Shown: piece by piece, positions 1 through 64,000 of the stretch | How the letters are laid out: every line of letters starts with the position of its first letter | Position numbering within the stretch: position 1 is the first letter of the stretch | Assembly (NCBI GenBank): GCA_021827865.1 | Contig: JAKAUC010000009.1 | Coordinates: forward strand, 434,001 to 498,000 | DNA from: an archaeon | GTDB lineage: Archaea; Thermoproteota; Nitrososphaeria; Nitrososphaerales; Gagatemarchaeaceae | Reading direction: 5' to 3' | DNA length: 64,000 nucleotides | Notes under the pieces: generated by a model | Database searches by the model: none | Told to the model about the DNA's origin: nothing | Seen by the model: the letters and a program-made list of their open reading frames with translations, nothing else | Position numbers and translations under genes: made by a program

Positions 1-1275
1 AGCATCCCCAGGGCTGCCGAGAGCGCGGGGGGGCTCCCTCTCCTGACCACGCCGTCGTGTTGCGGGTTGGCCATGCGGGCCGCCTTCTGGATGGCCTCCT
101 CGAAGCCCCTCCCCACAGCCATGACCTCCCCGATTGACTTCATCGACGTCCCGATCCCCCTGGCGGCTCCGTCGAACTTCACCGTGTCCCAGCGGGGCAT
201 CTTCACCACCAGATAGTCCAGGGAAGGCTCGAAGAGGGCGGTGGTGGTCCCCGACACCCTGTTCTTCAGCTCGGTGAGGTGGTAGCCGAGGGCGAGCTTC
301 GCTGCCACGTAGGCCAGGGGGTACCCGGTCGCCTTGGAGGCGAGGGCCGACGACCTCGATAGCCGGGCGTTGATCTCGATGGAGGCGTACCTCTCGGAGC
401 CCGGGTGGAGGGCGAACTGGATGTTGCACTCCCCGACGATGCCGCAGGTCCGAGCTGCCCGGAGGGAGGCGGTGCGGAGCAGGTGATACTCGGCGTTGGT
501 GAGCGTTTGGGAGGGGGCGACCACGATGTTGTCCCCGGTGTGGACGCGCATGCCGAGCATGTTCTCCATGTTGCAGATGATGACGCTGTTGTCATCTCTG
601 TCGCGCATTATCTCGTACTCGATCTGCTTCCACCCGCCGAGGTACTCCTCCACCAGGACCTGGTGCGCGAGGGAGCTGTTCAGGCCGCGCTCGACTATCT
701 GCGCGAGCTCCTGGAGGTTCCTCGCGACCCCGCCGCCCTTCCCCCCGAGGGTGTAGGCCACCCGGATTATCACAGGGAAGCCCAGCTCGTCCGCCGCCTT
801 CTTCGCCTCGTCGAAGGAGTAGACGGCGAAGCTGCGCGGAACGGGGACGTCGCAGCCGATCATGGTCTTCTTGAACAGGTCCCTGTCTTCGGTAAGCTGG
901 ATCCCTCGGATGGGGGTGCCGAGGACCTTCACCCCGTACCTTTCGAGGGCGCCGGACTCGGAGAGGCCTATGCCGCAGTTGAGGGCCGTCTGGCCCCCGA
1001 AGCCGAGGAGGATGCCGTCCGGCCGCTCCCTCTCGATGACGCTGGTGACCGAGTCGACCGACACAGGGACGAAGTGGATGCGGTCGGAGAACTGCGAGCT
1101 GGTCTGTATCGTAGCTATGTTGGGGTTGACCAGGACTGAGTCGACCCCCTCCTCCTTCAGCGCTTTCAGGCACTGGCTCCCGGAGTAGTCGAACTCCCCC
1201 GCTTCGCCGATCTTGATGGCGCCGCTCCCGATTACGAGTACTTTCTTTACGCTCTCACGCTTCGAAGCTCTTCAC
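1..1275 (-). CDS. carB: Carbamoyl-phosphate synthase large subunit, N-terminal part (runs off the window)
   Basis: Makes carbamoyl phosphate from bicarbonate, ATP and the ammonia delivered by CarA; first step of pyrimidine and arginine synthesis. About 420 residues are visible. They begin with the biotin-carboxylase-like fold start KKVLVIGSG and continue through FDYSGSQ, LLGFGGQTALNCG, TLGGKGGG, an ATP-grasp stretch with VVAPSQTL, and EINARLSRSSALASKATGYP. The gene follows carA directly on the same strand. Oddity: the reading frame that encodes the protein has a stop at 1274-1272 and then no ATG, GTG or TTG before the conserved core. A GTG at 1275-1273 lies in the neighbouring frame and hits TGA at 1257-1255; skipping one base there joins it perfectly to the CarB frame. 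So there is a one-base indel, an assembly error, or a +1 shift. Family assignment is certain; the start is unresolved. Confidence 0.93.
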
Positions 1276-2413
1276 CTCTTGGCTGCCTTCCCCTCCGCGC
1301 CATCTCCGCGAACCTGTCGAATACGAAGAGGGTGTCGTAGGGTCCCGGGGTCGCCTCCGGATGGAACTGGACGGCCATGCACGGCCTGGAAGCGTGGAAG
1401 ACGCCTTCGATGGTCTTGTCGTCTGCGTTGACGAACCACTGGCGGAGATCGGTCCCCTTCAGGGTCTTCTCCGAGATGGCGTAGCCGTGGTTCTGGCTGG
1501 TCACGTATCCCCTCCCGGTGGTGAGGTCCACGCAGGGCTTGTTCTGCCCCCTGTGACCGTACTTCAGCTTGAAGGTCTCGGCCCCCTGGGACATCCCCAC
1601 CACCTGCTCCCCGAGGCAGATCCCCAGGACGGGGACATCTCCGTCTATGAGCGAGCCGACGCACTTCGCGGTGTCGGCCAGTAGATTAGGGTCCCCCGGG
1701 CCGTTGCAGACGACGACCCCCGCTGGGTCGTACTTCATGACCGCCGAATATGAGGAGTCGTAGGGGAGGCGGACCACCTGGAATCCGCGCCTGAGCAGGT
1801 TCCTCACTATCCCGAGCTTTGTCCCGCAGTCGAGGACGACGACCCTCGTGCCTGGCTCCCCATGGACCACGGGGCCGGAGACCGACACCCGCTTCACCAG
1901 GTTCTGCGAGGAGTAGCTGCTCGCCTTCGCGAGCAACTCTGCGAGCATCCTCCTGTCCTTCGCGTCCGGGCCGCTGGCCAGGATCCCCATCATCACACCT
2001 GCCTCCCTGAGCTTCGTGACGAGGGCCCTGGTGTCGACCCCCTGTATCCCCGGGATCCCCTCTGACTCCATCCACTTCGACAGCGGCCTCTTCGAGGCCC
2101 AGTGGCTTGGAGAGTCGCAGGCCTCCTGGACGACGATCCCGCTCACTTTGATGGAATCGGACTCAAAGAAGCGCGGGAGGCCGAACTCATCCCTGGCAGA
2201 GTACGGCGGGACGCCGTAGTTTCCTATGAGCGGGTACGTGAACGTGAGGATCTGTCCCGCGTAGGAGGGGTCGGTCATCGACTCGAGGTAGCCGACCATG
2301 CCTGTGTTGAAGACGACCTCGCCCACCGAGTCTGCTTCGGCCCCGAAGCCCTGACCAAAGAAAGTAGAACCATCCTCGAGAAGAAGAAGCGCGTCCCTTT
2401 TCGGAGTAGGCAC
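1247..2413 (-). CDS. carA: Carbamoyl-phosphate synthase small (glutamine amidotransferase) subunit
   Basis: Hydrolyses glutamine and channels ammonia to CarB. The N-terminal CarA domain starts LLLLEDGSTFFGQGFG and contains GEVVFNTGMVGYLESMTDPSY. The C-terminal class I amidotransferase domain has VLGICLGEQ (nucleophile Cys) and VQFHPEATPGPYD (His-Glu of the triad). The open frame extends upstream to 2701 but the extra residues are unlike CarA and would overlap the neighbouring aminotransferase. I place the start at GTG 2413, giving 388 residues, the normal family size. A TATA-like CTTAAAAG stretch lies about 30 nt upstream and a GGAGG motif 13-18 nt upstream. The end overlaps the start of carB. 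Confidence 0.95.
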   Translation of the reverse strand: MPTPKRDALLLLEDGSTFFGQGFGAEADSVGEVVFNTGMVGYLESMTDPSYAGQILTFTYPLIGNYGVPPYSARDEFGLPRFFESDSIKVSGIVVQEACDSPSHWASKRPLSKWMESEGIPGIQGVDTRALVTKLREAGVMMGILASGPDAKDRRMLAELLAKASSYSSQNLVKRVSVSGPVVHGEPGTRVVVLDCGTKLGIVRNLLRRGFQVVRLPYDSSYSAVMKYDPAGVVVCNGPGDPNLLADTAKCVGSLIDGDVPVLGICLGEQVVGMSQGAETFKLKYGHRGQNKPCVDLTTGRGYVTSQNHGYAISEKTLKGTDLRQWFVNADDKTIEGVFHASRPCMAVQFHPEATPGPYDTLFVFDRFAEMARRGRQPRGEELRSVRA

Positions 2414-2492
2414 TCTAAGAAGAGAAACCTCCTTCGTTTCGCTTTTAAGGGTTTGGAGTTCCTCCGGGGTGCACCGGCTCGCGGACCGTCCG

Positions 2493-3530
2493 TCAGCGCC
2501 GGTCGCCCAGGAACGCCGCGAGCTCTTCCAGCCCGGCCTCCAGTTCGTCTCTGGGCGAGGTGAAGCAGAGCCTGAACGACCTTGGCGCCCCGAAGAAGTC
2601 GCCGGGGCCGACGAGGACGCTGCGGTGCGCCAGCAGGGCCTTCGCGAAGGAGACCGAGTTCGGACCCCCCTCATAACGGAAGAGGCGGAAGGGGGCGGCA
2701 CCGGAGAGTTCCGCCGACACCCCGAGGCCTCTGCGGGCGAACCTCCGGACCGCCGCCAGGTTCTCCTCGTAGGTCCTCCGCGCCCTTTCGACGAAGGGCC
2801 CCCTCTTCTCCAGGACCTGCCTCGCCAGCCAGAGGCTGTACTCGGAGTCGTGGCCGCTCAGCAGCTTCTTCCCCCTCCTCAGAAGACCGGCCCTCTTGGC
2901 GTCGGCTATCATCCATCCCACCCTCAGCCGGCCGAGGCCGTAGAATTTGGTCATAGAACTGCATGTGACGACATCATCCAGCCTCGAATGAAGTGTGGCG
3001 GGCTCCTCGAAGGCGAAGCCGCCGTAGGTTTCGTTCACGAAGACCGGCGCCTTCTTCGAGATCTCGCCGAGCCTGTCCAGGGCGGCGCTCCCGAGCCTGG
3101 CGCCCGTCGGGTTGTTCGGGTCGGTCAGGCCATAGACCGCGCCTGGACGGACCGCGCCGTCGAGCGAGTGTCCGACCTTCATCCCGAGCCAGCGGGGGAC
3201 GGAGAGCATGGGCTCGTAGTTGGGGACGGGGACGACGGCGCTCCCCTTGCCCAGGACGGAGAAAGCAAGGAAGATCGCCTCCGAAGCGCCGGAGGTCACC
3301 ACCACGTTCTTTGCTTCGACGCGATAGATCCTCGCGACGGTCTCTGCCAGAACCCTCTCGTGGACGTCCTTCTCCTTGCTGAACGCCTCGAATGAGGTAT
3401 CGACCCCGAGCTCTGCGAGGGGGGGCTCGGGGAGGCCGCTGTTGGAGAGGTTGTACTTTGCGTCCTTTGAGCGCCCTAGAATCCAGTCAACCAGCCTGAA
3501 CTCTGTGGGGAGCAAGGGCACCCGGGTCAT
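2493..3530 (-). CDS. PLP-dependent aminotransferase, class I/II (histidinol-phosphate aminotransferase-like)
   Basis: Fold-type I PLP transaminase of 345 residues. Visible motifs: VVVTSGASEAIFLA (cofactor phosphate-binding start), DPNNPTG (PLP ring contact), FVNETYGGF, and SSMTKFYGLGRLRVGW, where the Lys forms the Schiff base and the Arg binds the substrate carboxylate. It resembles the short archaeal enzymes related to HisC and aspartate/aromatic aminotransferases. The substrate cannot be told from sequence. It lies upstream of carA-carB on the same strand (79 nt gap) and divergent from pyrB, so it may share regulation with the pyrimidine genes, but no pathway link is proven. ATG start at 3530. 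Confidence 0.85.
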   Translation of the reverse strand: MTRVPLLPTEFRLVDWILGRSKDAKYNLSNSGLPEPPLAELGVDTSFEAFSKEKDVHERVLAETVARIYRVEAKNVVVTSGASEAIFLAFSVLGKGSAVVPVPNYEPMLSVPRWLGMKVGHSLDGAVRPGAVYGLTDPNNPTGARLGSAALDRLGEISKKAPVFVNETYGGFAFEEPATLHSRLDDVVTCSSMTKFYGLGRLRVGWMIADAKRAGLLRRGKKLLSGHDSEYSLWLARQVLEKRGPFVERARRTYEENLAAVRRFARRGLGVSAELSGAAPFRLFRYEGGPNSVSFAKALLAHRSVLVGPGDFFGAPRSFRLCFTSPRDELEAGLEELAAFLGDRR

Positions 3531-3682
3531 GGCGACCGCTTATCTCGGTTTCCGGCCGGTTCCGGTCTCCCTCCCAAGTGGCCCTGCAGACGAGGTCGAA
3601 GCCTTAAATCGCTCCGGGGGCTAAACACAGGGCGGGCTCAAAATTCTCACAGGGTTCTTAGGTCGGTCGCTGGGAGGAACAA

Positions 3683-3690
3683 TCAATAAC
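3683..3690 (+). promoter_or_regulatory. TATA-like box for pyrB-pyrI-pyrC
   Basis: The AT-rich run TCAATAAC lies in GC-rich DNA, centred about 28 nt before the pyrB ATG, as expected for a leaderless archaeal transcript. No other close AT-rich element precedes the operon. A further AT-rich element (CCTTAAATC, about 3601-3609) could serve the divergent aminotransferase-carAB unit. Placement is by eye. Confidence 0.4.
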
Positions 3691-3714
3691 CTTCCTCAAG
3701 CGGGGGTAAGATAG

Positions 3715-4653
3715 ATGGGCCCCAGCGTGGACTTCCTCGGGAGGGACGTAGTAAGCGCTCGCGACTTCAAGCGGGACCAGTACGACGAGATGCTCCGGGC
3801 CGTCGAAGACCTGGAGAAGAGCAGGGAGAGCCTCGACGGCACCCTGAAGGGCAAGCTCGCGGCGCTCCTGTTCTTCGAGCCGTCCACGAGGACCTACTCC
3901 AGCTTCCAGATCGCGGCGGAGAAGCTCGGCATGAGGGTGTCTGGTTTCGCCGGCCCCACTGGCTCGTCGATAACGAAGGGGGAGACCCTCCACGATACGG
4001 TCCGCATGTTCGAGGGGTACGGCGCCGACGTCTTCATCATCAGGCACTCGAAGATGGGCGCAGCTAGGTTCGCGGCCGAGATCTCCGATGTCCCGGTCGT
4101 CAGCGCCGGGGACGGTAGCAGGGAGCACCCGACCCAGGCGATGGTCGATCTCTACGCCATCAAGAAGGCGTTCGGAAGGATAGACGGCCTGAAGGTGGGG
4201 ATGCTCGGCGACCTGAGGTACGGACGGACCTCCTCGTCGCTCGCGTATGCCCTCTCCAACTTCGACGTGGAGATCACGTTCATCGCACCCGAGGCCCTCC
4301 AGATGAGGCCTGAGGTGTCTCACTTCCTGACGCAGCGGGGGGTGACCCCCAGGACGGCGGGGGCATTCAAGGACGTCGCCGGGAGCTTGGACGTGCTCTA
4401 CGTGACCAGGATCCAGAAGGAACGGATCCCAGACCCGACCGAATACGAGAAGGTCAAAGGGATGTACGAGGTCAACCTCGAGGCGCTCAGGGACGCAAAG
4501 CCCTCCCTGAAGGTCCTGCACCCCCTCCCCAGGGTGGACGAGCTCTCGACGGACATAGACGAGACCAACTACGCCCAGTACTTCGTCCAGGCCGCAGGTG
4601 GGCTCCCCCTGAGGATGGCGCTGCTGAACCTCATACTCGGAGGCGCAAGGTAG
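3715..4653 (+). CDS. pyrB: Aspartate carbamoyltransferase catalytic chain
   Basis: Condenses carbamoyl phosphate with aspartate to N-carbamoylaspartate, the committed step of UMP synthesis. The 312 residues show FFEPSTRTYSSF (Ser-Thr-Arg-Thr phosphate-binding loop, near residue 53), SSITKGETLHDT (Lys of the 80s loop), REHPTQAMVDL (His134/Gln137 region) and KVLHPLPRVDE (240s loop). Length is typical of the class that works with a PyrI regulatory chain, which follows 24 nt downstream. First gene of a pyrB-pyrI-pyrC operon. Confidence 0.97.
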   Translation: MGPSVDFLGRDVVSARDFKRDQYDEMLRAVEDLEKSRESLDGTLKGKLAALLFFEPSTRTYSSFQIAAEKLGMRVSGFAGPTGSSITKGETLHDTVRMFEGYGADVFIIRHSKMGAARFAAEISDVPVVSAGDGSREHPTQAMVDLYAIKKAFGRIDGLKVGMLGDLRYGRTSSSLAYALSNFDVEITFIAPEALQMRPEVSHFLTQRGVTPRTAGAFKDVAGSLDVLYVTRIQKERIPDPTEYEKVKGMYEVNLEALRDAKPSLKVLHPLPRVDELSTDIDETNYAQYFVQAAGGLPLRMALLNLILGGAR

Positions 4654-4677
4654 ACGGCCCAGACAGAGAGCGAGAGG

Positions 4678-5142
4678 ATGCTCGTGAGCAGGATCGAGGA
4701 GGGGACGGTCATAGACCACATCCCGGACTGGCGGGCGGACACGGTCTCCAGGGTTCTGCGGCTGGACAGGCTGGCGAAGATGCAGGCAGACGTCTCGGTC
4801 GTGATCCTGCAGAACGTGACGAGCAAGAGGCTCGGCAGGAAGGACATCATCAAGATCGACCGGTGGCACGTGGACGAGAGCGACGCCGACATACTCAGCC
4901 TGGTCTTCCCCGGGATCACGGTCAACTACATCGACGAAGGGAAGGTCTCGAAGTACACGCCACGGGTGCCGGACGCTATCGAAGGGCGCCTTCGTTGCCC
5001 CGAGCTCAACTGCATCTCGAACACGGAGAGGGAACCTGTCACCACCAGGTTCGCCACCCTCAAGAAGGAGAGGATGCTCCAGTGCCAGTACTGCGACGCG
5101 CTCTTCGACTTCGACAAGGTCCCCGACCACGTGAGGACATAG
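4678..5142 (+). CDS. pyrI: Aspartate carbamoyltransferase regulatory chain
   Basis: Allosteric subunit of ATCase that binds nucleotides and joins the catalytic trimers. The 154 residues have the N-terminal allosteric domain (GTVIDHIPDWRA, then VVILQNVTSKRLGRKDIIKI) and a C-terminal zinc domain with four cysteines in two pairs (RCPELNC and LQCQYC). A GAGAGG-like ribosome-binding site just before the ATG suits an internal operon gene. Fixed between pyrB and pyrC with short gaps (24 and 6 nt). Confidence 0.96.
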   Translation: MLVSRIEEGTVIDHIPDWRADTVSRVLRLDRLAKMQADVSVVILQNVTSKRLGRKDIIKIDRWHVDESDADILSLVFPGITVNYIDEGKVSKYTPRVPDAIEGRLRCPELNCISNTEREPVTTRFATLKKERMLQCQYCDALFDFDKVPDHVRT

Positions 5143-5148
5143 GCGCAG

Positions 5149-6423
5149 ATGGAGCACGACCTGGTCCTCGACGGGAGGGTCGTGACTCCCGAGGGCCCCG
5201 AAGACGCCGAGGTGGGGGTGACTGACGGGGTCATCAGGGAGATAGGCCACGGGCTCCGTGGGGCCAGAAGGATAAGGGCCGATGGGTGCCTCGTCTTCCC
5301 AGGATTCGTCGACGCCCACGTCCACCTGCGCGAGCCTGGATGGGAGCGCAAGGAGGGCTTTCGGACCGGGACCATGGCGGCAATACATGGCGGGGTGACC
5401 ACAGTGGCGGACATGCCGAACAACCCTACCCCCACCACGACCCCGGAGGCCCTGGAGGAGAAGTCGAGGCTGGCAGCGGCCAGGGCCCTGGTGGAGGTCA
5501 AGTTCTATGGCGGGATCGCGAGGGGGAGCACCGAGAGCCTCGTCAAGCTGTCCCCGGACGTCGCCGGCTACAAGCTGTACATGTCGGAGACCACGGGCGC
5601 GAGGTCGTTCCCGGCTGAAGAGCTGCCGCGGGTGTTCAGGCTGGTCGCCGGGACCGGGAAGCCGCTGAGCATCCACTGCGAAGACCAGGACGTCATCGAC
5701 GGGGCGGCGGAGAAGCTCTCGGGGGTGTCGCGGCCCGACGCCTACTGCGACATGAGGCCACCGAGTTCTGAGACGGAGGCCGTCGCCAGGGTGGTGCGTG
5801 CCCTCGAGGGAGAGAAGGGACTCAGCGCCAACGTCTGCCACGCGTCCCTGGGCGAGACTCTGTCGCTGGTGGAGGGCGCGAGGAGGGAAGGGCTGCGTCT
5901 GCGCTGCGAAGCCACCCTTCACCACGCATACTTCTCGCGGAGGGCCATGCTCGACAATCCCCTCCTCAGGACCAACCCTCCCCTCAGGGCGGAAGAGGAC
6001 AGGGAGGCGCTGGTCCAAGGCTTGCGACTGGGCAGGGTGTCGTTCCTGGTCACGGACCACGCCCCGCACCTGCTGGAGGAGAAAGAGGAGTTCGGGCTGG
6101 CTGGGGTCCCGGGGCTCGACGACTACTCTCATGTGGTCTCCTGGCTGATGTTGAGCCAGAGGGTGGACCCGGCGATCGTCGCCAGGGTCGCTTCCTTCAA
6201 CCCTGCGAAGTACCTAGGCCTGACGGACAGGGGCGAGGTCGCGCTGGGGAAGAGGGGGGACTTCACCGTGATCGACCTGCATGCCCCGGAGGTCGCGAGA
6301 GGGGACGACGTCAGGAGCCGATGTGGCTGGTCCCCCTACGAGGGGAGGGAGTTCCCCGGCAGGGCGAGATGGGTCGTCCTGGGGGGCGAGGTCCTGATGG
6401 ACGACTTTGAGTCTGTCAGGTGA
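5149..6423 (+). CDS. pyrC: Dihydroorotase, class I
   Basis: Cyclises carbamoylaspartate to dihydroorotate; amidohydrolase superfamily with a binuclear zinc site. The 424 residues show DAHVHLREPGWERKE (metal-binding His pair and substrate Arg), GYKLYMSETTG (Lys expected to be carboxylated), SIHCED, NVCHASLGE and TDHAPHLLEEK (Asp-His metal/acid-base motif). Length and order fit the class I family found in archaea and Gram-positive bacteria. It is the last gene of the pyrBIC operon, and its 3' end overlaps the convergent membrane-protein gene by 8 bp. Confidence 0.95.
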   Translation: MEHDLVLDGRVVTPEGPEDAEVGVTDGVIREIGHGLRGARRIRADGCLVFPGFVDAHVHLREPGWERKEGFRTGTMAAIHGGVTTVADMPNNPTPTTTPEALEEKSRLAAARALVEVKFYGGIARGSTESLVKLSPDVAGYKLYMSETTGARSFPAEELPRVFRLVAGTGKPLSIHCEDQDVIDGAAEKLSGVSRPDAYCDMRPPSSETEAVARVVRALEGEKGLSANVCHASLGETLSLVEGARREGLRLRCEATLHHAYFSRRAMLDNPLLRTNPPLRAEEDREALVQGLRLGRVSFLVTDHAPHLLEEKEEFGLAGVPGLDDYSHVVSWLMLSQRVDPAIVARVASFNPAKYLGLTDRGEVALGKRGDFTVIDLHAPEVARGDDVRSRCGWSPYEGREFPGRARWVVLGGEVLMDDFESVR

Positions 6424-6787
6424 ATTCGACTGCAGGCGAATCCCCTGGCGGGGACGCCGGGTTGGCCGCGGCCGTCAGCACCTTGGGGGTCCTGCCGAAG
6501 TAGGCGGTCACGACGATGAGGACGGCGACGGCGATGAGAATCAAGCCGAGCGCCTCGGTCAGGGGGACCAGGTACGTCAGTGAGAGCCCGGCGATGACTA
6601 CCCCCCAGCCCGCGTAGAATGCCCTGTCCTCCCTGCCGACGAAGGCGAAGGCGGTGACGAAGGTCCAGAGCCCGACCAGGAGCAGGATGACGGAGACGGT
6701 CCCCCGAAGGTCGACCAGCTTCAGCAGCCCGGCGGCGATAGAAAGCAGGATGGCGACCAGCGCGCCGATCCCCCAGGTTGACTTCAT
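6416..6787 (-). CDS. Small four-helix membrane protein of unknown function
   Basis: A 123-residue protein with about four hydrophobic helices (near residues 5-25, 30-50, 55-75 and 80-98) and a short polar C-terminus. The helix spacing and Gly/Ala-rich helices recall small HdeD/DUF308-like membrane proteins, but no diagnostic motif is visible. A TATA-like GGTTAAATAG stretch sits about 30 nt upstream of the ATG at 6787, so it is probably transcribed on its own. Overlaps the end of pyrC by 8 bp, tail to tail. Confidence 0.65.
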   Translation of the reverse strand: MKSTWGIGALVAILLSIAAGLLKLVDLRGTVSVILLLVGLWTFVTAFAFVGREDRAFYAGWGVVIAGLSLTYLVPLTEALGLILIAVAVLIVVTAYFGRTPKVLTAAANPASPPGDSPAVEFT

Positions 6788-6821
6788 GGAAAACCCTCAT
6801 TCTAACATGCGACCACGCTAT

Positions 6822-8261
6822 TTAACCAGGCGGTGCGGCGAGAGCGCAGCCTGGCGCCCTGGGGTATGGGCCGTACCTCCCCTCGTAGGCGCTCACGAGA
6901 CGGAACAGCGTTGCCTCGTCGAAGAGCTTCCCGACCAGCTGCACCCCCAGCGGGGTCCCTTCGGCCAGCCCCGAGGGGACTGAGACAGCTGGGAACCCGA
7001 CGTAGTTGAAAGGAAGCGTGAGCCTGTTCAGCGCCGAGTAGACCGGCACCTCCTTCCCCTTCAAGTGGACGTTGGACCGCCCAATGTCCGGGGCGGGGAT
7101 CGCAGTGCACGGGAGGGCGAGGACGTCGAAGTCCTTCATGGAGGCGGCGAACCTCTCCATGTAGGCGGGGCGGGCGTTGACCGCGCTGACGTAGTCTACG
7201 GCTTGGACGTCCTTCCCCTGCTCGAGGAGCCTTCTGACGTCGTCCCCGTAGAGCTCGGGGGTCTGCTGCAGCCAGCGGAGGTGGAACGCGGTGGCTTCGG
7301 CGCGCCTTATGGGCACCCACCTTTCGTACACCTCGCCTATGCCGTCGAGGCTCGCCTCTGACACCTGACACCCCATCTGACGGAGCCTCAAGAGAAAGGC
7401 CTCCACGTTCTCCTCGATCGCCGGGTCCAGGGCCTCGAAGAAGTACTCCTTGACCACCCCGACCCTGGCAGGCGCGTAGGGGAGGGCGAGGGAGGCGAGG
7501 TAGTCAGGCACAGCCTCGCTCGCAGTGGTCATGTCCCCCTGGTCCCCGCCGGCTACAGCCTGCAGTATGGCAGACGCATCCCAGGCCGACCGCGCGAGGA
7601 CCCCGACCGTATCCAGGGAGCTCGAGAGGGGGACCACCCCCAGCCTGCTCACCCTGCCGTAGGTGGGCTTGACCCCCAGCACCCCGCAGAGCGCCGCGGG
7701 GATGCGGACTGACCCGGCGGTGTCTGTCCCCAGAGCTGCCGCGGCGAGCCCGGCTGCCACGGCGGCCGCGGAGCCACCGCTCGAGCCCCCTGCTATCTTC
7801 GCCTGGTCCCACGGGTTCCGCACCGGGCCGTAGTGCGGGTTGACGCTCGTCGTCCCGGCCGCGAACTCATGGAGGTTGGTGGTCCCGACGATGACCGCCC
7901 CGGCGGCCTTCAGCTTCCTCACCACCGGTGCGTCGTACTGGGCCACGTTCCCGGAGAGTATCCTGGAGCCTGCCGTGCACCTCACCCCCTCGATGTATAT
8001 GATGTCCTTGACCGCGACCGGGATGCCGTCGAGGGGGCCGAGGGGCCTGCCTTCCCTGAAGCGGCGGTCTGACTCGCCGGCTGCCCTCAGGGCGGAGTCC
8101 CCCAGGACTGTTATGAAGCAGTTCAGCCTCCCGTTGGAGGCCTCGATGGACTTCAGGCACTCGCGGACCACCGTCGTGGGCAGGGCTCCCCCCGACCTGT
8201 AGGCCGCGCCCAGCTCCCTGATCGGCCCCGACGACCCCGGCACGACCGCCACCCCGGGCAC
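6822..8261 (-). CDS. Amidase-signature family hydrolase (GatA-like)
   Basis: Hydrolyses an amide bond; 479 residues with the amidase signature: GIPVAVKDI (catalytic Lys), AGGSSGGSAAAVAAG (Gly/Ser-rich loop with the cis-Ser), and GTDTAGSVRIPAALCG (nucleophile Ser in TAGS). No gatB or gatC lies nearby, so this looks like a stand-alone amidase and not the tRNA amidotransferase subunit. The GTG start is 3 nt after the stop of the thioesterase gene on the same strand, so the two are probably translated together. The substrate is unknown. Confidence 0.85.
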   Translation of the reverse strand: MPGVAVVPGSSGPIRELGAAYRSGGALPTTVVRECLKSIEASNGRLNCFITVLGDSALRAAGESDRRFREGRPLGPLDGIPVAVKDIIYIEGVRCTAGSRILSGNVAQYDAPVVRKLKAAGAVIVGTTNLHEFAAGTTSVNPHYGPVRNPWDQAKIAGGSSGGSAAAVAAGLAAAALGTDTAGSVRIPAALCGVLGVKPTYGRVSRLGVVPLSSSLDTVGVLARSAWDASAILQAVAGGDQGDMTTASEAVPDYLASLALPYAPARVGVVKEYFFEALDPAIEENVEAFLLRLRQMGCQVSEASLDGIGEVYERWVPIRRAEATAFHLRWLQQTPELYGDDVRRLLEQGKDVQAVDYVSAVNARPAYMERFAASMKDFDVLALPCTAIPAPDIGRSNVHLKGKEVPVYSALNRLTLPFNYVGFPAVSVPSGLAEGTPLGVQLVGKLFDEATLFRLVSAYEGRYGPYPRAPGCALAAPPG

Positions 8262-8264
8262 CCC

Positions 8265-8729
8265 CTAGCGCCAGCGGCCGAAGGCCGGGTGCCCCTCCCT
8301 GACAGCGACGAAGAGACCCGTCATGGTGGCGGTGACCGCGCCGCCGACCTCCAGCTCCCCGGAGACGTAGGCTCTGTCCCCCTCGACCTTTGTCGCCCGG
8401 GCGGCAAGGTGCCAGGGCTTGTCTATGGGGCTGGGCTTTAGGAACCTCACGGTGTACTCGGCCGTCACGGTCCCAGGCGGGGCTGGAAGCATCCTGGCTT
8501 TCATCAAAGCGTAGGCGGCAGCCCAGTTGCCGTGGCAGTCCATGAGCACTGAGATGATCCCGCCGCTGCCGTAGCCCTCGAAGGCCGTGTGCTCCTTTCT
8601 GGGGGTCCAGTCCGCGACCACTGACTCCCCGGAGGGGGCGCTCTTCAGCCTGAGTCCAAGCTCGTTCTTGGGGCCGCACCCGAAACAGACCCCGTTCGGT
8701 GCGTAGGTGTCTTGAAGGTAGTCAACCAT
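8265..8729 (-). CDS. Hotdog-fold thioesterase (PaaI-like)
   Basis: Predicted acyl-CoA thioesterase of 154 residues. The N-terminus carries NGVCFGCGPKNELGL, the Cys-x-x-Cys opening typical of one PaaI-like subgroup, followed by a hotdog core with GYGSGGIISVLMDCHGNWAAAYAL (catalytic Asp region split across the long helix) and TAEYTVRFLKPSP. I chose ATG 8729; a longer reading to 8789 adds residues overlapping the promoter of the divergent HerA-like gene. Upstream partner of the amidase gene in a two-gene unit. Confidence 0.82.
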   Translation of the reverse strand: MVDYLQDTYAPNGVCFGCGPKNELGLRLKSAPSGESVVADWTPRKEHTAFEGYGSGGIISVLMDCHGNWAAAYALMKARMLPAPPGTVTAEYTVRFLKPSPIDKPWHLAARATKVEGDRAYVSGELEVGGAVTATMTGLFVAVREGHPAFGRWR

Positions 8730-8865
8730 GCGCTCAGCTCCGGTGGGACGGCGCGTAAGGAGACATGAGACTCTGGGGGCTGTTTGCAATAAAAGCGTTT
8801 ACGGCCGGGGCGTCCCTCATCCGGCAACAATTTTACGCGCGGGGAGGGGGGCCCCAGGGGAAGAC

Positions 8866-10452
8866 TTGTCTGAGTCGGATGGCGGGCAGGCGCTGCTGGA
8901 CATCGGGACCAAGGCCGACGGCGCGTTCTCGGTCGACGCCAACGTCGTGGCCACCGGCCGGACCTGCGTCCTGGGGAGCAGCGGGAGCGGGAAGAGCTAC
9001 GCCGTCGGCGTGATCTGCGAGGAGCTCTGCAGGAACGGCGTCCCGTTCGCGGTGGTCGACACCGAAGGGGAGCACACGGGGCTGAAGGAGAAGTTCGAAG
9101 CCATCTGGGTCGGGGAGGAAAGCGGGTGCGACCTCTCATGGGAGGGGCTCGACCTGGAGGACCTGGCGAGGCAGGCCCCGGACATCTCGCCGCTCATCCT
9201 CGATGTCTCCGACATCCCTGACGCGAAGGAGAAGGTCGCCAGGTTCATGGGGGAGCTCTACAAGACGCTCACGGAGAGGAGAACCCCCTACCTCGTGGTG
9301 GTGGAAGAGGCGGACAAGTTCATCCCGCAGATCGGGGAGCGCGTCCCGATATTCGCCGAGGTCGCCAGGAGAGGGAGGAAGAGGGGGCTCGGGCTGATGG
9401 TCTGCTCCCAGCGTCCGTCCCTGGTAGACAAGAACGTGCTCAGCCAGTGCGGCAATCAGCTGATCGGGAAGCTCATAATCCAGAACGACCTCCAGTCGGT
9501 CGCCCAGTTCTTCCCCGGCAAGGGGCTGCCGAGGGGGCTCACGTCGCTGAAGACCGGCCAGTTCTTCGCCATGGGGGGACTCTCATCGGTCCCGTCGCTC
9601 GTCTCGGTCAAACATCGGGTCACCAGGGCAGGCGGAGTGACGCCCTCGCTGGCCAGGAGGGCGGCGAAGGCATACTTCAGGCCGGGGGGGACCCCCGTCC
9701 CGGCCAGGGGCGAAGAGGCCGGCGGCGCTCCCGGAGGCGGCGGGGTGCTGGGCCTGGACCCGTCGATCAGGGTCGACGACCTCCCCGTCCTGGTGAAGAG
9801 GGAGCGGAGCTTCGGTATATTCGGCCCGAAGGAGACGGTCACCGAGGTGACCCCTCAGTTCAGGACGCTGGTCCAGCTGGGCGTGAGGCTCAGGCGCGGG
9901 CTGCTGAAGCGCAGGTTCGAGACGGCGTACACATACCTGGACGGCGCTTCCGGGAAGCTCGTCCTGGTGGACAGGGGCCTCGAGGTGACGAGGGGGTTCG
10001 AGAAGCTCCTCGGCCTGTCCACCCTACAGGTCGAGATCCTCAGGGAGCTGAGCCCCGACAGCGACACCAGTGCCATCGACGTGGCGAGCGAGCTCGGGGA
10101 GTCCAGGGGGACGGTATCGAGGGCCCTCACCCTCCTCAATGGGAAGAGGCTGGTGAGGACCGCGGAGGTGAGGGAAAGGAAGCTGTACAGGCGACTCACC
10201 GACCTCCCTCCGGTCCCGTCCGCGACCACCCCCCTGGAGCTCGCGCCCGTAGACATCACGAAGGCGAGGGTGGTGCAGCCGAAGATCAAGGAGTCGGACG
10301 TGAGGGATGCGGTCAAGGGTTTGTGGGACGGCGCCGACGTCGACAGCTTCGAGCCATTCCTCTACCCCGTGTTCAGGGTCGAGCTGGTGGTGCGAAGGAA
10401 GCGCAGGCAAGTAACCATCGACGGCCGGAGCGGGAGAGAGCTGGTCTTCTAG
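8866..10452 (+). CDS. HerA/DUF87-type ATPase with C-terminal winged helix
   Basis: FtsK/HerA-like P-loop ATPase. Walker A is VLGSSGSGKSYAVGVI, Walker B is YLVVVEEADKFIP, and an arginine-finger-type region follows (EVARRGRKRGLGLMVCSQRPS). The second half carries an Ala/Gly-rich linker and a helix-turn-helix segment (LSTLQVEILRELS through GTVSRALTLL), which suggests DNA contact. About 528 residues from TTG 8866. The frame is open back to 8728, but AT-rich promoter-like DNA at 8788-8836 argues for the later start. No NurA nuclease gene is near, so this is probably not the classical HerA-NurA resection pair. Its stop codon interlocks with that of deoC. Confidence 0.8.
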   Translation: MSESDGGQALLDIGTKADGAFSVDANVVATGRTCVLGSSGSGKSYAVGVICEELCRNGVPFAVVDTEGEHTGLKEKFEAIWVGEESGCDLSWEGLDLEDLARQAPDISPLILDVSDIPDAKEKVARFMGELYKTLTERRTPYLVVVEEADKFIPQIGERVPIFAEVARRGRKRGLGLMVCSQRPSLVDKNVLSQCGNQLIGKLIIQNDLQSVAQFFPGKGLPRGLTSLKTGQFFAMGGLSSVPSLVSVKHRVTRAGGVTPSLARRAAKAYFRPGGTPVPARGEEAGGAPGGGGVLGLDPSIRVDDLPVLVKRERSFGIFGPKETVTEVTPQFRTLVQLGVRLRRGLLKRRFETAYTYLDGASGKLVLVDRGLEVTRGFEKLLGLSTLQVEILRELSPDSDTSAIDVASELGESRGTVSRALTLLNGKRLVRTAEVRERKLYRRLTDLPPVPSATTPLELAPVDITKARVVQPKIKESDVRDAVKGLWDGADVDSFEPFLYPVFRVELVVRRKRRQVTIDGRSGRELVF

Positions 10453-11150
10453 CCCAGCCCGCCGAAGCTCTCCATGATCTTTACCCCCGAGCTGGTCCCG
10501 AGCCTGTCGGCGCCCGCGTTCAGCATCTCGAGGGCCTTCTCGGCGGTCCCTATGCCTCCGGCGGCCTTCACCTTCACCCTCCCGGAGACTGTCTTCCTCA
10601 GCAGGGCGACGTCCTCCCTCGTCGCGCCCCCGGACCCGAACCCCGTGGACGTCTTGACGAAGTCGGCCCCCGCCCCCTCCGCCAGCAGCGCCCCCCTGAC
10701 CTTCTCGCCTTCGTCCAGGTAGCAGCACTCCAGAATCACCTTGAGGAGGGCACCCCTCCCCCGGCAGAGGGCGGAGAGTTCCCCGATGTCGCTGGAGAAC
10801 AGCCCGTCGTCCCCCGACTTCAGCGCCCCTATGTTGCAGACCATGTCGATCTCTCGGGCTCCGTCTTCGATCGCCCTCCTCGCCTCCGCCAGCTTCACCT
10901 CTGTCGTGCTCGTGCCGTGAGGGAAACTGACCACGGCTGATATGCGGCTGCCGCTCCCCCGGAGCCTCAGCGCGGCGCGACCGACGTAGACCGGACTGAC
11001 GCAAACGCTCCAGAACCCGTAGCGGATCGCCTCCGAGCAGAGGACGTCTATGTCGGCGGCCGTGGTTGTCGGTTTCAGCGCGGTATGGTCGATCAGGCGG
11101 GCCAGGTCCGCCCCGGTGATAGGGCGTGCGGGACGTTCTGGGCCGGACAT
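10449..11150 (-). CDS. deoC: Deoxyribose-phosphate aldolase
   Basis: Splits 2-deoxyribose 5-phosphate into acetaldehyde and glyceraldehyde 3-phosphate in deoxynucleoside breakdown. A TIM-barrel class I aldolase of 233 residues with LIDHTALKPTTT, VCVSPVYV, EIDMVCNIGAL, ADFVKTSTGF (Schiff-base Lys) and VKVKAAGGIGT (second Lys). ATG at 11150. Convergent with the HerA-like gene, the two stops sharing a CTAG palindrome. Confidence 0.95.
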   Translation of the reverse strand: MSGPERPARPITGADLARLIDHTALKPTTTAADIDVLCSEAIRYGFWSVCVSPVYVGRAALRLRGSGSRISAVVSFPHGTSTTEVKLAEARRAIEDGAREIDMVCNIGALKSGDDGLFSSDIGELSALCRGRGALLKVILECCYLDEGEKVRGALLAEGAGADFVKTSTGFGSGGATREDVALLRKTVSGRVKVKAAGGIGTAEKALEMLNAGADRLGTSSGVKIMESFGGLG

Positions 11151-11335
11151 CTCCCCGGAGGTGCCCTGGGCCGCCGTGATAAAGAGAACCCTCGGTCCCT
11201 GGTCGATGGGTCAGCCAGCGGTCGCCCGCGGAGGCGTGAGCCTCAGTTCGTTTAGGCTCCCCTCTCCGGTTTCTCAACGTTGGGAATCGTAACCCCAGTT
11301 TAATATGCTGAAACCGCCGAATCGGAAAATGGGAT

Positions 11336-12151
11336 GTGATGTCGCAAAAGCACGCCGGACCGCTTGCGAAGGACTTCATGGGAACCGGTGTCATCACTGT
11401 CTATCAGGAGTCGAAGGTCGAGAAGGCCGTGCGCGCCATGGACGAGCACGACATCGGCAGCGTCGTGGTCCTGGACAACCTCGGCCCCTGCGGCGTGTTC
11501 ACCGAGAGGGACCTCCTGAGCAGGGTCCTGGCAAGAGGTAAGGACCCGCAGGCCACGGTGATCTCCGAGGTCGCGTCGCCCAGGTTCCCGTCGATCGAGT
11601 CGGCCAGCACCCTCGAGGAGGTGGCCGACGCCATGGTCACCAAGAAGAGCAGGCTCATGGTCTTCGATGGGGCCGCTCTGGTTGGGATAGTCACACCCAC
11701 CGATCTGGTCAGGGTGATCAAGGACGTCGGAAGGGACTTCTCGATACTGAAGGTGATCTCCACCAACGTCGTCACTGCGACGGCCGAGACCCCAGTCGAC
11801 GCGGTGGTCGCGCTGATGGACCAGAGGAAGGTGGGGAGCGTCCTGCTCTCCGAAGACGGCAAGTGGACCGGGATATTCACTGAGAGGGACCTGGTCAGAA
11901 GGGTACTCGCACGGCGGAGGAGGCTCGACACCCCCCTGGCGGACGTCGCCACCCGCCCCCTGGTCATGGCTGAACCCGGCACCCTCGGCCGTGAAGCGGC
12001 ACAGCTGATGGCCGCCCACAAGTTCAAGCGCCTGCCTCTGTCTCTCGACGGAGAAGGGGTCGGCGTGGTGACGGCCAGGGACCTCGTCGAAGCCTTCGCC
12101 AACGCCAACAGGCCGAGGGCCCCGCGGGTCGACTGGATCCAATGGACCTGA
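11336..12151 (+). CDS. Four-CBS-domain protein
   Basis: A 271-residue protein made of four tandem CBS domains, i.e. two Bateman modules. Repeated hallmarks are FMGTGVITVYQES, CGVFTERDLLSRVL, GIVTPTDLVRVI, WTGIFTERDLVRRVL and GVVTARDLVEAF. CBS pairs bind adenine nucleotides and regulate partner enzymes or channels; no catalytic domain is fused here, so it probably acts as a free energy sensor. The start is GTG 11336 or ATG 11339; a TATA-like TTTAATATG element lies about 33 nt upstream. Not in an operon; no partner can be inferred from neighbours. Confidence 0.88.
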   Translation: MMSQKHAGPLAKDFMGTGVITVYQESKVEKAVRAMDEHDIGSVVVLDNLGPCGVFTERDLLSRVLARGKDPQATVISEVASPRFPSIESASTLEEVADAMVTKKSRLMVFDGAALVGIVTPTDLVRVIKDVGRDFSILKVISTNVVTATAETPVDAVVALMDQRKVGSVLLSEDGKWTGIFTERDLVRRVLARRRRLDTPLADVATRPLVMAEPGTLGREAAQLMAAHKFKRLPLSLDGEGVGVVTARDLVEAFANANRPRAPRVDWIQWT

Positions 12152-12339
12152 ACCTCCAGCCCAGGGCGTCGTCGGCAGCTGCATGGCGGCGGGGAGTGAG
12201 GACCCCAGAAGCGGCGCCTGTAAAGTCCGTGAGCCTGGAAGGAGGGTGGGGGCCCCATGGCCGTCTCCTCTCTAGGCATGATCGCAGACTCGGAGGTCTC
12301 CTTGGCCATCGGGAGCAGCTGTTGCGACGTCATTTTCGG

Positions 12340-12348
12340 CGATTAAAC
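12340..12348 (+). promoter_or_regulatory. AT-rich TATA-like element in the 12152-12483 gap
   Basis: The stretch between the CBS gene and tRNA-Ser (about 330 bp) has one clear AT-rich island, GCGATTAAACAG. Read on the plus strand it is about 26 nt before GTG 12370, which opens a 41-codon frame. Read on the minus strand (CTGTTTAATCGC) it could drive a transcript toward 12310. No longer conserved gene is recognisable in the gap. Confidence 0.35.
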
Positions 12349-12369
12349 AGGGTGCGTCCGGGGGTCTTC

Positions 12370-12495
12370 GTGGCAGACGTGGACGCGCCAAGGGTACCTG
12401 AGGGAAGCTGTGGGAAGGTCCGCTTCGAAGACCTGAAGAGAACGTTCAGGGGACAGCCCAGAGGCGGAGGAATACAGGATAGGCGCCGGGTGTAG
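12370..12495 (+). CDS. Possible 41-residue small protein (candidate only)
   Basis: A short frame starting GTG 12370 (MADVDAPRVPEGSCG...) and ending TAG 12495. The case rests on position: the start sits 26 nt from the centre of the only TATA-like box in the gap, the arrangement seen for the leaderless genes elsewhere in this window. The product is hydrophilic, Arg-rich at the C-terminus, and unlike any family I know. Its end overlaps the antisense tRNA-Ser 3' end by 12 bp, which counts against it. A non-coding RNA from the same promoter is equally possible. Confidence 0.25.
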   Translation: MADVDAPRVPEGSCGKVRFEDLKRTFRGQPRGGGIQDRRRV

Positions 12496-12581
12496 GATTC
12501 GGACCTACGCGACCTATGACGGTCACGGGCTTGCTTGCTGAGGTCTCAAGGCCCGCGCAATAACCACTCTGCCAACCCGGC
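12484..12581 (-). tRNA. tRNA-Ser(TGA) with a short intron
   Basis: The minus strand folds as a class II tRNA: acceptor GCCGGGT with ACCCGGC and discriminator G73 at 12484; D-stem GGCAG with TTGC; anticodon stem CGGGC (12555-12551) with GCCCG (12530-12526); long variable arm GACC/GGTC; T-stem GTAGG/CCTAC. The 20-nt anticodon loop contains CTTGAG, so the anticodon reads TGA (Ser), which fits G73. The loop is 13 nt too long, implying an intron, most simply 12544-12532 at the canonical 37/38 site; exact ends are not certain. CCA is not encoded. Position 55 reads C where T (pseudouridine) is expected. Confidence 0.88.
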
Positions 12582-12636
12582 CCAGTTCTCCGCGCCCAGC
12601 GGCACTCTTCTTATCCTTTAGCGGGCGCGGGTTCAT

Positions 12637-13506
12637 ATGCAGATGGCGGGCCGCACCGCCATGGGGCCTCTGGTCCGCCCAGCCGAGCCGTCAGACAAGG
12701 AGCCGCTCATGAGCTTCATCAAGGGTGTGTGGGGAGGTCACGACTACATCCCAGGGGTCTGGGATGAGTGGATCAGGGACAGGGTCAACAGGGTGTTCGT
12801 GGTGGAGGCGGACGGCGTCCCCGTGGGGATGAACAGGCTGAGGTTCATGGAGGACGGGTCGGCGTGGTTCGAGGGAGCGAGGGTGCACCCCGCCCACCGC
12901 GGGAAGGGGCTGGCGACGATGCTGGGAGAGAACTCCATGAAGGTCGCCAGGGGGATGGGAATCGGGACGTTCAGGCTGACCAGCGGATCCCGTAACAAGA
13001 CGGCGCACAGGCAGATAGCGCGCATCGGGTTCGCAGAGGTGGCGCGCTTCAGCATCTACGAGCCATCGAAGGGTCCGCTCTCTAGGGGAGGGGCGACCAG
13101 GGTCCGCCCGGGCGGCCTCGACGAGATCATGGGCTTGGTGCGCGGCTCGGCCGAGTTCAAGCTCGGGCACGGGGTCTTCTGGCACAACTGGGGGGCGGCG
13201 ATGATCACCCCCGAGGTTCTCAGAAGGCTTGTGGACGAAGGCTCGGTGTGGAGGCTTGGGGGTGCGGTCGCGGTCACGAAGGCCGGGGGGGAGGGGAGGG
13301 GCGTCTGGGAGCAGATAGGGTTCATCGGAGGGGAGCCGAGAGACGCGGTCCGCCTCGTCAGGTGCGTCCTGGGGAGGAGGAAGGATGCGTCCGAACGCTG
13401 GGTGTTCGTGCCGCAGGGGTCTCCGTTAGTCCATTGCCTGAGGACCGCCGGGTTCGAGCGGCACTTCTCCAACATCCTCTTTGAAAGGAAGGCAGCCAAA
13501 GATTAA
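12637..13506 (+). CDS. GNAT-family N-acetyltransferase (two-domain)
   Basis: A 289-residue protein. The N-terminal half is a clear GNAT domain: VRPAEPSDKEPL opening, AWFEGARVHPAHRGKGLATMLGE (acetyl-CoA pyrophosphate loop R-G-x-G-x-A) and ARIGFAEVARFSIYEP. The C-terminal half (about 145-289) is less conserved but may be a second, degenerate GNAT-like fold. Substrate unknown. ATG 12637 lies about 26 nt after an AT-rich CTTATCCTTTAG element that is divergent from the tRNA-Ser promoter region. Confidence 0.8.
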   Translation: MQMAGRTAMGPLVRPAEPSDKEPLMSFIKGVWGGHDYIPGVWDEWIRDRVNRVFVVEADGVPVGMNRLRFMEDGSAWFEGARVHPAHRGKGLATMLGENSMKVARGMGIGTFRLTSGSRNKTAHRQIARIGFAEVARFSIYEPSKGPLSRGGATRVRPGGLDEIMGLVRGSAEFKLGHGVFWHNWGAAMITPEVLRRLVDEGSVWRLGGAVAVTKAGGEGRGVWEQIGFIGGEPRDAVRLVRCVLGRRKDASERWVFVPQGSPLVHCLRTAGFERHFSNILFERKAAKD

Positions 13507-13532
13507 TCTGCTCTGCGGCGGCCCGGGTGAGC

Positions 13533-14420
13533 ATGGATAGCGGAAACAAGGTGACTGTGCTGGGTGCGGGCCTCATGGGCCACGGAATAGCCCAGGTCGC
13601 GTCTCAGGTGGGGAAGTTCGAAGTCTCGATCCTCGACGTCGAGCGGAGCTACCTGGACCGTGGGATGAAGATGATCGGGGACTCCATAGGCAAGTTTGTG
13701 GAGAAGGGGAAGCTCTCCAAGGATGAGGGGGAGGCAGCGCTGGGGAGGATCCACCCCACCCTCGACCTCGCGGAGGCGGTGAAGGGGAGCAGCCTGGTGA
13801 TGGAGGCGGCCACCGAGGACCCCAAGCTCAAGCTCGACCTGTACAGGAGGCTCGCCCAGCTGGCGGGAGAGGACACGATACTAGCGTCCAACACCTCCTC
13901 CATCAGCATCACCCTCCTCGGCTCGGCGACGAAGAAGCCGGAGAACGTCTGTGGGATGCACTTCTTCAACCCGCCGCAGTTGATGCCGCTCGTCGAGATA
14001 ATCAGGGGGAACAAGACGTCAGACCGGACGGTGAGCCAGGTGAAGGACGCCTCGGTCAGGCTGGGGAAGGAGACTGTACTCTGCAAGAAGGACTCGCCGG
14101 GGTTCATCGTGAACAGGATACTCGTCCCCGCGCTGAACGAGGCAATTTTCCTCGTCCAGGAGGGCGTCGCGGCGCCGGAGGACATCGACAAGGCCGTCAA
14201 GCTGGGCCTCAACTGGCCCATGGGTCCCCTCCAGCTGCTGGACTACGTCGGCCTCGACACGACACTGAACATCATGCAGGTGTTCATGAACGAGTTCGAG
14301 GACTCGAAGTATCGCCCGAGCCCACTCATGAAGGAGATGGTGAGGGCCGGCCTGGTCGGTAGGAAGAGCGGCAGGGGGTTCTACGAGTGGGGCTCCCCCA
14401 GCGCGACTAAGTCGAAGTGA
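13533..14420 (+). CDS. 3-hydroxyacyl-CoA (3-hydroxybutyryl-CoA) dehydrogenase
   Basis: Oxidises (S)-3-hydroxyacyl-CoA to 3-ketoacyl-CoA with NAD. The 295-residue protein has the Rossmann motif VTVLGAGLMGHGIAQ, SNTSSISIT, GMHFFNPPQLMPLVEI (catalytic His in HFFNP) and SPGFIVNRILVP. Length matches the single-function FadB2/Hbd family. A TATA-like GATTAATC at about 13501 precedes it by roughly 28 nt; ATG 13533 is preferred, with GTG 13527 possible. It begins a region of acyl-CoA genes (crotonases at 15.2-16.8 kb, thiolase at 16.9 kb) and could act on 3-hydroxybutyryl-CoA derived from butyryl-CoA. Its end overlaps the convergent thioesterase gene by 14 bp. Confidence 0.92.
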   Translation: MDSGNKVTVLGAGLMGHGIAQVASQVGKFEVSILDVERSYLDRGMKMIGDSIGKFVEKGKLSKDEGEAALGRIHPTLDLAEAVKGSSLVMEAATEDPKLKLDLYRRLAQLAGEDTILASNTSSISITLLGSATKKPENVCGMHFFNPPQLMPLVEIIRGNKTSDRTVSQVKDASVRLGKETVLCKKDSPGFIVNRILVPALNEAIFLVQEGVAAPEDIDKAVKLGLNWPMGPLQLLDYVGLDTTLNIMQVFMNEFEDSKYRPSPLMKEMVRAGLVGRKSGRGFYEWGSPSATKSK

Positions 14421-14811
14421 GCCTTTCCTTCAGCTCGGGCGGGAAGGGGATTTTCACCCCCTCCCTGTCCGTGAGCACCTGGACGGTGTGCCCCGTGGCA
14501 AGGAGCAACCCCTCGGGGATCTTGTAGACCTCGTTCTCGAACCTTATGCTGCTGTTGCCGATCGAGGCGACCTTCGTCTTCACGAGTATCTCGTCGTCGA
14601 AGCGGGCGGGGGCCTTGTAGTCAACGTGGGCCTGCACGACCGGGAACTCCATGCCGCGCCGGACCCATTCCTTGTACCCCAGACCGTGGTCCCGGAGAAG
14701 CCCGACCCGGCCCACTTCAAACCAAGTCAGGTACTTCCCGTAGTAGACGACGCCCATGGTGTCAGTCTCTTCGTACCTGACGCGGAGCCTCTGTTCGTGC
14801 CACACTGTCAC
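14407..14811 (-). CDS. Acyl-CoA thioesterase, YbgC/4HBT type
   Basis: Hotdog thioesterase of 134 residues. RLRVRYEETDTMGVVYYGKY matches the 4-hydroxybenzoyl-CoA thioesterase/YbgC signature, in which the Asp is catalytic (here within ETDTMGVV), followed by WFEVGRVGLLRD. The frame is open to an ATG at 14835, but that ATG lies inside a TATA-like GTTAAATG run; GTG 14811 sits about 26 nt downstream of that box and is the likelier, leaderless start. It lies among acyl-CoA genes and may recycle CoA from dead-end thioesters. Confidence 0.86.
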   Translation of the reverse strand: MTVWHEQRLRVRYEETDTMGVVYYGKYLTWFEVGRVGLLRDHGLGYKEWVRRGMEFPVVQAHVDYKAPARFDDEILVKTKVASIGNSSIRFENEVYKIPEGLLLATGHTVQVLTDREGVKIPFPPELKERLTST

Positions 14812-14903
14812 GGGCCCCGGCGGGCAGCCCCCCATTTAACGGGTACCGGGACCCAGATTGAAACGTCTAAATATCATGGCAGGGGCCTTGAGCTTTGAAT
14901 ACC

Positions 14904-15110
14904 ATGAACAGGAACCTGGTAATCATAGGCGGTATCCTGGCCCTGGTCGGGCTGATCGTCAACGTGGCGGTCGACCTCGACAACGTGTACGACATGACCA
15001 CGACGGCCCTGTGGCTGCTGACGGTCATCGTCGTCTTCGCAGGTGCCTTCCTCGGAGGCAAGAAGAGCGGCTCTGCCGCCCCTAGCGCCCCCGGGGCTGC
15101 GGGCCAGTAG
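14904..15110 (+). CDS. Small two-helix membrane protein
   Basis: A 68-residue protein with two hydrophobic segments (about residues 5-22 and 35-54) and a Ser/Ala/Pro-rich tail. No motif points to a function. ATG 14904 follows a TATA-like TCTAAATATC element by about 30 nt, which supports real, independent transcription. It lies between the YbgC-type thioesterase and the crotonase genes; no functional link is evident. Confidence 0.6.
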   Translation: MNRNLVIIGGILALVGLIVNVAVDLDNVYDMTTTALWLLTVIVVFAGAFLGGKKSGSAAPSAPGAAGQ

Positions 15111-15225
15111 AAGGCCTGCTTCTTCCGTACAAGTTGGCGCGCCAGCACGTGGTGCCGACGTGCCACCCCCGGCATTTTCAGCCGCTTCGCAGGAGTTAAT
15201 ACAAACCGGAGGCGGCCTCGACGGC

Positions 15226-16002
15226 ATGAGCTACGAGACTCTGTCGGCGTCGAGAGAGGGCCCGCTTGGTATCATAACAATCAACAGACCGGAGGCGCTG
15301 AACGCACTGAGCAACAAGCTAGTCCACGAGCTTATCTCAGCCCTGGCGGCTTTCGAGTCTGACGAGGAGGTCAGGTGCCTCGTGATAACAGGGAGCGAGA
15401 GGGCGTTCTCCGCCGGAGCGGACATCAAGGAGATGGCCGACATGTCGGCGGTCCAGATGTCGATGTCAGGCCACTTCTTCCCCCTCTGGGACAGGTTGGG
15501 GAGGTATCCGAAGCCCGTCGTCGGCGCGCTGAGCGGTTTCGTCCTTGGGGGCGGGCTCGAGCTCGCCATGAGCCTGGACGTGCTGATAGCGTCGGAGACT
15601 ACCCAGCTCGGGCAGCCAGAGATAAACATCGGAGTGATGCCTGGGGGCGGCGGTACCCAGAGGCTGACCAGGGCCGTGGGGAAGTACAAGGCCATGGACA
15701 TGATCCTCACGGGGACGAGGATAGGGGCGGACGAGGCGAAGGCACTGGGGTTGGTGAGCAGGGTGGTCCCCAAGGAGGCATACCTGGAAGAGGCGAAGAA
15801 GGTCGCCACCGAGATCGCGTCGAAGTCCCCCGTGTCGGTGAAGCTCGCTAAGATGGCCGTCAACAAGGCCTTCGAGATGGGGCTGAGCGACGGCCTGGAC
15901 TTTGAACGCCAACTGTTCTACCTCCTCTTCGCGTCCGAAGACGCCAAGGAAGGGATGAAGGCGTTCATGGAGAAGAGGAAGCCAGTATTCAAGGGGAAGT
16001 AG
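15226..16002 (+). CDS. Enoyl-CoA hydratase (crotonase)
   Basis: Hydrates trans-2-enoyl-CoA, e.g. crotonyl-CoA to 3-hydroxybutyryl-CoA. The 258 residues contain ERAFSAGADIKEMA (oxyanion hole), GGGLELAMSLDVLIAS (first catalytic Glu) and GQPEINIGVMPGGGGTQRLTR (second catalytic Glu), so both acid-base residues are present. I set the start at ATG 15226, 28 nt after a TATA-like GAGTTAATAC; a longer reading to 15043 adds unrelated residues. The second crotonase begins directly after its stop. Confidence 0.93.
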   Translation: MSYETLSASREGPLGIITINRPEALNALSNKLVHELISALAAFESDEEVRCLVITGSERAFSAGADIKEMADMSAVQMSMSGHFFPLWDRLGRYPKPVVGALSGFVLGGGLELAMSLDVLIASETTQLGQPEINIGVMPGGGGTQRLTRAVGKYKAMDMILTGTRIGADEAKALGLVSRVVPKEAYLEEAKKVATEIASKSPVSVKLAKMAVNKAFEMGLSDGLDFERQLFYLLFASEDAKEGMKAFMEKRKPVFKGK

Positions 16003-16797
16003 ATGAAGTACGAGACGGTTACGACGGAGGCCGCCGGCGGGGTCCTTTGGATCACCCTGAACAGGCCGGAAAAGCTGAACGCCTTCGACGAGCAGATGGG
16101 GGCGGACCTCCTGGAGGCGCTCAGGGAGGGGGAGAAGTCTGCGGAGGCCAGGTGCCTGGTGCTCACCGGGGAAGGGAAGGCGTTCTCCGTAGGCGAGGAC
16201 CTGAACATGAACAGGTCAAACTACGACAGCGGCAAGCCCGTGCGCCTGGGCGAGGTGCTGCAGAGGAAGTACAACCCCATCGTAGCCAAGGTCAGGAGGA
16301 TGGAGAAGCCGGTCCTGGCGGCGGTCAACGGAGTCACCGCGGGGGCGGGGCTGGGGCTGGCGCTGGCCTGCGACCTGAGGGCTGCGTCGGACAAGGCCAC
16401 TTTCCATGAGGCGTTCATCAAGGTCGGGCTCGCGCCTGACTCTGGGACCAGCTTCTGGCTCACGCGGATCCTGGGGCTCGGGAGGGCGATGGAGGTCGGG
16501 CTCCTCGGGGAGCCGATAGACGCGCAGAAGGCGTTGGGTCTGGGGCTTGTCAACTGGGTCTTCCCGGACGGGGAGTTACGGAGCCGGGTCGCCTCGATTG
16601 CCGAGAGGCTGGCGAAGGGACCCACCAAGGCGATGGGGTTGACAAAGCGGGCCCTGAACCGGGCGGTGGTCGTAGACATGGAGTCGGCCCTGGAGTACGA
16701 GATGTACCTTCAGGACATCGCCGGGAGGACAAGGGACCACGTCGAGGGGGTCAGGGCCTTCTTCGACAAGAGAGACCCGTCCTTCGTCGGCGAATAG
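16003..16797 (+). CDS. Crotonase-family protein, PaaG/isomerase-like
   Basis: A 264-residue enoyl-CoA hydratase/isomerase-family protein translated right behind the first crotonase (no gap). It keeps the oxyanion-hole region (GKAFSVGEDLNM) but reads TAGAGLGLALACDLR where the hydratase has its first catalytic Glu, and FIKVGLAPDSGTSFWLTR where an Asp replaces the second. That pattern resembles PaaG-type 2-(1,2-epoxy-1,2-dihydrophenyl)acetyl-CoA isomerases and other non-hydratase members. No phenylacetyl-CoA epoxidase genes are visible here, so its substrate is open; double-bond isomerisation is an inference. Confidence 0.85.
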   Translation: MKYETVTTEAAGGVLWITLNRPEKLNAFDEQMGADLLEALREGEKSAEARCLVLTGEGKAFSVGEDLNMNRSNYDSGKPVRLGEVLQRKYNPIVAKVRRMEKPVLAAVNGVTAGAGLGLALACDLRAASDKATFHEAFIKVGLAPDSGTSFWLTRILGLGRAMEVGLLGEPIDAQKALGLGLVNWVFPDGELRSRVASIAERLAKGPTKAMGLTKRALNRAVVVDMESALEYEMYLQDIAGRTRDHVEGVRAFFDKRDPSFVGE

Positions 16798-16857
16798 ACG
16801 GGTGCCCAAAGGCGCCGGCAAGCAAAGGAGATAAGGCCGCCGCCCGCCTCGTCCCCC

Positions 16858-18054
16858 ATGAAGGACGTAGTAGTCGTCGAGGCGCTGCGCACCCCCGTCG
16901 GCAGGTACGCCGGGGCGCTGAAGTCGGTCAGGCCCGACGACCTTGGAGCGCTGGTCATGAAGCGCGCCCTTGAGAGATCCAGGGTCGAGCCGGCCATGGT
17001 GGACGACGTCTACTTCGGCTGCTCGAACCAGGCCGGGGAGGACAACAGGAACGTGGCCAGGATGGCGACCCTCCTAGCCGGCATCCCGTACTCGGTCCCG
17101 GGGGCGACCGTGAACAGGCTCTGCGGGTCCGGGCTTGAGGCCATCAACAGCGCAGCGAGGGTGATCTCGACTGGGGAGGGCGACATCCTCCTCGCAGGGG
17201 GGGTCGAGAGCATGACGCGCGCACCCCTTGTCGCCCTGAAGCCCGAAGCGGGTTACGAGAGGGGCGGGGTATCCCTGGTCGACACCACCATAGGATGGAG
17301 GTTCGTCAACCCCTCGTTCCCCCAGGACTACCCGCCCCTGTCCATGGGCGAGACGGCGGAGAACCTCGCGGAGAAGCACAAGATTTCCAGGTCGTCCCAG
17401 GACGAGTTCGCCCTCGGCAGCCACAGGAAGGCGGTGGATGCGTCCCAGAGCGGGAGGTTCAGGGAGGAGCTGGTCGCGGTCAGCACGCCGGAAAAGCCGG
17501 AAGGGGTTGTCGATGACGAAGGGCCCAGAAGGGACACGTCCGTCGAGAAGCTCTCGAAGCTCAAGCCCGCCTTCCGCAAGGGAGGGACGGTCACCGCGGG
17601 GAACTCGTCTGGTATCAGCGACGGCGCTTCGGCGCTGGTCCTCATGCGAGAGGGGAAGGCAAGGGACCTTGGCGTGAAGCCCCTGGCGAGGGTCCTCGGC
17701 TCAGCGACGGCAGGGGTCCATCCGAGCTACATGGGTCTGGGGCCGGTGCACTCCACGAGGAAGCTCCTGGCCAGGCTCGGGATGGGGATGGAAGAGTTCG
17801 GCGTCATCGAGCTCAACGAGGCGTTCGCCGCCCAGGTGCTGGCCTGCGCTGCGGAGATGCCGGAACTCGACCTGGGGAGGGTAAATCCGAACGGCGGAGC
17901 CATAGCGCTGGGGCATCCCCTCGGCTGCAGCGGTGCCAGGATAGCCACCACCCTCCTTCATCAGATGCGGCGGACTGGGACCAGGTACGGCCTGGCCACG
18001 ATGTGCATCGGGGTAGGCCAGGGGATATCCACCGCCTTCGAACTCGTGAAGTAA
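16858..18054 (+). CDS. Acetyl-CoA acetyltransferase / 3-ketoacyl-CoA thiolase
   Basis: Cleaves 3-ketoacyl-CoA with CoA. The 398-residue protein has all thiolase residues: VNRLCGSGLEAI (acylated Cys near 90), ELNEAFAAQ, GGAIALGHPLGCSGAR (His) and ATMCIGVGQG (second Cys). It is the bacterial/mitochondrial-like degradative type and not the archaeal Zn-OB-coupled type. Together with the dehydrogenase and crotonase upstream it completes a butyryl/crotonyl-CoA to acetyl-CoA route. An AT-rich AGATAAGG element lies about 26 nt upstream of ATG 16858. Confidence 0.94.
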   Translation: MKDVVVVEALRTPVGRYAGALKSVRPDDLGALVMKRALERSRVEPAMVDDVYFGCSNQAGEDNRNVARMATLLAGIPYSVPGATVNRLCGSGLEAINSAARVISTGEGDILLAGGVESMTRAPLVALKPEAGYERGGVSLVDTTIGWRFVNPSFPQDYPPLSMGETAENLAEKHKISRSSQDEFALGSHRKAVDASQSGRFREELVAVSTPEKPEGVVDDEGPRRDTSVEKLSKLKPAFRKGGTVTAGNSSGISDGASALVLMREGKARDLGVKPLARVLGSATAGVHPSYMGLGPVHSTRKLLARLGMGMEEFGVIELNEAFAAQVLACAAEMPELDLGRVNPNGGAIALGHPLGCSGARIATTLLHQMRRTGTRYGLATMCIGVGQGISTAFELVK

Positions 18055-18122
18055 ACAGATACCACGCAGGGGCGCCTGGGACGGCGCGATACAGGCCTAG
18101 GTGAGGACAAAGGACGTCTAGG

Positions 18123-18665
18123 TCAACCTTTCCTGGGCCTCCAGACCTCTTCCTTCTTCCCTGCCCTCTGGTTCTGCCACCTTGAGAGGTTGAACAGGTA
18201 GGATGAAAGCCGGTTGAAGAACGGCAGCAGTTCGGGGTTCATCTCTTCCGCCTGCGCGGCCGTGACCAGCCTTCTCTCCGCCCGCCTGCACACTGCCCTT
18301 GCCAGCTGGAGCGTCGCCCCGGAAGCGGAACCGCCCGGCAGGATGAAGTTGCGGAGCGGCGGGAGCTTGGCAAGGAGGGAGTCGGTCATCTCTTCCACCC
18401 TCCTGGTATCGGCGGCGGCGATCCTGGGGACAGGTTGGGCAGACGCCAGCTCCGTCGCCGCGTCGCCTCCGGCTATGAAGAGCATGCCCTGGACCTCCGT
18501 CAGGGAGGCGCGCAGCTCCCTCCGCTTCGTCCCCGCCAAGACGACGCCGAGCACTGAGTTCAGCTCGTCTATGGTGCCATAGGCTTCGACCCGTGGGTCG
18601 TCCTTGCGCACCCGCCTGGACCCGTAGAGGGAAGTCTCGCCCCCGTCCCCCCTCCTGGTGTACAT
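18123..18665 (-). CDS. Corrinoid adenosyltransferase, PduO type
   Basis: Transfers adenosyl from ATP to cob(I)alamin to make coenzyme B12. The 180 residues start YTRRGDGGETSLYG (ATP-binding N-terminal motif) and continue with YGTIDELNSVLG, LARAVCRRAERR and NRLSSYLFNLSRW, all PduO-type signatures. It would supply AdoCbl to the two-subunit mutase at 56.5-58.8 kb. ATG 18665. It does not sit with other B12 biosynthesis genes here. Confidence 0.94.
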   Translation of the reverse strand: MYTRRGDGGETSLYGSRRVRKDDPRVEAYGTIDELNSVLGVVLAGTKRRELRASLTEVQGMLFIAGGDAATELASAQPVPRIAAADTRRVEEMTDSLLAKLPPLRNFILPGGSASGATLQLARAVCRRAERRLVTAAQAEEMNPELLPFFNRLSSYLFNLSRWQNQRAGKKEEVWRPRKG

Positions 18666-18819
18666 CAGACAGGCGGGTCGGGCCAGGAATTATTAACGCT
18701 AACAGGGTCGAGGGATTCGCAGCCCCCCGCGGGTACGATGGAGACTCTTTGGGTCAACGAAAGAACTACGCTTGGTCGCCGAATTTACAGTCTGAAGTTT
18801 CTTATTGGCGGCGAGGAGA

Positions 18820-19257
18820 ATGGCGGTGGCGAGTCAGATAACGGCGTTCGAGCACCAAGAGACACACCAGTTCACCCCCCAGGAAGCGTCCAAGCTCCTC
18901 TCAGACATCAGACCCAAGGTGAAGTCCCTGGTCGAAAGGAAGAAGGTCGTGGACCAGCTCCATGGAGAAATCGAGAGGTACAATCTCTTGGGAATCAGGA
19001 CCCCGGTACTGGCCGAGAGAGCGGCCCAACTGGACGCCCTCGTGGACGACATGACGAGGAAGCTCGCAGAGTTGGAGGACCTCGGGGTTGAGGTCAAAGA
19101 CCTGGAGTTCGGTCTGGTGGATTTCCCCGCAGAGAGGTACGGCGAGAAGGTTCTCCTGTGCTGGAGGTATGGCGAGTCAGAGGTCTCTTTCTGGCACGGA
19201 TGGAAGGAGGGCTACCCCGGACGGAAGCCCCTGAAGATGCAGCTGATCCAGCCCTAG
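18820..19257 (+). CDS. DUF2203 family protein
   Basis: A 145-residue soluble protein. Helical N-terminal half (FTPQEASKLLSDIRPKVKSLVERK...) and a C-terminal block LEFGLVDFPAERYGEKVLLCWRYGESEVSFWHGW that marks the DUF2203 family, known from archaea and some bacteria; function unknown. The frame opens at TTG 18805, but ATG 18820 is the better start given a TATA-like TTTCTTATTG at about 18797. Convergent with the amidohydrolase gene, the two stops interlocking in CCTAGG. Confidence 0.82.
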   Translation: MAVASQITAFEHQETHQFTPQEASKLLSDIRPKVKSLVERKKVVDQLHGEIERYNLLGIRTPVLAERAAQLDALVDDMTRKLAELEDLGVEVKDLEFGLVDFPAERYGEKVLLCWRYGESEVSFWHGWKEGYPGRKPLKMQLIQP

Positions 19258-20096
19258 GCGAAGAGCCGCTTCGCGTTACCCGACAGCAGCTTCTCAGACA
19301 CCCCAGGCTTCAGCTTTGGCTCGAGGCTGGCCTTGAAGTCGTCCATCCACTCCTTGTGCCTGAGCATCGGGTAGTCCGTGCCGAATAGGAACCTGTCCTG
19401 GAGGATCCCGTTGAGATAGGGCATAACAGACTGTGGGATGTAGCGTGGTTTCCAGCCGGAAACGTCAATGAATACGTTCGGGCTCCTGAGGGCGATGGCC
19501 AGGGTCACCTCGGGCCAGGGCCATCCGAAGTGGGCCATGACCACCTTGAGGTCCGGGAAGGCTGTGCACACCTCGTCGACCAGCTCCGGCTTGCTGTACC
19601 TGATCTCCGTGTCCCCCAGGCCGGTGGTACCTGTGTGCAGGAGCACTGGGATGCCCGCCTCCTGGCAGTACTCGTAGATGGGGAACATCAGCTTCCTATC
19701 GTTGATGTAAACAGAGTTGGCGCTGCTGTGGATCTTGAGGCCGCGCATTCCGAGCTCCCTGACCGCCCGCTTGAGCTCCTTGACCGCGCCGCTGCCGGCG
19801 TTGGGGTCGACCCCGGCGAAGGGGACCAGCCTGTCCTTCGACCCCGCTGCCATGGCGGCGATTTCGTCGTTCCTCAGCGTGTAGTTCCGGAAGGCCGGGT
19901 TTCTCGTCGCGCTTGTGTCCTGGCCCAGTATTACCGCCCTGGCGACCCCGGAAGCCTCCATCTCTTCGAGGATCTGCTCGGTCGAGCCAGGGAGCTTGTC
20001 GACGTCGAGCTTGAAGAAGTCGCAGGCTTTCATTATCGGCCCGTTCTTTTTCATGAAATCCCGGGTCCACGGGTGCACGTGCACGTCGAAGGACAA
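19254..20096 (-). CDS. Amidohydrolase 2 family metal-dependent hydrolase
   Basis: A 280-residue TIM-barrel hydrolase/decarboxylase of the amidohydrolase-related family. It has FDVHVHPW (metal His pair), GLKIHSS, PVLLHTGTTG, VVMAHFGWP and FLFGTDYPML (Asp). This family includes ACMSD-like decarboxylases and lactonases of aromatic breakdown, so an aromatic or ring-cleavage substrate is possible but unproven. TTG start at 20096, about 25 nt after the minus-strand TATA-like GGTTAATGATT. Confidence 0.85.
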   Translation of the reverse strand: MSFDVHVHPWTRDFMKKNGPIMKACDFFKLDVDKLPGSTEQILEEMEASGVARAVILGQDTSATRNPAFRNYTLRNDEIAAMAAGSKDRLVPFAGVDPNAGSGAVKELKRAVRELGMRGLKIHSSANSVYINDRKLMFPIYEYCQEAGIPVLLHTGTTGLGDTEIRYSKPELVDEVCTAFPDLKVVMAHFGWPWPEVTLAIALRSPNVFIDVSGWKPRYIPQSVMPYLNGILQDRFLFGTDYPMLRHKEWMDDFKASLEPKLKPGVSEKLLSGNAKRLFA

Positions 20097-20202
20097 CTCG
20101 CCTGGAGTCGAGGCTGGGAATCATTAACCTTCCTGATGGGGAAACCAGGCGCGGTCGAGGGGCGACAGCCAACCTTTTCTGAAGGGCGCTCGAAGGACTG
20201 CC

Positions 20203-20679
20203 GTGAAAAGGTCCCGCCACGAGCCCAAGGAAGGTGAGATGGCCCCCGACTTCGAGCTCCCGTCGTCTTCGGGGAGCACCCTCAAACTCAGCTCCCTGAG
20301 AGGCAAGCAGGTGGTGCTGTACTTCTATCCGAAGGACGACACCCCTGGGTGCACCGTCGAAGCGTGCTCGTTCAGGGACAACCTGCCCAAGTTCGACGGC
20401 CTGGACGCAGTCGTCCTGGGCGTGAGCAAGGACTCCCTCCAGTCACACGCGAAGTTCATCGGCAAGTACTCGCTCAACTTCACCCTGCTCAGCGACGAGA
20501 GCCTGAAGGCCCACGGCCTCTACGACACCTGGAAGGAGAAGATGAACTACGGCAAGAAGTACATGGGGACCGAGCGATCCACCTTCGTCATAGGCGCCGA
20601 CGGGAGGATAAAGAAGATCTTCAGGAAGGTCAGCCCCAGAGGGCACGACGTCGAGGTACTCTCCGCTCTGAATCCATAG
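20203..20679 (+). CDS. Peroxiredoxin, BCP/PrxQ type
   Basis: Thiol peroxidase that reduces H2O2 and organic peroxides. The 158 residues contain APDFELPSSSG, LYFYPKDDTPGCTVEACSFRD (peroxidatic Cys, with a resolving Cys five residues on, the atypical two-Cys PrxQ arrangement), FTLLSDES and RSTFVIGADG. GTG start at 20203. Monocistronic by spacing. Confidence 0.95.
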   Translation: MKRSRHEPKEGEMAPDFELPSSSGSTLKLSSLRGKQVVLYFYPKDDTPGCTVEACSFRDNLPKFDGLDAVVLGVSKDSLQSHAKFIGKYSLNFTLLSDESLKAHGLYDTWKEKMNYGKKYMGTERSTFVIGADGRIKKIFRKVSPRGHDVEVLSALNP

Positions 20680-20793
20680 GCCAGGCCACTGGCCGCGGGG
20701 CGTCACCGGGGGCAAGGAAGGCACTTAGCCAATAGACGAATGGTTCTGCCGCTGGCGCCGATGGTTAAATATGGAAACGCGATGGCGAGGCCA

Positions 20794-20946
20794 ATGCTCC
20801 TTACAGCGGTCCCAGAGGAGACCTACTGCCTCAGGACACAGGAGCATGTGCCGGCCAGCTCCGGGAGGAACCTGTTCTGTTATCGCTGCGGCATGTACCT
20901 TGGTCCCGCGAGAGACTCTGATCTCGGAAGCCTTCTGGACTATTAG
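20794..20946 (+). CDS. Small cysteine-rich (zinc-binding?) protein
   Basis: A short hydrophilic protein with ETYCLRTQEHVP and NLFCYRCGMYLG, a zinc-ribbon-like set of three Cys and one His. Several in-frame ATGs exist (20740 region TTG/ATG, 20761, 20782, 20794). A TATA-like GGTTAAATATG at about 20764 puts the transcription start near 20792, so ATG 20794 (50 residues) is chosen. The stop interlocks with the convergent acetyltransferase stop in TTAG. Confidence 0.55.
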   Translation: MLLTAVPEETYCLRTQEHVPASSGRNLFCYRCGMYLGPARDSDLGSLLDY

Positions 20947-21404
20947 GGCCTCTTCGCGAACTGGTTGATCAGCGCCCTGAAGCCGCGCTTGACGTAGAAG
21001 CGGTTGGCAATCTCGTTCTGTGCAGGGACGTCGGCGACCATGATCTCTGCCCCCATCTTCTTGAGCTCGGCGGCGGCCTGCTGGATCATGTCGTCCCCCA
21101 GGGCCTTCCTGCGGTACTCGGGCAGGATGTAGAAGTCGGTGATTCGACCTTCGTTGCGCGGTTCATAGAATATCCGCTCGCGCGTCTCGGCCCTCAGGAC
21201 GCCCACCACTTTCTTCCCCTCTGCCGCCACCAGCAGGAGGTGCCCGGGAGCAGCCAGGGAAGACTGGATGTACTTGTCCGCCCTTGCCTTCGCGTCAGGC
21301 ACCACTGCGAAGAGGGGGTCGAACTCGTTGTTCAGCCTCTTGGTCCGCACTATAAGGTCGGAGAGCGCCTCGACGTCGTCCTTCCTGGCGCGCCTGATCT
21401 CCAT
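20943..21404 (-). CDS. GNAT-family N-acetyltransferase
   Basis: A single-domain GNAT of 153 residues: IRRARKDDVEALSDLI opening, GRITDFYILPEYRRKALGDDMIQQA (acetyl-CoA loop, with R-R-K-A-L-G instead of the usual R-G-x-G) and NRFYVKRGFRAL near the end. Substrate unknown. ATG 21404. Separate from the malic enzyme gene upstream by about 40 bp. Confidence 0.85.
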   Translation of the reverse strand: MEIRRARKDDVEALSDLIVRTKRLNNEFDPLFAVVPDAKARADKYIQSSLAAPGHLLLVAAEGKKVVGVLRAETRERIFYEPRNEGRITDFYILPEYRRKALGDDMIQQAAAELKKMGAEIMVADVPAQNEIANRFYVKRGFRALINQFAKRP

Positions 21405-21444
21405 GTCCAGCCCCCTCGCCGGTCCTGGAGGGATTGATTTACGC

Positions 21445-22863
21445 CTATTCTGGGGGGTCGAGTATCACCCCTCCGTTTCTGAGTGCATTCATCACTTTCC
21501 TTGACCTCTCGATGGTGGCCATGGCCGCCTGCATCGACTCGCTTGCCGACAGGTTCCGCCGGGCGACCCCCTCCCTGATGGCAGCCTGGCCGACCTTTGT
21601 CGCCACCCTCGGATACACCTCCCACTGCACCATGGTGGGGAGGATGTAGTCCCTGCTGATCCCCTTCTCCTTGGCGAAGGCCGCCAGCTCCTTCGCCGCT
21701 TCGATCACCATCGGGTCGGTGATGGTCTTCGCCCTCACGTCCAGGGCTCCCCTGAAGATCGCGGGGAAGAGCAGGCTGTTGTTCACCTGGTTGGGGAAGT
21801 CGGACCTCCCCGTCGCAACCACCTCGACCCCGGCCGAATGGGCCGCAGCCGGGAGCATCTCCGGGACCGGGTTGGCAAGGAAGAAGGCGATCCCCCTCTT
21901 GTTCATCACGGCCACCTCGTCCCGCCTTACGGCGTCGGGGCCTTGCCGCGCCGCCGCGACCAGGGCGTCGGCCCCCTTCAGGGCGTCCTTCAGCGTCCCC
22001 CTTAGCCTGTCCCCGTTGGTGCGGATCGCGATCTCGTACTTCCACTTGTTCTTCAGCATGAGCTGGTCAATGTCTTCCCTCTCCGGGTGGAGGATCCCCT
22101 TGGAGTCGACCACGAGGATGTCCCTGGGGTCTGCCCCCGCCTCGACGAGGAGCCTCTCGGCCGCGACGTTGGCTGCGCCGGCGCCGTAGAGTACGATCCT
22201 TGTCCCTCTGAGCTCCCTCCCTGTGACTTCCAGGGCGTTGAAGAGAGCGGCGAGGGTCACCCCGGCCGTCCCCTGCTGGTCGTCGTGCCAGACCGGGATG
22301 TTCATCTCTCCACGCAACCTGTCCAGCACCTCGAAGCACTTCGGTGACTCGATGTCCTCGAGGTTCACCCCTCCGAGCGAGGGCTCCAGGGCCTTGACGA
22401 GCGCTATCAGCTCGTCGGCGCTCTTCACCCTGACGGGGAGCGGCAGCGCGTTCACCCCGCCGAGGTAGTTGTAGATCAGCGCCTTCCCTTCCATGACAGG
22501 GAGGGCGCCCTCAGGGCCTATGTTCCCCAGGCCTAGGACCCTGGTCCCGTCAGTCACGATCGCTATTGTGTTCCATCGGCCGGTGTACTCGAAGGAGAGC
22601 TCCGACTGGGCTTCGATGGCCTTCGAGACGGCGGCGACCCCCGGGGTGTACCATACGGAGAAGTCGTCGAGGGACCTCACAGGTACTCTGGGAGCGAATC
22701 CCACCTTGCCACCATAGAACTTCGAGTACTCGAGCGCCTTTCGCGAAGAGTCTTCCTCTGGGGCGGGCTTCGGCTTCAACTCCGCGCCCCGTCCCGCCCC
22801 GCCCGTATTTGCGCTTTCGAGCTCAGAGCGGACCGTGCGCTGCCGGCCCGTGGGAGAGCTCAT
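21445..22863 (-). CDS. Malate dehydrogenase (oxaloacetate-decarboxylating), malic enzyme
   Basis: Converts malate to pyruvate and CO2 with NAD(P). The 472 residues have VWYTPGVAAVSKAI (Tyr), TDGTRVLGLGNIGP, MEGKALIYNYLGGV (catalytic Lys region), LEDIESPKCFEVL (metal-binding Glu-Asp), PVWHDDQQGTA (metal Asp) and the Rossmann motif VLYGAGAANVAAERL, then FPNQVNN. It lacks the phosphotransacetylase fusion. The first about 40 residues are low-complexity and the real start may be later. With pyruvate phosphate dikinase (39.5 kb) it could carry C4 acids to PEP. Confidence 0.94.
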   Translation of the reverse strand: MSSPTGRQRTVRSELESANTGGAGRGAELKPKPAPEEDSSRKALEYSKFYGGKVGFAPRVPVRSLDDFSVWYTPGVAAVSKAIEAQSELSFEYTGRWNTIAIVTDGTRVLGLGNIGPEGALPVMEGKALIYNYLGGVNALPLPVRVKSADELIALVKALEPSLGGVNLEDIESPKCFEVLDRLRGEMNIPVWHDDQQGTAGVTLAALFNALEVTGRELRGTRIVLYGAGAANVAAERLLVEAGADPRDILVVDSKGILHPEREDIDQLMLKNKWKYEIAIRTNGDRLRGTLKDALKGADALVAAARQGPDAVRRDEVAVMNKRGIAFFLANPVPEMLPAAAHSAGVEVVATGRSDFPNQVNNSLLFPAIFRGALDVRAKTITDPMVIEAAKELAAFAKEKGISRDYILPTMVQWEVYPRVATKVGQAAIREGVARRNLSASESMQAAMATIERSRKVMNALRNGGVILDPPE

Positions 22864-22971
22864 GCCGCGGAGCCCGCGGGACCGCCTGCGAAGGACATCC
22901 TGACCGGCGCCCCGGCGAGGGCGTTTAAGCGATGTGGGCGATTCTCACATATGACAACCGGCCATGGGCGG

Positions 22972-23118
22972 CTAGTGGTGGGCGTGCTTGTGAGGGTCCT
23001 TGTCAAAGGCTGCCTTGCACCCCGACGAGCAGAAGTAGAAGGCCTTCCCCTCGTGCTCCGACTTCAGGGTGGCGGTCTTCTCGTCCACCATCATGCCGCA
23101 GATAGGATCTTTCTGCAT
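22972..23118 (-). CDS. YHS-domain mini-protein (48 residues)
   Basis: A stand-alone YHS domain: MQKDPICGMMVDEKTAT, then KAFYFCSSGCKAAFDKDP and a His-rich tail (HKHAHH). YHS domains bind copper or other soft metals through the Cys residues. It closely resembles the N-terminus of the copper ATPase encoded divergently 130 bp away (both read KDP-CGM-VDEKTA), which suggests duplication or a carrier feeding the pump. ATG 23118, TAG 22974-22972. Confidence 0.8.
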   Translation of the reverse strand: MQKDPICGMMVDEKTATLKSEHEGKAFYFCSSGCKAAFDKDPHKHAHH

Positions 23119-23248
23119 GACCGGAATGCCCCTTCCCGTCGATTTAGACGTTGCGGAGGGGAGGCCATGTACCCGAGCATTGCTCCAGGCGATGCTTCCT
23201 CTCTGAAGGGATGACTTTAACCCGAAGTATCAGGGAGACATTCGAGCC

Positions 23249-25336
23249 ATGGCGAAGGACCCCGTTTGCGGGATGTTCGTGGACGAGAAGACTGCCGACC
23301 TCAAGGCCGAGGTGAGGGGGGTCACCTATTACTTCTGTAGCGAGTCCTGCATGACCGAGTTCCTCGCCCCCGAGAAGGAAATCAGGCGGCTCAAGATCTC
23401 CGTCGCGGCCTCTGCCGTCCTTTCTGTCCCGATACTCTTTTTCACCTATCTCTCGCCGCTCCAGGGCCCCGTCCGAGACTACCTCCTGCTCGTCCTGGCG
23501 GCCCCCATCCAGTTCGGAGTCGGGTGGAGGTTCTACGTCGGGACCTTCGACAGCATCAAGAACAGGATGGGGAACATGGACGTGCTGATCGCCCTCGGCA
23601 CCTCCGCCGCCTTCGCTTACTCGGCGCTGGTGACTTTCTTCCCCGGCCTCTTCCCGTTCTCCGGCGTCTACTTCGACACTTCGGCGGTGATCGTAACGCT
23701 GATCCTCGCCGGCAGGTACCTGGAGCATGTGACCAAGGGGCGGGCTTCCGCAGCTGTGAGGAAGCTGGTTGACCTCCAGCCTACGAAGGCCCGCAGGTTG
23801 AAGGACGGAGCCGAGTCGGAGGTCCCCATCGAAGAGGTCCAGGTGGGAGACGTGCTGATCGTCCGCCCGGGGGAAAAGGTCCCCGTTGACTCTGTGGTCC
23901 TAGAGGGGAGCTCTGGGGTGGACGAATCGATGATAACAGGGGAGAGCGTCCCGGTTGAGAAGAACGCCGGGGACGGACTGATAGGTGCGACCATCAACGG
24001 CGGAGGGCTCCTGAAGGCGAGGGCGACCAAGGTGGGCCAGGACACCGCGCTTTCCCAGATAGTGAAGCTGGTGGAGGAGGCCCAGGTAGGGAAGGCCCCG
24101 ATTCAGCGCCTTGCTGACAGGATCGCCTCCTACTTCGTCCCTGTGGTGGTGCTGGCGGCCACCGTCACCGGGCTGGCCTGGTACTTCCTGGGGCACATCG
24201 GGGCCGACTTCGCGACATTGGCCTTCGTTTCTGTGGTTGTGATAGCGTGCCCATGCGCCCTCGGAGTGGCCACCCCGGCCGCGCTCCTCGTCGGGACCAG
24301 CAAGGGGGCTCAGAACGGGGTCCTGATCAAGGGTGGGGAGCACCTCGAGCGTGCCGGGAAGGTGGACACCGTGGTCTTCGACAAGACGGGGACGCTCACG
24401 GTCGGGAGGCCATCGGTGACCGCGATCGCTTCAGCGGAGGGCGAGACGGAGGAGGGGACCCTACGCCTGGCCGCCTCCGTAGAGAAGGGGTCGGAGCACC
24501 CCCTTGGCGGGGCAATCGTTAGGGCGGCGAGGGAGCGCTCGCTGTCGGTCCCAGATCCCAAGGACTTCCATGCGACGGCGGGCGAAGGGGTTTCGGCCCT
24601 GGTGGAAGGCAGGACCGTGGCCCTTGGGAACAGGAGGATGATGGCGCGGCTGGGGGTCGATATCGCTCCGGTTGAGCCGAGGCTTTCGGCCCTCGAAGAC
24701 GGGGGCCAGACCGCGGTGGTCCTCGCAGCAGGCGGGAAGGCGGTAGGGGTGATCGGCGTCGCAGATACGCTGAAGCCGTCGGCTCTGTCGACGGTGTCCG
24801 CCATCAGGGGCATGGGGGCAGAGGTCGCGATGCTCACAGGGGACAACAGGAAGACCGCAGCGGCAATAGCGAAGAGTATCGGTATAGACAGGGTCTTCGC
24901 CGAGGTCGCCCCCCAGCAGAAGGAGGAGGTCATCGCCAGGCTCCAGAAGGAGGGGAGGGTGGTGGCGATGGTCGGAGACGGGATAAACGACGCGCCGGCG
25001 CTGGCCAGGGCGGACGTTGGGGTGGCCATAGGGAGCGGCTCAGACATCGCCAAGGAGACAGGGGGGATAGTCCTGGTGAGGGACGACCTGCACGGAGTCG
25101 TCACGGCCATTGGGCTGAGCAGGAAGACCCTCGCGAAGATCAAGCAGAACCTTTTCTGGGCCTTCGCCTACAACGCCGCACTGATTCCCATAGCGGCGGG
25201 GGCGCTGGTCCCGGTGTTAGGCGTCCAGATGTATGGCTATCTTCCGTTCCTGGCGGCCGGGGCCATGGCGATAAGCTCTGCCACGGTGGTCAGCAACTCG
25301 CTCCTCCTCTTCAGGTATAAGCCGGGAGCGCCCTAG
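23249..25336 (+). CDS. copA: Copper-translocating P1B-type ATPase with N-terminal YHS domain
   Basis: Heavy-metal exporter of 695 residues. Domains in order: YHS metal-binding domain (1-45: [20 protein letters not shown]) instead of the usual HMA domain; two extra N-terminal helices; actuator loop with TGESVPVEK; helix 6 with [13 protein letters not shown] (CPC transport site); phosphorylation site [22 protein letters not shown] (HP motif); [16 protein letters not shown] hinge; and two C-terminal helices with [13 protein letters not shown]. The CPC and C-terminal residues fit Cu(I)-ATPase. A TATA-like GACTTTAACC lies about 30 nt upstream. The next gene, 4 nt on, is a separate HMA chaperone. 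Confidence 0.94.
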
Positions 25337-25340
25337 CGGG

Positions 25341-25583
25341 TTGCGCGCCTCGGCCAATACGAAGCGGGCGGTCTTCGCAGTCCGCGGGATGTCGTGCACC
25401 ACATGCGCCCTTGGCATCGAGAAGCGGCTCGAGAGGGTCAAGGGGGTCGAGTCTGTGAGCGCCGGCATAATGCTGAACCAGGTCTACGTGGACTATGACG
25501 ACACCAAGATAGACCTGGAGAAGGTCACCGAAGAGATACGCAAGGCCGGCTACGCAAGTCACGTCGTCAGGAAAGCCGAGTAA
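25341..25583 (+). CDS. HMA-domain copper chaperone (CopZ-like)
   Basis: An 80-residue ferredoxin-like HMA domain with the metal loop GMSCTTCALGIEKRL (Cys-x-x-Cys), then VKGVESVSAGIMLNQVYVDYD. It would carry Cu(I) to the ATPase, which itself has no HMA domain. TTG start 4 nt after the ATPase stop implies co-transcription and probably coupled translation. No CsoR- or CopY-like regulator is visible next to them. Confidence 0.88.
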   Translation: MRASANTKRAVFAVRGMSCTTCALGIEKRLERVKGVESVSAGIMLNQVYVDYDDTKIDLEKVTEEIRKAGYASHVVRKAE

Positions 25584-25711
25584 CCGGCCCGTGGTCCAGC
25601 GGGGGTGCGGCCAGGCCAGCTGCCTGGGAGCGCGAAGGCTGGGGGCGGTGGATGCTCACGGCCCCGTCGAACGTTTATCTCCCGAGGCCTGCCGCCTCTT
25701 CTGAGACCCGC

Positions 25712-27070
25712 TTGGTAAGCGACAAGTTCGAGAAGTACGTCGCCGAGAACGTCGACGAGTTCGCGAAGGAGATCATCCGCCTCGCTTCGCAGAGGAGCGT
25801 TTCGGCGAGGAGGGAAGGGATAGAGGAGTGCGCGGCCCTCGTCGAGAAGATGCTGAAGGAGATAGGGGCCCAGACGAGGATACTGAGGATAGAAGGTGCG
25901 CCCCCGCTCGTCTTCGGGGAGATGAAGTCCAAGAAGTCCGGCAAGACCATCATGTTCTACAACCACTACGACGTTCAGCCGGAGGAGCCTCTTGAGCTGT
26001 GGAAGTCCCCTCCTTTCAAGCCCGAGATCAGGGACGGGGCGATCTACGGGAGGGGGGTCTCAGACGACAAGGGCGAGCTTGTGGCGAGGTTGAAGGTCGT
26101 GCAGTCGTACGTCGAGACCCAGGGGGAGCCTCCCTGCAACGTGAAGTTCTTCTTCGAGGGGGAGGAGGAGACGGGGAGCGTCCACCTCGCGGAATACATA
26201 GAGAAGTACGGCGACCTGTTCAAAGCCGACGGGGTCATCTGGGAGTACGGGACGGTAGACACCAGTGGGACCCCCAAGGTCACCCTCGGAGTGAAGGGGA
26301 TGATCTACGTGGAGTTCGTGATCAGGTCCCTCTCGCAGGACGCCCACAGCAGCCTCGCGGCGGCCCTGCCCAGCGCGCCATGGAGGATGGTGAGGCTCCT
26401 GAACATGCTGAAGGACGCCAACGAAAGGATCATGGTACCCGGGTGGTACGACAACGTCTCCACCCTGTCGGAGGACGAGCTGCAGGTCCTCCAGGAGATG
26501 CCCTTCGACGGGGACGGGCTCAAGAAGAGCTACGGAGCCGCTGGCTTCGTCGGCGGGATGACCGAAGAGCAGGCGAAGAAGGCGCTGGTCCAGAGGCCCA
26601 CGGGGAACATCGCCGGAATCTGGTCCGGGTACACGGGGCCGGGGTCCAAGACCGTCCTCCCCAAGGAGATACATGTGAAGATGGACTTCCGCCTGGTCCC
26701 GGAGCAGGACCCCGAGGACCTGTTCAAGAAGCTCAGGAAGCACCTGGACGACAACGGGTTCGCTGACGTGGAGATCCAGCTCGAGAGCATGGAGCCCGCT
26801 GCGAGGACCCCGCACAGCCACCCCTTCGCCCAGGCCGCGATAGCGGCTGCCGCGGAGGTTTATGGTAAGAAGCCCATAGTCCAGCTGGGCTCGCCCGGCA
26901 CGGGGCCCCTCTATCTGTTCACCAGGAAGTATGGCATGCCGTCGGTGGACATCGGGGTCTCGGCCGAGGACGGCGGGATACACGCCCCCAACGAGAACCT
27001 GAAACTGGAGAACCTCGTGAAGGGGATGCTCTGGATCGCCGAGACGATGGAGAAGTTCTCCGCCGCCTAG
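25712..27070 (+). CDS. M20 family metallopeptidase / dipeptidase
   Basis: Zinc peptidase of the carnosinase/ArgE/DapE group, 452 residues. Motifs: MFYNHYDVQPEEP (metal His and Asp), GRGVSDDKGELVA (bridging Asp), FFEGEEETGSVHL (catalytic and metal Glu), a dimerisation lid in the middle, and GSPGTGPLYLF near the last metal ligand region. Closest in style to CNDP-like dipeptidases. TTG 25712 is preferred to the upstream TTG/ATG-like start at 25652, because a TATA-like CGTTTATC lies about 33 nt before it. Confidence 0.88.
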   Translation: MVSDKFEKYVAENVDEFAKEIIRLASQRSVSARREGIEECAALVEKMLKEIGAQTRILRIEGAPPLVFGEMKSKKSGKTIMFYNHYDVQPEEPLELWKSPPFKPEIRDGAIYGRGVSDDKGELVARLKVVQSYVETQGEPPCNVKFFFEGEEETGSVHLAEYIEKYGDLFKADGVIWEYGTVDTSGTPKVTLGVKGMIYVEFVIRSLSQDAHSSLAAALPSAPWRMVRLLNMLKDANERIMVPGWYDNVSTLSEDELQVLQEMPFDGDGLKKSYGAAGFVGGMTEEQAKKALVQRPTGNIAGIWSGYTGPGSKTVLPKEIHVKMDFRLVPEQDPEDLFKKLRKHLDDNGFADVEIQLESMEPAARTPHSHPFAQAAIAAAAEVYGKKPIVQLGSPGTGPLYLFTRKYGMPSVDIGVSAEDGGIHAPNENLKLENLVKGMLWIAETMEKFSAA

Positions 27071-27128
27071 CATTCTCCCTCCCGCTGGGACGTTCACCTC
27101 AATAAGACCCGGCTTCCGCCCAGGCGGC

Positions 27129-28253
27129 ATGAAGGCAGCCGTGCTCGGGTCGGGGCTGATGGGTTCGGTGATCGGCTGGGACCTCGCGAACTCGGAGGGG
27201 GTGGACGAGGTGGTCGTGGCTGACATCGACCAGGCGAAGCTGGAGGCCCTCAGGAGGCGGGCCCCGGGGAAGAAGCTCTCGGTCGAGGTCCTCGACATAA
27301 TGCGGCGGGACAAGGTGGTGTCGTTCCTGAAGCGCTTCGACGTCGCCGCTTCGGCCCTCCCCCATGGGGTGGTACACCAGTCTGACCTCGCGGCTGTTGA
27401 GGCGGGGTCGAAGATGGTGAACATCGCCTTCGAGGACGAGCAGATGGAGCTGGACGACGCGGCGCGCAGGTCGGGGGCTACACTGGTCCCTGGATGCGGA
27501 GTGGCGCCCGGGCTCGGCGGGATACTTCTGGCCAAGGGACTGGAAGAGTTAGGCGGCGGTGACGAAGGGCATATACTGGTCGGGGGGATCCCGCAGGAAC
27601 CCAGGCCTCCCTTCGGGTACAAGCTCGTCTTCTCCATCGTGGGGCTGCTCAGGGAGTACACAGACCAGGCGAGGGTGGTGAGGGATGGGATTATGGTGAA
27701 GGTGATGCCGTTCTCGACCGTCGAGGCGTACGACTTCCCGCCCCCGATAGGGAGGCTTGAGGGGTTCTGCACCGACGGCCTGGCGAGCCTCGTCTACACC
27801 ATGAAGGGGATGCGGGTCCTGGACGAGATAACCCTGAGGTGGCCGGGGCACGCAGAGAAGATGAACCTGCTCATGGAGTCAGGGTACTTCTCGCGCGACA
27901 AGGTGAGGGCCGGCGGGGCTGACGTCTCGCCGCTGGAAGTGTCCTGGGAGGTCCTGGGGAGGAAGCTCGCCGAGGGGGACCCAAGGGACATCACGGTGAT
28001 GCGAGTGATCGCGAAGGGTACGAAAGGGGAGGTGGTCTACGACATGATAGACAGGTACGACGAAGAGATGGGGGTCACATCGATGGGGAAGACCACGGGT
28101 TACACCGGATCCATTGTCACCCAGATGCTGGGGAGGGGCGAGGTGAAAGGGACAGGCGTGATTCCGCCCGAGAAGGCGGTGACTGGGAGGATGGTCGAAG
28201 AGCTCCTCTCACAGCTAGCCAGGCGCGGGGTTCACTTCAAGAAAACAGGCTGA
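27129..28253 (+). CDS. Saccharopine dehydrogenase-family NAD(P)-binding protein
   Basis: A 374-residue oxidoreductase. N-terminal Rossmann fold MKAAVLGSGLMGSVIGWDLA with a dinucleotide-binding Asp (VVVADIDQAKL), followed by PHGVVHQSDLAAVEAG, NIAFEDEQME and the family motif TLVPGCGVAPGLGG. The C-terminal domain (GYTGSIVTQMLGRGE) resembles lysine 6-dehydrogenase/saccharopine reductase-like proteins. A role in amino-acid metabolism is likely; the exact substrate is not visible. It lies 58 bp behind the M20 peptidase gene. Confidence 0.82.
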   Translation: MKAAVLGSGLMGSVIGWDLANSEGVDEVVVADIDQAKLEALRRRAPGKKLSVEVLDIMRRDKVVSFLKRFDVAASALPHGVVHQSDLAAVEAGSKMVNIAFEDEQMELDDAARRSGATLVPGCGVAPGLGGILLAKGLEELGGGDEGHILVGGIPQEPRPPFGYKLVFSIVGLLREYTDQARVVRDGIMVKVMPFSTVEAYDFPPPIGRLEGFCTDGLASLVYTMKGMRVLDEITLRWPGHAEKMNLLMESGYFSRDKVRAGGADVSPLEVSWEVLGRKLAEGDPRDITVMRVIAKGTKGEVVYDMIDRYDEEMGVTSMGKTTGYTGSIVTQMLGRGEVKGTGVIPPEKAVTGRMVEELLSQLARRGVHFKKTG

Positions 28254-28333
28254 CGGATCAGGGCCACGAGGGCACAGCGGGACCCAACCCTGGGGCCCAA
28301 CCCTTACATGGCGGCGAGAACGGTCGAACTTGG

Positions 28334-29815
28334 ATGTCTGCAGCCCGGACGGCTCCCGAAGAAACGCCCCCTGGCGGAGGGAGCGGGAGCTACGAGCGGG
28401 TCGCGATCATCATCGTGATGATGGGCGTCCTGATGAGCGCGGTCGACACCACCGCGGTGGTCCTGGGCCTGCCTGTCATGATGAGGGACCTGAGCTCCAA
28501 CGTGTTGAGCATGATATGGGTCATCATGGCGTACCTGCTCATCATAACGATCTTGGGCACCCAGGTGGGGAAGTTGGGCGACATCTTTGGCAGGGTGAGG
28601 ATGTACAACCTTGGCTTCGGAGTCTTCACCGCCGGGTCCCTCCTTTGCGGCCTTTCAGCCACCGGGCCCGAGATCATTGGGTTCAGGGTCGTGCAGGGGC
28701 TGGGGGGAGCGCTCATCTCATCGAACAGCGGAGCGATAATCGCTGACACATTCCCCGCGCACCGAAGGGGGAGAGCGTTCGGGATCACAGGATTCGGCTG
28801 GTCAGCGGGCGCGATACTCGGGATCCTGGTGGGGGGAGCGTTCGTGACGTTCCTGAGCTGGCGCTACATCTTCTTCATCAACGTCCCCATCGGAGTGGTC
28901 GCCACGGTGGTCGGCTACCTGGTGCTGAGGGACAAGACGGCCAGGGTGAAGAGCACCATAGACGTACTTGGCATGCTCCTCTTCGGCTCCGGCCTCTTCT
29001 TCCTCCTCACGGCTCTGACCGACGTCACAGGCTCGGGCCTCACCATCTCCTCCGAGGCGGAGCTGGCCGCCTCCGTCCCTCTCCTGATTGGCTTCGTCGT
29101 CTGGGAGCGCCACTGCTCGTCCCCCCTGCTCGACCTCTCTCTCCTCCGCAGGAGGGTGCTCACCGCGTCCATGTCCGCCGCCTTCTTCCAGTCTCTGGCG
29201 AGCTTCGCGGTGCTCTTCTTGGTCATCATGTACCTGCAGGGTCCGAGGGGGCTCTCCCCCTGGGACGCTTCGTTGTACCTCATCCCCGGATACGTCCTCG
29301 GAGGGACCGTGGCCCCCTTTGCGGGGAGGTTGTCCGACAGGCTGGGGGCGAGGGTGGTAGCTTCTGTCGGGCTCGTGCTACAGTCGCTGGGGATCGTCGC
29401 ATATTCCACCCTGGCGCTGGGGACCCCCCTGTACACGGTGGTGCTCGCCTCGGTGCTCAACGGGGCGGGTTCGAGCGCGTTCTTCCCCGCCAACAGCAGC
29501 GCGGTGATGGCCAGCGCCCCCCAGAGGTCCTACGGCATGGCGTCTGGGCTGCTGAGGACGTTCTCCAACGTTGGGATGGTGAGCAGCTTCGCCGTCGCCC
29601 TCCTGATCGCCGCCCTCTCAATCCCGCGCCAGCTGGCCTTCGAGATCTTCCTTGGGGTCACCCAGATCTCAGGCGGCCTTTCCCAGGCCTTCGTCGACGG
29701 GATGCACTCTGCGCTGCTGGCGTCCATCTCGCTCCTTGCAGTGGCACTGGTGCTCTCGGTGCTCAGGGGAAAGGAGGCGCGGACCGAAGTGGCGCGGGCT
29801 GGAGCAGACACCTAG
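28334..29815 (+). CDS. MFS transporter, 14-helix DHA2 (EmrB/QacA) type
   Basis: A 493-residue proton-coupled exporter with about 14 hydrophobic helices. Signature motif A after helix 2 reads GKLGDIFGRVRMY, and motif C-like GWSAGAILGILVGG follows in helix 5; LDLSLLRRRVL precedes the second half, as in EmrB-like pumps. Likely exports drugs or aromatic compounds. It stands upstream of the aromatic gene group at 29.9-35.8 kb and could export a toxic intermediate, but the drug-pump role is the family default. Confidence 0.9.
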   Translation: MSAARTAPEETPPGGGSGSYERVAIIIVMMGVLMSAVDTTAVVLGLPVMMRDLSSNVLSMIWVIMAYLLIITILGTQVGKLGDIFGRVRMYNLGFGVFTAGSLLCGLSATGPEIIGFRVVQGLGGALISSNSGAIIADTFPAHRRGRAFGITGFGWSAGAILGILVGGAFVTFLSWRYIFFINVPIGVVATVVGYLVLRDKTARVKSTIDVLGMLLFGSGLFFLLTALTDVTGSGLTISSEAELAASVPLLIGFVVWERHCSSPLLDLSLLRRRVLTASMSAAFFQSLASFAVLFLVIMYLQGPRGLSPWDASLYLIPGYVLGGTVAPFAGRLSDRLGARVVASVGLVLQSLGIVAYSTLALGTPLYTVVLASVLNGAGSSAFFPANSSAVMASAPQRSYGMASGLLRTFSNVGMVSSFAVALLIAALSIPRQLAFEIFLGVTQISGGLSQAFVDGMHSALLASISLLAVALVLSVLRGKEARTEVARAGADT

Positions 29816-29859
29816 GCTGGCGTCCAGACCAGACCGGCGCCCCGGCTTCGAGGGGACGC

Positions 29860-30606
29860 TCACTTCAGGGCTTTGGAGCCGAGTATGGTGAAGCCGCTCC
29901 TGTAGACCGCCCCCGAGATCGCCTCCACCCTCCCCACGTCCAGGGTGGTTGCAAGGGACCCCGTCCCGACCCAGACGTCGGACAGCGTCGAGTTGGCCTT
30001 CGCCACCTCAACGGGCTCATCCACGCTCCCCTGGCTCCCGTCGGTCTTGGGGAACCTCCTCATGCCGAAGGTAGAGCCGAACTTGGGGAGGTCGTCGGGA
30101 CCGCCCTCCCTCTCCACGGCCACACGCAGAGACAGCGTCTGGTCGGGCCCCTTGACGCAGAAGCCGCCGAACCTGGTCCCCGGCGCGACGGGCTTCATCC
30201 CAGGGTTGAGCGGGTGGAGCTTCGTCATAGATATGCGGTCGGCCAGTCGCTTCTGGTATCCGTTGAGCAGGCCCCGGAGGAGCGACCATTCGGTGGTGAC
30301 CCACATCACTGGGAAGAAGGTCCCGGGCCTTCCCTTGTAGGCGCACTTCACCCCCAGGGCCGCCTCGTGGTAGATCGTCCTGTCGGGCCGGTCCGTCGCC
30401 ATTTCCAGCCCTGACTCGGCGACGGAGACTATCTCGCAGACGTAACCCAGGCAGAGCCCATCTGCGACCTCGAAGGGCTTGGGGACGAGGCCGGCCAGGG
30501 CGGCCCTCTCCCCCCTGAAGTAGACCGCGATGTAGTCTGCGCCATAATGCCATGGACCCACCTCTACTGCCGACGTGGGGCCCGGGACGAGCGGGTGGTC
30601 GAGCAA
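29860..30606 (-). CDS. Acetoacetate decarboxylase-superfamily protein
   Basis: A 248-residue protein of the ADC superfamily, which uses a Schiff-base Lys. Visible: YGADYIAVYFRGERAALAGLVPKPFEV (ligand-pocket opening), GLCLGYVCEIVSV and NGYQKRLADRI, which aligns with the ADC PKKL motif so that the catalytic Lys is kept but the neighbouring Lys is Arg. Some superfamily members act as pyruvate aldolase-dehydratases instead of decarboxylases. TTG 30606 lies about 27 nt after TTTTTTACC; the frame extends to 31083 but that overlaps the divergent FAH gene. Its place in the aromatic module suggests it handles a 2-oxo acid from ring cleavage (inference). Confidence 0.8.
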   Translation of the reverse strand: MLDHPLVPGPTSAVEVGPWHYGADYIAVYFRGERAALAGLVPKPFEVADGLCLGYVCEIVSVAESGLEMATDRPDRTIYHEAALGVKCAYKGRPGTFFPVMWVTTEWSLLRGLLNGYQKRLADRISMTKLHPLNPGMKPVAPGTRFGGFCVKGPDQTLSLRVAVEREGGPDDLPKFGSTFGMRRFPKTDGSQGSVDEPVEVAKANSTLSDVWVGTGSLATTLDVGRVEAISGAVYRSGFTILGSKALK

Positions 30607-30625
30607 TGCGGTTCTGGGGCGGTCA

Positions 30626-30642
30626 AAGGTAAAAAAGGTTGG
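30626..30642. promoter_or_regulatory. Shared AT-rich promoter core between ADC-like and FAH genes
   Basis: A run of A residues (GTCAAAGGTAAAAAAGG) is the only AT-rich island in the 52 bp between two divergent leaderless starts, TTG 30606 on the minus strand and GTG 30659 on the plus strand. It lies about 25-30 nt from each, so a single TATA-like tract probably serves both directions. Placement is by eye. Confidence 0.45.
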
Positions 30643-30658
30643 CTGAGGCGAGGCCCCC

Positions 30659-31567
30659 GTGAGGTTCTGCACATTCACCCTCCCGATGGAAGAGAGCAGG
30701 CGCCGCAGGGCGGGCGTCGTCGTGGACGAGACGGTCTTCGAGGTCGAGGGGGACAAGCCGCTGGCCCAGGTGATAGAGGAGGGACGATGGCGCGAAGTAC
30801 CCACGTCCAAGGACGGTTTAGGCCTGACGGAGGTCATCCTGCACGCCCCAATCCCCCGGCCGGGGAAGATACTCGCGACGATTGTCAACACCAGGGGGAT
30901 GCTCGGAGGGCCTGACGTCGCCCTCGACAGGCCCAGAATCGACATGAAGGCGCCCAGCACCGTCGTCGGACCGGGGACGTCGATCAGGGCCCCGGCGACG
31001 GGGATAAGGCCTGAGGTCGAGCTCGCGGCGATAATCGGGAGGAGGATCTCTGGCGCCACGGAGGCCGAGGCGGCGTCATCCATCTTCGGCTACACCATCC
31101 TGAACGACGTGACCGCCCCCGCGGACTCACGCGCCGACTCCTACGAGGCCTACAGGCGAGACCTGGCTACGGGGAAGATAGCGAAGAAGACCATGAGGGG
31201 ACCCCTCTTCAGGTCGAAGAACCACGACACCTTCTGCCCTATGGGTCCAGGGGTGGTCACCCCGGACGAGTTCGATGTGTCCAAGGTTCACCGGATGACC
31301 ACGAAGCTCGACGGGGACCTCGTGCAGGCAGGGTCCACAGCCGAGTACATCTTCGGGCCTGCGAAGCTGGCGTCATACCTCTCGGAGTTCCTCACCCTCG
31401 AGCCGGGGGACGTGGTTTCCTGTGGAAGCGTGGGATGGACGAAGGAGGCGTTGGGGGACATGGACCCCACCGAGTACGTCCTCCCCCAGCGTGGAGGGAT
31501 CCTCGAGCTCGAAATAGAGGACCTAGGCGCCCTCAACAACCCCGTCGCCCGGGCTCACGGGGCCTGA
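30659..31567 (+). CDS. Fumarylacetoacetate hydrolase-family protein (HpaG-like)
   Basis: A 302-residue FAH-family enzyme. These bind Mg through Glu-Glu-Asp; here RPEVELAAIIGR gives the two Glu and YTILNDVTAPADSR the Asp region, followed by GPLFRSKNHDTFCPMGP. Family members hydrolyse C-C bonds or isomerise/decarboxylate ring-cleavage products (HpaG acts on homoprotocatechuate products). With HpaB and HpaD 1-4 kb away, a role in the same path is likely. GTG 30659 lies about 25 nt after an A-rich tract that may also serve the divergent ADC-like gene. Its 3' end overlaps the convergent MFS gene by 45 bp. Confidence 0.87.
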   Translation: MRFCTFTLPMEESRRRRAGVVVDETVFEVEGDKPLAQVIEEGRWREVPTSKDGLGLTEVILHAPIPRPGKILATIVNTRGMLGGPDVALDRPRIDMKAPSTVVGPGTSIRAPATGIRPEVELAAIIGRRISGATEAEAASSIFGYTILNDVTAPADSRADSYEAYRRDLATGKIAKKTMRGPLFRSKNHDTFCPMGPGVVTPDEFDVSKVHRMTTKLDGDLVQAGSTAEYIFGPAKLASYLSEFLTLEPGDVVSCGSVGWTKEALGDMDPTEYVLPQRGGILELEIEDLGALNNPVARAHGA

Positions 31568-32764
31568 GGCGGCACCGGCGGCCGTCGTAGGCTTCCAGTA
31601 CAGCGCGTACACCGCGACCACGGATCCGGCCGTCGCCACTATGGCGAAGGCGAACAGCCCGACGTTCCCGAGCAGACCCTGGATCAGACCCCCCGGGAGG
31701 GGGCCGAAGCTCCAGAGGGTGGAGTTGACCAGCGAGAAGACGCCGAGGTACTCGGCCGTCCGCCCTTCGGGGGCGATCTTGCTCACCCAGCTCAGCATTG
31801 CCGGGCTGAGCAGCCCGAACCCCGCTGCGTAGATTATCCTCGCTGGGATAAGCTCAGGCCATGCCCCGGCCAGGACGAAGATCAGCAGCGACCCGCCCAC
31901 GGTCATAGTCCCATACAGGTAGCCGCGTATCTCGCCGAGAGCGTCGACCTTGCTCCCGAGCCTGGTAGCCAGCAGGGCGGTGGTCGCCAAGCCGGCGACG
32001 GCCACCAGGCTCACCTCGAAGTCGTTCGCCCCGAGGAAGTAGGCGTAGGTCCCGATGAACGCGGTGACCGCCCCGGTCCCCAGGGTCCTGATCGACGTGG
32101 CGAACGAGAACACCAAGACCCCCTTCATCTCCCGGAGGGGCCTGCGGGTTCTCGAAGGCGTGATGCGGCTCTCCGGAAGGGCGAAGACCAACAGGAGGAG
32201 GTCGGCCGCCATGAAGATCCCCACGAGGTAGAATATCGCGTCGATGCTGAACGCTTCGGAAACCACCCCCGCCGCTACCACCCCTATGATTGAACCGACC
32301 GCGCCTACCTGGCTGATGAAACCGTAGCCCCTGCCTCGCTCCTTGGACGAGGTGACGTCCGCCACGTATGCCTGGAGCGCAGTAGACCCGAAGGAAAGGA
32401 TGGTCTCGGCCAGCAGGAAGAAGACGCTGATCGCGATGAAGCCCCCCATGAACGGAATCGCGACGAAGAACGGGAGGGAGAGCGCCTCGGCGGCGATGAG
32501 GAGGAGGCGCCTCCGCCCCAGCCGGTCGGAAAGCCGCCCGGCGAACGGTCCCACCAGGCTGGACGCAACGTAGGCAGCGGAGAAGGCCGCCAGCCCGGCG
32601 GCTACCGAGACCCCGTCCTTCTGGACCACATAGAGTACGAAATAGACGGTGAAGAGGCTGGAGCGGTTGTTGGAGAGCATCTGATAGAGCGAGAGGATGA
32701 GGAGCGAGCGGCTGCCGCTGGCGGCTCGGCCCCCGGGGGCCGACGGCGGAGGGAGGTTCGACAA
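31523..32764 (-). CDS. MFS transporter
   Basis: A 12-helix major facilitator of 413 residues. The loop after helix 2 carries GPFAGRLSDRLGRRRLLL (motif A), and helix 5 region reads FISQVGAVGSIIGVVAAG. The middle loop has PESRITPSRTRRPLREM. Frame is open to 32911, but TTG 32764 lies about 34 nt after a TATA-like CCCTTAAGC, so the N-terminal extra part is doubtful. It is divergent from hpaB and may import or export aromatic substrates. Confidence 0.87.
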   Translation of the reverse strand: MSNLPPPSAPGGRAASGSRSLLILSLYQMLSNNRSSLFTVYFVLYVVQKDGVSVAAGLAAFSAAYVASSLVGPFAGRLSDRLGRRRLLLIAAEALSLPFFVAIPFMGGFIAISVFFLLAETILSFGSTALQAYVADVTSSKERGRGYGFISQVGAVGSIIGVVAAGVVSEAFSIDAIFYLVGIFMAADLLLLVFALPESRITPSRTRRPLREMKGVLVFSFATSIRTLGTGAVTAFIGTYAYFLGANDFEVSLVAVAGLATTALLATRLGSKVDALGEIRGYLYGTMTVGGSLLIFVLAGAWPELIPARIIYAAGFGLLSPAMLSWVSKIAPEGRTAEYLGVFSLVNSTLWSFGPLPGGLIQGLLGNVGLFAFAIVATAGSVVAVYALYWKPTTAAGAASGPVSPGDGVVEGA

Positions 32765-32865
32765 TCGCGGCTCTCGATGCCGCCCCGGCCATCCGGGCTT
32801 AAGGGTTCCAGGCGGCGCCCGTAAAGGTTCAATTAGATTGTTTCCTGATGCGGACCGAGGCGCTG

Positions 32866-34317
32866 ATGGGAGCCAAGAGCGGCAGGGAGTTCCTTCAGAG
32901 GCTCGATTCAACCCCCCGCGAGATCTGGTACGGCGACGAGAAAATCACCGGGTCCGTCTCCCAGCACCCGGCCTTCGGTGGAGTCGCGAAATCGATCGCG
33001 GCCCTCTACGACATGCAGCTGAAGCCCGAGCTGACGGACGTCATGACCTACGAGTCCCCGACGACCCACGATCCAGTCGGGACGAGCTTCCTGCAGCCGC
33101 GCACCAGGGAAGACCTGGCTAAGCGGACGGCCATGATGAAGGCCTGGGCTGACTTTTCTGGAGGGATGATGGGGAGGACCGCGGACTACCTCAACAGCTC
33201 GATCATGGCCATGGCGGCTGCCAAGGAGTTCTTCGGGAAGGGGGAGCGGGACTTCGCCTCTAACGTCTCGAAGTACTACGAGTACGTGCGCGAGAATGAC
33301 CTCATACTGACTCACACGCTGATCAACCCGCAGACCAACAGGGGGGTCGGACCGTCCAAGCAGGCTGACCCATTCATAGCGGCCCGGGTAGCGGACAAGA
33401 CGCCCGATGGGGTAGTGATCAGGGGCGCGAGGATGCTGGCAACGCTCCCGATTGCGGACGAGATCATGGTGTTCCCCTCTACCGTGATTAGGTCGGGGCA
33501 GGACGACGTGCCGTACTCCATCGCCTTCGCGGTCCCCGTGAGCGCCAGGGGGCTGAAGTTCATCTGCAGGGAGTCTTTCTCCGAGGGGGAGTCCACCTTC
33601 GACCACCCCCTGGCCTCGAGGTTTGACGAGCAGGACGCCGTGGTGGTCTTCGACGACGTCGTGGTCCCCTGGGACAGGGTGTTCATACTCGAGGACCCGG
33701 ACAGGGCCAACAGGGTGAACGACGCGACCGGAGCCATCGTCTTCATGGCGCATCAGGCGACGGTGAGGGAGGCGGCCAAGGCGGAGTTCATGGCCGGGCT
33801 GATGACCATGGTCGCTGAGACCATCGGTGCGGACGCCTTCCCCCAGGTGCAGGAGCGGATCACCAACGTCCTCTTGAGCGCGGAGACCATGAAGGCGTTC
33901 CTCAGGTCGAGCGAGGCGGGGGCGAAGACGAACCAATGGGGGCTGATGACCCCGGACTACGCCCCGCTCAACTCCGCGCGGAACATCTGGCCCAGGCTCG
34001 CCCCTGACTTCGCGGCCGTGATCAAACAGACGGGGGCCAGCGGGCTCATGGCCATCCCTCCGGAGGGGATACTGGGATCCGGGGCGAGGCCGGACCTCGA
34101 CAGGTACTTCCAGGCGAAGATGGCGGACGGAGAGGAGAGGGTCCGGCTCTTCAAGATGGCCTGGGACGCTTCTGGGAGCTCATTCGGGGGGAGGCAGGAC
34201 CTCTACGAGAGGTTCTTCTTCGGCGACCCTGTCAGGATGGCGAGCGCCTACTACTCGTGGTACGACAAGGAGCCCTACAAGCAGCGGGTGAAGGAGCTGC
34301 TGCACAGGGGGGACTGA
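32866..34317 (+). CDS. hpaB: 4-hydroxyphenylacetate 3-monooxygenase, oxygenase component
   Basis: FADH2-dependent hydroxylase turning 4-hydroxyphenylacetate (or a similar phenol) into the catechol. 483 residues with the HpaB layout: SGREFLQRLDSTPREIWYGDE, TYESPTTHDPVGTSFL, the flavin-binding middle (TLINPQTNRG, GVVIRGARMLATLPIADE) and a C-terminal helical domain with GILGSG. Only one Cys is present, so the [4Fe-4S] ligands of the related 4-hydroxybutyryl-CoA dehydratase are missing. ATG 32866 preferred over 32848, judged by the AATTAGATT element at about 32830. The ring-cleaving dioxygenase gene follows after 5 nt; a flavin reductase lies just beyond. Confidence 0.9.
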   Translation: MGAKSGREFLQRLDSTPREIWYGDEKITGSVSQHPAFGGVAKSIAALYDMQLKPELTDVMTYESPTTHDPVGTSFLQPRTREDLAKRTAMMKAWADFSGGMMGRTADYLNSSIMAMAAAKEFFGKGERDFASNVSKYYEYVRENDLILTHTLINPQTNRGVGPSKQADPFIAARVADKTPDGVVIRGARMLATLPIADEIMVFPSTVIRSGQDDVPYSIAFAVPVSARGLKFICRESFSEGESTFDHPLASRFDEQDAVVVFDDVVVPWDRVFILEDPDRANRVNDATGAIVFMAHQATVREAAKAEFMAGLMTMVAETIGADAFPQVQERITNVLLSAETMKAFLRSSEAGAKTNQWGLMTPDYAPLNSARNIWPRLAPDFAAVIKQTGASGLMAIPPEGILGSGARPDLDRYFQAKMADGEERVRLFKMAWDASGSSFGGRQDLYERFFFGDPVRMASAYYSWYDKEPYKQRVKELLHRGD

Positions 34318-34322
34318 CGTCC

Positions 34323-35324
34323 TTGGCCGGGGACTTCGAAGTCGTGAAGGCGGGTCACATCGAACTCCTGGTGACTGACCTCGATGCCGCGAAGAGGTTC
34401 TACGTCGACACCCTGGGGCTCGTCGTCACCGAGTCGGATGACGGGCACCTGTACCTCAGAGGGCTCGAAGACAGGCACCACCACTCCATCACCCTGACGA
34501 AATCGGACGCGCCCGGGGTCGACCACTTCGCGTTCAGGGTGGCCGACGAGGCCGGGCTCGACGCGTTGGAGGAGGTCGCACAGAGTAGAGGGTGGTTCTC
34601 CCGCTGGAAGAAGGCGGGTGAGGAGAAGGGAGTCGGGAGGGCGCTCCTGGTCGAGGATGGGTTCGGGTTCCCGGTCGAGTTCTACTCTGAGGCGGAGCCT
34701 CGGGAGTGGCTCCTACAGAAGTTCCAGCACTACAGAGGCGCGAAGGTCATGCGCCTCGACCACTTCAACATCATGCTCCCGGACGTCACGGCGGCGTACG
34801 ATTGGTACGTCAGGGGGCTGGGCTTCGGCTGCACGGAGCTGACGGAGACCGAGGGGGCGAAGCCGGACCTATGGGCAGCCTGGCTGAGGAGGAAACACAC
34901 GTGCCACGACATGGCGCTCACCACCGGAAAGGGGCCGAGGGTCCACCACGCCGGGCTGACGGTCGCGGACAGGGCGTCGATAATGGACGCGGCGGACGTC
35001 CTGGCGGCCAACGGATATGTGAAGAACGTCGAGAGGGGGCCCGGGAGGCACGGCATATCGAACGCGTTCTTCCTGTACCTCAGAGACCCCGACGGAAACC
35101 GGATAGAGCTGTACACCGGGGACTATGTCAGCGCCGACCCCGACTGGGTCCCCATCAGGTGGAAGCTGAACGACCCCCAGAGGCAGACCTTCTGGGGAGC
35201 GCCGACCCCGCAGAGCTGGTTCGACGAAGCGATGGCGGTGCGCTCCCCCAGGACCGGGGAGTTCGCCCAAGTGTCCGGCCCCAAGATCAAAGACAGGCCC
35301 GACTACCTGCTCGGAGCGGTGTAG
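34323..35324 (+). CDS. hpaD: Extradiol dioxygenase, homoprotocatechuate 2,3-dioxygenase type
   Basis: Opens the catechol ring next to the hydroxyls using Fe(II). The 333-residue protein has two vicinal-oxygen-chelate halves; the C-terminal half gives the metal triad His147 (RLDHFNIM), His209 (RVHHAGLT) and Glu262 (RIELYTGDY), in the spacing of the type I extradiol enzymes. The C-terminal extension with TPQSWFDEAMAV is also typical of HPCD-like proteins. TTG start 5 nt after the hpaB stop implies one transcript. It abuts the convergent flavin-reductase gene with no gap. Confidence 0.92.
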   Translation: MAGDFEVVKAGHIELLVTDLDAAKRFYVDTLGLVVTESDDGHLYLRGLEDRHHHSITLTKSDAPGVDHFAFRVADEAGLDALEEVAQSRGWFSRWKKAGEEKGVGRALLVEDGFGFPVEFYSEAEPREWLLQKFQHYRGAKVMRLDHFNIMLPDVTAAYDWYVRGLGFGCTELTETEGAKPDLWAAWLRRKHTCHDMALTTGKGPRVHHAGLTVADRASIMDAADVLAANGYVKNVERGPGRHGISNAFFLYLRDPDGNRIELYTGDYVSADPDWVPIRWKLNDPQRQTFWGAPTPQSWFDEAMAVRSPRTGEFAQVSGPKIKDRPDYLLGAV

Positions 35325-35846
35325 CTACCAGACTATGTCCGATGGGGGGGCGGGCGATTCCCCGCGCTCCGTGGTCGTGTACAGTTGGGAGTAGTAGAGG
35401 AGAGGTCGCTTCGGAAGGAAGGCGCTGGCGGCAACCACCTCCCCCACGACGATGGAGTGATCCCCGGCGTCGTAGGCCCTCCATGAGCGGCACTCGATGG
35501 CGGCCCTCACCCCGGAGATGATGGGCGAACCGGTCACCCCCCGGGTGTGCTTCACGCCTTCGAACCTGTCCTTGGCCTTCGTCCTCCCCGCGAAGCGGTC
35601 GGATATGGTCTTCTGGTCGTCGGCGAGGAAGTTGATCGCATAGCGGTCGGCCTTGCTGAAGAAGTCGTGCTGGGAGGAGTTCTTCGCTACGCAGAACAGG
35701 ACGAGGGGGGGCGCCAGCGAGACGCTGGTGAAGGAGCTCACGGTCAGCCCCCTGGGGCCGTCGGGACCCTGGACCGTCACCACCGTGACCCCCTGGGGAT
35801 AGACCCTCATCGCCTGCTTAAGGCTAGACTGGATGTCTTCGCTCAA
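35325..35846 (-). CDS. Flavin reductase domain protein (HpaC-like)
   Basis: A 173-residue flavin reductase of the split-barrel family: MRVYPQGVTVVTV, GPRGLTVSSFTSVSLAPPLVLFCVAKNSS (flavin binding) and GDHSIVVGEVVAA. It would supply reduced FAD to HpaB. TTG start at 35846, with a minus-strand TATA-like ACGTTTTAAAC about 35-45 nt upstream. It is on the opposite strand from hpaB-hpaD and ends exactly where hpaD ends, so it is co-located but separately transcribed. Confidence 0.9.
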   Translation of the reverse strand: MSEDIQSSLKQAMRVYPQGVTVVTVQGPDGPRGLTVSSFTSVSLAPPLVLFCVAKNSSQHDFFSKADRYAINFLADDQKTISDRFAGRTKAKDRFEGVKHTRGVTGSPIISGVRAAIECRSWRAYDAGDHSIVVGEVVAASAFLPKRPLLYYSQLYTTTERGESPAPPSDIVW

Positions 35847-35915
35847 GTACGGCAGATCCTCGAGGTCGCGAAGACAGGTTCTGTTTAAAACGTTGTGAGG
35901 GACCGAGGGCGCCCA

Positions 35916-36326
35916 ATGGGCATGAAGGGCACGAAGAGAGCCACCCGGCGCAGGATGAGGGTCCCCAGGTCGTTCTGGGAGAGGGCGCTGTACTCATTCG
36001 CGGTGATAGCCGCGATGGTGGCGATAGGGTCGGTGGTCATGCACGTCATCCAGGGGTGGAGCTACCTCGACTCTTTCTACTTCACCAGCTTCATAGCGAC
36101 AGGCCAGGGGCCCCCCGCGAACCTTTACCCGACCTCAGCCGTCGGGAAGATATTCGCGTCCATACTCGCATTTGTCTCGGTGGGGACGGTGGTCACGGCG
36201 TTGCTCTTCCTGTTCGGGCCGTTCATGGGGACCGTCCTGAGGCTGAGCGAGGAGAAGATGGAAGAGCTCGAGAAGGAAGCAGAAAGGGAGTTCAGAGAGC
36301 AGGGAGCGCCGCGGTCGGACGAATAG
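35916..36326 (+). CDS. Two-helix pore-domain (ion channel-like) protein with altered filter
   Basis: A 136-residue membrane protein built like a single K+-channel pore domain: basic N-terminus, helix 1 (ALYSFAVIAAMVAIGSVVM), pore helix with WSYLDSFYFTSF, a filter-position loop, helix 2 (IFASILAFVSVGTVVTALLFLF) and an acidic, helical tail. Where K+ channels read TVGYGD this reads IATGQGPP, so the potassium signature is lost while PTSAVGKIF after it matches channels. It may pass another ion or have lost conduction. ATG 35916 lies about 30 nt after TTTAAAAC. Confidence 0.7.
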   Translation: MGMKGTKRATRRRMRVPRSFWERALYSFAVIAAMVAIGSVVMHVIQGWSYLDSFYFTSFIATGQGPPANLYPTSAVGKIFASILAFVSVGTVVTALLFLFGPFMGTVLRLSEEKMEELEKEAEREFREQGAPRSDE

Positions 36327-36382
36327 GACCATGCTGCAACCTTAAGAGGCACCGCTTACTCTAAGAACAGAGGGCATCCAAT

Positions 36383-36766
36383 ATGCGGTCCGACAACGCC
36401 GAGAGGCCGTATCAGGGGGGGCGCTGGCTGGGATGGGCGGTCTTCGCGCTGTTGCTCATAGCGGTCGTCGCATTCTTCGGCACGATGTTCGGCAGCGGGT
36501 ACGGCATGCCCATGACGTTCCCAGGCTACCCGTTCTACGGGTGGTACTTCTTCCCCTTCGGCTTCGTATTCTTCGTCATCTTCGCCGTCCTCATCTTCAG
36601 GATGGTCTTCTGGGGTTTCGGAGGCGGTGGTTGGAGCCGGAGGCATTGGTACGCTGGCCGCTATGGGTACGGGGACGCGCGAGAGATACTCCGCCAGAGG
36701 TACGCCAGAGGCGAGATAGCGAAGGAACAGTTCGACCAGATGATGAAGGATCTGGAGCAGCACTGA
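36383..36766 (+). CDS. Membrane protein with C-terminal SHOCT domain
   Basis: A 127-residue protein: a first helix (about 16-35), a Gly/Tyr/Phe/Pro-rich loop (GSGYGMPMTFPGYPFYG), a second aromatic-rich helix (FFPFGFVFFVIFAVLIF) and a cytosolic SHOCT motif at the end (AREILRQRYARGEIAKEQFDQMMKDL). SHOCT is a short oligomerisation domain; function unknown. ATG 36383. Lies 56 bp after the channel-like gene, possibly co-transcribed. Confidence 0.75.
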   Translation: MRSDNAERPYQGGRWLGWAVFALLLIAVVAFFGTMFGSGYGMPMTFPGYPFYGWYFFPFGFVFFVIFAVLIFRMVFWGFGGGGWSRRHWYAGRYGYGDAREILRQRYARGEIAKEQFDQMMKDLEQH

Positions 36767-36822
36767 GCCGGGCCCCTCGCTTACCCCGAACCGATTTATC
36801 GCCCCCGGGGCTCCCCCAGCCC

Positions 36823-37350
36823 ATGGACGCGACTGTCGTCAGGCGCGGTCGAAGGTCGGACGCTGATGGGTTCATCGAGCTCGTCCTGGCCCTCGCCAGG
36901 TTCGAGAAGCTCGACCCGCCAACCCCCATTGCGACGAGAAGGCTCCTCGACGACATCTTTCGGAGGAAAAAGATCAACCTGTTCGTCGCCTCTCGCGGGA
37001 GGAGGCTGGTTGGATACGCGCTGTACTTCTACAGCTATTCATCCTTCCTGGCCAAGCCCACCCTCTATCTCGAAGACCTTTTCGTGTCGGAAGGATCGCG
37101 AGGGGGAGGCGTCGGGATGGCGCTGTTGAGGCGGTGCGTGGAAGAAGCCCGTGCCAAGGGCTGCGGCCGGATGGAATGGGCCGTGCTCACATGGAACGAG
37201 AAGGCGCTGAGGTTCTATGAGAGCCTCGGAGCGAAGCGCATGGACGACTGGTACCTCTACCGCCTCGACGAGCGGTCTTTGCGGGCGCTCAGCGCAAGAG
37301 CGCCGGGGCCGGCGCGGCACGGACTCGCCAAGGCGCGACCAACGCGGTGA
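36823..37350 (+). CDS. GNAT-family N-acetyltransferase (diamine acetyltransferase-like)
   Basis: A 175-residue GNAT: VRRGRRSDADGFIELVLALARFEK, YALYFYSYSSFLAKPTLYLEDLFVSEGSRGGGVGMALLRRC and VLTWNEKALRFYESLGA. The LYLEDLFV...RGGGVG arrangement with a preceding Tyr/Phe-rich strand is typical of spermidine/spermine and thialysine acetyltransferases, so a polyamine or amino-acid amine is a reasonable guess. ATG 36823 lies 27 nt after GATTTATC. Confidence 0.84.
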   Translation: MDATVVRRGRRSDADGFIELVLALARFEKLDPPTPIATRRLLDDIFRRKKINLFVASRGRRLVGYALYFYSYSSFLAKPTLYLEDLFVSEGSRGGGVGMALLRRCVEEARAKGCGRMEWAVLTWNEKALRFYESLGAKRMDDWYLYRLDERSLRALSARAPGPARHGLAKARPTR

Positions 37351-37376
37351 GACGACCCTCTGACGGTGCGGCCGCT

Positions 37377-37538
37377 TCACTGGTAAGGGGATAGCTCATA
37401 CCGCTTCGGAAGCTCGTTGGTCTCCGTCTGGGCCGCTGTCGAAGCCTGAGTGGTCGGAGGAGCGGCCTTGGATTTGTTCTCTGTCTTCTTGGACGGCTTC
37501 CGCCTGGCGGCTTTCTTGGACTTCGCTTTCCCTGGCAT
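37377..37538 (-). CDS. Small Lys/Arg-rich protein (53 residues)
   Basis: A short basic protein: the first 25 residues are almost half Lys/Arg (MPGKAKSKKAARRKPSKKT), followed by a Thr/Ala/Gln-rich segment and a C-terminus ending ELPKRYELSPYQ. ATG 37538 is about 30 nt from a TATA-like TTTCTATAAC, which supports expression. No family recognised; nucleic-acid or ribosome association is a guess from charge alone. It sits beside a zinc-ribbon gene on the same strand. Confidence 0.55.
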   Translation of the reverse strand: MPGKAKSKKAARRKPSKKTENKSKAAPPTTQASTAAQTETNELPKRYELSPYQ

Positions 37539-37586
37539 GCTCCGGCAGGGTGGTAGCGGCTCTAGTTATAGAAATCGGCCCGCCGG

Positions 37587-37784
37587 TCAACGCAGGTAGG
37601 CAGGGGTGCCGTCGTCCATGGGGTATGGTTGGAGCTCCTCCCTCGTCAACTGGGGGCTCGCCCTCACCTTTCCGCACTTCAGGCACTCGCACGTCAGCAC
37701 CAAGCCGTTCCAAATCTGGACATAGTGCTCAGTCTTCAGCCTGCACCCCTGGCAGTTCAGCTTCAGTATTTGCTGGAGGAGCAA
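37587..37784 (-). CDS. Small zinc-ribbon protein
   Basis: A 65-residue protein with two Cys pairs, LNCQGCRLKT and LTCECLKCGKV, a zinc-ribbon layout, then a short tail (PQLTREELQPYPMDDGTPAYLR). No catalytic motif. Start taken as TTG 37784. Possibly a nucleic-acid or protein adaptor; the Lys-rich small protein follows 48 bp downstream on the same strand. Confidence 0.6.
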   Translation of the reverse strand: MLLQQILKLNCQGCRLKTEHYVQIWNGLVLTCECLKCGKVRASPQLTREELQPYPMDDGTPAYLR

Positions 37785-37897
37785 CCCGTCTCCCCGCCCT
37801 CGCGCTCGCAGAGGCTCCGGGCTCTCTTACGCCTTTCTGCGGACAGCGGGGGAAAGAGAGTTAGGCCTATTAAGCGGCGCAGGTGCCTTTCACCAGC

Positions 37898-38497
37898 TTG
37901 ACCGAAGCCCCAGACGACAGAAAGCTCCCTCACTTCGCGACGGACAATCTCGTCCGCCGCATCTTCTCCCCCCCGAAGAGGTTACTCTCAAAGTACGTCT
38001 CTTCAGGGAGCTCGGTTGCCGATTTGGGCTGTGGGCCGGGCTACTTCACCATCCCCATGGCCGAGCTGACGGGGCCGGGCGGGAAGGTCTACGCGGTCGA
38101 CTTCGACGCCGGCGCGGTCGAGGAGGTCGCCAGGAAGGCCGGGGCGAGAGGGTTCGACAGGGTCGTCGAGGCGCGGGCCGGGTCTGCCGCTGAGGCCGAC
38201 TTCATCCCCGACGGGTCGGTGGACTTCGTCTTCGCCCACGGCCTCCTCTGCTGCATGAAGGACCACTCGGGCGCCCTGAGCCAGATCAGGCGGATGCTGA
38301 AGAAAGACGGGCTCGCCTACCTTAGCGTGACGAAGTTCGGGAGGAAGAAGGACCCGAGGACGGTGACCGCCGAAGAGTGGGAGTGCATGCTGAAGGGGTT
38401 CCGAGTCAGAGGCTCAGGGGGCGGACTACTCACCAGGTGGGCCCTGGTCTCGTGCGACGGGGAATCCCAGGGCACCGAACTGGAGACCCCCACCTAG
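37898..38497 (+). CDS. Class I SAM-dependent methyltransferase
   Basis: A 199-residue methyltransferase of the Methyltransf_11/25 type: SVADLGCGPGYFTIPMAELTG (SAM motif I), VYAVDFDAGAVEEV (acidic residue binding the ribose), PDGSVDFVFAHGLLCCM (motif IV region) and MLKKDGLAYLSVTKF. Substrate not evident. TTG 37898 lies about 28 nt after CCTATTAAGC; GTG 37883 is the alternative start. Confidence 0.83.
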   Translation: MTEAPDDRKLPHFATDNLVRRIFSPPKRLLSKYVSSGSSVADLGCGPGYFTIPMAELTGPGGKVYAVDFDAGAVEEVARKAGARGFDRVVEARAGSAAEADFIPDGSVDFVFAHGLLCCMKDHSGALSQIRRMLKKDGLAYLSVTKFGRKKDPRTVTAEEWECMLKGFRVRGSGGGLLTRWALVSCDGESQGTELETPT

Positions 38498-38634
38498 ATC
38501 GGGACGCGCCGGAGGTGGACGGGGCCAAACTCCGGAGGCACCGCTGGCGGTGCCGGGGGACGAAGAGCGTCCGAGCCGTGGCGCCAATCCAAGCACCGTC
38601 ACGAAGCTCGCCCGCTGAGCCCGTCCCCGATTCC

Positions 38635-39294
38635 TTATCGAGCGATGCCGTCGTTCGACGGCAACGCAGTCAGATACCCGCCGAAGCCGATGGCCCAGAG
38701 GACGAAGGGGTAGACGATCAGGCGCTCGGTCAGCCCTTCGAGCGTGGCCCCGCTCGTGACGAACACCAGTATGAAGACCAGCGTGAGCAATCCGAGCACC
38801 AATGAGAAGTAGCGGAAGGGCGCCTTGGTCAGCCTGAAGGCGTAGACAGCCGAGATTCCTCCGAAGAGGAAAGTGACCATGGCGCCCAGACCGTGGACCC
38901 CTGCGGCCCCGAGGGCCGAATTTTCCTGGAAAAGGGCGACGATCATCGCCCCTATCCCGGGAAGGAGGTAAAGGACCCCGACCAGGTTGGCTCGCTTACC
39001 GACGGCGGTCGACCGAAAGCTATTCTCGGTGTAGAACAGGAGATAGGAGGCCAGAAGCAGGAGCACCCCGCTCAGGAAGAGCATCCCGTCCCAGAGGAGG
39101 AAGGTGTTGGTCCCAAGCGCGCCAAGGTCGCTGAGGACGTTGGACCCGACGTTGTAGTTTGGATAGATTCCCTCGGCGACCGTGTTGAGCAGGAAGAATA
39201 CCAGGCCGCCCAGAAGGAGCAGTGACCCCGCTGTCTTTACTCTCAGATCATTCCCTTTCGTCTGAGACTGATGACCGCCGCCGGCCGCGCTCAC
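38635..39294 (-). CDS. DUF998 family membrane protein
   Basis: A 219-residue protein with six predicted helices. The first loop has YPNYNVGSNVLSDLGA, the conserved stretch of DUF998 proteins, which are common in archaea and have no known function. GTG start at 39294, about 26 nt after a TATA-like GTTTAAAATC. Likely monocistronic. Confidence 0.78.
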   Translation of the reverse strand: MSAAGGGHQSQTKGNDLRVKTAGSLLLLGGLVFFLLNTVAEGIYPNYNVGSNVLSDLGALGTNTFLLWDGMLFLSGVLLLLASYLLFYTENSFRSTAVGKRANLVGVLYLLPGIGAMIVALFQENSALGAAGVHGLGAMVTFLFGGISAVYAFRLTKAPFRYFSLVLGLLTLVFILVFVTSGATLEGLTERLIVYPFVLWAIGFGGYLTALPSNDGIAR

Positions 39295-39480
39295 TTCGCC
39301 GTCTCCCGACCCCGCGATTTTAAACTCATGCCCCTCCTCCTACTTGCGGTTGGCTGCGCCCGTCTGGATAGACCGGTCTGAGGGCAGGAGGGGCTGCGGT
39401 CGCGTATTCGAGCATGGAGGTTGACTCCCCTCCCCGAAGGACTTACAAACACACAAAGTCAAGCTCCTGAAGAAGGACCC

Positions 39481-42129
39481 GTGCGCAACGTAGTGCTGTT
39501 CAAAGACGCGCTCGGGGCGGACAAGTTCCTCCTCGGCGGAAAGGGATACGGCCTGGTGGAGATGACGTCCCTCGGTCTCCCCGTCCCTCCAGGGTTCACC
39601 ATCACGACTGATGTCTGCAAGGCGTACTACGCCAACGGGGGGAAGGTCCCCGAAGGACTCTTCGGCGAGGTCCGGGCCAAGGTAGCCGAGGTCGAGGAGC
39701 AGACTGGGAAGACCTTCGGGGGGGAAGAGAAGCCGCTGCTCTTCTCTGTCAGGTCGGGGGCCCCGTTCTCCATGCCCGGGATGATGGACACGATTCTCAA
39801 CCTCGGGCTGAATGACGTCACGGCGAAGAGGATGGCTGAGATCACGAAGAACGAGAGGTTCGCCTACGACTCCTACAGGAGGCTCATCCAGATGTTCGGC
39901 AAGATCGCCATGGGGGCAGACGCCGGGTCGTTCGAGAAGGTCCTCGAAGCGCGAAGGAAGGCCGCCGGGGCCAAGATGGACATCGACCTCTCCCCCCAGG
40001 AGCTGAGAGGGGTCGCCGACGAATTCAAGAGGATCATCAAGGAGGAGACTGGGAAGGAGTTCCCCCAGGACCCCTACGTCCAGCTCGAGATGGCGGTGGT
40101 GGCGGTGCTCGGCTCGTGGAACAACGAGAGGGCGAAGGAGTACAGGAAGTTCTACAGCATCCCCGACGACCTCGGGACGGCTGTGAACATCCAGACCATG
40201 GTCTTCGGGAACTTCGGGGAGAACTCCGGCTCCGGGGTCGGGTTCACCCGGAACCCCTCGACCGGCGAGAAGAAGCTCTTCGGCGAATACCTCCCCAACT
40301 CGCAGGGGGAGGACGTGGTGGCCGGGATACGGACCCCGGTGGGCATCGATGGGATGCACCCGGCGCTGAAGGGCCGGCTGCAGGACGTGGCGAACCGGCT
40401 CGAGGCGCACTTCAAGGACATGCAGGACTTTGAGTTCACAGTCGAGGACGGGAAGCTCTACACCCTCCAGACGAGGAACGGGAAGAGGACCGCCCAGGCC
40501 GCCGTGAAGGTGGCGGTGGACATGGCGAAGGAGGGGCTGATCACCCCCAGCGAGTCGGTGGCGAGGGTCGAGCCGGAGCAGCTCGAGGCCCTCCTCCACC
40601 GTAGGCTGGACCCCAGCTCCAAGGACAGGCCCGTGGCCAAGGGGCTGGACGCTTCTCCGGGGGCCGCATCTGGGATGGTCGTCTTCGACACCGAGGAGGC
40701 CGCCTCCCTGGGCGGCTCCCAGAAGGTGATACTAGTCAGGCCGGAGACTACCCCCGAGGACATCAAAGGGCTCATAGCATCGCAGGGGGTCCTGACGATG
40801 CGAGGCGGAATGACGAGTCACGCCGCGGTGGTCGCAAGAGGCATGGGGAAGCCCGCCGTCGTAGGGTGCAGCGAGATCGAGATCTCCATGGAAGGCGGCT
40901 TCTTCAAGACGAAGTCGGGGGAGAGGATAACCAAGGGGGAGACGATCACCATAGACGGGACGACGGGGTCGGTGTACAAGGGTGAGGTCAAGATGGTGGA
41001 CCCAGAGCCGACCCCGGAGCTGACCTCCCTCCTGCAGACCGCCGACGGGGTGAAGCGCCTGGGCGTCTGGGCGAACGCCGACACCCCAGAGGCGGCCGTA
41101 AAGGCGAGGGAGTTCGGCGCCGAGGGGATAGGGCTGTGCAGGACCGAGAGGATGTTCAACGACCCGAAGCGCCTCCCCATCGTGAGGGACATGATAATGA
41201 GCCTGGACGCCGAGGCCCGGAAGAGGCACCTCTACCGCCTGTTCCCGTTCCAGCTCTCTGACTTCAGGGGGATATTCGCGGCCATGGGGGGCAAGCCAGT
41301 GGTGGTGAGGCTCCTTGACCTGCCGCTCCACGAGTTCCTCCCTTCAGTGGAGGAGCTGCTCCTGGACATCCAGGAGATGAAGGAGCGTGGCGCGTCGAAG
41401 GAGGAGCTTGAGGGGACCGAGGCGATGCTCAACCGCGTCAGGCAGCTCTCGGAGCACAACCCCATGATCGGGCATCGTGGGTGCCGCCTCGCCATAACCT
41501 ACCCTGAGATATACGAGATGCAGGCGAAGGCCATCCTCCAGGCGGCCGTCGAGCTCGACCGCGAGAAGAAGGAGCGGGCGAAGGTGAAGATAATGCTCCC
41601 CCTGGTCTCCAGCGTCGAGGAGTTCAAGATCCTGAGGAAGGTGGTCGAGTCGGCCGCGGCCGCCGCGTTCAAGGAGTTGGGGACGGAGGTCGAGTACCAG
41701 GTGGGGACGATGATTGAGACCCCCAGGGCGGCGCTCACCGCGGGGGAGATAGCGGAGCACTCCGACTTCTTCTCGTTCGGCACCAACGACCTCACCCAGA
41801 CGACCTTCGGCTTCAGCAGGGACGACGTGGAAGCAAAGTTCATCCCAAAGTACCTGGAGATGGGCATATTCCAACGGAGCCCCTTCGACTCGGTGGACAC
41901 GGTGGGGGTCGGGCGGCTGGTTAAGCTGGCGGTCCAGGAGGGGAGGAAGTCCAACCCGGGGTTGGAGGTCGGCATCTGCGGGGAGCACGGCGGGGACCCC
42001 AAGAGCATAGCGTTCTTCGACGAGGCGGGGCTGGACTACGTCAGCTGCTCGGCCTTCAGGGTCCCTGTGGCTAGACTTGCGGCGGCCCACGCCGCGCTCT
42101 CTGAGAAGACCAAAGCGGTCACCGCGTAG
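39481..42129 (+). CDS. ppdK: Pyruvate, phosphate dikinase
   Basis: Interconverts pyruvate, ATP and phosphate with PEP, AMP and pyrophosphate. The 882 residues have the N-terminal ATP-grasp domain (KFLLGGKGYGLVEM, SVRSGAPFSMPGMMDTILNLG, FGNFGENSGSGVGFTRNP), the phosphohistidine domain (GGMTSHAAVVARGMGKP, catalytic His) and the PEP/pyruvate barrel (GIGLCRTERMF, GTMIETPRAAL, FSFGTNDLTQ, and GICGEHGGD with the active-site Cys). GTG 39481 lies about 35 nt after an ACTTACAAAC element; the open frame extends to 39421. In a heterotroph it can make PEP from pyruvate, fitting the malic enzyme at 21.4 kb and the pyruvate-yielding methylcitrate lyase at 53.5 kb. Confidence 0.96.
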   Translation: MRNVVLFKDALGADKFLLGGKGYGLVEMTSLGLPVPPGFTITTDVCKAYYANGGKVPEGLFGEVRAKVAEVEEQTGKTFGGEEKPLLFSVRSGAPFSMPGMMDTILNLGLNDVTAKRMAEITKNERFAYDSYRRLIQMFGKIAMGADAGSFEKVLEARRKAAGAKMDIDLSPQELRGVADEFKRIIKEETGKEFPQDPYVQLEMAVVAVLGSWNNERAKEYRKFYSIPDDLGTAVNIQTMVFGNFGENSGSGVGFTRNPSTGEKKLFGEYLPNSQGEDVVAGIRTPVGIDGMHPALKGRLQDVANRLEAHFKDMQDFEFTVEDGKLYTLQTRNGKRTAQAAVKVAVDMAKEGLITPSESVARVEPEQLEALLHRRLDPSSKDRPVAKGLDASPGAASGMVVFDTEEAASLGGSQKVILVRPETTPEDIKGLIASQGVLTMRGGMTSHAAVVARGMGKPAVVGCSEIEISMEGGFFKTKSGERITKGETITIDGTTGSVYKGEVKMVDPEPTPELTSLLQTADGVKRLGVWANADTPEAAVKAREFGAEGIGLCRTERMFNDPKRLPIVRDMIMSLDAEARKRHLYRLFPFQLSDFRGIFAAMGGKPVVVRLLDLPLHEFLPSVEELLLDIQEMKERGASKEELEGTEAMLNRVRQLSEHNPMIGHRGCRLAITYPEIYEMQAKAILQAAVELDREKKERAKVKIMLPLVSSVEEFKILRKVVESAAAAAFKELGTEVEYQVGTMIETPRAALTAGEIAEHSDFFSFGTNDLTQTTFGFSRDDVEAKFIPKYLEMGIFQRSPFDSVDTVGVGRLVKLAVQEGRKSNPGLEVGICGEHGGDPKSIAFFDEAGLDYVSCSAFRVPVARLAAAHAALSEKTKAVTA

Positions 42130-42208
42130 CCAGGGCGACTCTCCGGCCCGATTCCGCAGCCATCTCCTGGTGAGCAGGAGATATATCGATAGGACTCCTG
42201 GCTGAGAT

Positions 42209-43504
42209 GTGAGCGGCTCCGGGGAAGAGCCCAGGAAGACCAAGACGCTGTTTCGGAACGGCAGGTTCCTCCACTACATCGCGATGAACGTCTCCTCACG
42301 GACCGCCTCCTCGGTCTTCGGGATAGCTGTGATCTGGATGGTCTTCGAGGTCACGAAGTCGGTCATCTATGTCGGCGTAGTGGGCCTCGCAGAGTCCCTG
42401 ACCACAATAGGGTTCACCCTGCCGGGCGGGGTCTGGGTGGACAGGTACAGCCGGAGCCACCTCCTCCTCCTGTCCAATGTCATCAGAGGGGTGAGTTTGG
42501 GACTCCTGGCGGCGGTCTTCGCGCTGTACGGGTTCCAGCTCCCCGTGGTCGTGGCTGTGGCTGTCTGTTGGTCCGCGGCCACGGAGTTGTATCGGTCCTG
42601 TAACTACTCTTACCTGCCTGAGATCGTGAGCGCCGGCGAGCTATCTGACGCGAACGGGGTCACCAGGGCAGGTACCTCTGTGATCGGGTCGGCTTCGGCC
42701 GCGATAGGCGGCGGAATCATAGCGTTCGCAGGAGCCGTGGTCGCCTTCGCCTATGGCGCCGCCGCCTTTGGGTTGGCGGCGCTCTTCGCTCTCCTCCTTG
42801 TGGCTCGCTCGACACCCGACGGACCGAGGAAGTCGGGAACGCGTGCGGGCATGCTCTCCGAGGTAAAGGACGGCATGAGCTGGCTACGGTCTCAGCGGGG
42901 GCTCCTCTTCCTCTCGGCGTCAGCCACAGTGTTCAACTTCCTCAGCGCGGTCGTGTTTTACTACCTGGTGGTCTACATGGTCCAGGGCGTCGGCCTGGGC
43001 GCCGTCGCGTTCGGGATAGCCACCGGCGCGAACGTCCTTGGAGGTGCCCTAGGTTCCCTCACACTCGGGCGGACGTCGGCCCTCGGCCGCGCGGGCGCGG
43101 TCTGGGTGCTCATGGCCGGGAGCGTCCCCGGGGGGGTGTATCTGCTCATGGGGCTCGAGCCTTCTGCCGCGGTCGCCGTCGCTGCGCTCTTTGCAGCAGG
43201 GTTCGCCCAGGGGTTCGGCGGGAACGCGTGGCTGACCGCCGCCCAGAACATCGTGCCGACGGAGATGAGGGGCCGCTACTTCGCCATAGATGGGCTCCTC
43301 AGCTTCGTCGGAGGTCCGCCGGCCATAGTCTTCGGGAGCCTGTTCATCGCGGCCATCGGCGTCCTCCCCGTCTATGCGTACGTGGGCGCCGCCCTGCTCG
43401 TCTCGTCCGTGCTGTTCGGTGCGTCGAGGGACCTCTGGAAGCTCGATGGAAGGCCCCGGCCCGCCCCGGGGGCGCAGGGGGGTCCCTCCCGTTCCACGGG
43501 GTAG
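42209..43504 (+). CDS. MFS transporter (MFS_3/enterobactin-exporter-like)
   Basis: A 431-residue 12-helix permease. Features: GGVWVDRYSRSHLLLLSN (motif A variant), NYSYLPEIVSAGELSDANGVTRAG (typical of the MFS_3 group), and a central loop with GMLSEVKDGMSWLRSQRGLLFLS. The substrate is not predictable. GTG 42209 lies about 25 nt from GATATATCGAT, a clear TATA-like box. Confidence 0.87.
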   Translation: MSGSGEEPRKTKTLFRNGRFLHYIAMNVSSRTASSVFGIAVIWMVFEVTKSVIYVGVVGLAESLTTIGFTLPGGVWVDRYSRSHLLLLSNVIRGVSLGLLAAVFALYGFQLPVVVAVAVCWSAATELYRSCNYSYLPEIVSAGELSDANGVTRAGTSVIGSASAAIGGGIIAFAGAVVAFAYGAAAFGLAALFALLLVARSTPDGPRKSGTRAGMLSEVKDGMSWLRSQRGLLFLSASATVFNFLSAVVFYYLVVYMVQGVGLGAVAFGIATGANVLGGALGSLTLGRTSALGRAGAVWVLMAGSVPGGVYLLMGLEPSAAVAVAALFAAGFAQGFGGNAWLTAAQNIVPTEMRGRYFAIDGLLSFVGGPPAIVFGSLFIAAIGVLPVYAYVGAALLVSSVLFGASRDLWKLDGRPRPAPGAQGGPSRSTG

Positions 43505-43772
43505 GACGACAGCGTCCAAGCTGTGCCGGCGTAGATTCAGGGCCTGGTTTCATCGATGACGTTCGTAGCCGCTCTTCAGTTGGCCAACGGCGGCCCGCCC
43601 AAAGTTGGCAGGGCAATGATCCCGAAAGCGAGGTTCCATGGTCGCGGAGGCCGGTGCGTGAAGATCGGGACGGAGCAAACCCAGGCTGGCTTCTGGGAAA
43701 TCGATGCGGCTCAGCGCCAGGAGTAGGTCATTCTATGGCGTCTGGGCGAAAGAGCGTGAACCCAAATGGATG

Positions 43773-43870
43773 TGGGGTCGGCGAGATTTGAACTCGCGAT
43801 CGCCAGCGCCCCAGGCTCACCGTGAAGGTCATTCACTCTGGTATGCTGGACCAAGCTACACTACGACCCC
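43773..43870 (-). tRNA. tRNA-Pro(GGG) with a non-canonical intron
   Basis: Minus strand: acceptor GGGGTCG (43870-43864) pairs with CGACCCC, discriminator A73 at 43773; D-arm GTGT/GCAT with A14, G15, G18G19 and A21; T-arm GCGAG-TTCAAAT-CTCGC. The anticodon stem closes only if CCAG (43841-43838) joins C 43815, giving CCAGC with GCTGG and the loop CTGGGGC, anticodon GGG. This implies a 22-nt intron at positions 30/31. Reading the uninterrupted sequence gives GAA (Phe) with T37 and a broken stem, less likely; the acceptor and D-loop also look like tRNA-Pro. CCA is not encoded. The 43505-43772 gap beyond it holds nothing else I recognise. Confidence 0.8.
43816..43837 (-). other. Proposed tRNA-Pro intron within the anticodon stem
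   Basis: The 22 nt that must be removed to restore a five-pair anticodon stem and a seven-base loop with anticodon GGG. It contains a self-complementary GTGAA...TTCAC hairpin. A perfect bulge-helix-bulge was not obvious by eye, so the ends could shift by a base or two. Confidence 0.55.
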
Positions 43871-43929
43871 GCGAGTAGGAGCCGAACTCGGTCTCAGTTT
43901 AAAGGTTCGCAGGCGGCGCGGTCAGGAGC

Positions 43930-44724
43930 TCATCGCCCCGCGACCTTCAGGTGCTCCAGCGCCTTGGCGTAGGCGTAGTCAGACAGGTCCTCCTTGTAGG
44001 CGCCCAAGAGCGCCTTCAGCCTCTCCGTGTCATGGACCCCAAGGGCCCTCCGCATGGCTGGGGCCAAGGCCCCTCCGACGAACAGGTATTGCGCTGCGGT
44101 GGTCACGTTCCTCGGCCGCCGCCCCGTCCCAGCGGACTCGAAATCGATGATCCAGGGCGCCCCTTCGGCAATCACGGCGTGCTTCCTCAGGTTGCTCAGC
44201 TGCCCGTGGTCGATGCCCATGATGTCGAGCTTCCGGCACTGGTTCAGCAGTGCGTGGACCATCCCCCTGGCCGCCTCCCTCCGGCCGGGCCCCTTCAGGC
44301 GCTTCAGCCATTCCGCCAACTCCTCGTATTCTAGGAGCTTCATCATGATGACGTCCCTCGTGTGGGCGTAGACCTCCGGGCCGACCCCTATCCGGTTCGC
44401 CATCTTCGTGACCCTCACCTCCTCTTCCATGTCCGGGCGGTTAGCGTCGGTCCTCCTGATCTTCAGAGCGCACTCCCCGCCCCGGGCCACGGCCTTGACC
44501 ACGACCCCCACTGTCCCCAGCCCCAGGACCCCCAGGCTACCTATCCTCGTGTGCCCCTCGAAGACCACCTCCTCCACGCCGAGGCCCTCGAGCTGCTTCA
44601 CCCTCGACTTCGCCTCCTCCAGCGAGATACCCGGGTAGGTGAGGACTCTGACGTACGGAGTCCGCGTCAGCTGGCTGAGGTCAGCGCGTTCCGATGGCGT
44701 CCGAGGTGATTTCTCTGATTCCAT
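43930..44724 (-). CDS. Predicted Ser/Thr kinase-like protein (COG2112 type)
   Basis: A 264-residue kinase-fold protein. N-lobe: GLGTVGVVVKAVARGGECALKIRR (Gly loop and Lys). C-lobe: MGIDHGQLSNLRKHAV at the catalytic-loop position, where typical RIO/APH kinases read H-G-D, and WIIDFESAGTGRRPRNVT at the DFG-like metal-binding position. COG2112 proteins are known as predicted archaeal kinases; the Gln variant appears to be a family trait (from memory). It overlaps the end of the CCA-adding enzyme gene by 44 bp, the second of three linked minus-strand genes, hinting at a tRNA-related role. Confidence 0.8.
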   Translation of the reverse strand: MESEKSPRTPSERADLSQLTRTPYVRVLTYPGISLEEAKSRVKQLEGLGVEEVVFEGHTRIGSLGVLGLGTVGVVVKAVARGGECALKIRRTDANRPDMEEEVRVTKMANRIGVGPEVYAHTRDVIMMKLLEYEELAEWLKRLKGPGRREAARGMVHALLNQCRKLDIMGIDHGQLSNLRKHAVIAEGAPWIIDFESAGTGRRPRNVTTAAQYLFVGGALAPAMRRALGVHDTERLKALLGAYKEDLSDYAYAKALEHLKVAGR

Positions 44725-46003
44725 CTCTCAGCCAACCTGAAGTCGCGGCCGCGCGGGACAGGGCCCGGCCCCGGAGCACCATGGCGCTCTTCTTCATCCC
44801 CGCCTCGATCTCCCTGGAGGCGCCCACGGGTCCTGCCCTCCCCCTGGCGACGTCCGCCAGGAGCCGGTCCAGGCGGGTACGCTCCCTCGGGAGGAGCATC
44901 CTGACCCTCGCGTCGCCGTCGACCCACACCAGCCTGGAGCTGTTCAAGTTGGACCTCAGGAAAGCTTCGACGTCATTCTGCCTGTCGACCGTCGGTCCGA
45001 CCCTCTGCTCCAGGGCCGGGAGCTTGTCGAACTCGGGGATGAGGAGGATCGCGCTCCGCTTCAGGTTGTCGGAGGCGGCGAGGGACCTTGCCACCTTGAA
45101 TCCCTCCTCTTCCAGGTGTTTCACTACGTGTTTCGTTGTCCTCCTCAGCTCACCCCACAGGGTGTCTTCGGAGAGGGTGACGTGCGAGAAGACGACTGCG
45201 ACTACCCTCCCGCCCAGCGAGGTTCGGACTCTTCGCGGCAATCTGCTGAAGTAGGCCATGCGGGGGCGCCTTAGAAACTCTCTGCAGGCGAGCACCATCA
45301 CACCCAGGCTCTCCCCCGAAACCGCGGTCCCCAGGTCCCTGGCTTCGTCGACCGGGTCAGTGAGACTGAACGCCTTCCCTTCCAGGGGGACCGAGTAGCG
45401 AGCGAACGACTCGACCGCCTGCCGGAACCCCCCGAGCCTCAGGACGAGCACCTCGGCGACGTAGCCGCTGAAGCCCTGGCGGCGGATCTCCGCGCCGTAG
45501 ACGCCGGCGGCGTTCATGAACGCCTTGAGCAGCCTGATCTGGACCTTCTGCTCATCGGGGAGGGCCTCGATCAGTCCGACATGGAACGGGGACCTGTCGG
45601 CCGCGCTCTTCCACTCCCCCTTCCTCACGTCGTAGCACGGGACTATGTTCACCCTGACGCCGTCCACCGTCGCCTCGGTGTATGGATGCTGGGCGTACAT
45701 CTTCCCGACCGGGTGGCCCCTGGTGGCCTCTTCCCCTATGTCGAGGCCCACCCTCTCGAATTCCTCTTCTGGGGTGGAAGGGTCGAACCTCACGAATATG
45801 TCCAGGTCCACGCGATGAGAGAGCCAGGTCCCCTTTGCGAAGGATCCTCCGAGGAGCACCCCCCGGGTCTGCGGGTGCCGAGCGGCCGCGCGCTCGGTCT
45901 TGGAGATCAGTGAGGCGGCGATGGACTCGACCTCTGCGGCCTCCGCCGGGGAGGGGACCACCGTCCGCTTTGCCCGGGCGACGACCTCCGCCAGGCCGGT
46001 CAT
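44681..46003 (-). CDS. cca: CCA-adding tRNA nucleotidyltransferase, archaeal class I
   Basis: Adds or repairs the 3' CCA of tRNAs, needed because the tRNA genes here do not encode CCA. The 440 residues have the class I catalytic motif VLLGGSFAKGTWLSHRVDLDIFVRF (Gly-Ser with two Asp), the third carboxylate region VDGVRVNIVPCYDV and the archaeal central/tail domains (LLKAFMNAAGVYGAEIRRQGFSGYV). The ATG overlaps the ThpR stop by 4 bp, so translation is likely coupled. Confidence 0.95.
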   Translation of the reverse strand: MTGLAEVVARAKRTVVPSPAEAAEVESIAASLISKTERAAARHPQTRGVLLGGSFAKGTWLSHRVDLDIFVRFDPSTPEEEFERVGLDIGEEATRGHPVGKMYAQHPYTEATVDGVRVNIVPCYDVRKGEWKSAADRSPFHVGLIEALPDEQKVQIRLLKAFMNAAGVYGAEIRRQGFSGYVAEVLVLRLGGFRQAVESFARYSVPLEGKAFSLTDPVDEARDLGTAVSGESLGVMVLACREFLRRPRMAYFSRLPRRVRTSLGGRVVAVVFSHVTLSEDTLWGELRRTTKHVVKHLEEEGFKVARSLAASDNLKRSAILLIPEFDKLPALEQRVGPTVDRQNDVEAFLRSNLNSSRLVWVDGDARVRMLLPRERTRLDRLLADVARGRAGPVGASREIEAGMKKSAMVLRGRALSRAAATSGWLRDGIREITSDAIGTR

Positions 46004-46551
46004 CTCAGCGGGTACACCCCGATGTCGGCGTAGACGGGCCCAGCAGGCGTGAGCCTGCTCGACTTCAGCTTCAGCTCTGTCAGCCGCGCTGACCCGAAGG
46101 AGACGCCTGAACTCCCCCTGATCAGGGCTGCGAGCTCCCCGGCGTTCCTGGGCGACCTCACCCTGGCCAGGGTGACGTGGGCCTGGAATGGCCTGGTGTC
46201 GCGTTCCCCGAGCCCCTCGAGCGAGGCTATGACCTCTCTTGCCAGGGGCTCGACGAGCATTCGGTGCTCCCCCGCCACCCCCGCCCAGACCACCCTGGGC
46301 CTCCGCTCGTCGGGGAAGGCGCCGACCCCCTTCAGCTCCACTTCGCCGCCCTCCAGCGCCAGCCCGGCGAGCCTGGACTTCGCCTCGTCGGCCTCCGCTT
46401 CCGTAACCTCCCCCAGGAACTTCACCGTGAAGTGGAGGTTCTCACGCTCCACGAGCTTGAGGTCCGAGCCGGTGGCGGCCAGGGAAGCCTGGAACCTCGT
46501 GAGTGCGTCGAGGACCTGCCCCGGCAACTCCAGCGCCACGAAGAGTCGCAT
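46000..46551 (-). CDS. thpR: RNA 2',3'-cyclic phosphodiesterase (LigT/ThpR)
   Basis: 2H phosphoesterase of 183 residues with the two H-x-T/S-x motifs: ENLHFTVKFLGEV and AHVTLARV. Opens 2',3'-cyclic phosphates and can join tRNA half-molecules in vitro. Placed first in a thpR-cca-kinase unit; a role in tRNA intron processing would suit the intron-bearing tRNAs in this window but is an inference. ATG 46551; the start of a TATA-like GAATTTAAAGG element lies about 25 nt upstream and probably also serves the divergent UPF0200 gene. Confidence 0.92.
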   Translation of the reverse strand: MRLFVALELPGQVLDALTRFQASLAATGSDLKLVERENLHFTVKFLGEVTEAEADEAKSRLAGLALEGGEVELKGVGAFPDERRPRVVWAGVAGEHRMLVEPLAREVIASLEGLGERDTRPFQAHVTLARVRSPRNAGELAALIRGSSGVSFGSARLTELKLKSSRLTPAGPVYADIGVYPLR

Positions 46552-46609
46552 CTGCACCAGGTCGACCGTGGTTCCTTTAAATTCGCTACCGGTCGGGCAG
46601 AGGGACAGA

Positions 46610-47167
46610 TTGCTCCGCATTGTGGCAGTGACCGGCATGCCCGGGGCCGGCAAGTCGACCGCGACCCAGCGGCTCGTCAGCGAAGGTTGGAAGCGCGTGG
46701 TCATGGGGGACGTGATCCGGGCAGAGACCAGGAGGCGAGGGCTCGAGCCAGACGCGAAGAACACCGGGGAGGTGATGAAGCTCCTGAGGAAGGAGCGCGG
46801 GCCGTCCGCGGTGGCCGACCTCTGCCTGGAGACGGTCGCCCTGTCTGGGGCGGAGAGAGTGGTGGTGGACGGCATCAGGTCTGCCTCCGAGGTGGAGGCG
46901 TTCCGGAGGAACGCGAGGGTCCTGCTGGTCGCCGTTGCTGCATCCCCGGCCAGGAGGTTCGAGCTCCTGAGGGAGCGTGGGCGGAGCGATGACCCCCTCA
47001 CCTATGAGATGTTCGCAGCCAGGGACAGGAGGGAGCTCGACGTGGGGATAGGCGAGGCCATCGCGATTGCAGACGAGACGGTCTCCAACCAGCGGACCAC
47101 CCCCGAGGCGCTGGCCGCCGAGTTGGCGGGGCTGGTCGAACGCTGGGAGAAGGATGTCTCATCCTGA
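46610..47167 (+). CDS. UPF0200 family P-loop nucleotide kinase
   Basis: A 185-residue NTP-binding protein with Walker A VTGMPGAGKSTATQRL, then VVMGDVIRAETRRRGLEP, RVVVDGIRSASEVEAFRR and RRFELLRERGRSDDP, the layout of adenylate/dephospho-CoA kinase relatives. UPF0200 is archaeal and often next to or fused with UPF0201, as here (14 bp overlap). TTG 46610 is about 30 nt after CTTTAAATTC; GTG 46622 is an alternative. Natural substrate unknown. Confidence 0.86.
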   Translation: MLRIVAVTGMPGAGKSTATQRLVSEGWKRVVMGDVIRAETRRRGLEPDAKNTGEVMKLLRKERGPSAVADLCLETVALSGAERVVVDGIRSASEVEAFRRNARVLLVAVAASPARRFELLRERGRSDDPLTYEMFAARDRRELDVGIGEAIAIADETVSNQRTTPEALAAELAGLVERWEKDVSS

Positions 47168-47564
47168 GTTCAGGGCCAGGCTGACCCTGGAGGCCAGGGT
47201 CTCGCCTTCAGAAGACCCTGCGAAGGTGGCCCAGGCGCTGGCGACCATAGCCGGGATGGGCCCGGAGGCGGTCTCCATCAGGGGGGAATCGGCCAGGCTG
47301 GCGAACGAAGACCCGAAGACCCTGGTCCACATCAGAGACCAGCTCAGGGACAGGCACGTCCGGTCCGCGGCAAGGAAGCTCCTCCTTCGGGACAGGGCAG
47401 GCCATTCCGCCTCGATGATGTTGAACAGGCAGGCTGCGGCCGCCGGGGTGGTCGCCGTGTGCGGGAGTCCGGAAGAGTCCCCCCTGGGGCCAGTCTACCT
47501 CACCATCACGTCGGAGGAGCTGGACAAAGTCATCGACTGGCTGACCGCCTACACGGGCGGATAG
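47154..47564 (+). CDS. UPF0201 family protein (exosome-associated RNA-binding type)
   Basis: A 136-residue archaeal protein: LTLEARVSPSEDPAKVAQALATI, LRDRHVRSAARKLLL, SASMMLNRQAAAAGVVAV and GPVYLTITSEELDKVIDWL, the conserved blocks of UPF0201 (ribosomal-L5-like fold, sometimes annotated as exosome subunit). It overlaps the UPF0200 gene start-to-end by 14 bp, so the two are translationally linked; fused forms of the two families are known. Its end overlaps the convergent RNase Z gene by 16 bp. Confidence 0.86.
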   Translation: MSHPEFRARLTLEARVSPSEDPAKVAQALATIAGMGPEAVSIRGESARLANEDPKTLVHIRDQLRDRHVRSAARKLLLRDRAGHSASMMLNRQAAAAGVVAVCGSPEESPLGPVYLTITSEELDKVIDWLTAYTGG

Positions 47565-48475
47565 TCCACGGCCAGGGTGAGCCCGTCCGCGGCGGCGACG
47601 GTGTCGTGGAAGACCTTCCTCGCCTCCCTGAGCAGAGCCGTCGCTGAAGTGTAACGTGCGCTGAAGTGGGTGAGCGCAAGCCTCCTGACGCCCGCCTCCT
47701 TCGCCAGGCCGGCCGCTTCCACGCAGGTGCTGTGCATCCGCTCCAGGGCCTTGTCCCTGTCGGAGCCCCTGAAGGTTGAGTCGAATATCAGCAGGTCGCA
47801 TCCCTCGAAGAAGCGTGCAAGCCTGGGTGACGGGCGGGTGTCGCCTGAGTATCCTATGCGCCTCCCCGGCCTCGGCGGGCCGGCAACTTCGGACGATGCC
47901 ACCTTCCTCCCCCCGACTGTCACCGACCTCCCCTTCTGCAGCGCCGACCATAGCCTCCCCTCGGGGACGCCCAGGGCCTTCGCCTTCTCGGGGTGGAACA
48001 CCCCGGGGCGGCCAAGCTCTTCGACGAGATACGAGAAGGCCTCCACGGAGTGGGATGCCCTGGCCGCCCTGACCTTGAACTCGGGGGTCCGGAGCACCAC
48101 GCCGGGGCGGGCGGCCACGAACCTGATGGGGAAGGTGAGCCCGAAGTTCAGGAGGTCCGAGCTCACCTCGAGCCAGCGCAGGAGCTTGGCCGGGGCGACT
48201 ATGACCACCGGCTTCCGCCTCTGGGCGAGGCTCATGGTCTGGAGAAGGCCGAGGAGGCCTGTCACGTGGTCCCCGTGCAGGTGCGTGATCAGTATCGTCA
48301 TGTCCTTCCCCAGGCCTATGGATTGGGCCAGGACCTGGCGCTGCACCCCCTCCCCGCAGTCCATGAGGATGACGTGCCCCTCCCTCCTTATCGCAATGGC
48401 CGGCAGCCCCCGGTAATTGGTCGGAGCGGCAGAGCTGGTACCCAGGAAGGTCACCGAAAGCTTGGCCGAATTCAT
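47549..48475 (-). CDS. rnz: Ribonuclease Z
   Basis: Trims tRNA 3' ends, producing the acceptor for CCA addition. A 308-residue metallo-beta-lactamase fold: VTFLGTSSAAPTNYRGLPA, ILMDCGEGVQRQ, LITHLHGDHVTGLLGLL (zinc motif HxHxDH), RASHSVEAFSYLVEE (His of the PxKxRN/exosite region), IGYSGDTRPS and LTHFSARYTS (HEAT-like motif). Start ATG 48475 overlaps the end of the TrmG10 gene by 4 bp, so the genes are co-transcribed. Confidence 0.95.
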   Translation of the reverse strand: MNSAKLSVTFLGTSSAAPTNYRGLPAIAIRREGHVILMDCGEGVQRQVLAQSIGLGKDMTILITHLHGDHVTGLLGLLQTMSLAQRRKPVVIVAPAKLLRWLEVSSDLLNFGLTFPIRFVAARPGVVLRTPEFKVRAARASHSVEAFSYLVEELGRPGVFHPEKAKALGVPEGRLWSALQKGRSVTVGGRKVASSEVAGPPRPGRRIGYSGDTRPSPRLARFFEGCDLLIFDSTFRGSDRDKALERMHSTCVEAAGLAKEAGVRRLALTHFSARYTSATALLREARKVFHDTVAAADGLTLAVDYPPV

Positions 48476-49428
48476 CTCCTCCTCAGGACAGAGATTGTCC
48501 TTGTCAGGCGCTTATGAACGTGAAGGTCGTGCTCCTCCATCAGGACGAAGTCCTCGCCGGGGTCGGCCGCCACCTCCTTCTGGTGCATCAGGACCACCGT
48601 GGCTCCCGGCCGGGCGACGGCCGCCAGCGTAGGAAGTGCCCTGGCCATGATCTCCTCGGCGCCGAGCCCCCTGGTGCTCGAGGCCCTGCCGTAGGGGACG
48701 TCGGTCGCCACGGCGTCGGCCTGGGTCACCGGGAGCCGCCCGGAGTCGGCGCGCACCACACCAAGCCACTCCTGGCGGAAGTGGCGCATGTTCCTCCACG
48801 CCCCCCGGACCATCTTCTCCGCCACGTCGGAGGCGGCCACCCGGCAGCCGACCATCGCAGCCTCCAGGGGGATGCTCCCCGTCCCCGCGAATGGGTCGAG
48901 GAAGACGTCCCCCTCGACGCAGCGGGAGAGGTTCACCAGGGCCCTCGACAGCTTGGGGAAGATGGCGGCGGGGTGAAAAAAGGGCCTCTGGCGGGGCCGC
49001 CGGAGCGACCATCCCTGGGCCATCGTCCCGGGCGAGGTGACCGCGAGGTACTCCCGCTCCCCCCTGACCAAGGTCAGCTCCAGGTCGGGGGCGCGCAGGT
49101 CGATGGTGGCCCGCAGATCGCCGATGTACTCTTCCGGGTCAGCGGGCATGCTCCCGCCTGCCAGGTCGAAGGCCCTGAACCTGACCCGGTGCCCTTCGAG
49201 GAGCTCGGCCGCCTCAGAGGCCCCGGAGACCAGGCGGCCCACCCGACGCGCGAAGGCGATCCTCCTCCCTACGCGGAAGGGGTCCGCCTCAGACTCCGCG
49301 ACCAGTATCCTCGGGGCGGGGGACCTGAACTCCGAGCTGGGGTCGTAGGCTGAAAAGAGCGACTTCGCCTCGGACGCCGGGATGGTGCCGCCCTCCCCGG
49401 AAAGGAGGACCAGAGACTTACTCTTCAA
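48472..49428 (-). CDS. tRNA (guanine-N2) methyltransferase, TrmG10 type
   Basis: A 318-residue protein with an N-terminal THUMP-like half (to about 150) and a C-terminal Rossmann methyltransferase: GDVFLDPFAGTGSIPLEAAMVG (SAM motif I), VVRADSGRLPV and ATDVPYGRASSTRG, the N2-guanine catalytic motif (D-V-P-Y in place of D-P-P-Y). Expected to modify G10 of tRNAs. It overlaps the prs stop region by 11 bp upstream and rnz by 4 bp downstream; a prs-trmG10-rnz unit. Confidence 0.9.
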   Translation of the reverse strand: MKSKSLVLLSGEGGTIPASEAKSLFSAYDPSSEFRSPAPRILVAESEADPFRVGRRIAFARRVGRLVSGASEAAELLEGHRVRFRAFDLAGGSMPADPEEYIGDLRATIDLRAPDLELTLVRGEREYLAVTSPGTMAQGWSLRRPRQRPFFHPAAIFPKLSRALVNLSRCVEGDVFLDPFAGTGSIPLEAAMVGCRVAASDVAEKMVRGAWRNMRHFRQEWLGVVRADSGRLPVTQADAVATDVPYGRASSTRGLGAEEIMARALPTLAAVARPGATVVLMHQKEVAADPGEDFVLMEEHDLHVHKRLTRTISVLRRR

Positions 49429-50308
49429 TCGTCCTTAGGTGCGACGCGATGGCGTCGGAGACGTCCACCTGGTTGATCTTCCCCGGGACCGTGTTGGTGC
49501 ATATGACGGTCTTCACCGATGCCCTCTCCAACATGTCGAGGGCGTTCCCCATGAAGAGCCCGTGGACGCAGACCGCGATGGCCCGCCTCGCCCCCTGGCT
49601 CATCACCGTCTCGGCTGCGGCCCTCATGGTGCCTCCGGTGCTGATGATGTCGTCGACTATCAACACGTCCTTCCCCTCCACCTCGAGCTTGGAGCCAGCG
49701 ACGGTGACCTCTCCGCTCACCCTGTCCCTCGTCTTGGCGAGCTGGAGGAAGGGGGCGCCGTAGAGGGCCGCGAAGGCCTCGGTCCGCTTGGACCCGCCGA
49801 AGTCGGGGGAGATCACCACGGGGGCCCTGGGGGCAACCTGCTCCTTCACGTACTCCACCAGGCTGGGTATGGCGGAGACGCTGTAGATTGGGAAAGAGAA
49901 GAGGGCCAGCCCCTCGGCGGAGTGTATGTCCACGGTCACCATCCTGCGGACCCCGGCCGAGCGCATCAGGTGGGCCACGATCCCCAGTGTGACGCTCTCC
50001 CCCGGCAGGAACTGCTTGTCCTGGCGCGCGTAGGCGAGGTAAGGGACCACCGCGGTGACCTTCGCGCCCTCTTCGCTAAGCTGGTGGGAGGCGAGGAGCA
50101 GCTGGAATAGGTGCTGGTCCACTGGGTGGTGGGTGGACTGGACCAGGAACACGTTCTTCCCCGAGACCTTGTCGCTTATCGTGAACTTCGACTCGCCGTC
50201 TGGGAATATCCTGAAGTCGGCCGCCAGAAGGGGGAGGTCGAGCTTCTCCGCGACGGAGCGTCCCAGGTCTTCAGAAGCCGGCCCTGGCAGGACAACCGCT
50301 TCGGCCAC
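49418..50308 (-). CDS. prs: Ribose-phosphate pyrophosphokinase
   Basis: Makes PRPP from ribose 5-phosphate and ATP for nucleotide, His and Trp synthesis. The 296 residues show FPDGESKFTI, PYLAYARQDKQFLPGE (ATP-binding), TVDIHSAEGLALF, SPDFGGSKRTEAFA and the PRPP loop VLIVDDIISTGGTM. Length fits archaeal class III-like enzymes. GTG start at 50308. First gene of the minus-strand unit with trmG10 and rnz. Confidence 0.94.
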   Translation of the reverse strand: MAEAVVLPGPASEDLGRSVAEKLDLPLLAADFRIFPDGESKFTISDKVSGKNVFLVQSTHHPVDQHLFQLLLASHQLSEEGAKVTAVVPYLAYARQDKQFLPGESVTLGIVAHLMRSAGVRRMVTVDIHSAEGLALFSFPIYSVSAIPSLVEYVKEQVAPRAPVVISPDFGGSKRTEAFAALYGAPFLQLAKTRDRVSGEVTVAGSKLEVEGKDVLIVDDIISTGGTMRAAAETVMSQGARRAIAVCVHGLFMGNALDMLERASVKTVICTNTVPGKINQVDVSDAIASHLRTIEE

Positions 50309-50356
50309 TTGTCACTCGGGACGGCTCGGCTCCCGTCTCTATTTAACGAGTTGCGG

Positions 50357-50638
50357 GTGAAAACCGCGGATACAGAAACCGTTAAGGACACGCTGAAGTT
50401 GATAGACAACGAGCGTTGTTTGGACCAGATTTGTCCTGAATGTCATGTCGGAATACTGCTGTACGACGCCCCGACCAAGAGGTTCGGGTGCAAGAAGTGC
50501 GGGGCCTTCCTCACGAGGGACCAGCTGTCTGACGCCAGGTTCAAGGCGAAGACGCCCGAAGAGGACGAGAGGCGCAAGAGGTCGAGGCAGCAGGCGGACT
50601 ACCTCGAGTGGTGGCTCAGCGGCAACAAGGAGAAGTAG
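50357..50638 (+). CDS. Zinc-ribbon protein of unknown function
   Basis: A 93-residue protein with a CPEC...CKKC zinc ribbon (ICPECHVGILLYDAPTKRFGCKKCGAFL) preceded by a helical segment and followed by a charged helix (EEDERRKRSRQQADYLEWWL). Resembles small archaeal transcription/translation accessory ribbons; no specific family is recognised. GTG 50357 is used; TTG 50399 is an alternative given the TATA-like TATTTAACG at about 50340. Confidence 0.65.
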   Translation: MKTADTETVKDTLKLIDNERCLDQICPECHVGILLYDAPTKRFGCKKCGAFLTRDQLSDARFKAKTPEEDERRKRSRQQADYLEWWLSGNKEK

Positions 50639-50690
50639 ACCGCCCGTCCCTTTGGCCGAGGGCGCCCAGAGCGTCTAGTGTACCCTGGGC

Positions 50691-51119
50691 TCAGCGCTTT
50701 CTGAGCCGGGCGAACTTCGCAGCGCAATCCCTCATCTGCTGGGTAGTGTCGAGCCTCTTGAGCCCGTCGGGGAGCACCCACCTGTAGTCGGACGACTCCC
50801 CGTTCAGCCTTACGCGCCCCCCGTTGGGCCTCGCGAGGTAGTCGACCAGGACGACCTGCATCCGGTACCCCTTCCCGAGCTCCTCGGGCATGTATGTTAC
50901 CACGTCGAACACCCCTTCTATCTCCACGTCGAGCCCTACCTCCTCCTTGGTCTCCCTGACTGCGGCCTGCATCGGCGTCTCGCCGACCTCCACCCTCCCT
51001 CCAGGGAACGCCCAGAGCCCGCGGTTGGGCTCCTCCCCCCTCTTCACAACAAGAAGCCGGCCGTCCCTGTGGACTAGCGTTCCGGCGCCCAGGACGATCT
51101 TGGGGGGCCGCTTGGCCAT
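50691..51119 (-). CDS. NUDIX hydrolase
   Basis: A 142-residue NUDIX protein; the box reads GGRVEVGETPMQAAVRETKEEVGL (G-x5-E-x7-R-E-x-x-E-E-x-G-x), complete. Upstream WAFPGG and downstream DYRWVLPDGLKRL match the nucleotide/ADP-ribose sanitising subgroup. Substrate not determinable. ATG 51119, divergent from the CinA-like gene. Confidence 0.92.
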   Translation of the reverse strand: MAKRPPKIVLGAGTLVHRDGRLLVVKRGEEPNRGLWAFPGGRVEVGETPMQAAVRETKEEVGLDVEIEGVFDVVTYMPEELGKGYRMQVVLVDYLARPNGGRVRLNGESSDYRWVLPDGLKRLDTTQQMRDCAAKFARLRKR

Positions 51120-51172
51120 GGCTGTCGAACCCCTGCACTCGTTTTAAGGCCTGCCGGCCGGGGAGGGGCGCA

Positions 51173-51985
51173 TTGGTCAGGGTCGAGATGCTCGCGGTGG
51201 GGAAGGAGCTGCTCATCGGCAGGACCCTGAACTCGAACGCCCTCTGGATCGGCAGGAGGCTCGCGCGCATGGGGTCGATGATCAAGGAGATCACGACCGT
51301 GGACGACGATCTGGACGAGATAGGCGCGGCCGTGCTCGCCATCGTCCGCCGATCCCCTGACTTCCTGGTCGCTGTAGGAGGCCTCGGGCCGACCCCGGAC
51401 GACATGACGCTCAAAGGCATTGCAGGGGCCCTGGGGCTCAAGCTCGTGAGGGACGGGGAGGCGCTTCGGCTCATCAGAGGGCACTACAGGGACCGGGGGA
51501 TGGAGGGGGTGGCGCTCACTCCGCCGAGGATGAAGATGGCTACCATCCCGGCCGGCTCGACCCCCTTGCCGAACGACGCCGGGACAGCGCCCGGGGTCCG
51601 GCTGGTCGCAGGCAGGACCGTGGTCTTCTGCCTCCCGGGGGTCCCGGTTGAGATGAGGGGGATCTTCAGGAGGTCTGTTGAGCCGGAGATCAGGGCGAAG
51701 GTCGGAAAGATATTCAGGAGGAGCCTCACCATGCGCCTAGAAGGGGTCCCGGAGTCGGCGCTGGCCCCCTACCTCGCCGAGGAGATGAAGAGGCACCCCG
51801 GGGCATACATAAAGTCCCACCCGAGGGGGACCAGGGAGGGCGTATCGAGGATCATGCTGGACATCGTCGTGGCTGGGCCAGACAGGGGGCGGGCCGATGC
51901 TGAAGGGGAGGCGATCTTGTCGGAGATGAAGAAGGCGGTGGCGGCCATAGGGGGGACCGTCGGCGCGGCGAGGAGCTCGGCCTAG
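51173..51985 (+). CDS. CinA N-terminal-like (MoaB/COG1058) protein
   Basis: A 270-residue protein with the molybdopterin-binding-like fold: VEMLAVGKELLIGRTLNSNALWI, VAVGGLGPTPDDMTLKGIAGALG (the GG-x-GPT-x-DD motif) and GVRLVAGRTVVFCLPGVPVEMRGIF. This domain is the COG1058 part of CinA; the deamidase domain is absent, as is usual in archaea. Related enzymes have ADP-ribose pyrophosphatase activity. TTG start at 51173; gene ends 9 nt before the GPN-loop GTPase, so they form a pair. Confidence 0.86.
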   Translation: MVRVEMLAVGKELLIGRTLNSNALWIGRRLARMGSMIKEITTVDDDLDEIGAAVLAIVRRSPDFLVAVGGLGPTPDDMTLKGIAGALGLKLVRDGEALRLIRGHYRDRGMEGVALTPPRMKMATIPAGSTPLPNDAGTAPGVRLVAGRTVVFCLPGVPVEMRGIFRRSVEPEIRAKVGKIFRRSLTMRLEGVPESALAPYLAEEMKRHPGAYIKSHPRGTREGVSRIMLDIVVAGPDRGRADAEGEAILSEMKKAVAAIGGTVGAARSSA

Positions 51986-51994
51986 GGGATCCGC

Positions 51995-52753
51995 ATGGAG
52001 GTCACCTTCGTCACTGGGACAGCGGGGTCAGGGAAGTCCCTCCTCACAGCCGCTCTGAAGACCTGGTATGCCAACAGAGGCGAGGGCGCGATAGCGGTCA
52101 ACCTCGATCCGGGGGTGGTGGAGCTCCCCTACGAGCCCGACGTTGACATCAGGGAGAGGGTCCAGCTTCAGGACGTGATGGAAGACTATGGCCTCGGACC
52201 CAACGGAGCCCTGATCCTGGCAGCGGACCTCACGGCGACCAAGCTCGCCGAGATCCAAGACGAGATCGACTCTTTCAAGACCGAGAACGTGATAGTCGAC
52301 ACGCCCGGACAGACAGAGCTCTTCGCATTCAGGGAGAGCGGGGAGTTCATCGTGCGAGAGATGAGGGCGGACTCGAAGGTCCTCCTCTTCCTGCTTGACC
52401 CTCTCCTGGCGAGCACCCCGTCCAACTTCCTGTCGCTGGCGCTCCTCTCAGCTTCCGTGGGGCTCAGGCTGAGCATCCCCAAGATAACCGTCCTGACGAA
52501 GAGGGACATAGCCAAGGACGGCGTGAAGCGCATCGCCGAGTGGAGCAGGGACGCCAAGACGTTCGAAGACGCCCTGTCGACCACCAAGGACGGCGAGCAG
52601 TATTCCCTCTACTCCGAGCTCTTCAGGAGCATCAGGCGGCTCTCCTTCGGGGCCGACCTCTACCCCGTCTCCTCCATAACCCAGGAGGGGATGATAGCCC
52701 TGGTCGGAGAGATGACGAGGATAGCTCGCGGCGGCGAAGAGTTTACGGACTGA
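51995..52753 (+). CDS. GPN-loop GTPase
   Basis: Archaeal/eukaryotic GPN family, 252 residues: Walker A VTGTAGSGKSLLTAAL, the hallmark YGLGPNGALILA (GPN motif), VDTPGQTELFAF (switch II) and VLTKRDIA (base recognition). Eukaryotic relatives help assemble RNA polymerase II; the archaeal role is not settled. Follows the CinA-like gene after 9 nt and overlaps the convergent hydrolase gene by 11 bp. Confidence 0.93.
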   Translation: MEVTFVTGTAGSGKSLLTAALKTWYANRGEGAIAVNLDPGVVELPYEPDVDIRERVQLQDVMEDYGLGPNGALILAADLTATKLAEIQDEIDSFKTENVIVDTPGQTELFAFRESGEFIVREMRADSKVLLFLLDPLLASTPSNFLSLALLSASVGLRLSIPKITVLTKRDIAKDGVKRIAEWSRDAKTFEDALSTTKDGEQYSLYSELFRSIRRLSFGADLYPVSSITQEGMIALVGEMTRIARGGEEFTD

Positions 52754-53474
52754 GGCCTGAGAGGAAGGACTGCAGGACCTGGGCGAGGGCCCGCGGCTTC
52801 TCCAATGGGAGCATGTGCCCCGACTCCTCGATGACGCGCAGCTCGGAGCCTGGTATGTTCGCGTTGAGGTACTCCGACCACTTGGGTGGGGTCATCCTGT
52901 CCTTGTCCCCGCAGACGATGAGAGTCTTCGCCTCTATCCCTGGCAGCTGGGACCGGACGTCAAAGCCCTGGCACGCCAGGTAGTCGTTGAGGAAGACCGG
53001 GAGGTTGGAGACAGAAAGGGCGGTCCTGGCCTCCCTCCCGAGCCCGAGGTCTATCGAGTTGAAGCTCCAGGGGGTGATCACCTTCTCGATGGTCCCCATG
53101 GGCTGCTCCCTGAGCCCGTCGAGTATCTGCTGGTTGACCCCGAGCTTCGCACCCGTGCTGACCAAGATGAGGGCCCCCAGGTCCTCTGGGTGAGAGACGG
53201 CGAGGTCGAGGGCGATGGCGCCTCCCATCGAATGGCCGCAGACCGCCGGCCTCCTGAGGCCTCGCTCCGCTATGAACCTATGCAGCGCCTCGGCATAGTC
53301 ATCCACGCTCTTGCAGGTTATGTCCCCAGAGGGGTGGCCAGGCAGGTTGACCGCGTAGCCGTGGGCGCCCCCGGACAGGTACTGCAGCGTCCTCCTCCAG
53401 AGGAGGCTGTTCCCTCCGGCCCCGTGGACGAACACCGTATCGTGGGGAGCCTCGTGCGTGTCCGACTCGAGCAA
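52743..53474 (-). CDS. Alpha/beta hydrolase
   Basis: A 243-residue hydrolase with the nucleophile elbow VCGHSMGGAIALDLA, an oxyanion-region FVHGAGGNSLLW, acid VCGDKDRMTPP and catalytic His ESGHMLPLEKP. It is of the general carboxylesterase/meta-cleavage hydrolase style; substrate not evident. TTG 53474 sits about 26 nt after a minus-strand TATA-like GTTAAATCG shared with the divergent methylisocitrate lyase gene. Confidence 0.87.
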   Translation of the reverse strand: MLESDTHEAPHDTVFVHGAGGNSLLWRRTLQYLSGGAHGYAVNLPGHPSGDITCKSVDDYAEALHRFIAERGLRRPAVCGHSMGGAIALDLAVSHPEDLGALILVSTGAKLGVNQQILDGLREQPMGTIEKVITPWSFNSIDLGLGREARTALSVSNLPVFLNDYLACQGFDVRSQLPGIEAKTLIVCGDKDRMTPPKWSEYLNANIPGSELRVIEESGHMLPLEKPRALAQVLQSFLSGLSP

Positions 53475-53509
53475 CCTGGGTTACGGCGCCCGGGCTCGAT
53501 TTAACGCTG

Positions 53510-54451
53510 ATGGGGGAAACTCTAAAGGGGGTCGGCCCGGCGCAGGAGGAAGAGCTGGACTTGCCATCGCAGGCCGACGTGCTGAGGAAGCTTGTCAAAG
53601 GGGAGAAGGTGGTCGTGGCCCCCGGAGTGTTCAGCCCCTCGGTCGCGAAGCTGGCTGAGAGGGAAGGGTTCAGGGCCATCTATTTTTCAGGGGCGGGGTT
53701 CTCGAATCTGCTTGCGCTCCCCGACCTCGGGATCACCACGCTCAGCGAGGTGGCGCAGGCGGCGCGGCAGATCACTTCCAGGGTGGCGGTCCCGCTGATA
53801 GTCGACGCCGACACGGGCTTCGGCGAGGCGCTGAACGTCGCCAGGACGGTCGACGAGATGAAGGCAGCCGGGGCGGCCGCCGTCCAAATAGAGGACCAGG
53901 TCCTTCCGAAGCGCTGCGGGCACCTGGAGGGGAAGGAGCTCGTGGAGGTAGACGAGATGGTCAAGAAGCTTGTCTCGGCCAAGGAGGCGGCGGGGAGGAA
54001 GCTGATGATAATCGCCAGGACTGACGCCAGGGCGGTGGAGGGGATGGACGGCGCCCTTGAGAGGGCGGCCGCCTATGCGAGGGCGGGGGCGGATATGATA
54101 TTCCCAGAGGCCCTCGAAGGGAGAGAAGAGTTCGCAGAGATGAGGAAGAAGGTCAGGCTCCCCCTGATGGCGAACATGACTGAGTTCGGGAAGACACCAT
54201 ACATGACGGCGGAGGAGTTTGAGGCCCTGGGGTACAACCTGGTGATATTCCCCGTGACTGCGTTCAGGGCGATGATGAAGACGGTGAAGGACACATTCTC
54301 GGCGCTGAAGAGCGAGGGGACGCAGAAGGGGATCCTCGGCTCCCTCATGACCAGGAAAGAGTTCTACGGCCTCATCGACTATGAAAAGTTCGAAGAGGCT
54401 GATGAGAAGGCGATGAAGGCGGCCAAGCGCCTGAGGAGGGGCAGGAGTTGA
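53510..54451 (+). CDS. prpB: 2-Methylisocitrate lyase (PEP mutase/isocitrate lyase family)
   Basis: Cleaves 2-methylisocitrate to pyruvate and succinate in the methylcitrate cycle. The 313 residues have VVVAPGVFSPSVAKLAE, YFSGAGFSNLLALPDLG, VDADTGFGEALNVART (Mg-binding Asp) and EDQVLPKRCGHLEGKELV (KRCGH active-site motif), all as in PrpB. The gene overlaps the synthase start by 4 bp. Carboxyvinyl-phosphonate mutase is the other close relative but the prpC neighbour supports PrpB. Confidence 0.92.
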   Translation: MGETLKGVGPAQEEELDLPSQADVLRKLVKGEKVVVAPGVFSPSVAKLAEREGFRAIYFSGAGFSNLLALPDLGITTLSEVAQAARQITSRVAVPLIVDADTGFGEALNVARTVDEMKAAGAAAVQIEDQVLPKRCGHLEGKELVEVDEMVKKLVSAKEAAGRKLMIIARTDARAVEGMDGALERAAAYARAGADMIFPEALEGREEFAEMRKKVRLPLMANMTEFGKTPYMTAEEFEALGYNLVIFPVTAFRAMMKTVKDTFSALKSEGTQKGILGSLMTRKEFYGLIDYEKFEEADEKAMKAAKRLRRGRS

Positions 54452-55566
54452 CGGAGCCCTTGGAGGCCGTCAAGGTCCCGAGGGGGCTGGCCGGTGTCTC
54501 AGTCGCTGACACGCGGATTTCCAAGAGCAGCGCGGACGGGTCCCTGGTGTACCGCGGCTACCCCATCGCAGACCTGGCGGCCAACGCCAGCTTCGAGGAG
54601 ACGGCGTACCTGGTGCTCAACGGGAAGCTACCGACGAGGGGGGAGCTGGACTCCTTCGCTTCGGGGATCGCGCGGAGGTCGAGCTTGGACCGCAGGGTCT
54701 TCGATATCATGGGGGCACTGGGGGGAGGCGCCCATCCGATAGACGCAATCAGGACGGGGGTGTCCGCCCTCGGGAGCATCGACGCCGAGCAGTCGATCCA
54801 GGATAAGGAGGCTTCCATCGAGTCGAAGATGCCGGTGCTGGCCGCGAACTGCCTCAGGGTCCCGAAGGGGGAGCCGCCGAGGCTTCCCGGAAAGACGGGG
54901 GGGTTCGCCGACAGGCTCCTCCAGATGCTCACTCCGAGGGAGGCGAGCGAATTCGACCGGTGGGTGTTCGAGCGGGTGCTGATATTCTACATGGAGCACG
55001 ACATGAACGCGTCCTCCTTCACCGTGCGGGTCGTGGCGTCCACGCTGGCAGACCCCTACGCGGCCGCTTCGGCGGGGCTGGCCTCCCTGAAGGGGCCCCT
55101 GCACGGAGGGGCCAACGAGGCTGCGATGGAGATGCTCCTGCGGGCCAAGGATCCTGAGAACGCCGGCCCCTTCGTCGAGGCCACATTCAGGGAGGGGAGG
55201 AAGCTCATGGGGTTCGGCCACAGGGTCTACAAGCAGTTCGACCCCAGGGCAAGGCTATGCAAGGAGTACCTGGGGGAGATGACCAAGAAGCGCGGAGACG
55301 ACAGGATCTACAGGCTCTGCGACGCCATCGAGAGGGAGATGTGGGAGAAGAAGAAGATTCCGCCGAACCTGGACTACTACGCCGCCCCCATCTTCTACCT
55401 CCTCGGCATCGAGGTCCCCCTTTACACCCCGATCTTCGCCGCGAGCAGGGTCTTCGGGTGGATGGCCCACTACAACGAGCAGGTGGAGGAGAACAAGCTG
55501 ATTCGTCCCGACTCCACCTACGTCGGCCATGCGGGTCGCAGCTACGTCCCCATCGAGAAGCGATGA
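54448..55566 (+). CDS. prpC: 2-Methylcitrate synthase / citrate synthase
   Basis: Condenses propionyl-CoA (or acetyl-CoA) with oxaloacetate. The 372 residues contain AVKVPRGLAGVSVADT, SLVYRGYPIADLA, GPLHGGANEAAMEML (catalytic His), GFGHRVYKQFDPRARL (second His) and LDYYAAPIFYLLGI (Asp), a short citrate-synthase form. The TTG start overlaps prpB, so a prpB-prpC operon is likely and the methylcitrate role is favoured over plain citrate synthase. Both activities may coexist. Confidence 0.92.
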   Translation: MTEPLEAVKVPRGLAGVSVADTRISKSSADGSLVYRGYPIADLAANASFEETAYLVLNGKLPTRGELDSFASGIARRSSLDRRVFDIMGALGGGAHPIDAIRTGVSALGSIDAEQSIQDKEASIESKMPVLAANCLRVPKGEPPRLPGKTGGFADRLLQMLTPREASEFDRWVFERVLIFYMEHDMNASSFTVRVVASTLADPYAAASAGLASLKGPLHGGANEAAMEMLLRAKDPENAGPFVEATFREGRKLMGFGHRVYKQFDPRARLCKEYLGEMTKKRGDDRIYRLCDAIEREMWEKKKIPPNLDYYAAPIFYLLGIEVPLYTPIFAASRVFGWMAHYNEQVEENKLIRPDSTYVGHAGRSYVPIEKR

Positions 55567-55567
55567 G

Positions 55568-56446
55568 CTAGCGGCCCAGTCGCCTGGCAGCCTCTTCGAC
55601 GCTCATCCTTCCATCCACCACCTGCTGCGCCAGGGCTTCCGCCTTCGACTCTGACACTGCTGCGAACCTCGCCATGGCCGCCCCCCTCGCAGTCTCCACA
55701 ATCATCCCCCTGACGCTGCGCAGCCTGAGTCCACGGTCCCCCGAAGAGAACTTCGTCCGCGCCTCGTCTATGGCCTTACGCAGGTTCTCTATCCCCTCCC
55801 CGGAGAGCGCCGAGACCTTCAGCACAGGGGGCGAGCGACGGCTCCCCCGGAACAGGGATAGCATGCTGACCACCATGGCGTCGGCGCCGTCAAGGTCGGC
55901 CTTGTTCACCACATATACGTCCCCCACCTCCATCAGCCCTGCCTTCGACACCTGGACGTCGTCCCCCAGCCCCGGCATCATGACAACGAGGACTGAATGC
56001 GATACCCCCACGACCTCGATGTCCGACTGGCCTATGCCCACGGTCTCGAGCAGTATCACATCGAACCCCGCGGCGTCCATCAGCCTGATGGCCTGCGAAG
56101 TCGCCCTTGACAGGCCCCCGGTCCATCCCCTGGACGCCATGCTTCTGATGTACACGCCTCGGTCGCCTGTGTGCCTCGTCATGCGAATCCTGTCCCCCAG
56201 CAGGGCGCCACCTGTGAGAGGGCTGCTCGGATCCACGGCGACCACCCCCACCCTCAGCCCCAGTTCTCGGTAGGAGTCGATCAGCCTGTCGACGAGGGTG
56301 CTCTTGCCCGTCCCCGGCGGGCCCGTGACCCCGACGACGAACGCCCTCCCAGGGGCGCCGAGCTTCTCCAGGAGGCCCGAGGCGCGTTCCGGGTCGTTCT
56401 CCGCGAGGGTGATCGCCCTGGCGAGGGCTGACCTGTCGCCTTTCAA
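55568..56446 (-). CDS. meaB: MeaB/ArgK-type GTPase chaperone of a B12 mutase
   Basis: G3E-family GTPase of 292 residues that protects and reloads adenosylcobalamin mutases: Walker A VVGVTGPPGTGKSTLVDRL, VVAVDPSSPLTGGALLGDRIRM, MASRGWTGGLSRAT, LLETVGIGQSDIEV and VVNKADLDGADA (GTP base motif NKAD). The C-terminal dimerisation arm is present. TTG start at 56446, divergent from the mutase large subunit, which is its likely client. Confidence 0.93.
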   Translation of the reverse strand: MKGDRSALARAITLAENDPERASGLLEKLGAPGRAFVVGVTGPPGTGKSTLVDRLIDSYRELGLRVGVVAVDPSSPLTGGALLGDRIRMTRHTGDRGVYIRSMASRGWTGGLSRATSQAIRLMDAAGFDVILLETVGIGQSDIEVVGVSHSVLVVMMPGLGDDVQVSKAGLMEVGDVYVVNKADLDGADAMVVSMLSLFRGSRRSPPVLKVSALSGEGIENLRKAIDEARTKFSSGDRGLRLRSVRGMIVETARGAAMARFAAVSESKAEALAQQVVDGRMSVEEAARRLGR

Positions 56447-56559
56447 AATGGCGGATGTCAGTCGAGTCTGAGATGCCGTGGCCGCCTCCGTCGCCCGGGT
56501 CTCTTTTATCGGTTCGAAGAGATTCTTTATCTTCCGGGGCGTCCGCCGGTGCCAAGGAC

Positions 56560-58317
56560 ATGCTCAGGGACGCAGGGGATGCCTACTGGCGGAAGAAGGC
56601 GAAGTCTGTCGTCGAGAGGAGGGCGAAGAAGGGGACGCTGTATGAAAGGAAGGCGGTCGAGAGGGCAAGAGAGGGGCTCAGGCAGTGGCAGGACACTTTG
56701 TACGCGGAGTGGGCGGAGAAGTCCCCGGGAGCGGGGAGGGACCCGCAGACGGCGTCAGGGATACCGCTGAAGCCGCTCTACACCCCGGATGACGTAGCGA
56801 ACTCGGAGTACTCCGACCAGGGTTTCCCTGGAGTGTACCCGTTCCTGAGGGGGGTCTACCCGAACATGTACAGAGGCCGGACCTGGACCATGAGGATGTT
56901 CTCAGGGTTCGGCACCCCCGAGGACACCAACAAGAGGCTGAAGCTGCTTCTCGATCACGGAGAGACGGGGCTGAGCATAGCGTTCGACATGCCCACCCTC
57001 TACGGATATGATTGCGACTCCGAGCGAGCCCACGGCGAGGTGGGGAGGTGCGGCGTGAACGTCTCTTCGCTCAAGGACATGGAGGTCATCTTCGACGGCA
57101 TCCCTCTGGGGGAGGTGAGCACGTCGATGACCATCAACGCTCCGGCGACCGTCCTTACCTGCATGTACGCTGGCGTGGGGAAGAGGCAGGGGGTGCCCGC
57201 CTCCCAGCTCAGGGGGACGGTGCAGGCGGACATGCTCAAGGAGTACATCGCCCAGAAGGAGTGGGCCTACCCACCCGAGGCGCACCTGAGGCTCGTCAGG
57301 GACCTCATGGTGTTCGCGACCAAGGAGATGCCCCTCTGGAATTACATCAGCATCAGCGGGTACCACATCAGGGAAGCGGGGTCCAGCGCGGTACAGGAGC
57401 TGGCATTCACCCTCGCCGATGGATTCGGCTACATAGAGCTCGGCTTGGAAGCGGGCCTGAAGGTGGAGCAGTTCGCCCCTCGCCTCAGCTTCTTCTTCAA
57501 CTCGACCATGGACTTCTTCGAGGAGATCGCAAAGTTCAGGGCGGCCAGGAGGGTCTGGGCGACTGTGCTCCGCGAGAAGTACGGAGTGACGGACAAGAGG
57601 AGCCTGCTGATGCGGTTCCACACCCAGACTTCGGGGGCGTCCCTCACCTGGCAGCAGCCATTGAACAACGTGGTGAGGACCGCCATCGAGGCCCTGGCGG
57701 CGGTCCTTGGGGGGACCCAGTCGCTGCACACCAACTCATACGACGAGGCCTGGGCCCTTCCTACGGAGCAGGCCGTGGAGGTGGCACTGAGGACCCAACA
57801 GATCATAGCGGAGGAGACCGGCCTGCCCAGCGTGATAGACCCCCTCGGAGGGTCGTACTACGTGGAGTGGCTCACGGAGCAGATGGAGGAGGAGGCGTAC
57901 AAATACTTCGACAGGATTGAGGCGGCAGGGGGGCTGCTGAAGGCGGTGAAGACTGGATACCTCCAGCGGGAGATAGCGGAGAACTCCTACAGGCTCTCGA
58001 AACGTGTCGAGCAGGGGAAGGACTCCGTTGTCGGCGTGAACAAGTACTCGAAGCCCGAGAAGGAGCCCATTGACACACTGAAGATCGACTTCAAGGCCCA
58101 GAGGGCGCAGACCAGGCGGCTGGCCGCCGTGAAGCGGGAGAGGGACGAGGCGAAGGTCAGGGCCGCGCTGGCGAAAATGGAGAAGGCATTTGAAAACGAA
58201 GATGCAAACTCCATGTACCCGATGCTGGACGCCGTGACGAAGTACGCGACACTGGGCGAAGTGATGGGGGTCGGGCGCAGGGTCTGGGGCTCATACAAGG
58301 AGCCCATGCTGCTCTAG
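56560..58317 (+). CDS. Adenosylcobalamin acyl-CoA mutase, large subunit; residues fit isobutyryl-CoA mutase
   Basis: TIM-barrel catalytic subunit of 585 residues (no B12 domain), the layout of IcmA and archaeal MCM alpha. It aligns without gaps to P. shermanii methylmalonyl-CoA mutase: VPYxxx-type region, SISGYH with the catalytic His (269), SQTSGASLTWQQP, HTNSYDEA and IDPLGGSYYVE are conserved. But the two substrate-carboxylate residues differ: Tyr89 is Phe114 (RMFSGF) and Arg207 is Gln232 (KEYIAQK). Phe/Gln is the isobutyryl-CoA mutase pattern (2-hydroxyisobutyryl-CoA mutase has Ile/Gln). So methylmalonyl-CoA is an unlikely substrate. ATG 56560 chosen because GATTCTTTATC lies about 33 nt upstream; the frame opens at 56455. 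B12-binding subunit follows. Confidence 0.9.
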   Translation: MLRDAGDAYWRKKAKSVVERRAKKGTLYERKAVERAREGLRQWQDTLYAEWAEKSPGAGRDPQTASGIPLKPLYTPDDVANSEYSDQGFPGVYPFLRGVYPNMYRGRTWTMRMFSGFGTPEDTNKRLKLLLDHGETGLSIAFDMPTLYGYDCDSERAHGEVGRCGVNVSSLKDMEVIFDGIPLGEVSTSMTINAPATVLTCMYAGVGKRQGVPASQLRGTVQADMLKEYIAQKEWAYPPEAHLRLVRDLMVFATKEMPLWNYISISGYHIREAGSSAVQELAFTLADGFGYIELGLEAGLKVEQFAPRLSFFFNSTMDFFEEIAKFRAARRVWATVLREKYGVTDKRSLLMRFHTQTSGASLTWQQPLNNVVRTAIEALAAVLGGTQSLHTNSYDEAWALPTEQAVEVALRTQQIIAEETGLPSVIDPLGGSYYVEWLTEQMEEEAYKYFDRIEAAGGLLKAVKTGYLQREIAENSYRLSKRVEQGKDSVVGVNKYSKPEKEPIDTLKIDFKAQRAQTRRLAAVKRERDEAKVRAALAKMEKAFENEDANSMYPMLDAVTKYATLGEVMGVGRRVWGSYKEPMLL

Positions 58318-58383
58318 GCTCCAGCCAAGTGCACAAGCCGCGGCAAAAGGTTTTGAAGGCCCCGGGGGCTCGAGCGAAGAAGA

Positions 58384-58815
58384 TTGGCAAGGAAGGCGAC
58401 GGCGCTCCAGAGGAAGATCAGGATACTCGTCGCGAAGCCCGGGCTCGACGGCCACGACAGGGGGGCCCTCGTTCTCGCCAGGGCATTCAGGGACGCAGGG
58501 ATGGAGGTGATCTACAGCGGCCTGCTCCCTTCCCCCGAGCAGGTCGCGCAGATGGCCATAGACGAAGACGTTGACGTGGTGGCCCTGTCCCTTCTCAACG
58601 GGGCCCATATGACGGCGTTCCCGAAGGTGAAGAAGCTCCTGGACAAGCTGGGAGGGAAGGATGTGGTGGTGGTCGGGGGCGGGATAATCCCCGAGGAGGA
58701 CAAGCCGAGGCTGCTGAAGCTAGGGATAACCGGCTTATACGGCCCGGGGAGCTCTTTCGAGGACATCGTGGAACACGTCCGAGGCCGGGTCAGGAAAGAG
58801 AGGTGGAAGGAGTAG
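58384..58815 (+). CDS. B12-binding small subunit of the acyl-CoA mutase
   Basis: Cobalamin-binding partner of 143 residues: RILVAKPGLDGHDRGALVL (D22-x-H24-x-x-G27, His ligating cobalt), then ALSLLNGAHMTAFPKV (Ser contact) and VVVGGGIIPEED. Together with the large subunit it forms the active mutase, like IcmB. TTG start; 66 bp after the large subunit gene. The acyl-CoA dehydrogenase gene begins directly at its stop, so the three probably share a transcript. Confidence 0.94.
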   Translation: MARKATALQRKIRILVAKPGLDGHDRGALVLARAFRDAGMEVIYSGLLPSPEQVAQMAIDEDVDVVALSLLNGAHMTAFPKVKKLLDKLGGKDVVVVGGGIIPEEDKPRLLKLGITGLYGPGSSFEDIVEHVRGRVRKERWKE

Positions 58816-60036
58816 ATGCCCAAACAGGACGAGTTCATGAACCTCTCGAAGATGAACTTCGACGTCTCCGAAGAGCAGGAGATGATCCTCGAGCAGGTGG
58901 ACAGGGCTTGCAAGGAGTTCAGGCCCATCGAGGACAGGTACTACCTCGAGCACAAGATCAACGACCAGACCAGACCGTTCTTCGCGAAGGCGCACCTCCT
59001 GGGGCTCCCGGTCTCAAGGAGGTACGGAGACGGCCAGGGGGCAGACATGGTCACCTATGCCCTGGCCATCGAGAGGATAGGGAGGGAGGGGACCGGGGTG
59101 AGGACGTTCTTTTCGGTGCATATGGCTCTCGGACAGATGACGGTCCAGCACTGGGGGAACGAAGAGCAGAAGAACCGGATACTCACCCCCGCCACGAAGG
59201 GGGACGCCATACTCGCGTTCGGGCTCACCGAGCCCAATGCCGGGAGCGACCCCGCTTCCCTCACAACCTACTTCGAGGAGAAGGGGGGGAAGTACCAGAT
59301 AACCGGCCAGAAGATGTGGATATCCCTGGGCTCGTCTTCGAAATACGTCCTGGTCTTCGCGTACCCCAAGGGCAGGAGGGAGGGGATGAGCGGGTTCATT
59401 GTCGATACGGAGAGCCCCGGGTTCAAGGCTGAGCTCATCCCGCACAAGCTCGGCCTCCCGACGGCCGACACGTCCACCCTCTACCTGGACAAGGTCGAGG
59501 TGACCAAGGAGGATGTGCTCGGGCCGCCGGGGAAGGGCATGTCCGTCGCGCTCTCAGGGCTGATGAATGGGAGGCTGAGCGTGGCCGCCGGGTGCGTCGG
59601 CGTCATCCAGGACTGCCTGGACGAGGCCGTGAGCTACGCCGGGGTGAGGGTCCAGCACGGCAAGGTGATCGGCAAGCACCAGCTTGTCCAGAGGCACATA
59701 GGGCTGATGGCCACGAACCTGGAGGCGGCCAGGCTGCTCCTACTCCAGGCCGCGTTCGTCAAGCAGAAGTATGAAGAGAACCCAGGCAACACGGAGCTCA
59801 GGGACGCCACCGACCTGGCCTGCGCCCGCGCGAAGTACTTCGCGGCCAACGCTTCCTTCGACGCCGCCAACAGGGCGGTCCAGATCTTCGGCGGGAACGG
59901 CTACTCGCTGGAGAACAGGCCCGCCAGGCACTTCGCGGACACCAGGGTCACCATGATATACGAAGGGGCCAACGAGATCATGGAGCAGAAGCTCGCCCTG
60001 GGCGCACTGGGGAAAGGATTCGAAGCGTACTCCTAG
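58816..60036 (+). CDS. Acyl-CoA dehydrogenase (short-chain type)
   Basis: FAD enzyme making the trans-2-enoyl-CoA; 406 residues. N-terminal helices (SEEQEMILEQVDRACKEF), FGLTEPNAGSDPASLTT (FAD/substrate), YQITGQKMWISLGSS, then C-terminal AVQIFGGNGYSLENRPAR and TMIYEGANEIMEQ, whose Glu is the catalytic base in butyryl/isobutyryl-type enzymes. It is translated right behind the mutase small subunit. If the mutase makes butyryl-CoA from isobutyryl-CoA, this would yield crotonyl-CoA for the crotonase at 15.2 kb. Substrate is inferred from context. Confidence 0.93.
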   Translation: MPKQDEFMNLSKMNFDVSEEQEMILEQVDRACKEFRPIEDRYYLEHKINDQTRPFFAKAHLLGLPVSRRYGDGQGADMVTYALAIERIGREGTGVRTFFSVHMALGQMTVQHWGNEEQKNRILTPATKGDAILAFGLTEPNAGSDPASLTTYFEEKGGKYQITGQKMWISLGSSSKYVLVFAYPKGRREGMSGFIVDTESPGFKAELIPHKLGLPTADTSTLYLDKVEVTKEDVLGPPGKGMSVALSGLMNGRLSVAAGCVGVIQDCLDEAVSYAGVRVQHGKVIGKHQLVQRHIGLMATNLEAARLLLLQAAFVKQKYEENPGNTELRDATDLACARAKYFAANASFDAANRAVQIFGGNGYSLENRPARHFADTRVTMIYEGANEIMEQKLALGALGKGFEAYS

Positions 60037-60159
60037 AACCCCGTCGGTGCATTCCTAGGAGGAAGGGGCGGGCAAAGCCCGCTCTTCTCGCAGTTCGGAT
60101 CCGGCCGCGGCACTCGCCGGCGGGAAGCTGTGGGCATTGAGTACGCCAGGATATGATGG

Positions 60160-60894
60160 TCAGTGCGAGAAGGCCAGGGCCATGAGGAATGCGGCCGTGG
60201 AGATCACGGCAAGCACTATCCCCTTGAGGATGCCCTCGAGCTTTGCGGCCAGGGGAGACCCACCCCCCTGCTCCTGCTTGATCGCCTTGTAGGGCCTCGA
60301 GGCGCTGATTTCGACGTAGGCGGTGAAGAAGCCGAAAAGCCCGGCGGCGACTGACGCGACGCTCACTGTGTCCGCCTGGACCACGAAGCCGGCGATCACA
60401 GGGAGGAACCCCCAGGAAGTCGCGAACCACAGGTCCGTGTGGAACGCCCCGCCGAATAGCTCGAGGTTGTAGGCGAGCAGGAAGAAGAGCTCGACGGCCC
60501 CCACCATGAGGAGCAGAGGAGCATAGGTCAGCGCCAGATAGAGGCCAAGCCCCAGGGACGGGACCAGCGCGGCCGCAGCCACGGCCGCGAGCTGCCTTCG
60601 CGAAAAGAAGTTCCCCCACGGCCTGTTGGGGGCCATGGCGTCGAGACAATGGGCCGAGACGCCGACGGCGAGGAGATACACCACTGCCAGCGCCGCCATC
60701 CTCTCGACGTGGACCATCGGGGCTATGAGCGACCCGATGAGGACATAGCTGGCGTTCATGAGCGAGTATGGATAGAAGCTGAGCCCCACCAGAAGCCTTA
60801 GGCGCCTGGGCCCCCTCCGTGGGACATACCACTCCCTCAGCCGCGTGCCTTCGCTGTCGGCCTGGCCCAAGGGCCTCAAGCGGCATCCCCGCAC
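60160..60894 (-). CDS. UbiA-like polytopic membrane protein lacking the prenyltransferase motifs
   Basis: About 244 residues with 7-8 hydrophobic helices. Overall shape and the loops recall UbiA prenyltransferases, but the catalytic N-D-x-x-D-x-x-x-D is absent: the corresponding loop reads SAHCLDAMAPNRPWGNFFSRRQL, and the second Asp-rich motif is replaced by NLELFGGAFHTDLWF. It may be a degenerate or divergent member with a different role. Start uncertain (GTG 60894, or ATG 60951); a TATA-like CTCTTATCC lies at about 60930. It is divergent from a UbiE-like methyltransferase gene, 68 bp apart. Confidence 0.6.
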   Translation of the reverse strand: MRGCRLRPLGQADSEGTRLREWYVPRRGPRRLRLLVGLSFYPYSLMNASYVLIGSLIAPMVHVERMAALAVVYLLAVGVSAHCLDAMAPNRPWGNFFSRRQLAAVAAAALVPSLGLGLYLALTYAPLLLMVGAVELFFLLAYNLELFGGAFHTDLWFATSWGFLPVIAGFVVQADTVSVASVAAGLFGFFTAYVEISASRPYKAIKQEQGGGSPLAAKLEGILKGIVLAVISTAAFLMALAFSH

Positions 60895-60962
60895 TATTGA
60901 CCGTTTCCCGGGTCGGCGCGTTCCAGAGGGGATAAGAGACGGCGGGCGCATGGCTTCTCCGA

Positions 60963-61679
60963 ATGGGAGACGCGGTAGCGCCGGCCGAAGAGATGAAGCG
61001 GACGTCGTCGAAGATATTCGCCGGGCTGGCGCGGTCCTACGAGAACGCCCTGGATTACGCCACCCTGTTCCAAGACAGGCGCTGGAAGGCCTGGGTCGCG
61101 AGAAGGCTGAACGTGGAGGGCGGCCTCGTCCTTGACGTGGGGAGCGGGACCTTGGTCCTCGAGGAGCTCCTCTCAGGGATGGGCTGCAGGTTCGTCGGCC
61201 TCGACCTTGCCCCTGAGATGATACGCGTCGCCATGGAGAAGAGGGTCCCCGGCGTCGGCCTGGTCCTTAACGGAGACGCCGAGTTTCTCCCGTTCGCCGA
61301 TGGCTCTTTCGACTCCGTCGTCAGCTGCTATGTCCCGAAATACGTCGACGTCCGGAAGTTCGTGAGGGAGCTGGCGAGGGTGGCCAAGCCAGGGGGGAAG
61401 GCCGTGGTGTACGACTTCGCCAAGCCGAGGGGACCCCTCGCCCCCTTCCTTGAGGCGTACATCCAGGGCGGGCTGCGCGTGATTGGCTTCGCCCTCGGGC
61501 TTGCGGGGAGGAGGGAGGCGTATACCTTCGACAGGCTCCCCCAGATCATCGAAGGCACAACCTGGGACCTGGAAATGGTCGACGCCATGGAATCGAACGG
61601 GTTCGTTGAAATCGAGTCCGCCCGGCTCACGGGAGGGGTGGTCTTCGCCTGCAGCGGGCGGCTCAGGGAGAGCGCTTAG
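60963..61679 (+). CDS. SAM-dependent methyltransferase (UbiE/Methyltransf_11-like)
   Basis: A 238-residue methyltransferase: GLVLDVGSGTLVLEELL (motif I), FVGLDLAPEMIRVAME, LVLNGDAEFLPFADGSFDSVVSCY (motif II/III), and ARVAKPGGKAVVYDFAKP. The layout is UbiE/COQ5-like, and its divergent neighbour is UbiA-like, so a lipid or quinone substrate is conceivable. ATG 60963 or internal ATG 60993. Confidence 0.84.
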   Translation: MGDAVAPAEEMKRTSSKIFAGLARSYENALDYATLFQDRRWKAWVARRLNVEGGLVLDVGSGTLVLEELLSGMGCRFVGLDLAPEMIRVAMEKRVPGVGLVLNGDAEFLPFADGSFDSVVSCYVPKYVDVRKFVRELARVAKPGGKAVVYDFAKPRGPLAPFLEAYIQGGLRVIGFALGLAGRREAYTFDRLPQIIEGTTWDLEMVDAMESNGFVEIESARLTGGVVFACSGRLRESA

Positions 61680-61787
61680 ATACTGTGGGATAGGGTTGTT
61701 GCACATGTCCCGGGCGACCAGAGGTAGGGCGGGGGCGGTCAGGACGGCGCGCAGAACCCCCAAGCGGGAGCGCCCGGCTCCTTCGAA

Positions 61788-62978
61788 TTGAGCGGCGGAG
61801 GGCCGCAGGGGGGCGGACCCCTGCCGATCTACTTCGCCAAGGGAGGGAGGGTGTTCGTGTCGGGGCTCCTCAGCATCGCCCTCCCCTTCTACCTGAGGGC
61901 CATCGGCTACGGTCCCTTCTTCCAAGGGCTTGCCCTGGTGGCCATCCTTGCGGGGAACGCAGCTTCGAACCTAGCTGTGACATACCTCGGCGCCAGGGTG
62001 GGCAGGAAGAGGCTGCTGCAGATATTCAGCCTCCTAATGGTCGCGGCGGGTGCAGTCCTGGCGCTGGACGAGGCCGCCGCCGCAATACTCCTGGCATGCC
62101 TGGCGGGAAACATCAGCAGCACGGGGACGGAGGCGGGACCGTTCCAGTCCATCGAAGCCGGGATCCTCCCCGACCTGAGCGGAGAGGGGTCGAGCGTCAG
62201 AGCCTTCGGGAGGTACAACATGATAGGCTACTCGGCGGCCGCCCTTGGACAGCTCGCTTCTTCGGGCCCAGGCATCCTCGGGAACAGCGCGGTTGCGTTC
62301 CACGTTGTGTTCGCCGGGTTCGCAGTCGTGGGGGTGGTCCTCTTCGCTGTCTACAGCAGGCTGAAGGGCATGGAAGGGAGCCGCGCAGCGAGGCCAGGCC
62401 TGGCTAACCTCAGCCAGGCGGCGAGGAAGGACCTCGTGCGGCTCTCGGGGCTGTTCTCCGTGGACTCGCTCGGCGGGGTCTTCGTCACGACATACCTCCT
62501 ATCGATCTGGTTCAGCTCGACCTTCGGCCTCCAGCTCGAGTACCTCGGGCCCATATTCTTCGTCGCTAGCTTGGTCACCGCGGCCTCGACCTACGGGGCG
62601 GCCATGATCGCCCTGCGAATCGGCAACCTGAGAACCATGGTCTACACCCACCTCGCGTCGAATGGGTTCCTCATCCTCATGGGGCTCGCTGGGTCCCTCC
62701 CGCTCGCGCTCCTCTTCCTCTTCCTCCGCCAGAGCGTGTCGCAGATGGACGTCCCGACGAGGCAGGCGCTGATGACAGAGATGTTCCAGAAGGAGGAGAG
62801 GGTCCAGGCCTACGCGGTCACCAACACCCTGCGGAGCGCTGGTTCGTTCGTGGGCGGCCCAGCCTCGGCGGTGATGCTCGGGCTTGGGTTGGTGTCGGCG
62901 CTCCCGTTCGCGGGTGGGGTCACCAAGATCGGCTATGACCTTCTGACCTTCGCCAGCTACAGGAAGAGATACCGCTAG
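61788..62978 (+). CDS. MFS transporter
   Basis: A 396-residue permease with about 11-12 helices. TYLGARVGRKRLLQIFSLLM is the motif A position. GTEAGPFQSIEAGILPDLSG and SVSQMDVPTRQALMTEMFQKEERV are conserved-looking loops seen in a group of archaeal/bacterial MFS proteins of unknown substrate. TTG start at 61788. About 110 bp after the methyltransferase gene; not clearly linked. Confidence 0.83.
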   Translation: MSGGGPQGGGPLPIYFAKGGRVFVSGLLSIALPFYLRAIGYGPFFQGLALVAILAGNAASNLAVTYLGARVGRKRLLQIFSLLMVAAGAVLALDEAAAAILLACLAGNISSTGTEAGPFQSIEAGILPDLSGEGSSVRAFGRYNMIGYSAAALGQLASSGPGILGNSAVAFHVVFAGFAVVGVVLFAVYSRLKGMEGSRAARPGLANLSQAARKDLVRLSGLFSVDSLGGVFVTTYLLSIWFSSTFGLQLEYLGPIFFVASLVTAASTYGAAMIALRIGNLRTMVYTHLASNGFLILMGLAGSLPLALLFLFLRQSVSQMDVPTRQALMTEMFQKEERVQAYAVTNTLRSAGSFVGGPASAVMLGLGLVSALPFAGGVTKIGYDLLTFASYRKRYR

Positions 62979-63264
62979 TGCAGCGAGGCTCCCAAGACTG
63001 GGAGTCGGGCCCAGGGCGTTAGATCAGAAGGCGGACCCCGGAGCCCCTAGCAGTCCCGCATCTCGAACGACTGCGACGAACACTCAGTGGACGCTAAGTC
63101 GGTGCAGGCCTCCGGGGAGTGGAGGCGTTCCAATCCCAGGGGACGCGGCATGAGGACGGCAGAGGGAGCATCTGCACGGACTTGAGCCGTGCGGAAGGAC
63201 CACTTCCTACACCAGGACCACCGCACATACGTGGACCGATGTGATTCGGAGAGGGCCGCGCCGG
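62979..63264. other. Intergenic stretch, no gene recognised
   Basis: About 286 bp between the MFS stop and the tail of the LhgO-like gene on the other strand. I see no tRNA-like fold, no AT-rich promoter pair and no convincing small frame. Both flanking genes end here, so it can hold terminators. Confidence 0.5.
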
Positions 63265-64000
63265 CTAGACCTCGGAGGCGCCCGTGAAGTCCCAGCCTGG
63301 TATCGAGGCAGGGGGCTCCCTTGGTCGGAACCCATCGAAGAAGCCTGCTTCCCCGAGCTCCTTCACCACCATGGCCGAGAAGGCTGGCGCTCCAGTCGCC
63401 CCGGGGGAGTTGAAGTTGACGACGTGGGCTGAGCCTTCGCCCTTGAAGAGGAGCGCCTCGGGGACGAAGCCCGACCTGTCGACGACGGAGCTCCTTACCC
63501 CGAAGACGACCCTCCCGTTCAGGAGGGAAGGCGACAGGGCCGGGATGAACCTCCTCACCCTGGCACACATCGCCCGCTTAGAGAGGGAGCTCCGCCACTC
63601 CCCTGCTACGAGGGAGAGGAAGTCCGAGTTGGCGAAGAGCCTCGCCTTCGGCCCCGGGGGACGTTCCAGGAACCGGGGTAGGGAGGAGAGCCCTAACCCT
63701 GAATAGACGTAGGGCCCAGGGACGACCACGGCGTTGGGCCCTATTTGCCGGGACCCGTCCGCCCTCACCACGAAGTGGGGGTCGAGGAATGGATACTGCG
63801 GGAACTCCGGCGGTCGGTAGATGTTCGAGGTCACCCTCGAGGCGAAGGGTTCGTCCACCACCCAGTACTCCCCCCTGAAGTGCAGGGCGGCGAGCCCCCG
63901 GCCGAAGCCGAGGGAGTGGGCGATCTTCAACGCCCCCCCGCCTGCGGCGTTGACCAAGAGCCTGCAGCGGACCGTGGTGGATGACCCGCCCGAGCGGAAC
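63265..64000 (-). CDS. FAD-dependent oxidoreductase, L-2-hydroxyglutarate oxidase (LhgO)-like, C-terminal part
   Basis: The last about 245 residues of a DAO-family flavoprotein cut by the window edge. RLLVNAAGGGALKIAHSLG corresponds to the N-A-G-x-x-A-D region; GRGLAALHFRGEYWVVDEP, TSNIYRPPEFPQYPFLDPHFVV and RQIGPNAVVVPG match the LhgO family blocks. The C-terminus has NFNSPGATGAPAFSAMVVKEL, the FAD-contact end. The N-terminal Rossmann motif lies outside. It oxidises a 2-hydroxy acid if the family assignment holds. Confidence 0.8.
   Translation of the reverse strand, partial: FRSGGSSTTVRCRLLVNAAGGGALKIAHSLGFGRGLAALHFRGEYWVVDEPFASRVTSNIYRPPEFPQYPFLDPHFVVRADGSRQIGPNAVVVPGPYVYSGLGLSSLPRFLERPPGPKARLFANSDFLSLVAGEWRSSLSKRAMCARVRRFIPALSPSLLNGRVVFGVRSSVVDRSGFVPEALLFKGEGSAHVVNFNSPGATGAPAFSAMVVKELGEAGFFDGFRPREPPASIPGWDFTGASEV

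Follow-up and report, generated by a model that had tools for sequence, protein, structure and literature searches.

AdoCbl-dependent acyl-CoA mutases form a family whose radical mechanism is well established, as is the role of a tyrosine/arginine pair in substrate binding. In methylmalonyl-CoA mutase (MCM), this pair (Tyr89 and Arg207) holds the second carboxylate of methylmalonyl-CoA. Isobutyryl-CoA mutase (ICM) of Streptomyces cinnamonensis is composed of two subunits, IcmA and IcmB, similar in size to those described below, and the two specificity sites of IcmA carry Phe and Gln. In IcmF (PDB IDs: 4xc6 and 5cjt-5cjw), mutase and G-protein domain are fused into one chain. 2-hydroxyisobutyryl-CoA mutase (HCM; HcmA/HcmB, PDB ID: 4r3u) is again a two-subunit enzyme, whose specificity is set by Ile and Asp; in RcmA, Val occupies the site of this Asp.

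Residues at these sites are already used to name enzymes: a passage of PMC7238569 refers to Jost et al. 2015 for the two specificity sites, and another calls a Rhodospirillum enzyme MCM from its Tyr-92/Arg-210. ICM is described as known from bacteria only in a section of PMC2847961 (2010). An "isobutyryl-CoA mutase subunit B" is named in the archaeon Cuniculiplasma in a part of PMC7285479, so the annotation already exists in archaea. Among titles and opening lines of abstracts, a scope outside which most subscription papers fall, we found neither a report of an assayed archaeal ICM nor a description of a B12-shunt valine route in archaea.

Here we describe a mutase encoded in a stretch of 64,000 nucleotides (the window, meaning the whole stretch analysed) from an uncultured relative of soil Thaumarchaeota, a member of Gagatemarchaeaceae (group I.1c Thaumarchaeota). 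We propose that it belongs, among AdoCbl-dependent acyl-CoA mutases, to the isobutyryl-CoA mutase type, a reading to which its sequence and those of its relatives lend a probability of about 0.7.

The mutase subunits and their specificity residues

The features of the locus are listed in the table. Large and B12-binding subunits are encoded separately, as in the IcmA/IcmB layout and as the first-pass annotation had stated. The MutL/MutS pair has the features of the superfamily: both domains (PF01642 and PF02310), the catalytic histidine and the DxHxxG motif, present in MutS as GLDGHDRGA. At the position of the mutL start, M or L is found in all 51 family rows, and a YW/FW motif conserved directly after it speaks for this start rather than an upstream ATG at 56455; judging from the mixture of M and L, initiation at TTG is possible.

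Table. Features of the mutase locus and the adenosyltransferase gene, in window coordinates
Feature	Position	Strand	Basis
Cob(I)alamin adenosyltransferase	18123..18665	-	TIGR00636, 184 bits (cut-off 108.45)
PrpB, 2-methylisocitrate lyase	53510..54451	+	TIGR02317, 398.6 bits (cut-off 354.4)
PrpC-like 2-methylcitrate/citrate synthase	54448..55566	+	TIGR01800, 388.5 bits (under cut-off 421.3)
meaB, MeaB-type G-protein chaperone, divergent from mutL	55568..56446	-	TIGR00750, 301 bits (cut-off 240.75)
mutL, acyl-CoA mutase large subunit (MutL/IcmA-like), 585 aa	56560..58317	+	PF01642, 722 bits
Phe114 codon (MCM Tyr89 site)	56899..56901	+	HMMER alignment and residue reading
Ala141 codon (Asp in HCM)	56980..56982	+	Residue reading
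Gln232 codon (MCM Arg207 site)	57253..57255	+	HMMER alignment and residue reading
His269 codon (MCM His244 site)	57364..57366	+	Residue reading
mutS, B12-binding small subunit (MutS/IcmB-like), 143 aa	58384..58815	+	TIGR00640, 161.9 bits (cut-off 57.45); PF02310
Acyl-CoA dehydrogenase	58816..60036	+	Pfam ACAD domains

The first-pass annotation had read Phe114, Gln232 and His269 from a gap-free alignment to MCM of P. shermanii, and renewed reading gives the same residues at the same codons. In the HMMER alignment to 1req no gap falls between the two sites, which are 118 residues apart in both proteins. His269 corresponds to His244, the catalytic histidine of MCM. Together with Ala141, the window enzyme thus reads F114/Q232/A141/H269, where MCM has Tyr/Arg/Ala and HCM (4r3u) Ile/Gln/Asp at the three specificity positions. 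The residues at the Tyr89 and Arg207 sites are those of ICM; neither the Tyr and Arg of MCM nor the Ile and Asp of HcmA at sites 114 and 141 are found by residue reading. Phe by itself does not exclude methylmalonyl-CoA, since the Y89F variant of MCM has been solved with substrate (title of 5req), and Gln232 therefore weighs more than Phe114.

A structure model of MutL (mean pLDDT 78.1, pTM 0.85, with residues in 98-110, just before F114, partly below pLDDT 50) matches the folds of HCM, MCM and IcmF alike and does not discriminate between the types. HCM 4r3u is the closest solved structure both by fold and by sequence (45% identity); nearest to MutS are 2yxb and the HCM small subunit, 4r3u_C.

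Distribution of the signatures and placement of the enzyme

Mutases with Phe and Gln at the two sites (F/Q) occur in 36 of the 61 genomes of the order, the window's included, and mutases with Tyr and Arg (Y/R) in 18, seven genomes having both; 29 genomes thus hold F/Q only, 11 Y/R only, three fragments only, and 11 no mutase. Each locus was read individually. F/Q/A/H is kept at all 36 F/Q loci, of which the window is one and a few are cut by contig ends, and Y/R/A/H at all 18 Y/R loci, so the signature is not a product of chance. Identity to the window enzyme is 64-100% for 35 of the 36 F/Q mutases; the remaining one, in G054, is 52% identical and groups with a bacterial enzyme.

A wider set of relatives was collected by scanning contigs with two patterns. 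One pattern itself requires F or I at site 114, so the share of F/Q among the hits says nothing about frequency; the best 80 of at least 590 relatives include Thaumarchaeota archaeon TA_8, palsa_1368 and AcS1-27. A first alignment of 145 rows (141 mutase rows, the window and three references, some rows being copies of one genome) contained 119 F/Q/A/H, 21 Y/R/A/H, three I/Q/D/H, one V/Q/D/H and one F/X/A/H, whose X comes from a run of N. After addition of loci and removal of copies, the alignment comprised 146 rows: 112 F/Q/A/H, 28 Y/R/A/H, four I/Q/D/H, one V/Q/D/H and one I/G/V/D; rows at least 99% identical to the window, with aligned length below 430 or with more than 10 X were left out, as were copies. 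No row in either alignment mixes the F/Q/A with the Y/R/A triplet. As a positive control, three IcmF orthologues were read among those exceeding the curated IcmF cut-off, which is passed in 72 of the 148 genomes from a single bacterial phylum, and all three are F/Q/A/H.

The mutase of a Streptomyces plasmid (L134) is of Y/R type. The HCM-like mutase of a Sinorhizobium plasmid (L135, 4560-6683) reads V/Q/D where HCM has I/Q/D, and its gene neighbours encode an enoyl-CoA hydratase and an AMP-binding protein. A Paraburkholderia plasmid (L160, 3446-5137) encodes a mutase-like protein whose three sites read I/G/V and which, in one alignment, lacks the catalytic His; next to it are genes for a B12 subunit, for MeaB and for two acyl-CoA dehydrogenases. 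In L033 (genome G051, 4750-11400) and in L061 (5362-9752), Y/R and F/Q large subunits are encoded a few kb apart; meaB, prpB, prpC and one small subunit are found between or beside the two in L033, and this single small subunit may serve both.

For the main tree (IQ-TREE), the 146 rows were thinned to 91, with the I/G/V row dropped, and then to 66, and the three signature columns were removed. A single branch, supported at 99/98 and recovered in 98% of 200 bootstrap trees, sets the Y/R enzymes apart from the F/Q enzymes and HCM. Thirteen archaeal F/Q rows, the window enzyme among them, form a clade (100/100). Its records come from several families of Thaumarchaeota, with one from Bathyarchaeota, one from Crenarchaeota and two from Thermoplasmatota; we know of no characterised enzyme in this clade. 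Placement among MCMs of proven activity would have refuted the first-pass annotation; compared with the human and P. shermanii enzymes, the window enzyme falls on the other side of the branch (99/98), and the annotation is not refuted.

That the enzyme is a 2-hydroxyisobutyryl-CoA mutase of HcmAB or RcmAB type is highly unlikely. HCM shares with it the two-subunit build and Gln at site 232, is its closest solved structure and branches within the F/Q side of the tree. Against this, the window enzyme carries Phe instead of Ile and Ala instead of Asp, a clade of their own (100/100) unites HCM and its relatives (I/Q/D and V/Q/D), and the gene neighbours differ: the acyl-CoA ligase and GntR regulator of two HCM-type plasmid loci are not among the genes annotated at 51995-62978.

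IcmF shares F/Q/A/H and the fold family with the window enzyme at about 32% identity, but differs in its fused chain and is very distant in the tree. When three IcmF rows were added, with their signature residues retained while the 66 earlier rows lacked theirs (a small flaw), IcmF joined outside the F/Q set on a very long branch (3.45); a single branch then no longer separated the Y/R set, which needed two changes. The F/Q state may consequently be old or convergent. IcmA/IcmB, compared by description only, is a bacterial system, whereas the archaeal genes described here are linked to meaB, an acyl-CoA dehydrogenase (ACAD) and prpBC.

Gene neighbourhood and the probable fate of propionyl-CoA

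Neighbours, recognised by their resemblance to genes of the window and to six epimerases, were counted within 6 kb at loci of at least 9 kb; the loci are not independent, and two family rows (L052 and L153) come, to judge from its length, from one contig. Among 21 loci of the window's family, MutS lies near 20 mutases, ACAD near 19, MeaB near 18, PrpC near 18 and PrpB near 14. The neighbourhood is thus well conserved, and we infer that the module prpB-prpC, meaB, mutL-mutS-ACAD, presumably co-transcribed, is largely preserved in Gagatemarchaeaceae. Exceptions are an F/Q mutase without prpBC and meaB alongside (G032) and two loci without ACAD near the mutase (L055 and L146). Outside the family, one locus (L058) holds mutase, prpBC, thiolase and crotonases inside 18 kb. 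An ACAD, 3-hydroxyacyl-CoA dehydrogenase, enoyl-CoA hydratase or thiolase is found near 35 of 69 other F/Q loci versus one of 22 Y/R loci. An epimerase lies near 16 of 22 Y/R loci, near two of the 69 other F/Q loci (L118 and L131, epimerase-like) and near none of the 21 family loci.

In the window, the first base of the ACAD gene directly follows the mutS stop codon. Among solved structures, the dehydrogenase is nearer to butyryl-CoA dehydrogenase (1buc, E 5.3e-54) than to ACAD family member 8 (1rx0, E 8.1e-37), the isobutyryl-CoA dehydrogenase. The best solved match of the PrpC-like protein is 2-methylcitrate synthase 3tqg, with citrate synthases close behind. The adenosyltransferase, 38 kb from the mutase module, is the sole PF01923 match of the window's genome and a possible source of AdoCbl, which other enzymes may also use.

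At 13527-18665, a cluster encoding a 3-hydroxyacyl-CoA dehydrogenase, a thioesterase, two crotonases and a thiolase adjoins the adenosyltransferase gene, which is on the other strand; its enzymes are similar to those of the lower phenylacetate pathway. This cluster was at first taken as a partner in butyryl-CoA oxidation and then set aside: by NCBIfam one crotonase is nearest PaaG and the thiolase nearest 3-oxoadipyl-CoA thiolase (PaaJ), so it is not specific support for that role. Elsewhere in the window (32848-35324), the gene of an HpaB-family 4-hydroxyphenylacetate hydroxylase adjoins a dioxygenase-like gene of the glyoxalase fold, which points to possible aromatic catabolism.

Methylmalonyl-CoA epimerase (TIGR03081) exceeds its cut-off in 16 of the 61 genomes. 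All 16 belong to the 18 with a Y/R mutase (the exceptions being G041 and G051), compared with none of the 43 others, i.e. the 29 with F/Q only, three with fragments and 11 without mutase (Fisher p 7.5e-13, kinship ignored; the genomes are related and not independent). The two-subunit Y/R mutases of the order are of the same family as the window enzyme (48-55% identity), differing from it in residues, epimerase and side of the tree; they probably include the MCM of ammonia oxidisers. Four genomes of the window's own family (G003, G016, G027 and G032) hold, besides an F/Q mutase, a separate Y/R mutase adjoining an epimerase, with a carboxyltransferase next to the epimerase in three (of these genes, one contains an internal stop and another is cut) and 3 kb off in the fourth.

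The window's genome comprises 1.94 Mb in 20 contigs, with a completeness of 99.24% and a contamination of 7.47%. No PF01642 gene besides mutL was found in it, and no epimerase exceeds the cut-off (best 46.2 bits of 114.95). A PrpD-family gene is present. This family (PF03972, which also covers enzymes other than PrpD) occurs in 25 of 29 F/Q-only, five of seven both-type and two of 11 Y/R-only genomes. This distribution and the lack of epimerase in genomes with F/Q only suggest that propionyl-CoA probably has another exit. The genome also carries two full carboxyltransferase genes (PF01039; contig C2, 14064-15518, and contig C4, 6799-8256), one of which may be foreign given the contamination.

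An ordinary methylmalonyl-CoA mutase with unusual residues is accordingly very improbable. MutL does exceed the cut-off of the MCM family model TIGR00641, and the Y89F structure and the two carboxyltransferases would agree with such an enzyme. Set against these are Gln232 in place of Arg, the position opposite the Y/R side, the lack of an epimerase over the cut-off, the adjoining methylcitrate-cycle genes and the Y/R paralogues with their own epimerase in the four related genomes. Residues, tree, epimerase co-occurrence and the status of mutL as sole mutase in a genome with methylcitrate-cycle genes together indicate that the window mutase is very probably not an MCM.

Proposed function and its meaning for the family

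In the mechanism we propose, the MutL TIM barrel would bind the CoA ester and MutS would bring the cofactor, which MeaB would help to load onto the mutase. Homolysis of the Co-C bond would yield the 5'-deoxyadenosyl radical, and this radical would initiate a 1,2-shift of the CoA-carbonyl group. With Phe114 and Gln232 in place of the Tyr/Arg pair, a non-carboxylated acyl chain would fit the pocket.

Isobutyryl-CoA and butyryl-CoA are the likeliest substrate pair. The first-pass annotation had proposed this pair or a similar one; its reading of the enzyme as something other than an MCM is well supported, and the pair itself is a best guess, with IcmF outside the F/Q set and a clade lacking a characterised enzyme. 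An F/Q mutase acting mainly on another non-carboxylated branched acyl-CoA, be it 2-methylbutyryl-/valeryl-CoA from isoleucine or isovaleryl-/pivalyl-CoA, is an unlikely alternative that deserves more weight than those above: IcmF has been solved with isobutyryl-, n-butyryl-, isovaleryl- and pivalyl-CoA (titles of 5cjt-5cjw), so an F/Q pocket can accommodate several esters. Isoleucine breakdown makes propionyl-CoA, which would fit the prpBC neighbours.

For the isobutyryl-/butyryl-CoA pair, valine-derived isobutyryl-CoA would be converted by the mutase to n-butyryl-CoA, which the adjoining ACAD and beta-oxidation would carry on to acetyl-CoA, and propionyl-CoA would pass to the neighbouring PrpC and PrpB. 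The closer similarity of the ACAD to butyryl-CoA dehydrogenase than to ACAD8 fits, without proving, a sequence from isobutyryl-CoA through butyryl-CoA to crotonyl-CoA. An E1 dehydrogenase gene (730-aa frame) is present in the window's genome. Methylmalonate-semialdehyde dehydrogenase does not exceed its cut-off there (249.9 of 448.5 bits), and HIBADH has no match at 1e-40. The former exceeds the cut-off in seven of 61 genomes, six of them among the 37 of the window's family, some members of which may therefore have the ordinary valine route. HIBADH is a weak marker, with 19 of 61 genomes matching at 1e-40 and none over the cut-off. ECH_2 (PF16113) was dropped as a marker of HIBCH: most listed matches cover about half of the model, as do ordinary enoyl-CoA hydratases. 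Genes for branched-chain amino acid degradation and beta-oxidation in Gagatemarchaeaceae are reported in a passage of PMC10640624, in whose main text methylmalonyl, mutase and methylcitrate do not occur. Names of the AcS type, as in the relative AcS1-27, also appear in that paper, which suggests that the window's family is Gagatemarchaeaceae.

We tentatively suggest, as a possibility still somewhat doubtful, that members of this thaumarchaeal family use a B12 shunt to oxidise branched-chain amino acids, in which isobutyryl-CoA is turned into butyryl-CoA and beta-oxidised, with propionyl-CoA entering the methylcitrate cycle. With such a combination, both methylmalonate-semialdehyde dehydrogenase and MCM would be dispensable.

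Mutases of the Phe/Gln type are widespread, and their misannotation as MCM, anticipated by the first-pass annotation, is real and already known: three F/Q plasmid relatives are labelled "methylmalonyl-CoA mutase family protein", and a part of PMC7764203 describes IcmF as widely misannotated in the same way. An MCM annotation would credit these archaea with a methylmalonyl-CoA route for which the remaining genes of the genome give no support. Residue pair and epimerase co-occurrence separate two mutase types within one archaeal order, and the window mutase is a candidate archaeal ICM directly testable in vitro. If true, the B12 shunt would give a proven archaeal ICM and a valine route that, among the titles and abstract openings covered, is described for no archaeon.
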